In this document: one piece after another, positions 1-64,000 of the stretch
Position numbering within the stretch: the stretch's first letter is position 1
Layout: each line of letters starts with the position of its first letter
DNA from: Cymodocea nodosa
Lineage: Eukaryota > Streptophyta > Magnoliopsida > Alismatales > Cymodoceaceae
Assembly (NCBI GenBank): GCA_036874045.1
Contig: JAZBRI010000011.1
Span: forward strand, 10,593,501-10,657,500
DNA: 64,000 nt
Direction of reading: 5' to 3'
The notes under the pieces: model-generated
Seen by the model: only the letters and a program-made list of their open reading frames with translations
The model's database searches: none
What the model was told of the DNA's origin: nothing
Program-made: the position numbers and the translations under genes

Positions 1-299
1 AATGTTAGTGTTGCTTAATGACAAATCTTAGATTAACTAACATTAAAAAGCTTAATTGATGTTTGTAAATTCTATGGAACTGCTCAATAGTTGGCTGAAT
101 TTCTCTGTGAATAATAGTATTTAATTAGAAAGATAGGCTCGTGGAGTTAACTTAAGTCCACGAGGTTAGTCTATTGAGTTAACTATAACTCCATGAACTG
201 AGTCTATTGAGTTAACTATAACTCAACGAAGTGCTTAACTAAACACATATAAACTCAATCTCTATGGGATCGACCTATACTTGCACACAAATATAATAT
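1..299 (+). mobile_element. Old Gyp-L LTR fragment, interrupted by a younger solo LTR
   Basis: This is the 3' part of a Gyp-L LTR. It matches about 31787-32112 of the gypsy B LTR, including the phrase around a CTATGGAA box and the run of CGTTGAGTTA/TAACTCAACG dyads, and it ends in a GGATCGACC...CTTGCACACAAAT block. The LTR breaks at 299 where a second Gyp-L LTR begins, and resumes at 2292. The start lies outside the window. Confidence 0.75.
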
Positions 300-2291
300 T
301 GTTTAGAATGAAAAAGTACATAATATTAATGGTTAATTGTATAATATTTAGCTTATCATATGAGAATTAAGTCATTATGTTATAATTGCACTGTTATATG
401 CTTTAATGAAAGAATCTGCATAATTTCAGGGAATTAATGTTAATTTAGTACATTTCTGAACTATCGGTAAATTGCAAGCTGTGAAATTCTTAAGTAACTG
501 AATTTTCTGTTATTTCGGAGAGTTATGTTTAATGTACCGGACAATTATGTTTTAAAGAATATTTTATTATTTCCTGAAGTACATGTGTTGAAATCATAAT
601 GCATGACTTAAGTGGATTTTCGATAAGTTATCTGTTAACTATCCGAAATGCATCTGGCATCGGATAGTTAGGTTCATAAGTGTCTGAAATATTTGAACTT
701 GTTAAATTAAAATTATGCATGTGTTGAATTTAAATGCTTTAGTATATCACGTGAGATGCACATGTTTAACTCGTTAAGTTAGCATAACTATACGCATTGA
801 GTTACATGAATACACACTAAGGTAACGCGTTATATTAGTAGCTTATTTCTTTATTGCACATGTTTTATAGTTAAATCAATGAAGTAAGTCCGTTGAATTA
901 TCTGTAACTCCACGAATCATTTATTTTCTAATATGCCACTATAGCGATTACAGAAACAAGGCATTCAACGAAAAACCACGATTGCACATATCACGTAGAA
1001 ATTCACTCGTGGAAGGGAGAAGAAATCACCATCATTGATCTGAATGAAGGAAATCCAATCGATCATCTAAAGCAGAAGTAGTTACTATTGAAGAAATATA
1101 AAAGAAGAAGAGAAAAAATGAAGAAAGTGTGGTTGGCGGTGTGTGGCAGTGTGTGTAAAGGTGGAGGACCGTGCTAACTGCAGGCAGCGTCGGAAGTTCA
1201 CTGAAGCATCCACACCATCACCAATAATTCACCAACACCACCATACATTACCATAATCACCAACTATTAGAAGTCTTTGAGGATACTTTCTTAATGTCGG
1301 ATCGATTTCGAGCCAAACACGGTGCCTGACAACTACTATGAGGAGTGATCGCGTCACGGGAAGAGAAGCCATTTTCACCAAGCACCAACTCATAGCCTTG
1401 GTTTCGGGTTGATGCCAGTATGCTAAAGAGGAGATCATCTTGCAATTCTAGACTCACGATTCTATAGGGAGAGGAGGCAGGACTGTAAGTGATTAAGTTT
1501 TCAGTGGTGTAATCGTGTCACATATAGTGACAGAAGTATTTACTATCGATAGAGATTTTTACATTTCACCTTTCACTCATTTCATAAACATCTCAAAACA
1601 AAAATATCAAAAACAACTTATTTGTGTTTATATTTAGTATTTAAGTGTTGTATTATTTGTTTTGTATCGTGATTAAAGTTATCATTGTTAGTATTGTGAA
1701 TGTTTTTATGTTTGTTTGATTCAAAAAATAGAAAATAATTTTACAATTTACTGAAATTGATTCGTTCCAAACACTTAAAGATTTTAATGGTTACTATTTG
1801 AAATATTTGAATGTTAGTATTGCCTAATGATAAATCTAATATTAACTAGCATTAAAGAGCTTAATTGATGTTATTTACAATCTATGGAATCGCCCAATGG
1901 TTGGCCGAATTCCTCTGTAAATAGCAGTATTAAACTGGAAAGATAGGCTTGTGAAGTTAACTTAAGTCCACAAGATTAGTCCATTGAGTTAGCCATAACT
2001 CCACGAACTTAGTCCGTTGTGTTAACTGTAACTCAACGGAGTGATTACTGAACACATTAAGTCTAATATAAAAAACGAAACAGTACACAATTCTTACTCA
2101 ATTCTCTGTAGGATCGACCTGTACTTGCACACAAATACAATATATACTGTGCACTTGCAGTTAAAATACAAATTGGAATTAATATCTAATTTATGTGAAA
2201 GGTTGTTTGTTTACTTCTAAAAGAAATTATTGATATAAGCATAAAAACAAATTAAACAAGTTAAAAATAGAAGTTAACAAATACACAAACA
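300..2291 (+). mobile_element. Gyp-L solo LTR with target-site duplication
   Basis: A complete LTR of about 1,992 bp starts TGTTTAGAATG and ends CACAAACA. The five bases before it (295-299, AATAT) are repeated exactly after it (2292-2296, AATAT). No internal region is present, so this is a solo LTR left by LTR-LTR recombination. It is inserted into an older LTR of the same family. It contains the ACTTAAGT, CACGTG-like and TAACTATCCGAA/CGTTGAGTTA dyad motifs typical of the family. Short antisense reading frames at about 1229-1457 are not treated as genes. Confidence 0.85.
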
Positions 2292-2420
2292 AATATACAC
2301 TATGCACTTGTAGTAAAAATACAAATTAGACTTAATATCTAATTTGTGTGAAAAGTTGTTTGTTTACTTCCAAAAGAATTTATTAATATAAGCATAAAAA
2401 CAAATCAAATAGACAAGTTT
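2292..2420 (+). mobile_element. Continuation of the old Gyp-L LTR (3' end)
   Basis: After the AATAT duplication the sequence matches the end of the gypsy B LTR (32109-32240), with the ACTATGCACTTGTAG block and TTGTTTACTTC. Together with 1-299 it forms the disrupted older LTR. It fades into a copia LTR near 2420. Confidence 0.7.
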
Positions 2421-3407
2421 TCTGATTTAACTTTTCACAACAATACACTAACTATCTGAAAACTGAGATGTTTCAGAAGGTTGAAGAATTAATTATCCAA
2501 GACTTAAGTCATTCAAATAAACACGTGTAGAATTCAGAAACTTAGTTGAAAACTTAAAAGAACTTTTTGGTAAATTAGGAAAGCTAACTATTTGAAAAAT
2601 AGGAAAAATTGGAAGGTTATAGACTTAACTATCTAAACTTAAAGTGAACTCATGTGTATAACTTAAAATCCACATGTGACAGACTTAAAGACAGAATCTA
2701 TTTATCAAGAGGTTACAAGAAATTTTCGAAAGGTTACCACAACTAACGATCTGAAAATCAAAGGAAATTGAAAGGTTATCTTGAAACACTCTTCTAAACG
2801 GTAACTTACCATATTTGGACTTGGAAATTCAATAAGTCAACAAAATACATCTATTAGAAAGGAATATGATCATTATGCTTGTTATAAATATAAACAGCAA
2901 TCAAGAGAGTTAGATAGCAATTAAAAATACATATTCATACACTGAGCTCCATAGATACAGCAAAATACATTCAAGATCAAATCTTCAACAAAATACAAAC
3001 TCAAATTTAAAGTTCTCTACACAAACAAACTCTGATCTCCTCAAGCTAGTGGTTGTTGAAGTTTCCCAATTGAAAAACTTTAGAGATAGATTGGTTGGAG
3101 CTACGATCTGAAAACTCAGAATTGATTGGTTGGTTCTTGCTTTAACCTTAAAGCAAGTGTTTGTAAGTTCTGAAAGATCAGTGAAGCCCAAGTATCCCTT
3201 GAGGGTGGACCAGCTGTTAGTAGTGAACCACCTAAAATCCTTGTGTGTACTATCTTCATTTATTTTGTGTTTTCACTAGGAAAATTCATTTTATACTTGC
3301 TAAATTAAACTAACAACCAATCATCTATTGTTAAATCCTGAAATTGTTTAAAAAATCATTAAATCTTACCATTCACCCCCCCTTTGGTAAGCCATTAGGT
3401 CTTAACA
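2421..3407 (+). mobile_element. Cop-3 LTR fragment, 5' truncated
   Basis: This resembles the 3' two-thirds of the Cop-3 LTRs at 9421-11388 and 15618-17184. It has repeated AACTATCYGAAA dyads, ACTTAAGTCATTCAAAT followed by ACACGTGTAGAATTC, a GGTTGGTTCTTGCTT segment, and the terminal block CACCATTCACCCCCC...GTCTTAACA ending at 3407. The TGTTAGAACCC start is missing. No protein is encoded; a minus-strand frame at 2985-3191 is incidental. Confidence 0.75.
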
Positions 3408-4537
3408 AATCTAAGGGTTCTTCGAGACGTCCGATCTTGATCATCAAATCTAAATCTTACGATCTTACCGCGAGTTCCACTTCACCAACCTACTTCGCTA
3501 TGCCACCGCTCCACCACACTGCACTCGTTGCACTACACCCACTACTTCATCATGCCGCTATGCTTTGTCGCGACCTCCGTTTGACGACCCTCTCCTCTCA
3601 GCCTCATCGAGCTTGTGGTGCCCCTCTCTAACATTCTAAGTGATTGCTAGGTTGGGGAGGGCACCCCTCTCAGGCTCGTCAGAGTTGGTCGCCATCATCG
3701 GAGACGAAGGCCAACTCCTTCATGAGCTCGCTAGAATTTGGTGAGCTACAAGTGGCTATGGATCGTCTGATCTTGCAAGACGTGGGATCTAGACCATCCA
3801 CGTGTCCCATAGGATTTGGGTTTTATAACCTGGATCATGTGATCCATCTCTACTTCAGATCTACGACCGTTTCTAGCAAATCATGGTTTATTGACTATAC
3901 CGATGAACTCGGTTTGCCTCATTTTTGTGCGACCGTGATTAATTGGCTATATCCAATTAATCTAAGTCAGTTCACCAATTGATCCACTGATCTGTCTGTT
4001 AACCTCGTTGACATGATGATGATGTCACGTTGTTTGTTGACATCAGCAAACCATGTGTTGAAGTCACTATGCCATCTATTGATGTCAACACTACTTGAAT
4101 TGATTTTAATTCAAGTAAACCCTCTAAGGGGGCTCTATTACCTTTCCATGTGATACCTTAGAGGGGAAATATTACCTGTTTGGGTGTATTTCGAACTATT
4201 TTTACCTTGAGGGAGGTCATCTTTGTACATTTTTGTATAAAGCCCCTAAGGACAATTTTAGCTTAGACCTTTTTACTCTTTGAAGCGACTCGACCACAAT
4301 ATTGACTTGTGGTACCTTGAGAGGGGATATCAAGTCTATGACTTTGATATCCAAGGCCCGTTATACATATTTTCTACATAACCTTTCTATATAAAAGTCA
4401 ACCCCAAAGGTTTTTACCTTTACTTGGGCCTTTTGAGCCTAAGGTTTTTAGCCTTCCCAGATCTATGTTTAGGTAGATTTTTTAAGTGATCCCACACATA
4501 GGTCACCCCCTAGCAAACCTAGTCAACTAAGTTAACT
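3408..4537 (+). other. Leader-like region of an unrelated gypsy element
   Basis: This stretch is noticeably less AT-rich than its surroundings. It contains small open frames (3344-3631, 3644-3982) with no recognisable domain. It leads directly into a gag frame at 4538, so I read it as the LTR or leader of that element. It contains repeated CCTTAGAGGGG/ACCTTGAGGGG segments (about 4130-4330). I could not define LTR ends or a primer-binding site. Confidence 0.4.
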
Positions 4538-5197
4538 TTGGTCAACATATCGACCCATCCTAAGGAACACCAAAATCGTGAAGGTATACCCTCAAGATCT
4601 AGAGGAGGTGAGACTACTTTCCCAAAGTTCTCTGTAGTTAAACCTCCAATTTTCGATGGAGCCCAAGACCCAATAACATGGGTGTATAAGGCAGAACAAC
4701 AATTTCACTTCCATGATATAGCACCAAAACAAAAGTGACAGTGGTGGCATACCATCTCGACGGTGCCACTCTAGAATGGTTCTAGTTCACGTTTGGTCAT
4801 GAAGACTTGTCATGGTCACTGCTAGCAGAGGTGATCGTTGCTTGTTTTGGCTTTAGGGGAGAAGACACCATGACAACTCTAACCAAACTAAAGCAAGATG
4901 GTGACCTCCATGAATATCACCGAGCCTTTGAGAGGCTCAAAAACCAAGTGCACAACTTGGAAGAGAAAAAATGGCTTAGCCTCTACTTTAGTGGACTATG
5001 TGGTGCGCTGTAATATGATGTTCGTTCATTCTGTCCACAATCATTAAGGGAAGCCATGGAGCTCACTATATTTCAAGACCTTAAAATAAAGGAACAACGT
5101 TGTATTGGCCGCACAACAAATGAGAGTGTGAACTACCTCCTACACACCAACCACTACTTCTTCCAACACCCTCTCACCATTCAACTGTGTTGGCCAC
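4538..5197 (+). pseudogene. Ty3/gypsy gag fragment (Retrotrans_gag-like)
   Basis: The first frame (4538-4738) carries the start of a capsid domain, with FDGAQDP..W..KAEQQFHFHD, then a stop. A shifted frame continues with AYHLDGATLEW, KLKQDGDLHEYHRAFERLKNQV and SLREAMEL, the expected order for a plant gypsy gag of the widespread FDG..DP..WI type. It is unlike the Athila gag at 41006. At least one frameshift and several stops (one at a probable Gln) kill it. It is cut at 5198 by a Gyp-L LTR. No matching pol is seen in the window, so clade is uncertain. Confidence 0.75.
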
Positions 5198-6290
5198 TAT
5201 TTAGAATGAAAAAGTGTATAATATTAGTGGTTAATGAATGATATTTAGCTTATTATATAAAAATTAAGCCATTATGTTATAATTATACGATTACATGCCT
5301 TAATTACAGAATATGCATAATTTCAAGGAATTAGCATTAATTAAATATCATTCTTGAAAGATTGAAAACCTAATTTACGTGTGGTTCTATAGTATTAAAC
5401 ATGGTATATTTTATTTTTACATATTTGCATCATGTATAGTGCACGGTAACAACTTGTTGAGTTAGTATTCTTTTTGTAAAAAGATCATGTGATAACTCGT
5501 TAAGTTACAGGTTTAAAGGGTAAAAAGATCACGTGAGAACTCATTAAGTTAGCGAACAAATCTATAAGTTGTATATCTAAACTCGTTAAGTTAGCATTAT
5601 GCACGTGTTGAATTTAAAGTTTACTAATATTATATTAAATCACGTAAGTTGCATATGTTTAACTCATTAAGTTAACATAACTATATACGTTAAGTTGCTT
5701 TATTAAACTCTAAGATAACGCATTATGTTAGCATTATAAACTTATAAGTAATTTCTTTATTGCATGTGATACATATATTATTGTTTATATATGTGAGTCC
5801 ATTGAGTTAAGCTTAACTCAACGAAATCAATCTCTTGAGTTATAGTTAAGTCAATGGAGTAAATTCATCGAGTTACACTAACTCCATGAACCAATTATTT
5901 TCTAATATTCAATTGTGAGCAATTGCAGGAAAAGGAAATTCAAAGAAAACCACGTTGCACAAACTATGTCATAATCTAAATCGTGGTCAGAAGAAGTAAT
6001 TAGTACTGTTAATACGAAGGAAAGAGATCCAACCAGTCATTTAGGCAAAAGTAGTTATTACTAAAAGAAGTATAAAAGGAAAAAAGAAAGAATGAAGAAA
6101 AGTATGGGTGGAGAAACACACTAACTATAGTAAGCGTTGGACGTTTCTTGAAGCTCTATCACCACCAACACCAATTACCACCATCTATCGGAGGTTTGTG
6201 AGGATACTTTCTAGATGTTGGGTTGATTTCGAGCCAAACACGATAATTGACAATTACTATAAGGAGTGATCGTGTCATGTTTGGGGTGAA
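5198..6290 (+). mobile_element. Gyp-L LTR, 3' truncated
   Basis: It starts TATTTAGAATG (canonical TGTTTAGAATG with G to A) and runs through the dyad-rich part to the GAGGAGTGATCGTGTC block, where it stops. Bases about 5380-5780 align well with a copia LTR at about 6585-6955, sharing ATGTATAGTGCACG, repeated ACTCGTTRAGTTA, TTATGCACGTG and AGCATTATAAACTTA in the same order. A second LTR (19811-21098) is truncated at the same internal point. Confidence 0.8.
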
Positions 6291-6373
6291 TTTCTTTTGC
6301 TTTAATTATATATTTATAATTTTTTTTAGAAGTAAACAAATAATTTTCACAAATTAGATATTAAATCCAATTT
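6291..6373 (-). mobile_element. Inverted scrap of Gyp-L LTR end
   Basis: TTAGAAGTAAACAAATAA...CAAATTAGATATTAA is the reverse complement of the U5-end block found forward at 2310-2360. It lies between the truncated Gyp-L LTR and a Cop-2 LTR, so it marks a rearrangement junction. The first 30 bases are of unknown origin. Confidence 0.55.
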
Positions 6374-8106
6374 TACTGAGTATTTTGTTTTGATGATGTG
6401 TGCTAAATGAATGTAATCATATTTACTCAATTACTATTGTTTGTGAAAGTAAATTAAGAACATCAATTAATACAAAAAAAGTTTACTGATATATATACTT
6501 GTTTGTAATGGATCTGAGATTATGCTATGTTATATAACTAGTCATTAAGTTATATTAACTTTTCATTTAACTAAATGTTAAGTTAACGTGTATTTTTATT
6601 GTAAAACATGATATGTTTTAAAGTTATATTTTCTATATCATGTATAGTGCACGTTAAGACAACTCATTGAGTTAGTGCATTATTTGTAAAAGGGTCACAT
6701 GAGAACTCGTTGAGTTATAGGTTTAAATGTTAAAATAAGTCACGTAAGAACTCATTAAGTTATTATTATGCACGTGGTGAAATTAAAGTTTACGAATGTT
6801 ATATTGTATCATGTGAGTTGCACATGTTTAACTTGTTAACATAACTAAACACGTTGAGTTGCTATATTGAACACTAAGGCAACACGTTAAATTAGCATTA
6901 TAAACTTAAAGTTATTATTATTACACGTGATAAATACTTTATTGTAAAAACATTTGTTTATTACTAAATCGATGAGTTAGAGTTTTTTGTAGACTTACAA
7001 CCATAACTATCTAAAACTTAAACTGTTTTTAGTGAGTTAGCATCTAATCTTTCGAAAGATAACTTAAGTCACGGTTTCAGGTCACAACACATGTCTCACT
7101 AGTTTTATGGTAAAAAGAGATTTTCAGATACTTAGAAAACTTAACTATCTGATACTTAAACTATTTTTGGTGAGTTAGCATTTAACCTTTCGAAAGAAAG
7201 ATTAAGCTAGTTTGTTGAGTTAGCGTAACACCATGAAGCTAATTCATTGAGTTAGCATAACACCACAAACTTAGCTTATTGAGTTAGCTACAGTACTTGT
7301 CATGTGATTTGGTACATGATGAACTTGTTGAGTTAGATACGTTAAGTTATAAATCTACTTATTTTACTCGTTTAGTTAACATTAACACGACTTGTTATTA
7401 CACTTGATGAAAAATTTTGGACAAAAAATTTTATTTTGCAGGAAATTTTTCAAAGATCTATAGGATTGATGATTAAAGGAAATTTGAAAGGAAAATGTGG
7501 GTCAGAATGTGTGTATTTCGATGAAGGAAAAAGAGAAGACGTGAAGAGTAGAAAACTAATAGTGATTAAACATGGAGGATATACATAAAGTAAATATACA
7601 ATATAAAAGGCATAGAATTCTCGTTGATCAATTATCCCTACACACTAAACGAAAAATATTTTCAAGGATCAAAACACCTCTCTAGGGAAAAGCTCTCAGA
7701 TAGAAAAAAATTTGGTGAAGAAATAAAGTCAGATATATGTCACTGAAGATTTGAAGAATTAGAAGAAAAGCAAATTCAGTGAAACAAAAAAAGTTAGATA
7801 TTTATCACTAAAGAATTATAGAAGAAGAAAAAGAAAAATCTCAAATAGGGAGAAATGTTTTAAATTCTATAAATTAGTTTTCTCTATTTGTAGTTATGAA
7901 ATTGAATAGATGAAGCATGATATCATTATATAATTGCATCTACAATTTCTGAGGAGAATTGAATAGTATATTGTAATTGAAACCTTGAATAAAATGATTT
8001 GATTAAAACAATGTCTCAACTTGTTTTTAATTTTGAAGTTTCAGTTATAAATGAAAATGTTGAAAAACACAATTCACCCCCCTCTTGTGTAGTCATTCGA
8101 TTCTAC
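6374..8106 (+). mobile_element. Cop-2 copia LTR (5' LTR)
   Basis: It starts TACTGAGTATTTTG (TGTTGAGTATTTTG elsewhere) followed by GATGATG, and ends ACCCCCCTCTTGTGTAG...GATTCTACA. A degenerate tRNA-Met primer site and a copia gag follow, so this is a Ty1/copia 5' LTR. Its 5' third has the same ordered ACTCRTTGAGTTA/CACGTG block as the neighbouring gypsy LTR. Around 7000-7200 it carries ACTATCTGAAA and TTTCGAAAG dyads. The last 600 bases are purine-rich and would contain the transcribed R/U5 part. Confidence 0.75.
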
Positions 8107-8108
8107 AA

Positions 8109-8120
8109 GTGGTATAAGAG
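8109..8120 (+). promoter_or_regulatory. Primer-binding site, tRNA-iMet type (degenerate)
   Basis: TGGTATAAGAGC lies two bases after the LTR end. The canonical copia primer site is TGGTATCAGAGC, complementary to the 3' end of initiator tRNA-Met; one base differs here. Confidence 0.75.
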
Positions 8121-8306
8121 CTTGTTAATAATCTTTGATATAAAATCGATACCAACTTAATTAATATTAAAGCTTATTTTACCTTCCTTGTTTTTAAATA
8201 GAAATTAATATTTAAGCATACGTTTAACTTTATTGATTTTAGGCTCAAGTTGTTTTTAAAGTTTTAAACTATTTGAAATCTAATAGGTTGAAAAATCTAA
8301 GGTAAG

Positions 8307-8659
8307 ATGACTACTACAAATGGTAATTTTTCTTTATATAAAAGCCAAAATCTTAATTGTGCTCCTTTATTTAATAGAATACATTTTGAATAATGGAAAT
8401 ATAGGATGACAATCTTTCTTCAAAGTATAGATCATAAGTTCTGGTTCATGATTTCTAAACCATATACTCCGTTAACTACTCCTTATAATACTTGAACAAT
8501 TACTGGAAAAAAAAATGAAACTCTGAATGCTAAAGGCTTAAATATCTTATTTTGTGCATTGAGTTATGAATAGTTCAGTAAAGTATCGGCAAATAAATCT
8601 GTTTATGAGGTATGACATACATTAGAATTTTCATATGAAGGTATTTCTCAAGTTAAAGA
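8307..8659 (+). pseudogene. Ty1/copia gag fragment, N-terminal
   Basis: The frame begins MTTTNG, continues with APLFNRIHFE (a stop where Trp is usual) and WKYRMTIFLQS, then ends SQVKD. This fits the start of a copia gag of the DUF4219/UBN2 type. Three in-frame stops are visible (about codons 31, 60 and 88), the first two at positions where family members have Trp or Gln. It is joined at 8660 straight to a new LTR start, with no pol, so the internal region has been almost completely deleted. Confidence 0.7.
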
Positions 8660-9021
8660 TGTTGAGTATTTTGTTTTGATGATATATGATAAACGGATAT
8701 AATCATATTTACTCAATTACTATTGTTTGTGAACATAAATTAAGAACATCAATTAATATAGAAAAAGTTTACTGATATAAATACTTGTCTATAATATATC
8801 TGAAATTATACTAAGTTAAATAACTAGTCGTTATGTTATACAAAATTTTCATTTAACTAAACGATAAGTAAACATGTGTTTTTATTGCAAAGCATGATAT
8901 GTTTTAAAGTTATATTTTATGTATCATGACAGTGCATGTTTAGACAACTCATTGAGTTAGTGCGTTATTTGTATAAAGTTCACATGAGAACTCATTAAGT
9001 TATAGGCTTAAAGATTGAAAT
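8660..9021 (+). mobile_element. Cop-2 LTR, 3' truncated
   Basis: It starts TGTTGAGTATTTTG and matches 6374-6740. It is presumably the 3' LTR of the deleted element at 6374, and it is cut at 9022 by the start of a Cop-4 LTR. No polypurine tract precedes it, which supports deletion of the internal 3' end. Confidence 0.75.
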
Positions 9022-9420
9022 TGTTAGGGCAAGTAGTATAGGTGTGAAGTATGCCACAAGAAGTCCAGGTTAAATCGAAAGCTTGTTAACAGTAAGTATC
9101 CGACAGTTTTATTTTTCGATAGGTTATCAAACCCAAGTATTCAAAAGTATATTTTCAATCGAAGGTTTTGAGCTAACTATCCGAAAGTTAGAAGATTTCG
9201 GAGGGTACTAGCTATAACCATCTGAAATGACTTAAAGGGCACTTAAGTGGACGTTCGAACAGTTATGAAGCTAAGTATCCAAAAGTCAGACACTTAAGTG
9301 GATGTTCGAATAGTTAAGAAGCCAAGTATCAAAAAAGTAGAGACTTAAGTGAGTTTTCAGATAGTTAAGACAGTAACTATCCGAAAGACATGCAGTTTTC
9401 AGAGAGTTAATAGCAAAACC
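9022..9420 (+). mobile_element. Cop-4 LTR, left part (split by a solo LTR)
   Basis: It starts TGTTAGGGCAAG and has alternating TTTCGGATAGTTA-like and TAACTATCCGAAA-like dyads. It is interrupted at 9421 by a Cop-3 LTR and appears to resume at 11394. The two parts together would be about 920 bp, ending directly before a tRNA-Met primer site at 11918. Confidence 0.6.
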
Positions 9421-11388
9421 TATTAGAACCCGAGTATTTTGATAATGCAAAACCTATGTGAGGAAACATATTGTATTTCACAGTTTAGTCAGTGCAGTAT
9501 AAAATCAGAAAGCAGATAGTACAAATTCCATGCAGCAAATAAATTGCAATCTATACCAGAATATGCTACTACAAAAAATCGGATAGTTACAGATCAAAGT
9601 ATCTAAAGAGCAAGTTTACAACATTAGCAGCAAGACTATCGAACAGTTAGAAGGATAACTATCTAAATTTACAAAGCCTTTGGAGAGTTAAATAATCGGA
9701 TAGTTAAGTTGGTTGAATGATCAGAGAGTTAAGGAGTTAACTATTCGAAAGCAAAAAGAAAATCGGAAAGTTCGAAAGGCTAACTATCCGAAACTTAAGT
9801 CATTCAATTAACCACATGCAGAAATCCAGAACGAAATCTTAAAGGACTTTTCAGAGAGTTAGATAACTATCCGAGTTTTCTTTTCGAAGAGTTAGATAAC
9901 TATTCGAGTTTTTCAGAGAGTTACAAGTTTAACTATCCGAAATTTTAGTCATCTTATTTCGCACGTGCAGAATGGAGAACCCGGTAGTTGAAAGCTTAAA
10001 AGGAAAAATCGGAGAGTTAGATAACTATCCGAAAGTTCAAGAGAGTTTCGGTAAGTTACAGTTTAACTATCCAAAACTTAAGTCATTGAAATTGCCACGT
10101 GCAGAATTCTAGACAGAAGCTTATATAAGTTTTCGGAGAGTTAGAAAGATAACTATCCGAGACCTCAAGAGAGTTTCGGTGAATTACAGTTTAACCATCT
10201 GAAACTTAAGTCATTAAATTCCCCACATGCAGAATTCCAAACAGAAGCTCATATAAGTTTTCGAAGAGTTAGAAAGATAACTATCCGAAATTTCAAGAGA
10301 GTTTCGGTAAGTTACAGGTTAACAATCCAAAACTTAAGTCTTGAATTTCCCACGTGCAGAATTCCAAACAGATGCTCAAATGGGTTCTCGGAGAGTTAGA
10401 AAGATAACTATCCGAAAAATGGGAAGTTTTGGTGAGTTACACTCTTAACTATCCGAAACTTAAGTTATGCTTTTATACACGTGTAGATTTGAAGGGATAG
10501 CTATCAGAGACTTAAAAGAAAGTTCGGAGAGTTACAATAGTTAACTATCCAAAAGTCAGGAGCTCTTTTCAGTAAGTTAAAATACAAGACTCCGAACTCT
10601 TGACATTACACATGAGCAACTTAAAATCCTCACGTGACTTAGATAAAAGGAGATGAGTAAAGAATCGGTAAATTATGAATGCATTTCGGCAAGTTATTTT
10701 TATAACCATCCGAAAGCTAGAGATTATCGGAAGGTTACTTACTAAACATCAGACAGAATGATAACTTACCATATTTATGTCTGATTATTTAGCAAGTACA
10801 GTAGAATACATCCGTTAAAACAAAAATATGATCGTTATACCTTTGGTATAAATATGAGGAGTTTAAGAGAGGAAAAGATAGAGATAGCGTATATACAATA
10901 TATAGTGAGCTACACTCCAATTTCAATTACACTCAAGTCTGCAAACAGTAAAGAATACTCAAAGGATCTACTATAGAAAAAGTTCTGTGTGCCAAAACTC
11001 TGATTGAAAGATTCAAGCTGTTGGTTCGTGGCTTCAACTTGAAAGCTACATTCAATTGTTAGTTTGAGTTTCAACCTGAAAACTCAAGAGGTTGGTTTTC
11101 TGAAGTTTATACCTGAAAACTTCTGTGTGGTTGGTTCTTGCTTCGACCTGAAAGCAAGTGTGTAAGTGTTGAAACACTTAGTGGAGCCCAACTAAATCTT
11201 GGGGGTGGACTAGCCAAGTTGGTGAACCACCTAAAATTTGTTATGTGTTACTTTTCTCTATTGCTTTGCATTCTTTTAGATTCATCTCATTTCATATCTG
11301 TTGAATCATTCAATTCAACATCAAAAGATTTTAAAATTACACACATTCACCATTCACCCCACCTCTGGTGAGCCTACCGATCCTAATA
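9421..11388 (+). mobile_element. Cop-3 solo LTR
   Basis: It starts TATTAGAACCC (canonical TGTTAGAACCC) and ends CACCCCACCTCTGGTGAGCC...GATCCTAATA. It is about 1,968 bp long. The flanking pentamers AAACC (9416-9420) and GAACT (11389-11393) differ only by two transitions, so they may be an aged target duplication. The 3' LTR at 15618-17184 is homologous. The 5' half holds a tandem array, listed separately. Short open frames near 11138-11371 are incidental. Confidence 0.75.
9790..10490 (+). repeat. Tandem array of ~126-149 bp units inside the Cop-3 LTR
   Basis: The phrase CTTAAG (or a variant) plus a CACGTGCAGAATTC-like box plus a TCGGAGAGTTA...TAACTATCCGA dyad recurs. CTTAAG or its variant falls near 9794, 9943, 10077, 10205, 10333 and 10459, so spacing is 149, 134, 128, 128 and 126 bases. 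Each unit has one potential hairpin and one G-box-like CACGTG or CACATG core. This is the U3 side of the LTR, so an enhancer-type role is possible but only inferred. Confidence 0.8.
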
Positions 11389-11393
11389 GAACT

Positions 11394-11915
11394 TTTCGAA
11401 AGGACAGAGAGAGGAGTAAGTGGGTTTTTAGACAGTTAAGTTAGTAACTATCTGAAAGATCGAATCTCTTCAAACAGTTAGCCTACTACAGTACCGCCCG
11501 TTACAATAAATGAAGAAAGAAGAATTTCTTCAGATAATTAAGTCTGTAACTATCCGAAATGTTGTAGATTTTGGAAAGTTAGGAAGATAAGGTTCCGAAA
11601 GTGAGAGTCCCTTCTCCAAAGCATTATTTATCTACTGTAATGGCTTGAATGTAATTAAAGGTTTATTAACCCTAAGTTGGGTAGTATATAAACCTTTATG
11701 ATGTTGTAAAACATTGTAGTTGAGTGTATTGAAGCTCATAGAAGAACCCTCAACTCTTCATGAACGTAGGTTGTTGCTGAACCACATAAATCTTGTGTCT
11801 TCATTGTGTTATTTCTTTTTTTTACTCTTCACTTCCAGTTTCGATGAGTTTAGAGGTGAGTGTTTCTAAATCGTGCTATAGAAAGTTGATTGAATGATCA
11901 GTACCAATAGTAACA
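11394..11915 (+). mobile_element. Cop-4 LTR, right part
   Basis: It follows the Cop-3 solo LTR and ends CCAATAGTAACA two bases before a tRNA-Met primer site. It contains a GTATATAAACC segment near 11685-11694 that could be a TATA box, then a CTCAACTCTTCATGAACG stretch and a T-rich run. The link with 9022-9420 rests on element logic (TGTTAG start, AACA end) rather than an intact copy elsewhere. Confidence 0.6.
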
Positions 11916-11917
11916 AC

Positions 11918-11929
11918 TAGTATCAGAGC
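11918..11929 (+). promoter_or_regulatory. Primer-binding site, tRNA-iMet type
   Basis: TAGTATCAGAGC, one change from TGGTATCAGAGC, lies just after the LTR end at 11915. It defines the 5' LTR boundary of the chimeric copia. Confidence 0.85.
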
Positions 11930-11953
11930 AGTAGGTTTTTTCAGTTTAGCAAA

Positions 11954-12775
11954 ATGGCAGACGATAGAAAGCTTAGGATTGAGAAGTTTGATGGAAAATA
12001 TTTCAGATACTAGAGGTCTTAGAGTGAAGACTGTTTGTATTAGAAGGATCTTCATCAACCTCTGTTCAGAAGAAAACTAGAGAAGATGGATCAGGAAGAG
12101 TGGGAGTTGCTAGACAGAAAAACTCTAGGTCTCGTCAGGTAATCACTAGCAAGGAACGTTCATTCTAACATTGCCAAGGAGAAAACAACGGCTGACTTGA
12201 TGAAAGCTTTGTCCAACATGTATGAGAAGCCATCAGCCGCCAACAAGGTATTTCTCATGCGTAGATTATTTAATATGAAAATGCATGAAAGTGGAAATGT
12301 AACAGACCATGTTAATGAGTTAAATATTATTTTGAATCAATTGCATTTAGTAGATATAGTATTTGATGATGAAATCAGGGCATTGATTTTATTATCCTCA
12401 TTACTAGAAAGTTAGTCTCCTATCGTGACTGGTGTAAGTAGTTCACTAGGTCATGAGAAGTTCAAAATGAGTGACATCCAGGATTTAATTTTGAGAGAGG
12501 ACATTCACAGAAAAAGTGATTTGTCAACTTCAACTTCTGCCCTTAGTGTCAAAAGTAGAGGGAGAAGTAAATTAAAACAATTTAAATCCAAAGGAAGGTC
12601 AAAGTCCAAAGGTACCAGTAAAGTGAGATTAGATATCAAATGCTGAAACTACAATCAATGAGGGGGCACTTCAAGTCATAGTGCAAGGCTCCCAAGAAAG
12701 ACAGCAAATGGAAGGAATCAGAAGAAGCAGGTGCAAATGTTGTCACCTATGATTCAGATGATGCCCTAGTATGCT
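11954..12775 (+). pseudogene. Ty1/copia gag (TNT1-94-like, UBN2 family)
   Basis: The frame starts MADDRKLRIEKFDG, the common start of TNT1-94-type gag. It continues with KTTADLMKALSNMYEKPSA, FNMKMHESGNVTDHVNELN and DDEIRALILLSSLLES, a typical UBN2 order. A basic SKGRSKSKGTSK linker follows, then a ruined zinc knuckle: KC, a TGA where Trp is usual, NYNQ with Cys changed to Tyr, and a shifted GHFKSQCK-like tail. Several TAG stops sit at Trp or Gln positions. Gag would form the particle core. It is non-functional here. Confidence 0.85.
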
Positions 12776-13108
12776 GTGTAGACAGTTCAATGACTCATGG
12801 GTACTGGACTTAAGAGCTTCATTCCACACTACCTACAAGAAGGATTTGTTGCACAATTATCATGCAACTCCTATGAAAAAGGTGTACCTAGCTAACAACA
12901 CAAGTTTGGATGTGTTGGGAATAGGAGAGGTACATATTAAAACAAAACAAGGGATATAGAAATTGCAAGAAGTCAGATATGTTCCTGATCTTGCAAAGCA
13001 ATTAATTTCCATAAGCTCCTTAGACAATGATGGTTATCAGATTGCCTTTGGTGTAGGCAAATGGAAGGTAACCAAAGGTGCAAGAATTATTGCCTCAGGA
13101 CAAAGGAC
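12776..13108 (+). pseudogene. Ty1/copia protease remnant
   Basis: The motif reads WVLDLRASFHTT where active family members have WVLDSGASFHTT, so the Gly next to the catalytic Asp is lost. It continues with VYLANNTSLDVLGIGEV and KLQEVRYVPDLAKQLIS, then a GAG-pre-integrase-like KWKVTKGAR. A TAG at about 12957 replaces a probable Trp. Around 13108 the protein switches abruptly to the C-terminal part of an integrase, without the HHCC zinc finger or catalytic core. Confidence 0.8.
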
Positions 13109-13600
13109 TGGCACCTGCTACTAACCTACCAAAATTTCTTTGGGCTGAAGTTGTTGGTACAACTTATCATATCTCCAACAGAACTCATATCAGATCTATG
13201 CTAAATAAGACACCATTTGAACTATGGTATGGAAAGACACCCAATGTTGGATATTTTAAGACATTCAAATGTAAATGTTATGTCTTAAACACTAGAGATG
13301 CTAAAGACAAGTTTGATTCAAAATCAGAACCTACCATACTAGTTGGGTATTCCTCTAGAAGCAAAGCATATAGAGTATATTTTGCTAAAGACAAAAGAGT
13401 AGAGGAAAGTATAAATGTTTAATTTGATGAAGATTTGATACAGAACTTAAGAGATCTGAAGATTGTTAGTGAAAGTGACAATGAAGAATATGAAAAAGAT
13501 AAATGCAAGTAGAAATCCAAGCCTCAAGCATCAGATCAAAATCAAAATGGTTGGAAATTCAAATCAGATCATCCAATAAAACAAATAATTGAAAATATAA
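13109..13600 (+). pseudogene. Ty1/copia integrase, C-terminal part only
   Basis: The reading frame has LPKFLWAEVV, TYHISNRTHIRSMLNKTPFE, LWYGKTPN, FKCKCYVLN and ILVGYSSRSKAYRVY, which is the region after the D-D-E core of a copia integrase. The HHCC domain and both catalytic aspartates are absent. The style matches Sirevirus-like elements such as copia E, unlike the TNT1-94-like gag upstream. A TAA ends the clean frame at 13420, and the frame then degenerates. Confidence 0.8.
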
Positions 13601-13639
13601 CTAAAGGAGTATAGACAAGAAGCAAGACATAAGATATTT

Positions 13640-15190
13640 GCAATTATTGTGCATTTGTGTCAGCCAAAATTAGTGGATGAAGCTTGTAAGGAAAATTACT
13701 AGACAATGGCTATGTAGGAAGAATTAAATTAGTTCTAAAAAAATAATGTCTAGAAATTAGTGAAGAAACCAGTAAGAAAAACCATCATTGGGACCAAATA
13801 GATTTTCAGAAATAAATTAGATGAAGAAGGAAACATAATCAAAAATAAAGCTCAACTAGTTGCACAAGGATATAATCAGTAAGAAGACATTGATTATGAA
13901 GAAACTTTTACACCTGTGGTTAGAATTGTAGCTATTAGAATGCTGCTTGCTTTTACAAGTAGTATGAGAATAAAACTATTTCAAATGGATGTAAAGAGTG
14001 CATTTCTAAATGAAGAAATACAAGAAGTATTTGTCAAGCAGCCCCCCAGATTTGAAGATGAAGTAAATTCAAATCATGTCTATAGATTAAACAAAGCATT
14101 ATATGGTCTGAAATAGGTACCTAAGGTATGGTATGAAAAATTGAAAAAGTTTTTAATTGATAATGATTTCAGCATAGGTAAAGTAGACAACACTTTGTTT
14201 ATTAAAACTATTGATTTGCACATGTTAATTGTTCAAATCTATGTTGATGATATTCTTTTTAGGGCTACATTAGAAAATCTATGTCATGAATTTTAGAATT
14301 TGATGAAAAATGAATTTGAAATGAGCATGATAGGAGAGTTAAAGTTTTTCTTAGGATTAAAGATCCATCAAGTGAAAAATGTCATCTTTGTTAATCAGGA
14401 AAAATATTGCAAAGAAACTCTAAAGAAATTTGGCTTTGAAAATATCAAATCTGCAAACACACCAATGAGTTCAAATACTAAACTTGAAAATGATGACTTA
14501 AGTGTTGCAGTAGATCAAAAGAAATACAGAGGCATGATTGGATCTCTTTTGTATTTATCAGCAAGCAAGCCAGATATCATGTTCAGTGTATGCTTGTGTG
14601 CCAGATTTCAAGCATCACCAAGAGAATCTCATCTGAAATCAGTAAAAAGAATATTCAAGTATTTACAATGTACTAAAGATTTTAGATTATATTACTCAAC
14701 TGATAACAATCTAACTTTAACAAGTTATAGTGATGCAGATTATGTAGGTAGTAGATCAAACAAAAAAAGTACAAGTGGCACATGCCAATTGCTTAAAAAT
14801 TCTTTAATTTTATGGTTCAGTAGGAAATAAAATTGTATTGCATTATCCACTACTAAGGTAAAATATATTGCAACAAGTCTATGTTGTGCTCAAATTTTAT
14901 AGATGCAGCAAACTTTAGCAGATTACAAACTGAAAATTCAGAATACAAAAATATATTGTGACAACAACAATGCAATAAGTTTATCTAAAAATATAGTATT
15001 TCACTCTAGAGCCAAGCATATTGAGATCAGACATCATTTTTTGAGAGATCATATAGAAAAAGTGCATACCTCACTTAAGTTTGTTTCAATAGAAAATCAA
15101 CTTACAAATATTTTTACAAAACCATTAAATGAATCAACATTTAATCATATTAGAAGAAATCTAGGCATATGCTCTATACATGACTTATAA
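13640..15190 (+). pseudogene. Ty1/copia reverse transcriptase and RNase H
   Basis: RT and RNase H follow in order: a GTK.IFRNKL segment, LVAQGYNQ, FQMDVKSAFLN, RLNKALYGLK, the YVDD catalytic box (14240-14251), FEMSMIGELKFFLGLKI, MIGSLLYLSASKPDIMFSV, then RNase H with SYSDADYVGS and SKNIVFHSRAKHIEIRHHFL, ending IFTKPLNESTF...GICSIHDL. About fifteen stops interrupt it; by eye roughly ten are TAG, five TAA and none TGA, mostly at conserved Gln or Trp positions (for example GLK-stop-VP and TK-stop-IF). It would copy the element RNA to DNA; it is dead. Confidence 0.9.
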
Positions 15191-15617
15191 TGCATTCATA
15201 TTGGTTTTATGATTATTACTACTCAAGCTCACCATATGGGAGATTGTTTTCTACTAACGTGTACTCTTGCAAGATTTTAAAGTGTGCATCATCTCAGGGG
15301 GAAAGCAAGTTAAAACATCTATTAGCCAACTCAGGATTAAAAAGGGAGAAGATTTTGACTACAAGAGTTAGGAATAGAGATCTCCTTTTATCTAATGACA
15401 AAAAGGGAGAGAAGAATAAAGAGAATTACATAGAAGAATATGGAATTTACAGACTTGATATTCCCAACACATAGACAAGGGGAGAAATTAACTCCATTAT
15501 ACTGTATTCACTATAAATCTTCGTTTTATTTATTTTTTGTGTGACTAAATATATAGAAATAAACTAGGGAGTGAAATACATGTAATTTAATGTAAATGAT
15601 TTTGTCATTATCAAAAA
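15191..15617 (+). other. 3' untranslated part of the chimeric copia
   Basis: This stretch lies between the RNase H stop and the 3' LTR. It has an open frame (15190-15474) of 94 codons without a recognised domain. A purine run GACAAGGGGAGAA sits at about 15475-15487, and TTTGTCATTATCAAAAAGG lies directly before the LTR, the usual Sirevirus-type approach to the polypurine tract, although the expected GGGGGAGAT is shortened. Confidence 0.5.
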
Positions 15618-17184
15618 GGTTAGAACCCTTGTATTTTGATAATGCAAAAACCTGTGTAAGGAAACAAATTATATTTCACAAATATCACAAGACAATTAAG
15701 CAAACTAAAGATTAGAAGGTAGATAAATAGATACAGGTAGTTCAAAAATTGTTGCTATAGAGAAATAGGAACTTCGGATAGTTACAACACAGGTTAAAGC
15801 TTAAGTATCTGAAAGAAGAAGAAAATTGGAAGGTTACCAAGCTAATTATTCAAAAGTTAGCTTAAAGTAGTAGGGAAACATTTTCGAAAAGTCACATGAC
15901 AAAGTATTCGGTAGAAGAAGACTTTCAGAAGGTTAACAAGCTAAGTATCAGAAAGGCAATTTAAAGCAATAAGAATTCTTTCAGAGAGTTAGAAGGCTAA
16001 CTATTTGAAAATAGAAGGCCTTCAAAAAGTTAGTAAAATAGTTGTTTGAAAAATCAGAAAGTTAAGAAGCTAACTATCTGAAAGTCTAAGGAAATTGAAA
16101 AGTTAGGAAAACTATCTATCCGAAAACTTAAGTTAGATAATTATGCATGTGCAGAATTCAGAAACTCAGTTAGAGGCTTAAAAGGCTTCTTCAAAAAGTT
16201 AGAAAAACTAACTATCCAAAAATTGAGAAGTTTTGAAAGGTTGAAAAATTAACTATCCGAGACTTAAGTTATTCAAATAAACACATGTAGAATTCAAAAA
16301 CTCAGTTAGAGGCTTAAAAGAATTCTTTGAAAAGTTAGAAAAGCTATCTAAAAATTGAGAAGTTTCGAAAGGTTATGGACTCAACTATCTAAACTTAAGG
16401 TGAACTCACGTGTATAACTTAAAAACCCACATGACACAAACAAAAGTCTTAAGTGGATTTTCGGTGAGTTACGACTATCCTTTAAAGAGTTACACAGCTA
16501 ACCATCTAAAAATTAAAGGAAATCAAAAGATTATCTTGAAACTCCCTTCCAAATGGTAACTTACCTTATTTGGACCTGGAAATTCAGTAAAGTACAGTAT
16601 AATACATCCATTAGAAAGAATATGATCATTACACACCTTGGTATAAGTATGATCAGAATAGAAAGAATAAGTCAACGATTAACAAATATTAAGAGCTACA
16701 CAAAATTCTAGTAATACATGTAGTTTGCAAATACAAAAGAGAAATATTCTCAAGCATACTGAAGCACAAAAAGCTCCCTACACCCATACTCTAATTCAAA
16801 GCTCAAAAGTGTTGGTTTGTGGCTGCAACCTAAAAGCTACAATCAAGTTGTTGGTTTGAGTTTCAACCTAAAAATTCAAAAGGTTGGTTTGCTGAAGTTT
16901 TGACCTGAAAACTTCTAAGAAGTTGTTGGTTCTTGCTTCAACCTGAAAGCAAGTGTTTATAAGTGGTAACTTACTTAGTAAAGCCCAAGTGAACCTTGGG
17001 GGTGGATTAGTCGAATTGGTGAACCACTTAAAATCTCCTTGTGTTAATTATTTTTTACTACTTTGCATGTATTTAATACTTGAGTTCATTGATTAATTGA
17101 ATCAACCAACTAAGTATAAAAAGAATCAAAATTACACATAGATCACCATTCACTCCCCCTATAGTGAGTCATATGATCCTAACA
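15618..17184 (+). mobile_element. Cop-3 3' LTR
   Basis: The start is GGTTAGAACCCTTG (first base changed from TGTTAGAACCC) and the end is ACTCCCCCTATAGTGAGTC...GATCCTAACA. It is about 1,567 bp, shorter than the Cop-3 solo LTR because it has fewer tandem units. Dyads of AACTATCYGAAA type and ACTTAAGT boxes are frequent. It differs in family from the 5' LTR (Cop-4) of the same apparent element. Confidence 0.8.
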
Positions 17185-17990
17185 CCTTGTACACCAACCA
17201 TTTCTTGTACAATAGGAAACAAGTATTTTGAGAAGGCCTTAATAGACCTAGGGTTAATGTCATGTCTTCTAGTGTTTATGTGGACTTAGGATTGGATGGA
17301 TTAAAGTTGACTAGCATTTTTATCCAATTAGCTGATAGGTCCATAAGAACCCCATTAGGCATAATAAAAAATCTATTAATTAAAATTAAAGACTTTATCT
17401 ACCCTATAGATTTTATTATTTTAGAAAACCAACCATCACATGGAAAGAAAGATTTTATCCCTTTGATTTTAGGATGACCATTTTTAGCAACATCTGATGT
17501 TGTGATAGGTTGTAGAGATGGAACATTGCATATTTCATATGGTGACTCTAAAGTAGAGTTAAACATTTTTAGTTCCAAGTCTAGTTCCTCAAATGACAGA
17601 GTTAATGTACATTTTAATAGAAATTTTAGGTGATAATATTTTAGATGAAGACTCTACATTAGATGACATTGTAGAAAATTCTTTATTAGAGTCTTTAGAT
17701 TATATAGAAGATGTGGTCAGTATAGATAGTATTTACAATGTAGATCTAGTATGGTCTACTGAATCATTAGGAGATTAGATAGAAAATATTTTGAAACCAT
17801 CAATTATAGGACCACTTGTGCTAGAATTAAAGCCTCTACCTAAAAATCTTAAACATGTTTATTTAGGAGATAATGAGACTCTCCCTATTATCATTTCTGC
17901 TGAGTTATCTAGTGATCAAGAGAGGGCTTTATTAGTGGTTCTAAAAAGACATAAGGAAGCCATAGGATAGACCATGGCTGATATTAAGGG
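17185..17990 (+). pseudogene. Athila-like gypsy protease and linker
   Basis: It opens with TISCTIGNKYFEKALIDLG, the start of an Athila-type retropepsin (CTIGN...ALIDLGA). A frameshift follows, then VYVDLGLDGLKLTSIFIQLA, DRSIRTPLGI, IYPIDFIIL and PFLATSDVVIGC. The linker runs to LELKPLPKNLKHVYLGDN and LPIIISAELS, usual before the RT of this clade. Stops and frameshifts are common. It abuts the Cop-3 LTR at 17184, so gag is missing. Confidence 0.85.
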
Positions 17991-19333
17991 ATAAGTCCTA
18001 GTATAACTCAACATAGAATTAGGGTGGACCCTGATATAATTCCTTCTAGAGACTTTCAAAGAAGATTAAACCCTACCATGAAGGAGGTAGTTAAAAAATA
18101 AATTCTTAAGTGGCTTGACCATGATATCATTTATCTTATTTTTGATAGTCCATGGGTCAGTCCCCTTCATGTAGTACCCAAGAAATCAAGAATAACTGTA
18201 GTTGAAAATAGTCAAAAAGAATTAATACCTACTAGATTGCAAGCTAGGTGGCATGTGTGTGTGGATTATAGGAAGTTGAATGTCGCCACTTGGAAGGATC
18301 ATTTTCTTCTATCCTTTATCAATCAAATGTTAGAACGATTAACAGGGTAAGAATTTTATTGCTTTCTAGACGGTTATTCTGGGTACAATCAAATTCCCGT
18401 AGCTCTTGAGGATCAAAGGAAGAGTACATTCACTTGTCCATTTGGTACGTTTGCATTCAAATGCATGCCGTTTGGTTTATGCAATGCACCGGTGACCTTT
18501 CAAAGTTGTATGACAAGTTTCTACTCTGATATGATTGATAGATTCCTAGAGATCTTTATCGATGATCTTTCAGTCTATGGGGATTCTTTTGATTCTTGTT
18601 TGTCTCAACTAGAGACAGTTTTGGTTAGATGCAGGGAGAAACACTTCATTTTTAACTAGGAGAAATGCCATTTCATGGTTCAGAAAGGAGTTGTTTTAGG
18701 GCATATAATGTCTAAGAAGGGTTTGGAAGTAGATCAAGCCAAAATAGTTGTTATCTTAGGTCTTCCATTCCCTCAAAATATTAAGGATGTTAAAGCATTC
18801 CTTGGGCATGTTGGGTTTTATAGAAGATTTATTAAAGATTTTAGTAAAATTACTCAACCTTTGATGTAGTTGTTGACTAAAGACCATAAATTTGAATTCA
18901 CATTAAAATGTAGAAAGGCCTTTGATCAACTTAAGCTTGCATTGTCATCTACACCTATTGTCCATCCTTCGCGATGGGATCTACCTTTTGAGCTGATGTG
19001 CGACGCATCAGATTATGCATTAGGTGTAGCTTTAGGATAGCATATAAATAGCTTGCCTCGGGTAATTTATTATGTTAGCAAAACTTTAAATCATACCCAA
19101 TTGAACTATATAGTGATTGAGAAAGAATTTCTAGCTGTAGTTTATGCTTTAGAGAAATTTAGACCATATTTACTAGGTTCTCAAGTTATAGTATATACTA
19201 ACCATTTTGTAATTAAGTATCTTCTTGCTAAGAAGGATGCGAAAGCACATCTTATTAGATGGATCCTTCTTTTGCAAGAATTTGATATAGAGATTAGAAA
19301 TAAGAAAGGATGTGAAAATGTTGTAGCAGACCA
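17991..19333 (+). pseudogene. Athila-like gypsy reverse transcriptase and RNase H
   Basis: Motifs in order are PWVSPLHVVPKKS, WHVCVDYRKLN, FLDGYSGYNQIPVALEDQ, MPFGLCNAPVTFQ, the catalytic FIDD (18555-18566) in [30 protein letters not shown], and RNase H with [17 protein letters not shown] and [17 protein letters not shown], ending ENVVADHL. Stops include LTG-TAA-EF at a probable Gln, FN-TAG-EKCHF at a Trp and ALG-TAG-H at a Gln. It breaks at 19333 into a Cop-5 LTR fragment, with a short shared phrase (CCACTTAATCCATAATCT) at the joint. Integrase is absent. Confidence 0.9.
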
Positions 19334-19810
19334 CTTAATCCATAATCTCACATATTAATTTCAAATTCAAATTATCCACGATCTCCATTATCTTTTTGAA
19401 TTTCCACTATGTTCACTTTTTATTTTGAATTTCCACTATTATTTTGAATTTTCACGATTTCATATCATAGATCCACCGAAACTTTATCTTCCTGGAGATT
19501 TGTAGAATATCTTCTAAGTCACTACTTTAGTCGAACACTTATCCTTTAAGTCCTGTAAAGACTCGAAGACTTATCTGTAACTCTTCGAGTTCTTGCACTT
19601 GCAAAACATGTGACTGAGCAAGAAAACTTATCTATTCATTGTCATTTTATAAAACTTGAACAGTTATCTATCCATGTATATAAAAACTCAAATAGTTATC
19701 TAACTCTTTGATTTTCATTACTGAACACACATGAAAAACACGTGAAAACTTAAAACATTAAAAACACACGTGTGGATAACTTAATTATGCGAGTTTTTAA
19801 CATAACTCTT
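19334..19810 (-). mobile_element. Cop-5 LTR fragment (minus strand)
   Basis: It matches 42476-42790 of the copia E 3' LTR, including TTTCAAATTCAAATTATCCACG and TAGAATATCTTCTAAGTCAC. It ends TTTTTAACATAACTCTT where a Gyp-L LTR starts. It contains ACACGTG and AGTTATCTAT-type motifs. No coding potential is seen. Confidence 0.75.
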
Positions 19811-21098
19811 TGTTTAGAATGAAAAAGTGCATAATATTAATGGTTAAATGATGGTTAATTGCATAATATTTTGCTTATCATATGAGAATTAAGCCATTAT
19901 GTTATAATTGCACTACTATATGCTTTAATGAAAAAATCTGCATAATTTCAAGGAATTAGCGTTAATTAAGTACATTTCTGAACTATCGTTAAGTTGCAGA
20001 TTTTTAATTCTTAAGTATCCGAATTTTCTATTATTTCGAAGAGTTATATTGCATGTACTGGACAGTTATGTTTTAAATGCTTAAAGAATATTTTATTATT
20101 TCCTGAAGTACACATCTTGAAACGTTAATGCATGACTTAAGTGAATTTTCGATAAGTTATCTAGTAACTATCCGAAATGCATTTGAACATCGAATAGTAA
20201 GGTTTGCAAGTATCCAAAATATCTTTTTATCATAAAATTTACTAGGACACATGTTGTTATCTAAAAACCTGATCTAAGTGTAGTTTTATAGTATTAAGCA
20301 TGATCTATTTTATTTGCATATATTTATATCATGTACAGGTACATAGTAACAACTCGTTGAGTTACTGTTCTTTTTGTTGAAAGATCATGTGCCAACTCAT
20401 TGAGTTACAGGTTTAAAGGTATGAAAAGGTCATGTGAGAACTCATTGAGTTAGTGAGTAAAAATCGTAAGTTGTATATCTGAACTCATTAAGTTAGAATT
20501 ATACACATGTTGAATTTAAATGCTTTAGTATGTCACGTGAACTGTACATGTATAACTCATTAAGTTAGTATAATTATACACATTAAGTTAATTGAATATA
20601 CACTAAGATAACGCATTGTGTTAGCAAGCTTATAAGTTATTTCTTTATTGCACGTGTTTTATAGTTAAATCAATGAAGTAAGTTCGTTGAGTTATCTATA
20701 ACTCCACAGACCATTTATTTTCTAATATGCCACTATAGTAGTTGCAAAAATAGGATATTTGAAGGAAAACCATGATTACACGTATCACGTAAGAATTCAC
20801 TCATGGAATGAAGAAGAAATCACAATCGTTGATATGAATGAAGGAAATCCAACCAATCATCTAAGCAGAAGTAGTTACTATAGAAAGAAATATAAAAGAA
20901 GAGGAGAAAGACGAATAAGTGTGTGTGTGTAGAGGTGGAGGACCGCACTAACTACAGGCAGCATTAGAAGTTCCTTAAAGCTCCACACCACCACCAAAAT
21001 CACCAACCATTAGAGGTCTGTGAGGATACTTTCCTAATGTTGGGTTGATTCTGAGCCAAACATAGTGACTAACAACCATTGTGAGGAGTGATCACGTC
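19811..21098 (+). mobile_element. Gyp-L LTR, 3' truncated
   Basis: It starts TGTTTAGAATG and runs to GTGAGGAGTGATCACGTC, the same internal point at which the 5198 copy stops. It includes the ACTTAAGTGAATTTTCGATAAG/AACTATCCGAAATGC dyad and the ACTCGTTGAGTTA series. The block around 20340-20700 is the part homologous to the Cop-2 copia LTR. It is joined to a minus-strand Cop-2 LTR. Confidence 0.8.
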
Positions 21099-22680
21099 TA
21101 TAGGATCGTATGGCTACACAAGAGGGGGGTGAATTATGTATTTTTAATATTTTCTGAAATATAATTGAAACTTTAAAACTCAAAAACAAGTCGAGACATT
21201 GTTTTCATAAAATCATTTTTATTCAAGGTTTCAATTACAATATACAATTCAATTCTCCTTAGAAATTGTAGATGCAATTATATTTCGATACCATGTATCA
21301 TCTAAACAATTTCATAACTACAAACAGAGAAAACTAATTTGCGGAATTTAAAACTTTTCTCCCTGTTTGAGATCTTTCTTCTTCTTCTTTTTCTTCTTCA
21401 GCAATTCTTTAGTGACAAATATCTTGTCTTTTCATGTTTCACCGAATTTGCTTTCTTCTGATACTTCAAATCTTCAGTGACGAAAATCTTACCTTTTTAT
21501 GCTTCACTGAACTTTCTTCCACTTGAGAGATTTTTCTTGAAGAGGTGTTTTTGATCCCTGAAAAAGATTTTTCTTTTGGTGTGTAGGGATGGTTTGATCC
21601 TTGAAAAGATTTTTCGTTTTGTGTGCAAGGATGAATTGATCAACGAGAATTCTATGCCTTTTATACTGTATCTTCATTTCATGCATATCCTTCACATTTA
21701 ACCACTACCAGTTTTCCACTTCTCCACGTCTTTTCTTTTTCCTTCATCGAAACACACACGTTCTAACCCACATTTATATTTCGAATTTTCTTTAATCATC
21801 AATCTTGGATCTCTGAAAAATTTCATGCAAAATAAACTTTCTCGTCAAAAGTTTTTCATCAGTGTAATAAGAAGTCATTACTTTAATGTTAACTAAACGA
21901 GTAACACAGGTATATATATATAACTTAACATTTCTAACTTAACGAGTTCACCATGTGCTATTTCACGTGACAAGTATTGTAGCTAACTCAACAAACTAAG
22001 TCTGTGGTGTTATGCTATCTCAACAAACCATCTCCGTTGTGTTATGATAACTCAACGAACCAATAATAAACAAATGTTTTTATAATAAGAATTTTACCAC
22101 GTGCAAAAATAACAACTTAAGTTTATAACGCTAACCTAATGCGTTGCCTTAGTGTTCAATATAGCAACTCAACGCGTTTAGTTATGTTAACTTAACGAGT
22201 TAAACATGTGCACCTCACGTGATACAATACAACATTCGTAACTTATAATTTCACCACGTGTATAACACTAACTTAACGAGCTCGTCTCTTCTTTTACTCA
22301 CTAACTTAACGAGTTATCACGTGACCTATTTTAACCTTTAAGCCTCTAACTTAACGAGTTCTCACGTGACCTCTATACAAACAAAACTCTAACTTAACGA
22401 GTTGTCTAAACGTGCACTGTTCATGATACAGAAGATATAACATTAAAACATATCATGCTTTTCAATAAAAACACACGTTAACTTAACGTTTAGCTAAATG
22501 AGAAATTAATGCAACGAAACGACTAGTTATTAACTTTAGATCCAATACAGACAAGTATTTATATCAGTAAGCTTTTTTTGTATTAATTGATGATTTTAAT
22601 TTCTTTTCACAAGCAATAGTAATTGAGTAAATATGATTATTTTCATTCAACACACATCATCAAAACAAAAATACTCAACA
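21099..22680 (-). mobile_element. Cop-2 3' LTR (minus strand)
   Basis: Read on the minus strand it starts TGTTGAGTATTTTTG at 22680 and ends CCCCCCTCTTGTGTAGCC...GATCCTATA at 21099. It is about 1,582 bp. The polypurine tract AAAGAGGGAGAT lies immediately before its start, so this is a 3' LTR. TAACTTAACGAGTT and CACGTG motifs recur through 21900-22500. Confidence 0.85.
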
Positions 22681-23180
22681 ATCTCCCTCTTTTTGATGAT
22701 GACAAAACCATATTAAATCAATTATGAAATATGTTTAACTCAACAAAGCACCTTCGTTGGGTTAACTTTTAATTCAACAAACTTGTTTGTTGACTTAAGT
22801 TCACTTAAGCTTATTTCTATTGTTTGTGTAAATTTTACCTCTCAGAACTAAAACTCTCAGATGTCAATAATTATATAAGTATCAATTTTCTAATTATCAT
22901 CTGTCAGATTACAATAACCATTTAAATAGCATCTCCTTTTATAATATATATATGCAATTAAGATCATAATCATCTTTTATAATATTTCTCCCCCTTTTTG
23001 TCATTAATCAAAAAGATAATTATAGAGAATATATATATATATATAAGAGATATAATTACAACAACTCTTTCTGTAAACAAGAATAATAATTGAAGACATT
23101 TACAGAAAAATGTATTGTTCAATCAAATCAAACAAGTAATACAAACATTACATTTTGTATTTAGAAACAAACAAAAACAG
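22681..23180 (-). other. Copia 3' noncoding region with polypurine tract
   Basis: On the minus strand AAAAAGAGGGAGAT ends right at the LTR start. CATCATCAAAA before the tract is the inverted complement of TTTTGATGATG just inside the LTR, a potential hairpin across the LTR boundary; in this copy the inside arm is GTTTTGATGATG. Further upstream is a TTTTTGTCATTA segment, an AT dinucleotide run (23028-23044) and otherwise featureless AT-rich DNA. Confidence 0.65.
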
Positions 23181-24320
23181 TTATCGACCCCTCCTAAGTA
23201 TATCACTTATAGCATTACATATTTTATCTCCTAGATGCCTAATATCATTTCTGATGTCTTTAAGCACTACATCTAAGTCAGGAGGTAGCTGGGTTTGCTG
23301 TTCTGCTTGAACTAAATAACTTTGTTGTTGTTGTTGTATATGGTCTGTATTAGGTTGTTGTTGTTGTCGTTGAGGTTTATGCATGGCCTAGAATTTTTGC
23401 AAATCTTTGACACTAAATGCTCTCATGCCTTTAGTTTCAGAGGGCCAGTTAGATAAAGTCAATTGGCTTGCAAGGATTCTACATATAGCATCACCATAAA
23501 ATAACTTTGAACTCATATGCTGTAGTTGAGACATAAAAACATCAAACCAATTTATTTGAATTCTATTCAGCAGGCCATAAGTTGCATATAAACAGCTTCT
23601 ACTAACTTCCAAATTGTGTCCAACTCTCTGAAATAAATTTGCATGCAATATATTTGCAATAAACCTTGCCTCTGCATTTAGGTTTTCCATTAATCTCATT
23701 TCAGAATATACATCTGGAATTTTTGATAAAGACTGAATGTTCCATTCCAGTTGTCTTATTATGTCAAATCTGTTGGTAACAACAACACCTTCATTCTTTA
23801 ATCCTAAAACTTCAAAAATTAACTCAGGAGACAACATAAACTCTTGTTCATTTATTTGAGTTTTCAAAAAATTTCCATTCTCGACCAGATTGCTATAAAA
23901 AGCTGCAATAAGCTCTGTGTATTGCTTCCATTTCGTTCCTACTAGCAAGAATTTAATGAGGCCTTGAAACTCAAACAAATATCTTATTTCCATCAAATTT
24001 CTGAATTTTATTGGACGAGCATGCAGAATCTAACATGTAATCAGATTATTGTATTTCTGCAATGCTTCTTCAGATCTAAAATGAATTGCATTACCTTGAA
24101 TTTTTAATATTGTACACAAAGAAGGTGATACCTGAAGCTGTGATTCAGAGTTTAATTCATCTTCAGGAACCTCTTCTTCAAAATGAATGTCATGTTATTC
24201 CTCTTCCAAAATATTATCTTGAAGCTGCTTAGGTAAGCTTGATTCTTCAGCTTCAACAGTGTTAGGAACATTGTCAATATGCTCAACATTCATCTGTTCA
24301 GTCTCTATAGAATATTCAGA
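23181..24320 (-). pseudogene. Copia downstream ORF (putative plant transposon protein), copy 1
   Basis: Read on the minus strand from about 24320, an acidic lead (PNTVEAEESSLPKQLQDN, then EEEVPEDELNSE) is followed by IHFRSEEALQKY, MEIRYLFEFQGLIKF, ELIFEVLGLKNEG, EARFIANILHANLFQRVGH, LYATYGLLNRIQINWFDVFM, KLFYGDAICRILASQ and a tail with QQQQQ runs. An internal frame of 202 codons (23388-23996) is intact; a TAG (at about 23394-23396) separates it from the Gln-rich tail and two more stops lie upstream. The same domain order occurs after pol in gypsy A and B and in copia E. I recall it as the domain called putative plant transposon protein; function is unknown. The 5' end is cut at 24320. Confidence 0.8.
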
Positions 24321-25290
24321 GTAGTTCAATCAGCTATGAATATCTGAATATGGAAGAAACTACTAGAATTCCACCCAATACACTAGAAGGAATAGATCAT
24401 ATTATGGGGATAGATGAAGGATTAATTATTTACAGAATCAAACCAAGGTATGCAATTCTATTACCTGATATTTTAATTAGAAATCCTATTACAAGAGAAG
24501 AATGGAATATAGGAAGGCCTAATAGATTTGAAGTACCAACTGAAAATTGTAGGTCAGCTTTAACATTTTCTGATAAAAATTCGACCATTCCTAAAAGATT
24601 GTATTACTAGAGACCTACTAGAAATTGGGATGAGGATTAATGCTTAAGTATGTATGATTTTCTGAATAGATCTTGGACTAAAAATACTATGATATATCTA
24701 GGACAGAAAACTTTAATTAACAACATACATGTTATACTTGATGGATATATATATTTAGTGTTAGATATATCAATTTCATTTGGATCTGATTTATACATAG
24801 TAAGCATAGATAGTTATGATGATGACTTTATAGAAATATTGCCTATACCGAGTGATATAGCTAAACCACCGTCTTCAGAATATGATAAAATTCAATTAGG
24901 AATGTGGTATAATGAATATGATGATCCTACTTTATGTCTGATAAGATGGTGGGATGAATTGATGAAATTTCAAATATAGATTATGAAAGACCTAAATGAA
25001 TGGAAGTGGGAAGAGGAATATATTGAAATATAAGTAGAAATAGAAATAGCTACATTATCTTGGAACAGAAATGGATCCCTTTCTGCATTTCAATTTATTA
25101 ATGGTAATACACTTATATTTAGTATTGATAACATATTGTAAGTTTATAAGTTAAAAAGAAAAATAGACTGCATTAAAACATAATTAATAGCAAGAAGAAT
25201 TATGCCTAAAAAGTTTGCTTGGACTAACACATTTATTCCATTTGTTACTACTTTTCAATCATGTTCTTAAACTGTGATTCTGTACTTTTA
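24321..25290 (+). pseudogene. F-box-associated (FBA)-type domain gene in a Gyp-L 3' end, copy 1
   Basis: The start of this copy (NHEYL/MEETTRIPPN) aligns with the F-box gene copy at 63561-63995. Visible features are ILIRNPITREEWNIG, a match to the FBA motif of an NP.TGE core after a hydrophobic strand, then HVILDGYIYLVLDI, VSIDSYDDDFIEILPIP, LCLIRWWDELMKFQI-TAG-IMKDLNEWKW (Trp expected at the stop, as in the usual IWVMKDY..W), and LSAFQFINGNTLIFSID. TAG or TAA stops at 24608, 24638, 24977, 25031, 25139 and 25181 make it a pseudogene. The N-terminal F-box is missing in this copy. F-box proteins of this class select substrates for SCF ubiquitin ligases. It sits directly before a polypurine tract and LTR. 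Confidence 0.75.
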
Positions 25291-25555
25291 ATGTTGTGTG
25301 TAATCTGCATTTATTTTTAGAAAAGAAAGAAAAATTTTAGTTTTTGTTTTATTTTATAAAAAGAAAAAAAACAAAATATCAATCCAATTTGTTGGTATCT
25401 GTTCTAGGAAACCAACTAGCTTGCTTGTGAGCCACCAAAGGCATAGGAGCCTGGGTTCCATAGAAGACACTGAATTAACAATTTATGTTTTGTTGTAAGT
25501 GTTATTTTATTATATGTTTTGCTAAGGGACTAGCAAAATTTAAGTATGGGAGAAG
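25291..25555 (+). other. Gyp-L 3' end with polypurine tract
   Basis: This stretch is AT-rich, with TTTGCTAAGGGACTAGCAAA and then GTATGGGAGAAG (25544-25555) abutting the LTR start. The minus-strand element at the right edge has nearly the same ending (TTTGCTAAGGGATTAACAAA and GTATGGGGGAAG). The segment TTTGCTAAGGGACTAGCAAA is itself a short dyad. Confidence 0.75.
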
Positions 25556-27885
25556 TGTTTAGAATGAAAAAGTGCATAATATTAATGGTTAAATGATGGT
25601 TAATTGCATAATATTTAGCTTATCATATGAGAATTAAGCCATTATGTTATAATTGCACTATTATATGCTTTAATGAAGGAATCTGCATAATTTCAAGGAA
25701 TTAGCATTAATTAAGTACATTTCTAAACTGTCGGTAAGTTGCAAGTTTTTAATTCTTAAGTATCCGAATTTTCTGTTATTTCGGAGAGTTATATTGCATG
25801 TACTAGACAGTTATGTTTTAAATGCTTAAAGAATATTTTATTATTTCCTGAAGTACACATCTTGAAACGTTAATGCATGACTTAAGTGAATTTTCGGTAA
25901 GTTATCTGGTAACTATCCGAAACGCATCTAAGCATCGGATAGTAAGGTTTGCAAGTATCTGAAATATCTTTTTATCATAAAATTTACTAGGACACATGTT
26001 GTTATCTGAAAACCTGATCTAAGTGTAGTTTTATAGTATTAAGCATGATCTATTTTATTTGCATATATTTATATCATATACATGTGCATAGTAACAAGTC
26101 GTTGAGTTAGTGTTCTTTTTGTTGAAAGATCACGTGTCAACTCGTTGAGTTACAGGTTTAAAGGTATAAAAAAGTCATGTGAGAACTCATTGAGTTAGTG
26201 AGTAAAAACCGTAAGTTGTATATCTGAATTCGTTAAGTTAGAATTATGCACGTGTTGAATTTAAATGCTTTAGTATGTCATGTGAACTACACATGCATAA
26301 CTCGTTAAGTTAGCATAACTATATGCATTGAGTTAATTGAATATACACTAAGGTAACGCATTGTGTTAGCAAGCTTATAAGTTATTTCTTTATTGCACGT
26401 GTTTTATAGTTAAATCAACGAAGTAAGTCTGTTGAGTTATCTGTAACTCCACGGACCATTTATTTTCTAATACGCCACTGTAGTAGTTACAGAAACAAGA
26501 TATTCAAAGGAAAACCACGATTGCATGTATCACGCAGGAATTCACTCGTGGAATGAAGAAGAAATCACCATTGTTGATATGAATGAAGGAAATCTAACCG
26601 ATCATCTAAACAGAAGTAGTTACTATAGAAAGAAATATAAAAGAAGAGGAAAAAGACGAAGAAGTGTGTGTGTGCAGAGGTGGAGGACCGCGCTAACTAC
26701 AGTAAACGTCGGAACTTCCCTAAAGCTCCACACCACCACCAAAATCACCAACCATCGGACGTCTATAAGGATACTTTCCTGATGTCGGGTCGATTTCGAG
26801 CCAAACACGGTGACTGACAATCATTGTGAGGAGTGATCGCGTCGTAGGAAGGGAAGTCATTTTCACCAAGCATCGACTCAAATCTCAGGAGATCGTAAAG
26901 CTTCTAGCCTTAGTTTCGGGTTGATGCTAATATGCTAAAGAGGAGATCATCTTACAACTTTGGATTTGCGATTCTATAGGGAGAGGAGGCAGGATTGTAC
27001 GTGATTAAGTTTTCAGTGGTGTAATCACGTTGCATGTAGTGACAGAAGTTTTTACTATCGATAAAGATTTTTACATTTCACCTTTCATTCATCTTTAGGA
27101 GCATATCAAAACAAAAATACCAAAAACAACAAATTATCTGTGTTTACATTTAGTATTAGAGTGTTATATTATTTGTTTTATATCGTGATTAATGTTATCA
27201 TTATTAGTATTGTGAATGTTTTATGTTTGTTTGATTTAGAAAATAGAAAATAGTTTTATTGTTTACTGAAATTGATTCATTCCAAATACTTAAAGATTTT
27301 AATGGTTACTGTTTGAAATATTTGAATGTTAGTGTTGTTTAATGATAAATTTAATATTAACTAACATTAAAGAGCTTAATTGATGTTATTTACATTCTAT
27401 GGAACCGCCCAATGGTTGGCCGAATTCCTTTGTAAATAGTAGTATTTAACTAGAAAGATAGGCTTGTGGAGTTAACTTAAATCCACGAGGTTAGTCCATT
27501 GAGTTAGCCATAACTCAACGAACTAAGTCCGTTGTATTGAGTTAGTCATAACTCAATGAACTAAGTCCATTGTATTGAGTTAGCCATAACTCAACAAACT
27601 AAATCCGTTGTGTTAACTGTAACTCAATAGAGTGCTTACTGAATACATTTATACTCCAATATAAAAATCAGAACAGTACACAATTCTTACTCAATCTCTG
27701 TAGGATCAACCTATACTTGCACACAAATACAATATACACGGTGCATTTGCAGTTAAAATACAAATTGGAATTAATCTCTAATTTGTGTGAAAGGTTGTTT
27801 GTTTACTTCTTAAAGTAATTATTGATATAAGTATAAAGACAAATTAAACAAGTTTAAAAACAAAAGTTAACAAATCCAATACACT
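25556..27885 (+). mobile_element. Gyp-L 3' LTR, slightly truncated
   Basis: It starts TGTTTAGAATG at 25556 and reaches ACAAATCCAATACAC, some 60 bases short of the ACAAACA end, so it is almost complete (about 2.3 kb). A 43-base unit (CATAACTCAACGAACTAAGT with its GTTGAGTTAG partner) is present three times at about 27500-27610, which makes this LTR longer than others. Antisense frames at 26623-26820 are incidental. Confidence 0.8.
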
Positions 27886-28106
27886 TTTTGACTAAATCGA
27901 AACGTTAACTATCTGAAAGTTTAACTATCCAAAACTTAACTATCCGAAAACCTTATTTATCAGAAAGTTAACTATTTAGAATTTAAATGAAACTTTTTGA
28001 TAACTTGTCAACATTTAATTACATGACTATTATACTTAGAAAATATTATGTAGACTTATTTATAAACTTTAATAAAATATTCATCATCAAAACTAAATTC
28101 CTAATA
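27886..28106 (-). mobile_element. Cop-5 LTR fragment (minus strand)
   Basis: On the minus strand it begins TATTAGGAATTTAG...GATGATG at 28106 and matches 42795-43024. It contains four AACTATCCRAAA-type half dyads. It is cut on the left by the Gyp-L LTR. It is the 3' LTR start of the element whose downstream ORF follows. Confidence 0.75.
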
Positions 28107-29225
28107 ATCTCTCTTTTTGATGATGTCTAAACCTAATAAGTCAAATAATCTTTCTTCTCCCCCTTTTTGGCATTATAAAAAAAATAAACAATATGTAAGG
28201 AAGAAAATATGTTAAGTATATATTTTTCAAAAAGAAATTTTTAAACATGCATAACTTACTCTTGGATAAAAAATTTGTTTAAATAAAAAACTATTTTAAA
28301 CAAGAATTGTCGAAAACAAGTGTAAACATTGAATTTTGTAAACAGTTTAAATAATTTTTGGTAACAAATTACAATGAAAAAATCATGTAATACATAATTT
28401 GTTTATTTTCACAAACCTCTTTGTCTTCGAAAATATCCAACAAAGTATCTAAAATTTTCTATGCAATATCTGTACCTACTCTGTTCATTTGATCAATTAT
28501 TGCTTGATCTAAATCTAAATGTAAAGCTTGTGGTTGTTGCTGTAAGAAATCTGTATATCTATCTATATGTTGTGTGTATTCTATATGTTGTTGTTGTTCT
28601 GCTATAAACTGCTCTAACTGTTGTTGTTGCTCTAGTTGATTTTGCTGATCCTATTGTTGTTGTTGTTGTTGTCGAATCACAAGTGTATCTGTTTCCTGAT
28701 ATTTATGAAGTTCTTTTGTAGAGAAAGATTGTGACTTTAATTTTTTCTATGGCCAAGCTGTAATATCTATTTGACTTGCCACAAGTCTTAAAAGTGCATC
28801 ACCATAAAATAATTTATTCTGCAAATTTAAAATATGATAAATAAAAATATCATACCAATTTACCTATATATGGTTAATCAATGCGTAAGTCACATAAAGA
28901 CAATATCTGCCAACTTCTGCTCCATGTTCAAACCTCTGAAAAATTAAAGCATGCAATATTTTTTCAATAAATTATGTTTGGTCATTTAAATCATTTAATA
29001 ACCTCATTTGACTGTTGGCAATTGGACCTTTGGTTAAACTTTTGATGTCCCATCCCAGATGACATACCTATTTTCTTTTTGATAATTAACTCCATTTTTC
29101 AGTCCAAGTACTTGATAAAGTATTTCTAGACTTAAATATATATCTGATTCTTGTATATTTGAAACAAGAATATTATCTTCTATTGTTAAGTTTGAATAAA
29201 AACAACTTACAATGTTTGATAAAAA
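28107..29225 (-). pseudogene. Copia downstream ORF, copy 2 (broken)
   Basis: The order on the minus strand parallels 43025-44300: a region with conserved LDIYL-like residues, a FIAKILHA-like stretch, an N.YIQVN.YDIF-like stretch, KLFYGDAL.RLVASQ, a Trp-rich PWP motif, and a C-terminal run of Gln (about 28540-28680, CAA/CAG-rich). Many stops and frameshifts are present. Adjoining the LTR is TGATGTCATCATCAAAA-like sequence and AAAGAGAGATT in place of a clean polypurine tract. About 29,100-29,225 marks the N-terminal break. Confidence 0.7.
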
Positions 29226-29947
29226 GAGTAGACATTTGAGTGAGATGGAGTTGTAATTTTAATTTCAACAATATATGTCTATGAATTTGTGTTGTTTGTG
29301 TATTCCACGTGTTTTTCCTTTGTTATAATGTTGAATTCTTGTGTTGATTTCAATGTTCTTAAATTCTAAGTTTAGTTTGAGTTTTAGCCTTCTATGTGTT
29401 TGATTTTATGCTTCTTAGTGTGGATTCTTCTCAATTTTTGTCCCTCTAGCTCTAACATAGTTTAAACATTTTTTTACTTAACTCTAACTTCCTGATTTAC
29501 TTGGATTTGATTGTATATAGCTTGTACTTAGTAGATTAGAGTATACATAAATTTAGATGTATGGTTATAAGTCCATGTATGCTAGTTTTGTAGTAGAATT
29601 AGTAGTTTGATGTAGTATAATTTTATTTTCTATTTTTGTTGTGTAATAATTATTGTGTTGCATTCTCTTAAGTGATGAATAGAGGGGGACATGAATGAGG
29701 TTTCTCGTTACTGATTCAACTCTATATGAAGTCATTTCTAACATATACATGATTGTTAAGGTAAACATGTGATGAGAATGCATTTACACAAGGCATATCT
29801 ATAAACTCTAGTGAATTTTATGTTTAATTGCTGGTCCTTGTGGACTCAACCCGTTCTTGCATGCTTTCTATAATTAACTCCGTGCACTTGTGGTTATAAA
29901 TATTAAAACTTGATTGCGTGTTAATTTCTTAACATATAAACCATTAA
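29226..29947. other. Unassigned AT-rich stretch, LTR-like end
   Basis: No protein domain was found. Near 29825-29890 there is a GGTCCTTGTGGACTCAACCCG...TTCTTGCATGC...CCGTGCACTTGTGGTTA series, which looks like a diverged version of the Gyp-L GGATCGACCTGTACTTGCACAC...GTGCACTTGCAGTTA block. So this may be a diverged Athila-type LTR end. A 72-codon minus-strand frame (29565-29783) is not supported as a gene. Confidence 0.35.
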
Positions 29948-30289
29948 CAAGGAGCGTGTGATAGTAAATAATTAAGTTTTCAGTGGTGTAACCGCATCGC
30001 ATTTAGTAATAGGAGTTCTTATTGTCAATAAAGAATTTACCTTTCACCTTTCATTCATCTTCAAGAATATATCACAATAAGAACAAAACAAAAACTCATT
30101 ATCTGTTTTTGTGTTTATCAAACCTATGTTGTATTGTTTGTTTTGTATTGTCATTATTGTTAGTAATGTTAGTATTGTCAATATTGTTGAATGTTTTATG
30201 TTTATTTCATTCCAAAAAATAGAAAATCATATTATTGATTATTAAAACCAATTCGTACTCAATTTTGAAATCTTGATTAATATGGTTAT
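29948..30289 (+). mobile_element. Gyp-L LTR middle fragment
   Basis: It matches about 27000-27310: GTAAATAATTAAGTTTTCAGTGGTGTAA, ATTTACCTTTCACCTTTCATTCATC and TTCATTCCAAAAAATAGAAAATC. It breaks at 30290 where the gypsy B LTR starts, so gypsy B inserted into or beside an older LTR. Confidence 0.7.
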
Positions 30290-32248
30290 TGTTTAGAAAG
30301 AAAAAGTAGATAATATTAATGGTTAAATAATGGTTAATTGCATAATATTTAGCTTATCATATGAGAATTAAGTCATTATGTTATAATTGCACTATTATAT
30401 GCTTTAATGAAAGAATCTGCATAATTTCAAGGAATTAATGTTAATTAAGTACATTTTTGCACTGTTAGTGAGTTACAAGCTTTTTAATTCCTAAGTATCC
30501 AAATTATCTATTATTTTGGAGAATTACATTTCATGTACCAGACAGTTATGTTTTAAACGCTTAAAGAATATTTTATTATTTTCTAGAGTACACGTGTTGT
30601 AACCTTAATACATGAATTAAGTAGATTTTTGGTAAGATAGGTGCTAACTATCCGAAATATGTTTGAGCATCAGATAGTTAGGTTTGCAAGTATCCGAAAT
30701 ACCTTTTTATCATAAAACTGATTGAGGACACGTGTCGTGATTTGGAAACTTGACTTAAGTTATCTTTCGAAAGGTTAGGTGCTAACAATCCGAAATGCAT
30801 ATAAGTTTCAAATACCTATAGTTGTAACTATCCAAAACATTCGAACTTGTTAAGTTATTTCTTTATTGCACGTGTTTTAATAGTTAAGTCAACGAAGTAA
30901 GTCCATTGAGTTACACTAACTCCACAGACCAATTATTTTCTAACATGCCACTATAGCAATTGCAAAAACAAGAAATTCGAAGGAAAACCATGATTGCACG
31001 TATCACACAAGAATTCACTCGTGGAATGAAGAAGAAATCACCATCGTTGATATGAATGAAGTAAATCCATCCGATCATTTAAGCGAAAATAGTTACTACT
31101 AAAAGAAATATAAAAGAAGAGGAGAAAGACGAAGAAGGTGTGAGGTGGAAGACTACACAACTGCAGGAAGTATCAGAAGTTCCTTGAAGCTCTACAACAC
31201 CACCAAAATCACCAACCATCAGAGGTCTGTGAGGATACTTTCTGGATGTTGGGTCGATTCCGAGCCAAACACGGTGATTGACAACTACTATGAGGAGTGA
31301 TCGCATCGTAGGAAGGGAAGTCATTTTCACCAAGCGTTGGCTCATATCTCAGGAGATCATAAAGCTTTTTACCTTGGTTTCAGGTTAATGCCAATATGCT
31401 GAAGAGGAGATCAACTTACAAGTCTTGGTTCATAATTCTATAGGGAGAGGAGGCAAGATTGTAAGTGATTAAGTTTTCAATGGTATAATCGCATCGCATG
31501 TAGTGACAGAAGTTTTTACTATCGATAGAAATTTTTACATTTCACCTTTCACTCATCTTTAGGAACATATCAAAACAAAAATACCAAAAATAATATGTGT
31601 TTTCATTTAGTATTAAAATGTTATATTGTTTGTTTTGTATCGTAATTAATGTTATCATTGTCAATAGTGTGAATGTTTTATGTTTGTTTGATTCAAAAAA
31701 TAGAAATAGTTTTATAGATTATTGAAATTGATTCATACACAATACTAAAAATCTTAATGGTTATTATTGGAAATATCTAAATGTTAGTTTTGCTTAATGA
31801 CAAATCTCAGATTAACTAACATTAAAAAGCTTAATTGATGTTATTTATATTCTATGGAATCGCCCAATGGATGGCTGAATTCCTTTGTAGATAGCAATAT
31901 TTAACTAGAAAAGTAGGCTCGTGGAGTTAACTTAAGTCCACGAGTTTAGTTCGTTGAGTTAACCGTAACTCCACGAACTAAGTCTGTTGAGTTAACAGTA
32001 ACTTAATGAAGTGCTTAATTGAATACATATAAACTCTGGCATAAAAATTAAAATAGTACACAATTTTTACTCAATCTCTATAGGATCAACTTGTACTTGC
32101 ACACAAATACGATATATACTATGCACTTGTAGTTAAAAATATAAATTGGACTTAATATCTGATTTGTGCGAAAAATTGTTTATTTACTTCTAAAAGAATT
32201 TATTAATATAAGCATAAAAACAAATCAAACAAGTTTTCCAACCAACCA
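30290..32248 (+). mobile_element. Gypsy B 5' LTR
   Basis: It starts TGTTTAGAAAG and ends ACCAACCA, followed by AGTTTTT and the primer site, the same spacing as in gypsy A. It is about 1,959 bp long. It lacks the full ACTCGTTGAGTTA series present in the 25556 copy (jumping near 30830-30850), but keeps the ACTATCCGAAA dyads and the CGTTGAGTTA...TAACTCCACG pair near the end. An antisense frame (31079-31345) is incidental. Confidence 0.85.
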
Positions 32249-32255
32249 AGTTTTT

Positions 32256-32273
32256 TAGCGCCATTGTTGAAGA
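32256..32273 (+). promoter_or_regulatory. Primer-binding site, tRNA-Asp type (decayed)
   Basis: TAGCGCCATTGTTGAAGA aligns with the gypsy A site TGGCGCCGTTGCCAGGGA. That site matches the complement of the plant tRNA-Asp 3' end, typical of Athila-type elements. Most of the differences are transitions. Confidence 0.8.
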
Positions 32274-32355
32274 TTGAGAACCTAAGCAACTGTGAGTGTT
32301 GTTTTGTTTTAAGGTTAGAGGGAGTGTTGTGTGTTTTTATTATATAATTGAGAGT

Positions 32356-33400
32356 ATGGCATATGCTTATGCTCAAAGATTTCTGAAACCTGTAGTTAGC
32401 ATATGTGAATTCTATAATTTGAAAGGTCATGACATTTCTGATTGTTTGAAATTGAGATGATTGCAGATGGTTAGATCACATGAACAACAAATGAATTATA
32501 TTCAATATAATAGAACTGAGTATGAGAATCCTATAGTTTACCCAACTAATGGTCAACTTAGAACAAGTAATATGTTGAGAGACAATGAAGTTTGGAATAA
32601 GTATGACAGACTAAAGCATAGTTTAGAGCAAAACATGGACAAACTAGAACAATACATGTATCAGCAACAAGAAGTCAACCAATTAAATTATAAGGAAGAA
32701 TATTTAGAACTTAAAATTGATATCATATATGAAACGGAAAAAACCATAATGAAAATTGATCAAAAATTAAATGCAATAAGACTAGATGATCCAGAAAAAA
32801 AGCTAAAAGCATTAGATGAATTAACAATAAAATTTCAAGTTATGCAATAGGAAAACACAAATGAAAACTTTAAGGTTGAAGATTTGCATAATTTGCAAGA
32901 CATACAGACAAAAGAAAATACCAATGAAATAGTAGTTAAAGAATGTAAGTTAAAACTGAAAACAATAGAAAATCAAAATCAAGAAAATGAAATACAAGAA
33001 CATCATGAAAGTAATAAAAATTTGGAAGATGTATGTATAACATTAAGATTCGAAACCGATATACCACCAATAATTCAAAAAGAAAACAATATGAAGGTGG
33101 ATAAGAAAGAAATTCAAAATGATAATGAACATGTAATACCTAAAAACTTAGAAATCAATGGAGAAAAATCTGAATTTGAAAATAAGACTAAAAATGATCA
33201 AAAGAATAAAATGAAAGAAAAATAACCTTATAAATCATAATCATTAACACCCTATCTTGAAAGATTACAACAAACATTTCCTAAAAAATAAGAAAAAATT
33301 AGAGAAATTTTTGAAAAAGTACAAGTCAACATTCCTTTGTTAGACTTATTGCAGAAAATGCCACCTTGTGCTAAATTTCTTAAAAATTGGTGTACTAAGA
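32356..33400 (+). pseudogene. Gypsy B zinc-knuckle and linker ORF (no capsid domain)
   Basis: The ATG gives MAYAYAQRFLKPV and then CEF-Y-NLKGHDISDC, a CCHC knuckle whose second Cys has become Tyr. A charged, helix-prone linker follows (QQQEVNQLNYKEEYLELKID, then many Lys/Glu/Asn). It ends with the pre-protease KIREIFEKVQVNIPLLDLLQ and KMPPCAKFLKNWCTKKRE. Only about 80 bases separate the primer site from the ATG, so no capsid domain precedes the knuckle. Gypsy A has the same arrangement. TGA, TAG and TAA stops and a probable frameshift lie inside. Confidence 0.8.
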
Positions 33401-34150
33401 AAAGAGAGTGAAAAGTTTTAAGGAAAGTATTTTAGCTAAGCAAAATAGTTCCCTATTTATACCACAAATTCCTAAAAAGTTATCTAATCCAGTAATCCTT
33501 GTTATATCATGCACCATAGGAAATACGATTTTAGAGAGAACCTTAATAGATTTAGGTGCAGGTATAAATATTATACCTAGTGATATATTTGCATACTTAG
33601 GATTAGAAGGCTTAATCCCTACTAGGACTGTCATTCAATTAGTAGATAAAAGTATAAGATACCCTAGAGGAAAAATAGAAATATCCTAATTAAAATCAAG
33701 AACTTCATATACCCTATTAATATTGTGATTTTGGATTCCCAACAAATTAAGCATCAGAATCATGATACATCTTTAATTTTGGGAAGGCCATTTTTAGCAA
33801 CATCAAGGGCTGTTATAAATTGTAAAAATGGAGTGATGAAATTAGCATATGGTAATGAGGATACTCAATTAAATATTTTCAAACTAGAAAAAGTTTAAGG
33901 AGTTATAAATGTCCTTACATACTATAGACTTTTTAGAGGATGAAGGAGATATGCTAGATGATGTGATTTAAGAAGAATTAAATAAGCAATTAGATTTTGA
34001 AAATTTAGAAGTAAGTAAAAGCATAAATGTAGAAGGAGATCAAGAAGAGATTAATATTGAAAATGAAAATGTTAGATTAGGAGCTTTAGCTTCTAATGGT
34101 CAACATTAGATTTAAAACATTTACCCCCTAAATTAACCTATATATTTCTG
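33401..34150 (+). pseudogene. Gypsy B protease and linker
   Basis: The retropepsin core reads SCTIGNTILERTLIDLGAG with the catalytic Asp kept, then INIIPSDIFAYLGLEGL, VIQLVDKSIRYPRGKIE, a frameshift, IKIKNFIYPINIVILDSQQ and LGRPFLATSRAVINC. An acidic linker follows (HTIDFLEDEGD-like in another frame, then QEEINIENENVRLGALAS). It would cleave the polyprotein. It is broken by at least two frameshifts and several stops. Confidence 0.85.
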
Positions 34151-34990
34151 GAAGAAAAATGAATATGTCCAATCATTATTACTTCAGATTTAAAAGAGGA
34201 TCAAATTTCTAAATTAAAAGATGTAAAATCTTATAAAGAGGCAATAGGATGGACTATGGCTGATATAAAAGGGTTAAGTGCAACTTTATGCTGTCACACA
34301 TATATTTAGAAGAGAATGCTAAACCAGTTAGAATTCCTGAGAGGAGATTAAATTCAAACCTTAAAGAAGTAGTTAGGAAGGAAATAGTAAAATAGTTAGA
34401 TAATGACATAATTTATCTGATTTCTGATAGCTCATGGGTTAGTCCAATCCATGTAGTTTCCAAGAAATCAAGATTAACACTTATTAGGAATGAAAGTCAA
34501 GACTTGATACCTACTAGAATTCAATCAAGTTGGAGAGTGTATATAGACTATAGAAAGTTGAATGTTGTGATTAGGAAAGATCATTTTCCCTTGCCTTTTA
34601 TAAATTAAATGCTAGAGAAATTAGTAGAGCAAGAATATTTTTGTTTCCTAGATGGTTATTCAAGATATAACCAAGTTTCAATAGTATCAAAGGATCAAGA
34701 GAAAACAACTTTCACATGTCCTAATGGAACTTATGCTTTTAAGAGGATGCCATTCGGATTATGCAATGCACCAACTACCTTTCAAAGGTGTATGCAAGAC
34801 ATTCACTGTAATGATTGAAGATTTTTTAGAAATATTTATAGATGATTTTACTGTATATGGAACTTCATATGAAGTGTGTTTAAGCAATTTAGACCAAGTA
34901 TTAAAACGTTGTATGGAAAAGAATCTAGTTCTAAATTGGAAAAAATGTCACTTCATGGTTAAACAATGAATAGTCTTAGGACATGTTGTT
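34151..34990 (+). pseudogene. Gypsy B reverse transcriptase
   Basis: Motifs in order are YKEAIGWTMADIKG, PVRIPERRLNSNLKEVV, SWVSPIHVVSKKS, VYIDYRKLNVV, EYFCFLDGYSRYNQVS, RMPFGLCNAPTTFQRCMQ, the catalytic FIDD at 34835-34846 within FLEIFIDDFTVYG, and KKCHFMVKQ. A shifted joint near 34800, a TGA at Gly in KQ-stop-IVLGHV, and TAG/TAA at Gln or Trp positions break it. The downstream frame then continues uninterrupted into RNase H. Confidence 0.9.
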
Positions 34991-34993
34991 TCA

Positions 34994-36322
34994 ATGAAAT
35001 GGCTGAAAGTAGATAAAGTCAAAATAGAAGTAATTTCTAATCTACCAGAACCTAAATCAGTAAAAGATATTAGATCATTTCTAGGGCATGCAAGATTTTA
35101 TAGAAGATTCATTAAAGATTTTAGCAAAATAGCTAAACCTTTAACTAATCTATTAAAAGATGTCTCATTTAACTTTGATAAAAATTGCAAAGAAGCATTT
35201 TTCAAGCTTAAAACTAGCTTAATTTCAACCCTTATAATACAAGTACCTAATTGGAGCCATCCATTTGAATTAATGTGCGATGCATCTAATTTTGCTGTAG
35301 GAGTAGTGCTGGGACAGAAGATAGAAAAATCTCCTAGAGTAATTCATTATGCAAGCAAAGTTTTAAATGATGCTCAAGTTAATTATACAACTATTGAAAA
35401 AGAACTATTAGCTGTTGTGTTTGCCTTAGAAAAGTTTAGATCATATCTGATTAGAGCTAAAGTGATAGTATACACAGATCATTCAGCTTTAAAACACCTA
35501 ATAACAAAGAAAGAGACTAAATTTAGGTTGATCTGGTGGATATTGTTATTACAAGAATTTGATCTAGAAATTAAAGATAAAAAAGGATGTGCGAATGTAA
35601 TAGCAGATCATTTATCAAGATTACAAATAGAAAAATCAAACATTGAAATTAATGATAATTTTTTTGATGAACAATTAATGACCATAAACACAATGCCTTG
35701 GTATGCAGACATAATTAATTACTTAGTTACTGGTTTAACACCTAAGGATTGGAATAGACAAGATAAGAAATTATTTTTTTCAAGAGTGCAATATTATTAT
35801 TGGGAAGACCCATACTTATTTAAGAAATTTCCTAATCTAATTTTAAGGAAGTGTGTTCCAGAAACTAAATATCAGAACATATTGTCTTTCTACCATGACC
35901 AAGCATGCGGAGGACATTTTAGTTTAAGGAAAACTACTACTAAAATTCTGCAATGTGGATTCTATTGGCCAACACTATTCAAAGATGCTCATAAATACTA
36001 CTTAAGTTGCTTAAGATGTCAACAAATTGGAAGGATATCAAAGAAGAATATGATTCCTCTGAATTCTATTATTGAGGTTGAAATCTTTGATGTGTGGGGA
36101 ATAGATTTTATGGGTCCATTTCCTATGTCTAATCAATTTAATTATATATTGTTGGGGGTGGATTATATATCTAAATGGATAGAAGTTATTCCTACAAAAA
36201 CTAATGACAACAAAGTGGTAATACATTTTATAAGAACTAATATAATTGCTAGATTTGGAATACCTAAAGCTATTATTAGTGATAGAGGAGCTCATTTCTG
36301 TATAGAAGTTTTGAAGTCTTAA
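34994..36322 (+). CDS. Gypsy B RT thumb, RNase H and integrase (442-codon open frame)
   Basis: This is one of the longest intact frames in the window. It starts in the RT thumb ([20 protein letters not shown]), continues through RNase H ([44 protein letters not shown]), then integrase: an HHCC zinc finger ([11 protein letters not shown]...CLRCQQIG), catalytic Asp in [23 protein letters not shown] and catalytic Asp in [10 protein letters not shown]. It stops shortly after the second Asp; the Glu-bearing part (GQVESTNKQIK) lies in a shifted, interrupted frame downstream. It is a fragment of a polyprotein, not a free gene, and the ATG is incidental. Confidence 0.9.
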
Positions 36323-36997
36323 TGAAGAAATATTGAGTAAATCACAAAATAGCAACATATTATCCATAAACAAGTGGACAAGTAGAAAGTACAAACAAAC
36401 AAATTAAGTTAATCTTAGAAAAAGTAGTAAATCCTATTAAAAAAGATTGGGCTAATAGGTTAATAAATGCACTTTAGGCTTATAGAACTTCTTATAAGAC
36501 AAGCTTAGGTATGTCACCTTTTAGAATAGTATATGAAAAGAGTTGTCATTTACCAACTGAAATTGAACATAATGCTTATTGGGCATTAAAAACTCTAAAC
36601 ACTAATTTAAATCAAGTTGCTGAAAATAAAAAATGTAATTAATTGAGTTAAAAGAATTTAAGAATTAAGCTTATTCGAAAACTGTAAAAGAAAAAGAGAA
36701 AATGAAGTTTTGGCGTAACAAGAAAATTATTCCAAAAACTTTTGAAATAGGACAAGAAGTATATCTTTACATGACTAGACTTTATAACCATCTAGGAAAA
36801 TTAAGATCTAGATGGGCAGGACCTTACATAGTTCAAAATATTTATTCCTATGGAGCTATAGAAATTGAAAATCCTAAAAATCAGAATATATTTAAAGTAA
36901 ATGGACAAATACTTAGACCTATTCTAAAGTTTCCAAAAAATTCCTTCGGAATTATAGAAGAAGTAAGAGTAGAGGACTACTCGAGTTCTATTAAGTA

Positions 36998-36998
<1 letters not shown>
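36323..36998 (+). pseudogene. Gypsy B integrase C-terminal part
   Basis: After the stop at 36320 the sequence keeps TSGQVESTNKQIK with the third catalytic residue (Glu), then [16 protein letters not shown], and a clean 98-codon frame (36702-36998) with FWRNKKIIPKTFEIGQEVYL and GKLRSRWAGPYIVQNI, the usual Athila-type integrase C-terminus ending FKVNGQILRPILK. A few TAG, TAA and TGA stops separate the parts. Confidence 0.85.
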
Positions 36999-37029
<31 letters not shown>

Positions 37030-37730
37030 TAATGTAGAGTCGGTTTAACTAAAAGAAATCATCAGTTCTACCAATGTAGAAAAATTAAAAGAAAATATTG
37101 TAATGGTCACACTGAAAGGATCCATCAACCTAACCAATTACTAAAAAAAAGTATAAAAAAAAGTAAAAAGAGAAATTTTATATTAAGTAAAGTGTCGGTT
37201 TGACCGAAACAAAGTATTGATTCAACTAAGTGTTAGAAAAATATATATTCTATAATTTTGGTTCAATCGTGGAAGTATAATGGTTTGACTGAAATTCTAA
37301 AATAGTAAAATTAAGAGTCGATCGAACCAGAGATTCTTTAGTGTTGACTGAATAATTGTTACCATAGTTATTTATTTTATTAGTTATAACTTTACGGGAG
37401 ATTCGTTGAGTTAAGCTTAACTCAATGACTTACTCCATTGAGTCTAAGATAAGTTAGTGAACTTACACAAACTAAGTTAATGAACTCAATGGAGTACTTA
37501 AGGTAAGTCCACGAACTAAGTCCGTAGAGTTAACTGTAACTCCACAAAATAGTATGTGTTAATAGTGATAGTTTGCATGGGAAATGACCTAATTACTTGC
37601 CAAAAAAACTTAGGGTTTATTTATACTAAAACTTAAGATTTAAGGGCATTATCTGCAGAAATCTTTTCAAACTTAGAATAGTAAAGATCATAGCGATTTT
37701 GTTCTATTCCGTAATGCAACGAAGATAGAT
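36999..37730 (+). promoter_or_regulatory. Dyad-rich gap between integrase and downstream ORF (gypsy B)
   Basis: It contains an AT dinucleotide run (36999-37030), several TCGGTTTGACCGAA-like dyads (37040-37330) and then a cluster of CGTTGAGTTAAG/CTTAACTCAATG and GTAGAGTTAACTGTAACTCCAC dyads (37390-37550). The same order is present in gypsy A at 58381-58984. These are the dyads found in the LTRs, so the gap could carry a promoter for the downstream ORF. No transcript evidence exists here. Confidence 0.45.
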
Positions 37731-39960
37731 ATGGAACAAAACTTTTGGGATCAGATTGACATTACAAAATTCCTCAAATAGTCGGAAGAATGGCATTCAA
37801 GGCAAAAGATTAGAAATACTATCAGAGAAAAGCAACTTGAAAAGGTAGAGGACGACCTCTTCTTCTTTACAAGAAGGCTCGTAAAGTTGAATGTTAGAAT
37901 ACCTGATATAATGGAAACAAGAATGCAAGTGGTAACTGAAGCTACTGTAAATAGAAAAAGAAAAATTAGGTCGCACAATGAAGTTGTCCTAAAACTTATA
38001 AGAAGGAAATCACAACTGTGGTTTATAAGAAAGATAGTTGCAAAAGTAGCTTATCAACAAGAAAAAGAACAGAGAGAGTAGGAAGAACTAGAGCAGTAGT
38101 TGGAACCTTCACATCAAGCTCAACTAAGAGAGTAAGTTGAAGCGGCTGTAGCAACAGAACAAGCAAGACCTTCAATTCCACCTCCTCGACCATTAGAAAG
38201 AGTAGTAGTTCTAGGGCCATCTACTGAAGAAGAGTTAAGAGAGTTTGAAGAACTAGTTCAAGTTGGGAAAAGCCAAGGAGAACTAGAAGATTTGGTAGTA
38301 ACTAAAGTACATCTAGTGTTTGATGCACTTCACAAAAGAAGGGTTGTAGAAAAGTTGAAGGCCCAACACAAAATTAAAGTTGAACAGCATCAAGAAGCCA
38401 TTGTCATACCTACTATAAGAGAAGCCGAGGCTAGTCCTTTGAGACCAGCAACTATAGAGAAAGTGAAACAAGAAGAGCTAGTACATGTGGCTCGAGTGCC
38501 TAAAGAGCCTCTTTTTGTTTATTTGTTATCTAAAGAAGAAGAAGAAGAGTAGGCACAACTGTTAAGAAGAAGAAAAGGAAAAGAAATGATACCTAAGGCT
38601 CAAGCAGAAATTAAATCTGAGCCTATTGTATTTACAATAGGGCATAAAGAGCCCATTTTTGTAAATTTGCTATCAGAAGAAGAAGAAGATCAAGAGCAGG
38701 AGCAAAGAAGAGAAGAAAAATAAGCTGAAATTAGTCTATAGCTTGAAGAATTGGAAAAAGAAGTTAGGGCATAATATATTATGCCCATAACTCCATCCCA
38801 ATTTACCATAGAATCAGAAAGAACAGTAACAATGCAGATTGGTAGTGAGGAGGAAGAAGAAAGAGAAGAAGCTAAGTAGGAAGCTGAACAGGAAGAAAAT
38901 AATTCGATAGATTCCACTAAAGAGGGAGAAACTCTTCAACAATTTATGAAGAAAATACAAGATAAAAGTATGGAAAGTTTTGTAGGCTCTCCACCACATT
39001 TCAGAACTAAAAGATAGGAATCTCCAGATTATTTTCAACAATAAGTACAACAGCAAGCTCAATAACTTAAAGAAGAAATTCAAGAACAAATCCAAATTCT
39101 TGATTCATTTGAAGTAACAATTCTGAATGAAGCTCACTTTTGGAGTTAGGAAGTATATAACAAGTATTAAGAAATAAAGAGGTATGATATAATTTACAGT
39201 AGGCCAATAAACTAGACGGGAATGGGGAGGTTAGAGAATTATTTGAATTCTAGGGCCTACTGGAAATTATTTCAAAGACAAAAGGGCATGCAATTTATGA
39301 AAATTCAGTACCCTATTTTTATGTAAATTTAAGAGAGGAAGAAGGAAAATTAATTTCTAATGTGGAGGAAGTTAATATTCAGATAACACTAGAACTCCTC
39401 CACAACATTTTTAGACTGAAAAATGAAAGGATTGAAATTCTAGAAAACACAACTACAATTGAATGGATAGAACAAGAAATCAAGCAATGGTTGGCCATCG
39501 ACCCTAATGTACCATTACTGAACAAACTGAAGTATTTAAATGGAAAAGCACACATGGTGGCAAACATTTAGTCAAAATTGTCTATCAGAGGCATAGCTAT
39601 GATATATAATTGAGTCAATTTGTCAAATGGGCCACGTATGCAATTATAAACAAAATTCAAGTTAATTGGTGCTAAGTCTTCTTGTCAAAGATAAAGCCTG
39701 CAAAGAAGAAACTATTTTATGAGGACTTGATATCAATACTAATGATAGAAGGAATTGATTTCACGAATTGGACATCCAAGAAGATAAGATCTAGAACTAT
39801 TTCTGTAAAGGAGTATAGAAATTATAATGCTACTACTACTGCTGCTAAGATTGTTGGACCTTCTAGAGAATTTACAAGAGTTGTAGAATAGATAAATTAA
39901 TTAGAGCAACAATTAGAAAAGCTCCAGATGGAAGTAGATGAACTTAAGAAGAAAGACTAA
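37731..39960 (+). pseudogene. Gypsy B downstream ORF (coiled-coil, Glu-rich, putative plant transposon protein)
   Basis: The ATG gives MEQNFWDQIDITKFLK. A helix-rich, basic N-terminus follows (RNTIREKQLEKVEDDL, IPDIMETRMQVVTEA), then a Glu-rich middle with EEEEE runs, a homology block (FWS..EVYNKY, YDIIYSRPIN), VEEVNIQITLELLHNIF, IEWIEQEIKQWLAIDPN, NKIQVNW and KKLFYEDLISILM, and a coiled-coil C-terminus (QQLEKLQMEVDELKKKD, TAA at 39958). About 740 codons if repaired; around twenty stops, mostly TAG then TAA and usually at Gln positions. Copia E and the copy at 23181 have the same late domain. Function is unknown; the position is that of env-like ORFs in Athila elements, but no signal peptide or membrane segment is visible. 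Confidence 0.8.
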
Positions 39961-41005
39961 ATGTATTATTCATCTACTTGTATTAAAAAATATCTAATTG
40001 TATGTAATTGTAAACTATTTATAAACAAATGTTTAAACAACAAGATGCTTCTGAATTAATGATTGTGAATGAATAATTTAATTTAGAACTGTATTGAAGA
40101 TGAATATTGTATATCTATTTGTTTAAAGCTTTGCAGGAATGTTTTAAAATTTTTACAATTTTATGAAAGATGTGCTTAAAGGCACAATTATTTAAGAAAC
40201 ACCTGAATATGTTTACAAATTGTAAAAACTATAAATTCTACATATCAAGAAATGAACTGTAAGTTAAATATGCATATAATGTTCAGATTTAAATGAGTTT
40301 AAATTGGAACACTACATTAATGTAATGTATTTAACTTTATTTAAGTTGAAGTATGTAGGAAAAATATATAGAAGTTAAGATGAGAAGTAGTTGTTAGAAA
40401 AATTTGCTAAGTATTAACTCAACGAAGTTAGTTCATGGAGTTAACATTAACTCCACGATGTCAATAATAAAATATAAGGTCACTCCATTGAGTTATCTAT
40501 AACTCAACAAAGTTAGTCCGTGGAATTAGCAAATAGAAGATGAAGCTAGTCTGTGGAGTTAGCTGTAACTCAATGAGATTAATTCGTTGAGTTAGGAACA
40601 GTAACTGAGGTAGTCCATTGAGTTATCTGTAACTCAACGAAGTTAGTTCGTAGAGTTAGTGCAATAGTTATTCTTTTATCCACGGATGAAACTTCATGGG
40701 TTTAGCAGTTATTGAAATTTAAAAATTATAAGTGGAACAAGTATCCATAAAAATAGAAACCATACTACATATTACAAGACATGTTCTTGCAACGAGATTC
40801 ATTTGCATTATGGGCGTGCATTATAAATATAGAACAAAATGTTATTTATTGATTACCAGCAATTGAGGAGAGAAAAAAATTCGTTGGGAAACTAGAAGGA
40901 GAAGCAGCTAATTCAACTTCATCCGTCAACAACTATTTATTGTGAACAAAGCTTCAAACTAGTATGTAATTAATCTTTTGTAATTTTACTTTATGTTAAG
41001 AGTTT
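39961..41005 (+). promoter_or_regulatory. Second dyad-rich gap, before the capsid gag
   Basis: After about 440 bases of plain AT-rich sequence, 40410-40680 holds at least five ATTGAGTTATCTATAACTCAAC-like dyads and halves such as TTAACATTAACTCCACG and GTCCGTGGAATTAG. No LTR terminus (ACAAACA) and no TGGCGCC primer site occurs. A short ACCAGCAATTGAGGAGAG stretch near 40855 shows no clear similarity to a primer site. Arrangement resembles the gap at 36999-37730. Confidence 0.45.
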
Positions 41006-41996
41006 ATGAGCACATGGACTCATTCTCCTAGCACTAAACGATTAGTAAGAACACCTACACAAGATTATTTAACATAGAAGCATACTGAAAAATTTTCTAA
41101 AGTGGACTTTAACAAAATCCTTAGGAGTGTAGCTAACCTTTCTTTAAAGAAGAATGAAGATATCACTGCTCTAGTAGAAAAATCATTAAGGGAAATTCTA
41201 TATCCTGAACTAGTTGATGAACCTTCATGTATTCGATTGTCAAACTTTGAGAGAGATAGGTTTGAACTAAAATCTAATTATATTAGTCAATTACCACACT
41301 TTCATGGATTAAAAAAAGAAGATGCCTATTATTTCTTTAGAGAATTTAATGAAGTTTGTCAAATGATGAAAATGTCGAACATGAGTATTGATGCTATTAA
41401 ACTTAGATATATTCCTTTTGCTTTAAAAGACACAGCTAAGAGATGGTTATATACTTTGTCGCCTGATTCAATTTCTACATGGACTGAATTTTGCTTTGTT
41501 TTTTTGGAAAAATATTATCCAACATATCAAACAATTAAAAACAAAAAGGAAATATTAATGTGTAGCCAAAAATAAGGAGATCATTCTAGAAATATTTTGA
41601 ACAATTCAAAGATTTACTAACTCAATATCCACATCATGCAATGAGTAAAGCACAATTAATAGGTATAATTTATGAAGGCATAGATGTTTCAACTAAATCT
41701 TTATTAGAATCTACTTGTCAAAATGGATTTTTAAAACTGCGTAGTGACGAAGCATGGGCATACTTGGAAAACTTTCCAAAAAGAACTACTTAGTGGGAAA
41801 ACTCAACTAAAGCTATTATAGATAAAAGAATATTACCAAGGGGAATGAATGAAATAGATTTAAGCACTATGCTTGAAGTTAAATTAACTAAGTTAACAAA
41901 GAAAATGAAAGAGTTATCATTAAATCAAAAACTAGCAAAAAAGAATGCAAATATTAATGACTTAGATATTATTTATGCTAGAAACTAGAAAGATAA
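41006..41996 (+). pseudogene. Athila-type capsid gag (Retrotrans_gag)
   Basis: The ATG at 41006 gives MSTWTHSPSTKRLV; one TAG (at about 41075) precedes a clean 157-codon frame with LPHFHGLKKEDAYYFFREFN, IDAIKLRYIPFALKDTAKRW, LYTLSPDSISTWTEFCFVFL and KYYPTYQTI. A frameshift near 41570 leads to KYFEQFKDLLTQYPHHAMS, GIIYEGIDVSTKSLLESTC and EAWAYLENFPKRT. This is the capsid domain order of Athila gag. It would build the particle shell. It lies after the downstream ORF of gypsy B rather than next to a 5' LTR, and it is cut at 41996 by a Cop-5 LTR. Confidence 0.85.
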
Positions 41997-43024
41997 CATA
42001 GGATCGTTGTATCACAAGAGGGAGGGTGAATTGTGTCTTTAGTAATTAAATTACCAACGGATAAAACAAGAATACAAAACACTTGTAAATAAAATTCTAT
42101 TCTTTATAAACTTTAAAGAAAGAATTTATAACTTCTTTTCAGCTCAATTCCCTTCTTATCAGTTTTGATACGGTAAAGTCCGATATACAATTCAAATAGA
42201 AAATGAAGTCCTTATTCTAAGCTAATTTCGAATTGTATAAAACCTTATCATTATGCACGTAGCTCTTTTTCCTTCTTTTTGCTCAGCTTCTATATCTCTT
42301 CTTCTTCTATTGTCGAATTTCTATATTTTTTGCATTTATAGCTTCTTATTCTAAAATTTCTTGGAATTCCAAACTTCTTCTGATGTTGGGAATTATTTTG
42401 GATTGGGATGATCGTAATGCAACTCGTACTCTCTATTTATAATAGTCAAAACTATGACTTCATGTTCAGCATGTTCATCCACTTAATCCATAATCTACAT
42501 ACTAATTTCAAATTCAAATTATCCACGATTTCTACTATCTTTTTGAATTTCCACTATGTCCACTCTCTATTTTGAAATTTCCACTATCTCCACTATCATT
42601 TTGAATTTCTATGATTTCATATCATAGATCCATCGAAACTTTATCTTCTTGAAGATTTGTAGAATATCTTCTAAGTCACCATTTTAGTTGAACACTTATC
42701 TTTAAAGTCCTGTAAAACAAAAGGCAAAATCGAAACGACTTCCTGTAAAACGATAACTTAACTATACGAGTTTTTAACATAACACTTCGACTAAATCGAA
42801 ACGTTAACTATCCAAAAGTTTAATTATCCAAAGCTTAACTATCTAAAAACTTTAATTCTCTGAAAAATCTTAACTATTCAAAAGTTAACTATTCAAAATT
42901 TTAAATGAAACTTTCTACTAACTTGTCAATATTTAACTACGTGACTATTATACTTAGAAAATATTATTTAGACTTATTTATAAACTTTAATAAAGCATTC
43001 ATCATCAAAACAAAATTCCTATCA
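41997..43024 (-). mobile_element. Copia E 3' LTR (Cop-5)
   Basis: On the minus strand it begins TGATAGGAATTTTG...GATGATG at 43024 and ends CACCCTCCCTCTTGTGATAC...GATCCTAT near 41997. It is about 1.03 kb long. TTAACTATCCAAAA half dyads cluster at 42800-42900 and one TATACGAGTTTTT lies near 42763-42775. The left end is inserted in the Athila gag at 41996; the exact terminus is uncertain by a few bases. Confidence 0.75.
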
Positions 43025-43269
43025 ATCTCACCCTTTTTGATGATGTCAAAACTTAATAAGTCAAATAATCTTTCTTCTCCCCCTTTTTGGCATTATAAAA
43101 AAATAAATAATATGTAAGGAAGAAAAATTTGCTAAGTATATATCATTCAAAAAGAAATTTTTAAACATACATAACTCATTCATGGAAAATAATAAATTGT
43201 TTAAATAAAAACTGTTTTAAACAAAAATTTGTAAAAAACAAGTATATAACATTAAATTTGGTAAATAGT
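43025..43269 (-). other. Copia E 3' noncoding region with polypurine tract
   Basis: On the minus strand AAAAAGGGTGAGAT lies at the LTR start. CATCATCAAAA before it and TTTTGATGATG inside the LTR form the same inverted pair as in the Cop-2 3' end. A GCCAAAAAGGGGGAGAAG purine run at about 43077-43094 may be a second polypurine tract; the equivalent is seen at 28155-28172. Confidence 0.65.
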
Positions 43270-45953
43270 TTTATAGAAAATTTTTGGCAACAAATTACAA
43301 TGAATGAAAATCATGTAATACATAATTTATTTATATTCACAAGCCTCTTTGTCTTTGAAAAATATCTAGCAGAGTTTCTAAAATTTTCTATGCAATTTTT
43401 GTACTTACTCTGTTTATTTGATCAATTACTGCTTAATCTAAATTTGAATGTGAAGCTTGTGATGGTTGTTGTAAAAAATCTGTATTTATATCTGTATGTA
43501 AATTTGTATGTATACCTGTATGTTGTTCATATACTATATGTTGCTGTTGTTCTTCTAAAAATTGTGTTGACTATTGTTGTCGCTGTTGTGACTGATTTTG
43601 CCTATCCTGTTGTTATTGTTGCTATCGAATCACAAGTGTATCTACTTCTTGGTATTTTTGAAGTTCTTTTGCAGGGAAAGATCGTGACTTTAATATTTTC
43701 TATGGCCAAGGTGTAATATCTATTTGACTTGCCACAATTCTTAAAAGTATATCACTATAAAATAATTTACTTTACAAGGTTAAAATATGATAAACAAAAA
43801 TATCATATCAATTCACTTGTATATAGTTAATCAACACATATGTAGCATAAAGATAGCATTTGTCAACCTCTGCTCCATGACCAAACCTTTTAAGCATTGA
43901 AGCATGCAATATCTTTGCAATAAAATGTGATTGGCCATTTAAATCATTTAGTAATCTCATTTGATTGTTGGCAATCGAATCTTTGGCTAAACTTTTAATG
44001 TCTCATCCTAATTGATAGACTTATTTTCTTTCTGATAATTTAACTCCTTCATTTTTCAATCCAAGTACTTGATAAGTATTTCTGGAGTTAAATATATATC
44101 TAATTCTTGTATATTTGAAACAGGAATATCATCTTCTATTGTTAAATTTGACTAAAAGCAACTTACAATTTCTAGTATAATAATATAGCCTGGCTATTGT
44201 GGAAGTAGAGTCAACAAACCTTGAAATTCAAACATTTCTCTTATATTTGCCATCCCTTCAAACTTAACTAGTCTTGAATATAAAACTATAAAAGTTTTAT
44301 ATGTTTGAAATTTTTCATAATAGGATCTATTTCTAAACTATAATAATGTATTTTCTTCTAAATTTTGTTCAGGATTAGATATTTTCCTGTCATGATTTTC
44401 TAACCTGGGACTTATTTCAATATTGTTAGCAGCATCTTCATGTTCAGATCTATCAGAACTAGAGGAGTTTCTATCAAAACTTCTAAAAATATTTGAAGTA
44501 TCTAGTATGGTCATATGAATAATATGCTGAGCTACTTCTATTTGATCTTCTTCAAACATATCAACAACTGACATTTCTATATTACTAACAATCAATGTAG
44601 TATGCTCTATATCAGCAACATTTATTTCTATAAGTGATCTATTAAACAACTATCTTTGTATAAAAGAATGTTCTATATCTATCTGTGTAATAGAATCATT
44701 CTTTAATTCTAAAATTTCTATAAATGAGATATCAACAATGTCATATTCTATTTGTAACTGTGTATTTTGCTGATTATATACAATTATCAACAAATATACT
44801 ATATACTGTAATAGACATAACTAAATGTATAAAATGTAGTATAAGCAACTATACCAAAAATTAAGTCTCTATCCAAGATACAATAAGAGGAAAAATATAT
44901 GTACATTCCTCTTCAAATGAAATATCTTCAAAATTCATAGACTTAGTTTCTATGTCATCAAAAATGTCATCATAATTGATATCATCTATATATATATCAT
45001 CAAAACTTCCTACATTTTCTGTTTTCATAGGAAAAGAATGTTGGCTTGCAGCATGATGTGAAAAGCTTTCCATTGTATTAAAAGTAACATTATGAACTAA
45101 TGTGACATAATACCTTAAAGTGTATGCTTGTAATCCGATATTTGTCACATTTGCTAGGATTCCTGAAACAAAATCCTGTCTAGTTTGTGCAATGGAATAT
45201 AGTTTTCCATTTTTCAAAGATTCTTCTCTTTACTGTAATATACCTTGTACACCTACAGTTAGTCCAAAATATTCTATTGTCTTCTTCTTTTTCCGACTAT
45301 ATGTCTGTAGTGTCTCAGGTTGTTCAAGAGGTTCTAATGTTTGCTTTATTTCTCCTGTTAAAGGCACCTATGGTCTTGATGGTCCTTCACCATGTTGCCT
45401 AGATTGCAATAATGGAATATAGAGTTTTAAGCTTTCAACCTCAACCATTTTCAGTTGATAAACTTTTTTATCCTTCACTTTAAATGCCCATTTTCCAAAT
45501 GGCAGTTTTCTATTCAATAATAAACTTCTGTATTTCACCTAAAATAGCAAGGGAAAAATAATGTTGGAAATACAAAGATTCTAATTTCTTGTTGGCATTT
45601 TCTATCATGGGTCCCTATTTCTTTCTGTAATAAGTAATAGACTATACCAATTTTTCAAGTACTTGTCTAGAACTTGTAACAACCTCAAGGTTAGGTTGTA
45701 ATGTTCTTTTCCGTATTTATAACGTAGAAAGTTTGGTCTGTTTTAGTCTAAACTATGTCTCTGCATAGTTTTTAATAAATTTCCAACAGAAATTTTTCTC
45801 GTCTTGAATAACTTTTCAAATTTCATGTAATACTTCATTCGAAAAAGTATACCTAGAGTAAATGTCGTTGATCTCACTTTCTATTTTCTGAAGTTTCATC
45901 TCTCTTTTTTGTACTTTTGTCATTCTACCACGTCCTCTTTCACATCCTAACAT
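43270..45953 (-). pseudogene. Copia E downstream ORF (putative plant transposon protein), copy 3
   Basis: Read on the minus strand from ATG at 45953: MLGCERGRGRMTKV, a helical stretch (KREMKLQKIESEINDIY), TLQPNLEVVTSSRQVLEKLV, ENANKKLESLYFQHYF, PFGKWAFKVKDKKVYQLKM, a clean frame 45217-44861 with GKLYSIAQTRQDFVSGILAN and an acidic DDIYIDDINYDDIFDDIE tract, an acidic frame 44649-44338, then the shared late domain (NIREMFEFQGLL, LTPEILIKYL, FIAKILHAS, LYATYVLINYIQVN, SKLFYSD) and a Gln-rich tail. About 890 codons if repaired. Many stops are TAG or TAA at likely Gln positions. No known function; likely separate from pol because a 1.8-kb gap lies between. Confidence 0.7.
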
Positions 45954-46730
45954 TGTCAATTAATCTTTGTTGTTCACTGTAGAACTTAGTGGAAGTAGAG
46001 ATTGTGAAGCTAAGGTTTTACTAAGGTAGAAACACGAAAGGTTGTTAGTAAAACATTTATAACTTTTCAAGTTTATAAACGAATAAATAGATTCAATCAT
46101 TGAAATCATAAATATAAAATCCATTACTAATAAATAACTTGAATGCTTACAATAACTATACGAGTTTTACAACCTACCAAAGCAAAAGACTTAGCATAAC
46201 TATTCGTGAAAAGAAAATAACTACTAGCTAAGTAAAAAAAATGAGAAACTCAAAAACTTATGATAACTATTTGAGTTTTATGAGTAGTAAAACACATAAC
46301 TATACGACGAACTAGAATAGTTATTGTCATATTTTAAGTCGTTCATAAAAATATTATAATATTAAGTTAACTGTTCAAGTTTCTCGAACAGATATGCTAA
46401 AAAGTTGAAGACATAAGCATAACAATTCGATTTTCTTAAAAGGATAAAAAATAAGAATGTAAAACAAAAACTCAAATAAAAACCTAATGATTCGAGTTTG
46501 TATAAGAATAAAATATAACTATACAAAAAACTCAGATGGTTATCTATATGCGAGATAAAATAGCAAATATCAAGTGAAATACATAACTGTATGTTAAACT
46601 AACTAAACGAGTTTAACTTTTTATCAATATAAGTTCTAGAATATTTACACTTGATTAGATTTACTATTGTTTTTCATTGTTTGCTCCCCCTACATAAATG
46701 TAGTAAAGAGAAACTATGGTATACTTAATA

Positions 46731-46920
46731 TTAGGTTGTCAAGCCCTAATAGATTTGTCATTAATTCCAAATAGCTGACTTAAGTGAGTTACTAAACCTT
46801 AAATTTTTCATTTAAGTTCAAATGACATACTTAAATTGGGTTGCCAAGCCCTAAACTTTTCATTTAAGTTCAAATGGCGTACTTAAACTGAGTTGCCAAA
46901 CCCTAAATTTTTTTTTTAAA
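46731..46920. repeat. Tandem repeat, about 58-bp units
   Basis: The phrase GGTTGYCAAGCCCTAA...TTTCATTTAAGTTCAAATGRC...TACTTAA occurs about three and a half times, with units near 46731, 46786, 46848 and 46902. No coding sense. It lies in the gap between pol and downstream ORF of copia E. Confidence 0.7.
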
Positions 46921-47289
46921 GTTAAATACAGAAATAAATAGTAGATTTAATGATTTTAGACTTTCTGACTTTTATTTTATTCAGTTTACAAAAGAAAATT
47001 CATAGAGATATACCTTTAGGTAATTTTAAAAGAATTCAATAATGAGTACTTAAACTTAAGAAAATAAATGCATTACATTATGTGTAAAGAATAGATAGTA
47101 ACAAAGAAAAATAACAAAGATTATATGCCTAGATTATGGTAGAATTGTTATAACACCTATAAAATAAATTAAGCTTGAGTACATTGGCCTCCTTTTTTAT
47201 ATATATATATCTTATCTTATGTATTACCTCCTACAATATCATCTTTTTACGTGATCACAATTCCTTGCTTAAGGAAAAGATAACTAGTT

Positions 47290-47433
47290 ACTCAATGATA
47301 AGTGAGAATAGGTAACCTTTTTTTTTTACTCAATGATAAGTGAGAATAGGTAACCTTTTTTTTTTACTCAATGATAAGTGAGAATAGGTAACCCTTTTTT
47401 TTTTACTCAATGATAAGTGAGAATAGGTAACCT
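47290..47433. repeat. Tandem repeat, four 38-39 bp units
   Basis: ACTCAATGATAAGTGAGAAT followed by AGGTAACC and a run of T starts at 47290, 47328, 47366 and 47405. Units are nearly identical, so the amplification is recent compared with the surrounding decay. Confidence 0.9.
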
Positions 47434-47725
47434 TTTCTATATACTTTTTAGTTAAAATCTCTATAATGGCGTATACATAAGTAACAAAAATATAGTTGGT
47501 ACTCATATTGAATTAAATCAACTTTCCTTAAGTAACCTTTTCTGAATTTTCCTTAAATAAATTGACTTCAATAAAAATCAGAATTTCATAAATTCTTAAC
47601 TACTAATAAACAATAATTCTAAAGTAGATATTTTTGATTTTTTTAAAAAAAATATAAAGAAATTAAATTTTAAAGCTCCTTTGTAACAAACCAAAATATT
47701 ATGTAATGAATAAGACAATTTAAAT

Positions 47726-49260
47726 ATCAAATAACCTATAGATACTAAGTTCTAATCGTAATTTTGAAAAGGTATTCTCATCTAAGGGTTTAGTAAATAG
47801 ATCTGCTAATTGTTCTGTGGTAGGAACAAAATTTAATACTATTTTTCCTTTTATCACATTATCCCTAAGAAAGTGATGTCGAACTTCTATATGTTTAACT
47901 CATGAATGTAAAACAGGATTTTTGGACAAACTTATTGTAAAACTACTATCACAGAAAATCTTAGTTGGTTCATAGGCTAAATTAAAATCTTTTAAAGTTT
48001 GTCTGATCCACAAGATTTGAGCACAGCAAAGTGCAGCAACTATATATTCAGCTTTAGTTGTAGATAATGCTACACAATTTTGCTTTTTGCTAAACCATGA
48101 CACTAAAGAATTTCCTAATAATTGACAAGTGTCACTAGTGCTTTTTCTTTCAGACTTACAACCTACAAAATCAGAATTACTATAACCTATTAAATTTAAA
48201 GAACTGTGTTTAAAGTAAAATAATCTTAGATTAATGGTTCCTAAAAAATTCATTTAACAATAAGTAGGTGTGATTCTTTAGGATTAGATTGATATCTAGC
48301 ACAAGTATACACTAAACATAATATCTGGTCAGCTAGTTGTTAAATAAAGTAATGAATCAATCATACTTCTATATTATTTTATATTTATAGCTTTTTCAAA
48401 GTCATCTTTATCCAACTTAGTGATAGTACTCATTGGTGTATTTTTCGTTTTAGTGTTGTCTAATCCAAACCTCTTTAATAAATCTCAAGTATATTTTTCT
48501 TGTGAGATAAAAGTACCTTGTTCTAACTACTTAATTTGTAAGCCTAGGAAAAATGATAGTTCACCTATCATACTCATTTTAAATTGATTAGTCATGTCAT
48601 TCGAAAAAGACTTAACTAATTTTTCATTTGTTGCTCCAAATATAATATCATCTACATAAATTTGAACTACCAATATATCTTTTCCGACCTTCTTGATAAA
48701 AAGAGTGTGATCTACCTTTCCTATAGAATACCCTTTTTCTATAAGAAATTTAGGCAATCTCTCGTACCAAGACCTAGGGGCTTGTTTAAGGCCATATAGT
48801 ACCTTTTTAAGCTTGTAAACATACTCAGGATGTTTTGAATCTTCAAATTTTGGAGGTGGTTTTACATAAACTTCTTCTTTTATATATCCATTTAAAAAAG
48901 TAGTCTTAACATCCATTTGATATAATTTGAAATCCATGTAACCAGCATATGCTAACAAAATTCATATTGATTCTAGTCTAGCAATAGGAGCAAATGTTTC
49001 ATCATAGTCAATTCTTTCCTCTTGCTTGTAACATTGAGCAACTAACCTAGCTTTATTTTTAACTATATGTCTATCCTAATCTATTTTGTTTCTAAATACC
49101 CACCTTGTTCGTATTATGGATTGATTTTTAGGGGGTGGAACTAGATCCCATACCTCATTTCTTATAAATTGATTTAGCTCAGCTTGCATAGCTAAATACC
49201 AAAATTCATCTTCTAAGGCATCTTCAATTTTCTTTGGTTCTTGTAACAAAACAAATGAAT
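47726..49260 (-). pseudogene. Copia E reverse transcriptase and RNase H
   Basis: Minus-strand motifs: [52 protein letters not shown], then a 143-codon clean frame (48958-48527) with YQMDVKTTFLNGYIKEEVYV, KVLYGLKQAPRSWYE, catalytic YVDD (48658-48647) and MSMIGELSFFLGLQI. RNase H follows (48253-47900: SNSDFVGCKSERKSTS, LSTTKAEYIVAALC), ending FTKPLDENTF near 47740 in a shifted frame. Fewer stops are seen than in the chimeric copia at 13640. The closeness to the Sirevirus lineage rests on motif style. Confidence 0.9.
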
Positions 49261-50660
49261 AAGCACCACAAATGTTGACTACTGATGACCTAGTCCTAAC
49301 TCCTTGATTAGGATCACCTATTATCTAATCAATAGGATGAGATAAAGCATAACGCCAATTTCTATGTTGTTCTACATTTTCTATAGCTATGACATTATTT
49401 TCTTCTAAATCTTCACCATTTAAGTTTATATTTCTTATTCCATCAAATAATCTCTCAATTTCTCTATCAACAGCATTTGATACCATTTCTAGGAGAATTT
49501 CTAAATCAATGTTTTCAGCATGTCTAAAATCCAAATGAGAATTTTCATGAAATTTCACATGTAGGGTTTTCTCAATGGTTTTTGTTGATTTATTATATAC
49601 TCTATATGTCTTACTTCTAATGGAATAACCAACAAAAATACCCTAATCTAATTTGGCTCTAAATTTGTCTCTACATTCCTTAGTGTTCAAAATAAAATAC
49701 TTACAACCAAAGGGTTTTAAATAACTTATTTTAGGAACCCTATTATACCATATCTCATAAGGAGTTTTATCCAAAATTGGTCTTAAATGTACTCTATTTA
49801 TAACATAACATGCTGTATGAATTGCTTCTACCTAGAGAGATAGGGGTAACTTATTTTCATTTAACATGGTTCTGGACATTTCTTGAAGTGATCTGTTTTT
49901 ATGTTCTACTATCCCATTTTGTGAATGAGCTCTTGGAAATGAGTACCTATGATCTATGCCTAAATCTTCACAAAAGGTGTCAATTTGATCATTATCAAAT
50001 TCTATACTATGATCACTCCTAAGTTTTTGAATTTTAACATTTTACTCATTCTAAACTTTATTACAGAATATCTTAAATATTTCAAAAACTTCAGTTTTAT
50101 TAGTTAGAAAATAAACCCAAATAAACCTAGAATAGTCATCAACTAGTATAAAAGCATAACATTTACCTCCTAGACTGGTTGCCCTAGTAGGCTCAAATAA
50201 ATCCATATGCACTAGTTCTAATACTCTTTTACTTATTATTTCATTTCAACTTTTAAAGGTTGTTTTATGTAATTTACCTAGTTGACATGCATCACACATA
50301 AACTCTTTCGAGTACTTAATACTAGGTAAACCTCTAACAAGATTCCTTTTAGACAGCTTTTGTAATAATTTTAAGTTTGAGTGTCCTAGCCTTCTATGCC
50401 ATAAAATAACTTCATCCGATTTTGCAATTAGGCAAGCATTGTCTTTAATAATATCAGAAGGCAAATTTAGAATACAAACAAATCCTTTCTTATATGCAAT
50501 GAATAAAATTTCGTTTGTATACATGTCCATAATTTTACAAGAATCTTTTTCAAAAATTACTTTGTAAAACTTCATTAAGACAGGGACACTCAATAAATTA
50601 AAACCTAAGTATTTTACTAATAAGACATCATTTATAAAATACTTTTTAGTTACCTAAACC
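49261..50660 (-). pseudogene. Copia E integrase
   Basis: The GAG-pre-integrase and HHCC zinc finger are in a clean frame (50593-50246): LWHRRLGHSN and FMCDACQLGKLHK. Next come LELVHMDLFEP (catalytic Asp), VDDYSRFIWVYFL, KLRSDHSIEFDN (catalytic Asp), GIVEHKNRSLQEM (catalytic Glu), NRVHLRPILDKTPYEIWY and GIFVGYSIRSKTYRVY. TAG stops at probable Trp or Gln (LPLSL-stop-VEA, AKLD-stop-GIF, FCNKV-stop) break it. The 49558-49325 part is an acidic linker to RT. Confidence 0.9.
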
Positions 50661-52467
50661 TTACTAGACCCAAGGATGTTTGTTTTACTTTTATTTCCAA
50701 ATGTAACTTGTCTGTTCTTTATCTTTGTTACTTTTGTAAGTAATCGTATATCTCTAGTCATGTGGCTAGATGCTCCACTGTCTATTATCCATTTTGATTT
50801 TTATACCTGTAAAATAGTTAAGAAGAGATTTTATTTCTTAGAACCCATTTCTGAGTGGATCCAAGAATTTTAGAGGGAGTCATATCAAAATAATTAATAT
50901 TTGTAAACTTCAACTTATTTATTTTCTGATAATTATTCCTACATTTATTACTCTTAGTGTTATAATTATCAGAACATTTATCTATATGTAAACTAGAGTT
51001 GAAATTTTCATTTCTAACATTATTTAATTACTGATCCCAATATTTGATATTTTTTAAATATGAAGAAAACTGATCAAAAATATTAAAGTTCTCAAATGAC
51101 TTAGCCTAATTTTTCTGAAAATTTCTTTTGAGATTCTTGCATCATGTGCTATTACTTATGTACTTTAGTTTATCAATTTACACATATTTATCTCCCTTTT
51201 TAATCACATATGGAATAGTTTTTCTTTTACTATTCTTAGTACTAGAAATAAAGACATTATTTTTAGCAGTACCATCATGCAATATATAATTTTTAGAAGA
51301 TGCATCGTGTAAACCAATACCATATTTTTCTACATTTGATATTTTACTACTAAGTTCATTTGTTATAGTTTGACTATTATTCTATTTACTTAAGGTAGTC
51401 TTTTGATCACAAACCTTAATCTTTAACATTTCAATTTTTGAATTTAAATCAATAATAGTCAGTTTCAGTTTTTCAACTTCATAGATCATTTTCTTTTTAT
51501 CAGCAATTAAATTTTCATAATTAGCATGCAATTTTCCTTCTATTGCAGTAAACTTTAAAATTTCCTATGCATGCTTTTGATTTTCTTCTTTAAATTTATT
51601 CAACGTAGAGTTCAGAAAATCAATATTATTTTTAAATTCATCTATCATTTTCCTAGTGTTCTTTCCTTTTGTTTTTACTTTCTTATATTTTCTAGCTAGT
51701 TTATTGTATTCAACAAGTAATCTATCAAAACTAGCATTTGGATCAGAAGATACCTCACTAGATTTTTCCATGAAGCATACGCTTACTAGATTTTCTTCTG
51801 AATCTGATTTTGATGAGGATTCATTGTCTGATATTGAATCCTTTATTTCTTCACTTTGTGAAGCTAAAGAGTCATCCCATGTCACTTTAAGTGCCCTTCT
51901 CTTTCTAAATTTCTTATTCTTGAAATTCCTCCTTGAATTCTCCTTATCTTTGTTGAGAGGACATGACTCGACTTATTGCACTTGTAGTAGATGATTTTGT
52001 CTTTCATGAATGACTTCTTCTCCATAACTCTAGATGTTTTTGCTAACCTAAAGTTCCTACATTTCTTTAATAGATTTCTAAATTTTCTAATCAACAATAG
52101 TAAATCATCGTTAGAATCATTAGTGACTTTTGAGACTTTATCAGCTTCAAAAGCTAAATCTCTTATAGGATTCTTCCCTTTTGGATCTAAATGTTGTACT
52201 TCATAGGTTGTCAAATTACCTATGAGATCATCGAGAGTATATGTATTTAAATCTTTGAACTCTTCAATTGATGTTGTCTTTTGAGCCCAAATTTTAGTTA
52301 AAGATCTAAGGATTTTTCTTACCAAGTCTTTTTCCTCAAATTTCTTACCTAAAGATTTCAATGAATTTACAGTCTCAAGAAAATGGGAAAACATATCAAA
52401 TATACATTCATTTTCATACATTTTAAAAAGCTCATATTTATGTACTAACATATTAATCTTAGATTCC
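50661..52467 (-). pseudogene. Copia E gag with coiled-coil extension and protease
   Basis: A 189-codon frame (52451-51882) carries the UBN2-type gag end (LVHKYELFKMYENECIFDMF, LLRKFRNLLKK-like helix) and a damaged zinc knuckle (YYKCNKSSH, first Cys to Tyr). A 106-codon frame (51885-51565) with an acidic SDNESSSKSDSEEN patch and a helical EYNKLARKYKKVKTKGKN stretch is the long coiled coil expected in Sirevirus gag. The protease site WIIDSGASSHMT (Asp codon about 50782) is intact. The N-terminus is cut at 52468 by the gypsy A LTR. Confidence 0.85.
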
Positions 52468-53597
52468 TGTTTAGAATGAAAAAATGCATATTATTAACGG
52501 TTAAATGATGGTTAATTGCATAATATTTAGCTTATCATATAAGAATTAAGCCATTATTTTATAATTGCACTGTTATATGCTTTAATTGAAGAATCAGCTT
52601 AATTTTGGGGAATTAATGTTAATTTAGTACAATTCTGAACTATCGGTAAGTTGCAGGCTATGAAATTCTTAAGTATCCAAATTTTCTGATATTTCGGATG
52701 GTTATGTTTAACATACCGAACATATTTCAAACAGTTATGTTTAACAGACCGAACATGTATCAGATAGTTATATTTAAATTGCCGAACAGTTATGTTTTGA
52801 AAGAATATTTTATTATTTCCTAAAGTACACATGTCGAAACCATAATGCATGACTTAAGTGAAATTTCGATGAGTTATCTATAACTATCCTAGATTGCAGC
52901 TAGGCATCGGACAGTTATCCTTGTAACTCTTCGAAATCTCTTTTTATTTATAAAATAGCTGAGGATATGTGTCATGTTCTGGTAAAGTGACTTAAGTGGA
53001 TTTTCGGTGAGTTAGCTGTAACTATCCGAATTGCATCTAAGCATCAGATAGTTAGACCTATAACTCTCCGAAATGTTATTTTATGATTAAACTATTGTCG
53101 ACATGTGTCGATAACTGATAGATTTACTTAAGTTATATATTGGTGAGTTATTTGTAAGTATTCGAAATGAATCTGAGCATCGGATAGTTAAGTTTATAAG
53201 TATCTGAAATGCATCTAAGCATTGGATAGTTAAGTTTATGCACGTGTTTTATAGTTAAATCAATGAAGAAAGTCCGTTGAGTTATCTGTAACTCCACGGA
53301 CTATTAATTTTCTAATAGTTAAATCAACGAAGAAAGTCCGTTGAGTTATCTATAACTCCACGGACAGTTCTCAAATTCTTCAGCAATTCCTTGTGGGATT
53401 GACCTGTACTTGCACACTGATACAATAGACACTGTGCACTTGTAGTTAAAGTACAAATTGGACTTAATATCTAAATTGTATTAAAGGTTATTTGTTTACT
53501 TCTAAAAGAAAGAATAGGCATAAAGATAAATTAACTAAGTAAAAATAGAAGTAACAAATCCAAGTTTTTCTAGTGTAGTGTTGGGAAAACACAAACA
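52468..53597 (+). mobile_element. Gypsy A 5' LTR, internally deleted form
   Basis: It starts TGTTTAGAATG and ends GAAAACACAAACA, with AGTTTTA before the primer site. At about 1,130 bp it is roughly half the usual length; it jumps from the AGTTAAATCAACGAAG block (about 53340) straight to the ATTCCTTGTGGGATTGACC block. Two copies of a 63-base AGTTAAATCAAYGAAG... unit stand at 53249 and 53319. Dyads of the TTTCGG/CCGAAA class are well kept. Confidence 0.85.
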
Positions 53598-53604
53598 AGT
53601 TTTA

Positions 53605-53622
53605 TGGCGCCGTTGCCAGGGA
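53605..53622 (+). promoter_or_regulatory. Primer-binding site, tRNA-Asp type
   Basis: TGGCGCCGTTGCCAGGGA. Plant tRNA-Asp ends ...CCCCGGCAACGGCGCCA (CCA included), so 17 of the 18 bases can pair, allowing the A after GCC as a mismatch. Athila-type elements are known for this primer. A GAATT/GAATTGAATT run of about 45 bases follows. Confidence 0.9.
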
Positions 53623-53737
53623 ATTGAATTGAAGTGAATTGAATTGAATTAAATTAAATTGAATAGATATAAGCAACTGTTAGAACTGTTTTGTTTTAAT
53701 AGCTAGAGTGTTGTGTGTTTTCTTCTATAATTGAGAA

Positions 53738-54668
53738 TATGGCATATGCTTATGCTCAAATATTTCTGAAACCTGTAATTAGCATATGTGAATTCTGCAA
53801 TTCTAAAGGACATGACATTTCTAACTGTTTGAAATTGAGACGTTTACAGATGGTTAGATCCCATGAACAACAAATGAATTATCCTCAATATAATAGAGCC
53901 AAGTATGAGAATCCTATAATTTACCCAACTGATGGTCAGTATAGAATGTGTAATATGTTGAGAGACACAGAAGTTTGGGATAGGTATGACAGACTAGAGC
54001 GTAGTATAGAGCAAAATCTTGACAAACTGGAATACTTTATGTGTCAACAACAAGAAGTCAACTAATTAAATTATAAGGAAGCATATTCAGAACCTAAAAA
54101 GGATATAATTTACGAAACTAAAAAAACCATAATCAAAATTGATCAAAAATTGAATGCAATGAAATTGAATGATCTGGAAAGAAAATTAAAAGCATTAGAC
54201 GAATATACAATGAAAATACAAGTTATGCAATAAGATAATGAAAATTATAATGTTATAAACCTGCATAATTTGCAAAATATACAGCAAACAGAAAATATTA
54301 ATACAAGAGAATTTAAAGAATGCACTTTAAAACTAAAAACAATTGAAGATCATAATTACGAAAATGACATACAAAAACATCATAAGAGTAATGAAAATCT
54401 GGAAGATGTTTGTGTAACATTAAGATCTGGAACTGATATACCATCAAGAACTCAAAATGAAAATGATATGAAGGTGGATAAAAGTAAAAATCAAAATGAT
54501 AATGAAAATATAATAGCTGAAAATCTAGAAGTCACTGAAAAACAATCTGAATTTGCTAATGAAGCTAAAAATGATCAAACAAATCAAATGAAAGAAAAAG
54601 AATCTTTGAAATCAAAATCTTTAGCACCCTATCCTAAAAGATTACAACAAACAATACCTGAAAAATAA
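53738..54668 (+). pseudogene. Gypsy A zinc-knuckle and linker ORF (no capsid domain)
   Basis: ATG at 53738 gives MAYAYAQIFLKPV and an intact CCHC knuckle, CEFCNSKGHDISNC, within 20 codons. A polar, helix-prone linker follows, with RYDRLERSIEQNLDKLEY and DVCVTLRSGTDIPSRTQ. There are two open parts, 53715-54065 and 54270-54668, separated by TAA stops. Only 115 bases lie between the primer site and this ATG, so the capsid that normally precedes the knuckle is absent, as in gypsy B. The knuckle would bind RNA. Confidence 0.85.
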
Positions 54669-55330
54669 GAAAAAATCAGAGAAATTTTTGAAAGAGTACA
54701 AGTTAACATTCCTTTGTTAGATCTATTGCAGAAAATGCCTCCTTGTGCTAAATTTCTAAAGGATTGGTGTACTAGGAAAAGAGAGCGAAAAGTTCTTAGA
54801 AAGGTCTTTTTAGCTGAGAAAAGTAGTTCCCTATTTCTGCCACAAATTCCTAAAAAGTTATCTAATCCTGGAATCCTTGTTGTATCATACACCATAGGAA
54901 ATACCATTCTAGAAAGAACTTTAATACACTTAGGTGCAGGTATAAATGTTAAGCCAAGTGATATATTTGCATCCTTAGGATTAGAAGGCTTAACTTCTAC
55001 TAGTACGGTTATTCAATTAGTTGATAGAAGTATAAGATACCCTAGAGGAAAAATAGAGGATGTCTTAATTAAAATCAAAAATTTTATATATCCAATTGAT
55101 ATTGTAATTTTGGATTCCCAACAAATTAAGCATAAAAATAGTGATACATCTTTAATTTTGGGAAGGCTATTTTTAGCAACATCAGGGGCTGTTATAAATT
55201 GTAAAACTGGAGTAATGAAGTTAGCATATGGTAATGAGGATACTCAATTAAATATTTTCAAACCAGAAAGGTTTGAGGAATTAGAAATGTCTTTACATAC
55301 CATAGACTTTTTAGAGGATGAAGGAGATAT
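54669..55330 (+). pseudogene. Gypsy A protease
   Basis: The 397-codon frame (54714-55907) begins LDLLQKMPPCAKFLKDWCT and leads to SYTIGNTILERTLIHLGAGI. The catalytic Asp of DLGAG is His here, so the protease is dead in this copy; gypsy B keeps the Asp. It continues VKPSDIFASLGLEGL, VIQLVDRSIRYPRGKIEDVL, FIYPIDIVILDSQQ and LGRLFLATSGAVINC. A TAA at 54666 separates it from the zinc-knuckle ORF. Confidence 0.9.
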
Positions 55331-56640
55331 GTTAGATGATGTGATTCAAGAAGAATTAAATAAGCAAATCAATTCTGAAATTCTAGAAGAAAGTGAAAGC
55401 ATAAATATAGAAGGAGATATGGAAGAAATTAATTTAGAAAATGATGATGTTCAATTAGGAGCTCTAGCTTCTGATGGGCAACATTTAGAATTAAAACCTT
55501 TACCTTCTGAATTAACCTATATATTTCTAGAAGATAAACGAACCTATCCAATCATTATTGCTTCAGATTTAAAAGAGGATCAAATAGCTAAATTAAAAGA
55601 TGTATTAAAAAGTTATAAAGAAGCAATAGGATGGACTATGACCGATATAAAAGAGTTAAGTTCAACTTTATGCTATCACCACATATATTTAGAAGAAAAT
55701 GCTAAACCTGTTAGAATTCCTAAGAGGAGATTAAATCTAAACCTTAAAGAAGTAGTCAAGAAGGAAATAGTGAAATGGTTAGATAATGACATAATTTATC
55801 TGATTTCTGATAACTCGTGGGTTAGCCCAATCCATGTAGTTCCCAAGAAATCAGGATTAACAGTTATTAGGAATGAAAGTCAAGACTTGATACCTACTAG
55901 GATTTAATCAGGCTGGAGAGTATATATAGACTATAGAAAGCTGAATGTTGTGACTAGGAAAGATCATTTTCCCTTACCTTTTATAGATCAAATGCTGGAA
56001 AGATTAGCAGGGTAAGAATATTTTGTTTCCTAGACGAGTATTCAAGTTATAATCAAATCCCAGTAGCATTAGAGGATCAAGAGAAAACAACGTTCACATG
56101 TCCTAATGGAACTTATACTTTTAAGAGAATGTCATTCGGATTATGCAATGCACCAGCTATCTTTCAAAGGTGTATGTAGGGCATATTTACTAGAATGACT
56201 GAAGATTTCTTAGAAATATTTATGGATGATTTTACTGTATATGGCAACTCTTATGAAGTTTGTTTAAGCAATTTAGACCAAATATTAAAACACTGTGTGG
56301 AAAAAAATCTAGTTTTAAATTAGGAAAAATGTCACTTCATGGTTAAACAAGGAATAGTCTTAGGGCATGTTGTTTCTAAGAAAGGGTTGGAAGTAGATAA
56401 AGCTAAAATAGAAGTAATTTCTAACCTACTAGAACCTAAATCAGTAAAAGATATTAGATCATTTCTAGGACATGCTGGTTTTTATAGAAGATTTATTAAA
56501 GACTTTAGCAAAATAGCTAGACCTTTAACTAATCTATTAAAAGATGTCCCATTTAACTTTGATAAAAATTGTAAAGAAGCATTTTTCAGACTTAAGACTA
56601 GCTTAATTTCAACTCCTATAATTCAAGCACCTAATTGAAA
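55331..56640 (+). pseudogene. Gypsy A linker and reverse transcriptase
   Basis: The linker is acidic (LEESESINIEGDMEEINLEN) and leads to GALASDGQHLELKPLP and YKEAIGWTMTDIKELS. RT motifs: IYLEENAKPVRIPKRRLN, WVSPIHVVPKKSG, VYIDYRKLNVVTR, EYF with a frameshift before FLDEYSSYNQIP, MSFGLCNAPAIFQ (Pro to Ser in the usual MPFGL), FLEIFMDDFTVYG (catalytic FMDD, 56219-56230, the usual Athila form) and [19 protein letters not shown]. Stops: TAA at 55905, TAA at about 56012, TAG at 56177, TAG in LN-stop-EKCHF and TGA in PN-stop-NHP; nearly all replace Gln or Trp. Confidence 0.9.
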
Positions 56641-57952
56641 CCATCCATTTGAATTAATGTGTGATGCATCTGATTTTGCTGTAGGAGCAATGTTGGGACA
56701 GAAAATAGAAAAATCTCCTAGAGTGATTCATTATGCAAGCAAAACCTTAAATGATGCTCAAGTTAATTACACAACTACTGAAAAAGAATTATTAGCTATT
56801 GTGTTTGCCTTAGAAAAGTTTAGATGATATTTGATTGGAGCTAAAGTAATAGTATACATGGATCATTCAGCTCTAAAACATCTAATAAAGAAAAAAGACA
56901 CTAAACCTAGATTGATCCGATGGATATTATTATTACAAAAATTTGATCTAGAAATTAAAGATAAAAAAGGTTGTGAGAATGTAGTAGCAGATCATTTATC
57001 AAGATTACAAATAGAAAAATCAAATATTGAAATTAAGGATAATTTTCCTGATGAACAATTAATGACCATCAACACAATGCCTTGGTATGCAGACATAGTT
57101 AATTACTTAGTTACTGGTTTAATACCTAAGGATTGGAATAAACAAGATAAGAAATTATTTTTCTCAAGAGTAAAATATTACTATTGGGAAGACCCATACT
57201 TATTTAAGAAATGTCCTGATCTGATTTTAAGGAGGTGTATTCTAGAAACTGAATATCCGAGCATATTGTCTTTCTGTCATGACCAAGCTTGTGGAGGGCA
57301 TTTTGGTTCAGGGAAAACTGCTGCAAAAATTCTACAATGTGGGTTTTATTGGCCAACACTATTCAAAGATACTCATAAATATTGCTTAAGTTGTTTAAGA
57401 TGTCAACAAATAGGAAGAATATCAAAGAGGAATATGATGCCTCTTAATCCTATTGTTGAAGTTGAAATCTTTGATGTGTGGGGAATAGATTTTATGGGTC
57501 TATTTCCTATGTCGAATCAATTTAATTACATATTGTTGGGGGTGGATTATGTATCTAAATGGATAGAAGTTATTCCTACAAAAACTAATGACAACAAAGT
57601 GGTAATAAAATTTATAAGAACAAATATATTTGCCAGTTTTGGAATACCTAAAGCTATTATCAGTGATAGAGAAACTCATTTCTGTAATAGAAGTTTTGAA
57701 GCCTTAATGAAGAAATATGGAGTAAACCACAAAATTGCAACATCATATCATCCGCAAACAAGTGGACCAGTAGAAAGTGCAAACAAACAAATTAAGTTAA
57801 TCTTAGAAAAAGTAGTAAATCCTACTAGAACAGATTGGGCTAATAGATTGATAGATGCATTTTGGGCTTATAGAACTACTTATAAAACGAGCTTAGGTAT
57901 GTCACCTTTTAGGCTAGTATATGAAAAAGTTGTCATTTACCTGCTGAAATAG
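56641..57952 (+). pseudogene. Gypsy A RNase H and integrase
   Basis: RNase [36 protein letters not shown], a TGA at 56825, then a clean 373-codon frame (56831-57952). That has DHSALKHL, an integrase HHCC finger ([19 protein letters not shown]), and catalytic Asp codons at 57488 and 57665 and Glu at 57773, giving a DD35E spacing with all three residues kept. [20 protein letters not shown] follows, then a frameshift at YEK. The integrase core therefore looks chemically intact, although embedded in a dead polyprotein. Confidence 0.9.
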
Positions 57953-58380
57953 AACATAAAGTTTATTGGGCATTAAAAACTCTGAACACTAATTTAAATC
58001 AAGCTACTGAAAATAGAAAAATGAAACTAATTGAATTAGAAGAATTTAGAAATGAAGCTTATTCGAAGACTATAAGAGAAAAAGAGAAAATTAAATTCTG
58101 GCATGATATAAAAATTATTCCAAAAAGCTTTGAAATAGGACAAGAAGTATATCTTTATATGGCTAGACTCCATAACCATCCAGGAAAATTAAGATATAGA
58201 TGGGTAGGACCTTACATAGTTCAAGATATTTATCCTTATGGAGCTATTGAAATTGAAAATCCTAAAAATCAAAATATATTTAAAGTAAATAGATAAAGAC
58301 TGAAACATATTCTGAAAACACCAACAAGCTCCTTTGGAATTATGGAAGAAGTCAGAGTAGTGAACTACTCGAGCTTTACT
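57953..58380 (+). pseudogene. Gypsy A integrase C-terminal part
   Basis: The shifted frame [19 protein letters not shown] leads to a 91-codon frame (58021-58296) with IPKSFEIGQEVYLYMARLHN and WVGPYIVQDIYPYGAIEIEN, then NIFKVNR-TAA where gypsy B has NGQILRP. It ends VNYSSFT-TAA at 58383. Same plan as gypsy B, no chromodomain. Confidence 0.85.
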
Positions 58381-58984
58381 TAATAGAAAATCAATTTTTT
58401 ATGTGGATATATAAAAAATAAAAATAAAAATATATATATATATATAATAAAAAAAATCGTTGCGGTTCACCGATCGGATCCATCGGTATGACTGGAACAT
58501 AAAATATATGTATATTAATTTTCAGAAAAAAAAATGTTGGTTTTACCGAAACATAGTATCGGTTCAACTGGAAAAATATTTAGGTCTGACTGAAACATAG
58601 TATTGGTTAAACCGATAAAAATAATAATAATAATAATAATAAAACAGAAAAATTATTATCTGTAGTATTTTTATTATTATATATGTTTGTACGGGGAGTC
58701 CGTTGAGTTATGCTTAACTCAACGAGCTTACTCCGTTAAGTCTTGAGTTAGTCAACGAGCTTATTCTGTTAAGTTAACTGTAACTCAACGAAGTACTGTA
58801 GCTAAGACCACAGATAAAATAGTAATAGTTGGTTCGGGAAATGACCCGATTACCCACCTAAACTTAGGGCTTATTTAAACTAAAACCTAGGGTTTTGGGG
58901 GCATTATCCAACGAATCATTTAGAATCTAGAATAGTAGAAATCAGAGCGATTCCATGCTGTTGGGTAACTCCACGATGAGGAAA
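58381..58984 (+). promoter_or_regulatory. Dyad-rich gap between integrase and downstream ORF (gypsy A)
   Basis: It has an AT run (58431-58446), TCGGTT/AACCGA-type dyads (58455-58610), an AAT trinucleotide run (58619-58642) and CGTTGAGTTATGCTTAACTCAACG plus GTTAACTGTAACTCAACG (58697-58795). The order matches gypsy B at 36999-37730, so it is a family feature. A promoter or RNA-structure role is inferred. Confidence 0.45.
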
Positions 58985-60739
58985 ATGACGCCTGAATTCT
59001 GGGAAGATGCAGTGGACACCGCACAATTTCTGAAGGAGTTTGAAGAATGACACATGCGGTAGAAGATCAGAAATACAACAAGAGAGAAAGAGCTATAAAA
59101 GGTAGAATCAGAACTCTTTAACTTGAGGAAAGTTTTAGTTGAGTTAGAAATACAAATACCACAGATAATAGAGACACGAATTAGAGTGGCAACTGAAATT
59201 GCAGTTAGCAAAGAAAGAAAAATCTAGCCAGACAATGAAGTAGCCCTAGAGCTAATTCAACGTAAAGCCAGATTATGGTTTAAGAAATGCATTGCTGGTC
59301 GAGAAAGCTGGGCAATATGGGAGCAGCAACGAGCAAGAGAATAGGAAGAACCAACTACTGAAAGACCTGTTCCTAAGGAACAGTAGTCAGGACCTCTAGT
59401 TCAGCCAATAGAGCCATTGCCACGAGTTGCATTTGCTTGGCCGAGAATTGAAGAAGAAGAGAAAAAATTTATTAGCTTGGTCAAAACAGTAAGAGACCAA
59501 GGTGATACTCAAGAGATAGCTATGGCTAAGGCACATAATTTATATGATGGCATTAAGAAAAAAAGGTCGAAGAAAGGATAAGGGCCCAATACAAAATAGA
59601 AGTTGAACAGTATCAAGCAGCAACTAAATCAAGTGTTGTAGGAGAGGCTGGTCCTTCGAGACCAGTAATTATAGAAAAAGTTAAACAGGAAGAGTCAGTA
59701 CTTGTGGCTCGAAGGCTTGTAGAGCCTACTTTTGTATATTTAATTTCAGAAGATGAAGAGGAAGAATAGGCACAACTAATCAGAAAAAAGAAATGAAAAG
59801 AAAAAGTGCTTGAAAATGAAGAAATTAAATTTGAGATACCATTGTCAACAGGGCCTGTGGAGCAAATTTTTATAAACCTGCTATCCGATTCTGAGGAGGA
59901 GTAGGAGTTGTAGTAGCAGGAGCAAAGAAAAGAAGAAAATCAAGCTAAAATTAGTCTACAGCCTATACAAGAAGAAACAGAAATTAGGGAAGAAATTGAA
60001 TTACCCATGACTCCATCCCAATCTGTTACAGAATCAGAAAGAACAGTAACAGAATAGATTGCTAGTCAGGAGGAAGAAGAAAGAACATAAAATGAAGAGG
60101 TTAAAAAAAGCCATTTGGACAAAAATAATTTCACAGATTCCACTAAAGAACAAGAAACTCTTCAGCAATTTATGGAAAGAATTCAAGACAGAGTGGAGAG
60201 TTCTGCCGGCTCACCACCACAAACAGAAACAGAAATTCAGGAATCTGTTGAAAATGTTCAAATGCAGCCTATGTTAGAGGAAGAGCAAGTACAAACCCCT
60301 CTGGAACAACAAAGTTACCTTCCTGACCCGATTGTAACAACAATTTTGAATGAAGTACATTTTTGTAGTCAGGAAGCTTATATCAAATACCAAGAAATAA
60401 GGGGGTATGACATTATTTACAGTAGACCAGTAAATTGGGATGGAATGCAAGAAATCAAATATCTATTTGAATTCCAAGGTCTATTGCAATTTATTTCTCA
60501 AGAGAGAGGGCATACAGTATACGAGAATTTAGTGCCCAATTTTTATGCAAATTTAAGAGAAAGAGAATGAGGATTAATTTCAAATGTGGAGGAAGCTGAT
60601 GTACAGATAACACTAGAGCTTCTCTACAACATTTTTGGTTTAAAGAATGAAGGAATAAAAATTTTGGACGATACAACTACCGTCGAGTGGACTGAATAGA
60701 AAATCAAAGATTGTTTAGCTATAAATCTTGGTGTGCCTT
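58985..60739 (+). pseudogene. Gypsy A downstream ORF (coiled-coil, Glu-rich, putative plant transposon protein)
   Basis: The start MTPEFWEDAVDTAQFLKEF matches the gypsy B ORF start; an earlier ATG at 58955 is possible. It continues with IPQIIETRIRVATEIAVSKE, ALELIQRKARLWFKK, a Pro/Glu-rich part, VAFAWPRIEEEEKKFISLV, a frameshifted Glu-rich region, then a 151-codon frame (60115-60570) with EQQSYLPDP, HFCSQEAYIKYQEIRGYDII and IKYLFEFQGLLQF. After a TGA, VEEADVQITLELLYNIFGLK leads to the break at 60739, where an inverted LTR removes the C-terminus. Stops are mainly TAG and TAA. Confidence 0.85.
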
Positions 60740-62898
60740 TGTTTACGTTTTCCCAGCACTACACTAGAAAAACTTGGATTTGTTACTTCTGTTTTTACTT
60801 AGCTAATTTATCTTTATACCTATTCTTTCTTTTAGAAGAAAACAAACGACCTTTAATACAATTTAGATATTAATTCCAATTTGTACTTTAACTGCAAGTG
60901 CACAGTGTCTATTGTATCAATGTGCAAGTACAAGTCGATCCCACAAGGAATTGTTGAAAAATTTAGAACTGTACGTTTGTTAATAATCAAATTTATATAT
61001 TCAATAAGCTCTCCGTTGAATTATAGTTAACTCAACGGATAAAGTTCGTTGAGTTATGGCTAACTCAACGGATAAAGTTCGTTGAGTTATGGCTAACTCA
61101 ACGGACTAACCTCGTGGACTTAAGTTAACTCTATGAGCTTGTCTTTCTTTTTAATACTGCTATTTACAAAGGAATTCGGCCAACCATTGGGCGATTCCAC
61201 AGATTGTAAATAACATCAATTAAGCTCTTTAATGTTAGTAAACACTGGATTTATCATTAAGCAATACTAATATTCAGATAATTCAAATAGTAACTATTAA
61301 AATCTTTAAGTCTTTTGAACGAACCAATTTCAGTAAACTGTAAAACTAAAACAAACATAAAACAATCACAACACCGACAAAGATAACATTAATTACGATA
61401 CAACACTCAAATACAACATACAAACATAGATAAATTGTTTTTGGTATTTTTGTTTTAATATGAAAATGGAAATGGGCGAAAGGTGAAATGTAAAGTAATC
61501 TCACTTGACAGTAAATACTTCCGACACTACTTGCAACGCGATTACACCACTTACAATTCTGTCTCCTCTCCCTATAGAATCACGAGTCTAGAATTGCAAG
61601 ATAATCTTCTCTTCAGCATACAAGCATCAACCCGAAGCCAAGGTTAAAAGCTCTACGATCTCTTGAAATATAAGTCAGCGCTTGGTGAAAATGGCTTCCC
61701 TTCCCGCGACGCGATCACTCCTCACAGTGATTGTCAGGCATTGTGTTTGGCTCGGAATCAACCCGACATCAAGAAAGTATTCTCACAGACTTCCGATGGT
61801 TGGTGATTATGGTGGATATGGTGGTGGTAACGATGGTTGGTGTGATACTTCGGAGAATCGCCGATACTGTCTGCAGAAAGCTTGGTGCTCCCCTGTATAC
61901 ACTGGCCATCCATCGATCACACACTTTTCTTCTTTTCTTTTATATTTCTTCAATAGTAACTACTTTTGCTTGAATGGTCGGTTGGATTTCCTTCATTCAT
62001 ATCAACGGCGATGATTTATTCTCCCTGTGCAATACAAGCAATCATGGTTTTTCTTCCAACTGTCCTATTTCTGCAACCGCTATAGTGGCATATTAGAAAA
62101 TAAATAGTCCGTGGAGTTACAGATAACTCAACAGACTTTTTTCGTTGATTTAACTATAAAACACGTGCATAAACTTAACTATCTGATGCTCAGGTGCATT
62201 TCGGATACTTATAAACTTAACTATCTGATATATAACTTAAGTAAATCTACCAAATCTCAACACGTGTCAGCAACAGTTTAATCATAAAATACACATTTCA
62301 GAGAGTTACAGGTCTAACTATCCGATGCTCAAATGCATTTTGAATAATTACAGCTAACTCACCGAAAATCCACTTAAGTCACTTTACCAGAACATGACAC
62401 GTGTCTACAGCTATTTTATAAATAAAAAGAGATTTTGGAGGGTTACACATATAACCGTCCGATGCCCAGCTGCAATTTCAGATAGTTACAGATAACTCAC
62501 CGAAAGTTCACTTAAGTCATGCATTATGGTTTCGACACGTGTACTTCCGGAAATAATAAAATATTCTTTCAAAACATAACTGTTCGACAATATAAACATA
62601 ACTATCCGACATATTTGGTCTGTTAAACATAACTGTCCGAAATATGTTCAGTATGTTAAACACAACTGTCCGAAATATCAAAAAATTTGGATACTTAATA
62701 ATTTCACATCCTACAACTACCGACAATTCAGAAATGTACTAAATTGACATTAATTCCCCAAAATTAAGCAGATTCTTCAATTAAAACATATAACAGTGCA
62801 ATTATAACATAATGGCTTAATTCTCATATGATAAGCTAAATGTTATGCAATTAACCATCATTTAATCGTTAATAATATGCACTTTTTCATTCTAAACA
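60740..62898 (-). mobile_element. Gyp-L 3' LTR (minus strand)
   Basis: On the minus strand it starts TGTTTAGAATG at 62898 and ends AAAACGTAAACA at 60740, so it is a full 2,159-bp LTR. The polypurine tract lies just before its start, making it the 3' LTR of an element whose body extends beyond the window. It is inserted in the downstream ORF of gypsy A. The TAACTCAACGGA-type dyad stands three times at 61010-61105 with 4-base loops. Open frames 61682-62014 and 61731-61973 are antisense to the LTR and not supported as genes. Confidence 0.9.
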
Positions 62899-63560
62899 CT
62901 TCCCCCATACTTAGATTTTGTTAATCCCTTAGCAAACTAAGATCTAATTAATTAGTCTATCAAAAAGTGCTAGAATTAATTCCTCTTCTTCTTTTTCATC
63001 TGTTCAGCCTAAAAATATATATTTTGTAAGTTTCAATAATCAACCTGCAAATATACTTAGAATATATGTAATTACATACAAAGTATATCATCATCACAAA
63101 AGTGTTAATTATATTATCATTTGTTCTTCTTTTCATCATTTGCTATCCTGAATTTTCCAATAAGATTTCTAGAAGAAATTTCAACAACATACGAATCAAA
63201 GTACAATCCAATTCAACATGATTAAGACAAGTAGAATAAAGAATTGTATCTCCATTAAAACAACTTCAAAAGTCAATTCCAGATTCATATTTCAGCAATT
63301 CTAGATAACAGAAAATATACTCGATTCATAAGATATCTGCATTTCACAAAACACTTATATCTTTTCAGAATAGTATATGTTTTTTTTTCTTTTTCTTTTT
63401 TTCTTTTTTTTTCTAAAAGTTAATTTGACAAGCTTGAATCATATAGGAGCTTTCTAATGTACCCATGTAACGAGCTTTCAGTCAACAATCCTAGATCTGA
63501 TCAGGATCTTAGGTTGCTAGATTTCAAGAGTCCTTTTTTAGGTCAACAATCCTTACATAC
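62899..63560 (-). other. Gyp-L 3' end with polypurine tract, no gene seen
   Basis: On the minus strand GTATGGGGGAAG (62899-62910) abuts the LTR, preceded by TTTGCTAAGGGATTAACAAA, almost the same as at 25521-25555. Upstream is an AT-rich region with a long polypurine/polypyrimidine stretch at 63379-63413 (plus strand T/C run). After about 63570 the minus-strand sequence no longer matches the FBA copy at 24600-25290, so part of the F-box gene has been lost or replaced here. Confidence 0.6.
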
Positions 63561-63995
63561 CTATTTTATTAAAGCTAACCCACAATTTACAGTTGGTACT
63601 TCAAATCTATTAGGTCTTCCTATATTCCATTCTTCTCCTGTTATAGGATTTCTTATCAAAATATTAGGTAATAATAAACTTGCATACCTTGGTCTCATCT
63701 TGTATATGATTAATCTTTCATCTATCCCCATAATATGATTTATTCCTTCTAATGCATTGGGTGGAATTCCAGTAGTTTCTTCCATAACCAGATATTCATG
63801 ATTAATTGAACTACGATTAAATGACCTCCATATGAATCCATCTCTAATCTTAGTCATTTTTGTAGCTTGTAGTCCCTAAAAATATTTTTCTTCAATATAG
63901 TTTTTAATTTCCTTTGATACACAACACATCTTGCACAGATCTTTGGCTGACAAATTACTCAATACTTCCCTTAATGCATCCAACGGTAATTGCAT
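63561..63995 (-). pseudogene. F-box protein gene (F-box plus start of FBA domain) in a Gyp-L 3' end, copy 2
   Basis: On the minus strand from the ATG at 63995 the frame gives MQLPLDALREVLSNLSAKDL, then CKMCCVSKEIKNYIEE, a clear F-box (LP.D.L.EVLS.L.AKDL....CVSK.). A TAG at about 63880, probably from Gln or Trp, is followed by a 98-codon frame (63857-63561): GFIWRSFNRSS, ETTGIPPNALEGINHIMGI, ILIRNPITGEEWNIG and RFEVPTVNCG, the first part of an FBA domain as in copy 1. F-box proteins bind Skp1 and bring targets to an SCF ubiquitin ligase. The gene lies inside the element, between its body and polypurine tract. The ATG is five bases from the window edge, so a longer N-terminus is possible. Confidence 0.8.
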
Positions 63996-64000
63996 CAATT

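What the first reader, a model, noticed from the sequence alone, without database searches (positions are those of the whole stretch)
63561..64000. F-box gene carried at the 3' end of an Athila-like retrotransposon
The minus strand encodes an F-box (LPLDALREVLSNLSAKDL followed by CVSK) and the start of an FBA domain (ILIRNPITGEEW). It lies about 660 bases upstream of a polypurine tract and a full LTR in the same orientation. The other Gyp-L 3' end with a polypurine tract in this window (25544-25556) has the homologous gene at the same relative place. Two independent copies suggest a stable passenger of the family rather than a chance insertion. Some plant viruses use F-box proteins to degrade silencing factors, so an anti-silencing role is a tempting but purely inferred idea.
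Basis: partly seen in the sequence, partly recalled or inferred. Interest (0 to 1): 0.87.

Follow-up and report, generated by a model that had tools for sequence, protein, structure and literature searches.

The report
F-box gene inside plant retrotransposon family
A plant jumping-gene family that resembles Athila carries, in hundreds to thousands of copies, its own F-box gene (the kind that marks proteins for destruction), apparently kept readable by selection and expressed through RNA splicing, which suggests that the element may use its host's protein-disposal system.

Summary
Window 63998-63879 (-) is an F-box (PF00646, E 8.8e-11). It lies inside an LTR-bounded element, minus strand, 60740-74801 in extended coordinates, with the same 5-bp duplication, GCCTT, on both sides. 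The window copy is broken: an internal stop and a 1.8-kb deletion. The gene recurs across the family: protein searches gave 4557 and 4881 candidates, of which the 150 scored in each match at 85-100% identity, and 9 of 11 hand-picked 3' ends carry it. Between two subfamilies its frame has 0.87 frameshifts/kb against 16-19 in neighbouring DNA; net dN/dS is 0.41. New here: a capsid-type gag lies downstream of pol, inside a GT-AG intron just before the F-box. A spliced-junction pattern occurs 202 times in the genome, the unspliced acceptor 1404 times, so the F-box is probably expressed from a spliced RNA. Nine literature searches found no such report. A role as SCF receptor is inferred from homology; the target is unknown, and anti-silencing was not tested.

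The parts
63564..64000 (-). F-box gene of the element, 5' part (start codon 2-4 bases beyond the window); F-box motif 63879-63998; broken by an in-frame stop at 63876-63878 and by a deletion after 63564
   Evidence: PF00646 E 8.8e-11; frames; deletion by comparison with A_C3 and B_C19
62899..62912 (-). polypurine tract next to the 3' LTR
   Evidence: junction with LTR start counted 3683 times in the genome at up to 1 mismatch, reversed control 0
60740..62898 (-). 3' LTR of the element that carries the F-box
   Evidence: partner 5' LTR about 73987-74801 (L073/L074), K2P 0.061 over 815 sites
60735..60739 (.). 5-bp target site duplication GCCTT (other copy at 74802-74806, beyond the window)
   Evidence: the older element aligns to A_C3 up to the first copy and resumes at the second
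52468..60739 (+). older element of the same family into which the F-box-bearing element inserted: 5' LTR, PBS 53605, CCHC knuckle 53787, pol, then an ORF (60115-60570) that looks like the Transposase_32-like ORF by eye only; continues at 74802
   Evidence: the ORF at 60115-60570 had no Transposase_32 hit
24321..25270 (+). second copy of the gene, 3' part only (F-box motif missing, several stops)
   Evidence: tblastn 79% over 81 aa; frame; genome search
25544..27879 (+). polypurine tract and LTR after the second copy
41102..42003 (+). capsid-type gag (Retrotrans_gag in 41102-41575) of the 30290 element, located downstream of its pol
   Evidence: PF03732 E 6.5e-8; tblastn with it found no second gag in the window
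40941..40974 (+). splice donor region (exon end, then GTATGTAATTAAT) upstream of gag in the 30290 element

Best explanation
The F-box gene is a resident gene of an Athila-like Ty3/gypsy retrotransposon family, not a chance passenger. SHOWN in genomic DNA: it sits inside LTR-bounded copies, after pol and after a capsid-type gag that lies downstream of pol; its frame is conserved between two subfamilies; many copies lack exactly the GT-AG stretch that contains gag. INFERRED: element RNA is alternatively spliced. Unspliced RNA encodes the downstream gag, and splicing from a donor before gag to an acceptor 9-11 bases before the F-box start codon makes an F-box mRNA, much as a retrovirus makes env mRNA. 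Spliced RNA is also packaged and reverse transcribed. INFERRED from homology: the protein joins a host SCF (SKP1-Cullin1-F-box) ubiquitin ligase through its F-box, and its C-terminal region picks a target whose destruction favours the element. Silencing or restriction factors are candidates; the element's own Gag is the main alternative.
For: Pfam F-box 8.8e-11 in the window and 7e-9 in a full-length copy. Amplification: 150 of 150 scored in each of two searches, from 4557 and 4881 candidates; 202 + 1404 = 1606 pattern sites at the F-box start. Position: 45 of 54 loci with an F-box start have gag upstream, and 5 of the 9 without are the intron-less ones. Retrotrans_gag E 5.7e-21 lies downstream of RVT_1, RNase H and integrase in B_C19. 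Boundaries and duplication. Frame: 0.87 non-triplet indels/kb in the ORF against 18.6 (3' flank) and 16.1 (intron) between subfamilies, 1.20 and 1.39 outside the query segments. Net dN/dS 0.41 (0.25-0.64), gag 0.17 (0.07-0.33). Splicing: exact GTATGT...AG removal in 5 of 54 loci and in L082. The AG is kept in 45 of 49 unspliced loci, 25 and 20 by subfamily. Donors are also present in both window elements (L073, L074). Spliced copies are scattered over a tree.
Against: No RNA or protein data: splicing is read from genomic copies. The dN/dS signal is moderate: with kappa 3 it is 0.55 (0.35-0.82); the +1 frame gives 0.57-0.80 and one antisense frame 0.66, with overlapping intervals. By segment (kappa 2) only aa 46-130 is significantly below 1; aa 251-379 gives 0.73 (0.34-1.56). 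Within the young subfamily transitions show N/S 1.11-1.37 although transversions show 0.53-0.75, and stops are not depleted for transitions (that count includes the misaligned L009 tail). Flanking DNA is AT-rich and may be indel-prone in itself. Loci were chosen by protein similarity, which favours intact genes; segments outside the queries and the small hand-picked 3'-end sample point the same way. 8 of 60 loci hold only part of the gene. Tree support for separate splicing events is mixed (0.17 to 1.0). No SKP1 binding or target is known. The structure model was unusable (mean pLDDT 33).
Confidence: 0.62

Rival explanations
1. Neutral hitch-hiker: a host F-box gene was captured once by an active lineage and amplified because the lineage was active; it does nothing for the element.
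For: Captured host genes in LTR elements are known, reported in one or few copies (passages of PMC7264820). Many copies are broken. Young-subfamily transitions show N/S 1.11-1.37, and the C-terminal dN/dS interval includes 1.
Against: Two subfamilies separated by net dS about 0.16 keep the frame with about 20-fold fewer frameshifts than neighbouring DNA; net dN/dS is 0.41 (0.25-0.64); the acceptor AG before the start codon is kept in 45 of 49 unspliced loci of both subfamilies.
Confidence: 0.15
2. Self-regulation: the F-box protein targets the element's own Gag or another element protein, so that the spliced RNA (no gag, F-box) opposes the unspliced RNA (gag) and sets copy number or timing.
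For: gag lies inside the very intron whose removal gives the F-box mRNA, so a spliced RNA cannot encode that gag.
Against: A family with thousands of LTR ends does not look self-limited; no binding data.
Confidence: 0.12
3. Host F-box DNA flanking a truncated element, or a nested insertion that merely looks internal.
For: Elements here are nested: the F-box-bearing one lies in an older one.
Against: The F-box, gag, pol, PBS and both LTRs of the window's element lie between two copies of GCCTT; same order in B_C19 and, from integrase on, in A_C3.
Confidence: 0.02
4. Intron-less copies are precise deletions, or one gag-less lineage that spread, not products of recurrent splicing.
For: A lineage could have copied itself; deletions do occur (L089 has an irregular one); support for several intron-less placements is weak.
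Against: Junctions coincide with GTATGT and AG in both subfamilies. Five intron-less copies sit beside intron-bearing copies in the tree: L011 with L032 support 0.90, L082 with L080 1.0, L018 0.80, L036 0.70, L061 0.17; L050 was not in the tree. L090 joins the same donor to a second acceptor.
Confidence: 0.07

Closest known systems
Athila clade of plant Ty3/gypsy LTR retrotransposons (Athila, Diaspora, Bagy-2, Cyclops-2 are listed there in PMC6317226)
   Same: RT-RNase H-integrase order; PBS TGGCGCCGTTGCC, of the tRNA-Asp kind named for Diaspora and Calypso (figure legend in PMC1142308 passages; the tRNA sequence itself is recalled); long extra region between pol and 3' LTR; one RNase H region in the ORFs scanned
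   Different: capsid-type gag lies downstream of pol, with a CCHC knuckle upstream of the protease; the extra gene is an F-box gene, not env-like
Additional ORFs (aORFs) of plant LTR retrotransposons (env-like genes, aORFs of Grande, RIRE2, Retand)
   Same: [quoted passage not shown] a sense one, the env-like gene of barley Bagy2, is reported to be spliced (PMC7264820 passages)
   Different: the review argues that antisense aORFs lack relatives outside elements; here a sense product has a recognisable F-box. The word F-box occurs 0 times in the main texts of PMC7264820, PMC11963269 and PMC6317226
Host genes captured by LTR elements (Bs1 of maize; an F-box 'LTR-gene' in Thlaspi arvense)
   Same: host-type gene associated with an LTR element; PMC8764390 names one LTR-gene of the F-box family (passages)
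   Different: reported as present in one or a few copies (PMC7264820); here found in hundreds of scored copies, with a conserved frame between subfamilies
Viral F-box proteins (polerovirus P0, nanovirus Clink; recalled, no call)
   Same: works-like analogy: a mobile genome encodes an SCF substrate receptor
   Different: no sequence relation tested; target unknown here

Membership tests
Athila clade (Ty3/gypsy) | LTRs with polypurine tract, PBS and 5-bp target duplication | tested here: met
Athila clade (Ty3/gypsy) | pol order PR-RT-RNase H-integrase of gypsy type | tested here: met
   RVT_1, RT_RNaseH, Integrase_H2C2 in this order in B_C19; rve in A_C3; the protease match before them is weak and below cut-off (E 0.023)
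Athila clade (Ty3/gypsy) | PBS complementary to tRNA-Asp | tested here: inconclusive
   PBS sequence found; pairing with tRNA-Asp is recalled and from PMC1142308, the tRNA was not fetched
Athila clade (Ty3/gypsy) | no additional RNase H domain (which marks Tat, PMC6317226) | tested here: inconclusive
   one RNase H region in the ORFs scanned of B_C19; not every part of pol was scanned
Athila clade (Ty3/gypsy) | reverse transcriptase groups with Athila in a tree | not tested
   no reference set at hand
Athila clade (Ty3/gypsy) | canonical order gag then pol | tested here: not met
   gag lies after pol in 5 of 5 elements in which both could be placed (window 30290 element, 52468 element, minus element, A_C3, B_C19; by Pfam for the 30290 element and B_C19, by DNA or tblastn similarity for the others); therefore called Athila-like only
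F-box proteins | F-box motif near the N-terminus | tested here: met
   PF00646 E 8.8e-11 and 7e-9
F-box proteins | C-terminal substrate-binding domain of the FBA kind | tested here: inconclusive
   FBA_1 E 0.0073, below cut-off; strands predicted only in a model of mean pLDDT 33
F-box proteins | binding to SKP1/ASK and Cullin1 | not testable with these tools
   needs a binding assay

The most novel reading that the evidence does not exclude
A retrotransposon family has made a host-type ubiquitin-ligase receptor one of its own genes and rebuilt its genome around it: the capsid gag was moved behind pol into an intron, so that alternative splicing chooses between capsid and an F-box protein that removes a host silencing or restriction factor.
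Probability: 0.3. Interest if true: 0.93.

Novelty: new variant of a known kind. Interest (0 to 1): 0.82.

Why it matters
Plant LTR elements are usually described as needing only gag and pol and as being held down by RNA-directed DNA methylation; counter-defence proteins are well known in viruses but, to my knowledge, rare in plant LTR elements (recalled, not searched). A family that keeps an E3-ligase receptor gene in frame over many copies makes the question 'do plant retrotransposons actively degrade host factors?' directly testable. The gag-behind-pol order and the intron also offer an unusual case of expression control in an LTR element.

Tried and rejected
Host-flank explanation: rejected by the target duplication. 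Protein relatives elsewhere: no match at E <= 0.001 among 1170 candidates in the large protein collection, only two hits at E 0.44 and 0.87 in PDB sequences, none in viral contigs; these collections may hold few plants, so this says little. Host FBA_1 genes in the same genome: 0 matches from 31 candidates, and no control genome rang, so uninformative. Species identification by plastid matK pieces: 7 fragments, the 5 best of them with stops, not pursued. Structure: mean pLDDT 33, so no fold search was made. dN/dS by site counts within one subfamily includes the misaligned L009 tail and is dominated by decay after insertion; between-subfamily measures were used instead, dropping L009 and L035. 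A splice to a second acceptor behind the F-box (L090) was counted genome-wide with one pattern: 2 matches; L090's own variant does not fit that pattern, so 2 is a lower bound. Literature: ten search calls, nine answered and one malformed; the listings showed no report of an F-box gene as a family-wide gene of an LTR element, or of gag behind pol in Athila. Most subscription journals and all preprints are outside that library. PMC311225 (Bagy-2 splicing) is not held.

Full report
OBSERVATION. The last 440 bases of the window encode, on the minus strand, an F-box (PF00646, E 8.8e-11) followed by 104 further codons without a Pfam hit. One stop lies between the two. Both lie before a polypurine tract that abuts an LTR starting TGTTTAGAATG. 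That 11-mer occurs 10092 times in the 374.6-Mb genome against 255 for the reversed control. The pattern of polypurine tract plus LTR start (up to 1 mismatch) occurs 3683 times, with control 0.

THE ELEMENT IN THE WINDOW. The next 13 kb beyond the window edge were read (L073, L074). By similarity to B_C19 and A_C3, in minus-strand order: 5' LTR (about 74801-73987), PBS at 73967, pol (about 72800-69300), a long region without tested genes, gag (about 65300-64540), F-box (from 64004), polypurine tract, 3' LTR (62898-60740). The same five bases, GCCTT, flank both outer ends, and the older element at 52468 resumes exactly at the second copy. The F-box is therefore internal to an inserted element. 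The two LTRs differ by K2P 0.061 over 815 sites; B_C19 gives 0.050 over 377 sites. That is roughly 2-4 million years at assumed rates of 7e-9 to 1.3e-8.

HOW COMMON. A protein search with the 104-aa piece gave 4557 first-look candidates; the 150 that were scored match at 89-100% identity. A piece of the second copy gave 4881 candidates, with 150 of 150 scored at 85-100%. Candidate numbers are not confirmed copies, and the two sets may overlap. Two patterns over the F-box start region give 202 + 1404 = 1606 sites at up to 3 mismatches. Eleven places were hand-picked from the first rows of the 100 polypurine-tract places printed, all on contig C1, and pieces 1.3-3.6 kb upstream were read. Nine carry F-box sequence (8 near full length, 1 the last third). 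One (L077 with L090) runs from the exon before gag straight to a second acceptor behind the F-box. One (L075 with L089) shows an irregular deletion.

SELECTION. Sixty loci were fetched, 30 from each search, and they fall into two subfamilies. 52 of 60 span residues 1 to at least 362 of the reference copy, two of them with insertions; 8 are partial. Dropping L009 and L035, 28 and 30 loci gave net dN 0.065, net dS 0.159 and a ratio of 0.41 (bootstrap 0.25-0.64). The gag stretch before the F-box gave 0.17 (0.07-0.33) on 24 and 21 loci. With kappa 3 the F-box ratio is 0.55 (0.35-0.82). The two wrong sense frames give 0.57-0.80 and 1.23-1.64, the antisense frames 0.66, 0.81 and 1.54 (kappa 2). The true frame is lowest, but intervals overlap. 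By segment only residues 46-130 are significantly below 1. The frame test is clearer: between subfamilies 0.87 non-triplet indels per kb in the ORF (25 and 23 loci) against 18.6 in the 3' flank (25 and 29) and 16.1 in the intron (25 and 21). Outside the segments used as search queries the figures are 1.20 and 1.39. The flanks are AT-rich, so part of the contrast may be mutational. Against this, site counts within the young subfamily show N/S of 1.11-1.37 for transitions, with 0.53-0.75 for transversions.

GENE ORDER AND SPLICING. In B_C19 the order is LTR, PBS, a CCHC knuckle (CEFCNSEGHNISDC), a weak protease match, RT, RNase H, integrase, a long region, then a capsid-type gag (Retrotrans_gag, E 5.7e-21), then the F-box. 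Gag behind pol was seen in 5 of 5 elements in which both could be placed. The F-box start codon is preceded by a pyrimidine-rich stretch ending in AG, 9 or 11 bases before it, in 45 of 49 unspliced loci. In 5 of 54 loci the sequence before the F-box is instead the exon that ends, in other copies, at a GTATGT donor upstream of gag; the join removes exactly GT...AG, about 1.5 kb including gag. Genome-wide, the spliced-junction pattern of the young subfamily occurs 202 times and the unspliced acceptor 1404 times, both with control 0; 100 places of each were printed. Intron-less copies have intron-bearing neighbours in several parts of the tree, with support from 0.17 to 1.0. The simplest reading is recurrent packaging and reverse transcription of spliced element RNA.

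MECHANISM. Shown: a conserved F-box gene inside the element and genomic footprints of splicing to it. Inferred: an F-box mRNA, an SCF receptor protein, and a host target. The position and the splicing resemble those of env in retroviruses and of the env-like gene of Bagy2 (review passages), while the product is of host type. Whether the target is a silencing factor, another host factor or the element's own Gag cannot be decided here.

NOVELTY. Passages were read of the review of additional ORFs (PMC7264820), the Retand survey (PMC11963269), the Diaspora paper (PMC1142308), the reference survey of plant LTR elements (PMC6317226) and the Thlaspi paper (PMC8764390). None of those passages describes such a gene family; the Thlaspi paper names one LTR-gene of the F-box family. 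Nine answered literature searches listed no report, within an open-licence library. I rate it a new variant of a known kind (LTR element with an additional ORF), with an unusual gene order.

Noticed in passing
window 41102-42003; B_C19 6340-7104 (L041/L042); A_C3 5726-6941 (L039): Capsid-type gag lies downstream of pol and inside an intron, while a CCHC knuckle stays upstream of the protease: a split, relocated gag.
   Followed up: partly
A_C3 8541, B_C19 9106 (about 300-330 bases after the F-box frame ends): A second donor-like site (AACAAG|GTATGTAAYTAAT) follows the F-box in loci of both subfamilies, and a second acceptor with an exon start like the first (AG|AATCA) precedes it; possible further 3' intron.
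   Followed up: partly
window 23388-23996 (-), 60115-60570 (+): An ORF with a weak Transposase_32 match (PF20167 E 1.7e-5, below cut-off) at 23388-23996; the ORF at 60115-60570 resembles it by eye only. In the 24-25 kb copy it lies antisense to the F-box, pointing to a rearrangement at 24321.
   Followed up: no
window 13805-15052 and 49096-47858: Related stretches in opposite orientations, about 66% identical over 1260 bases; the ORF there looks copia-type by eye.
   Followed up: no
L089 (C1:4152055-4154030): A copy of the family that lost gag and F-box by an irregular deletion, in contrast to the splice-like loss in L090.
   Followed up: partly
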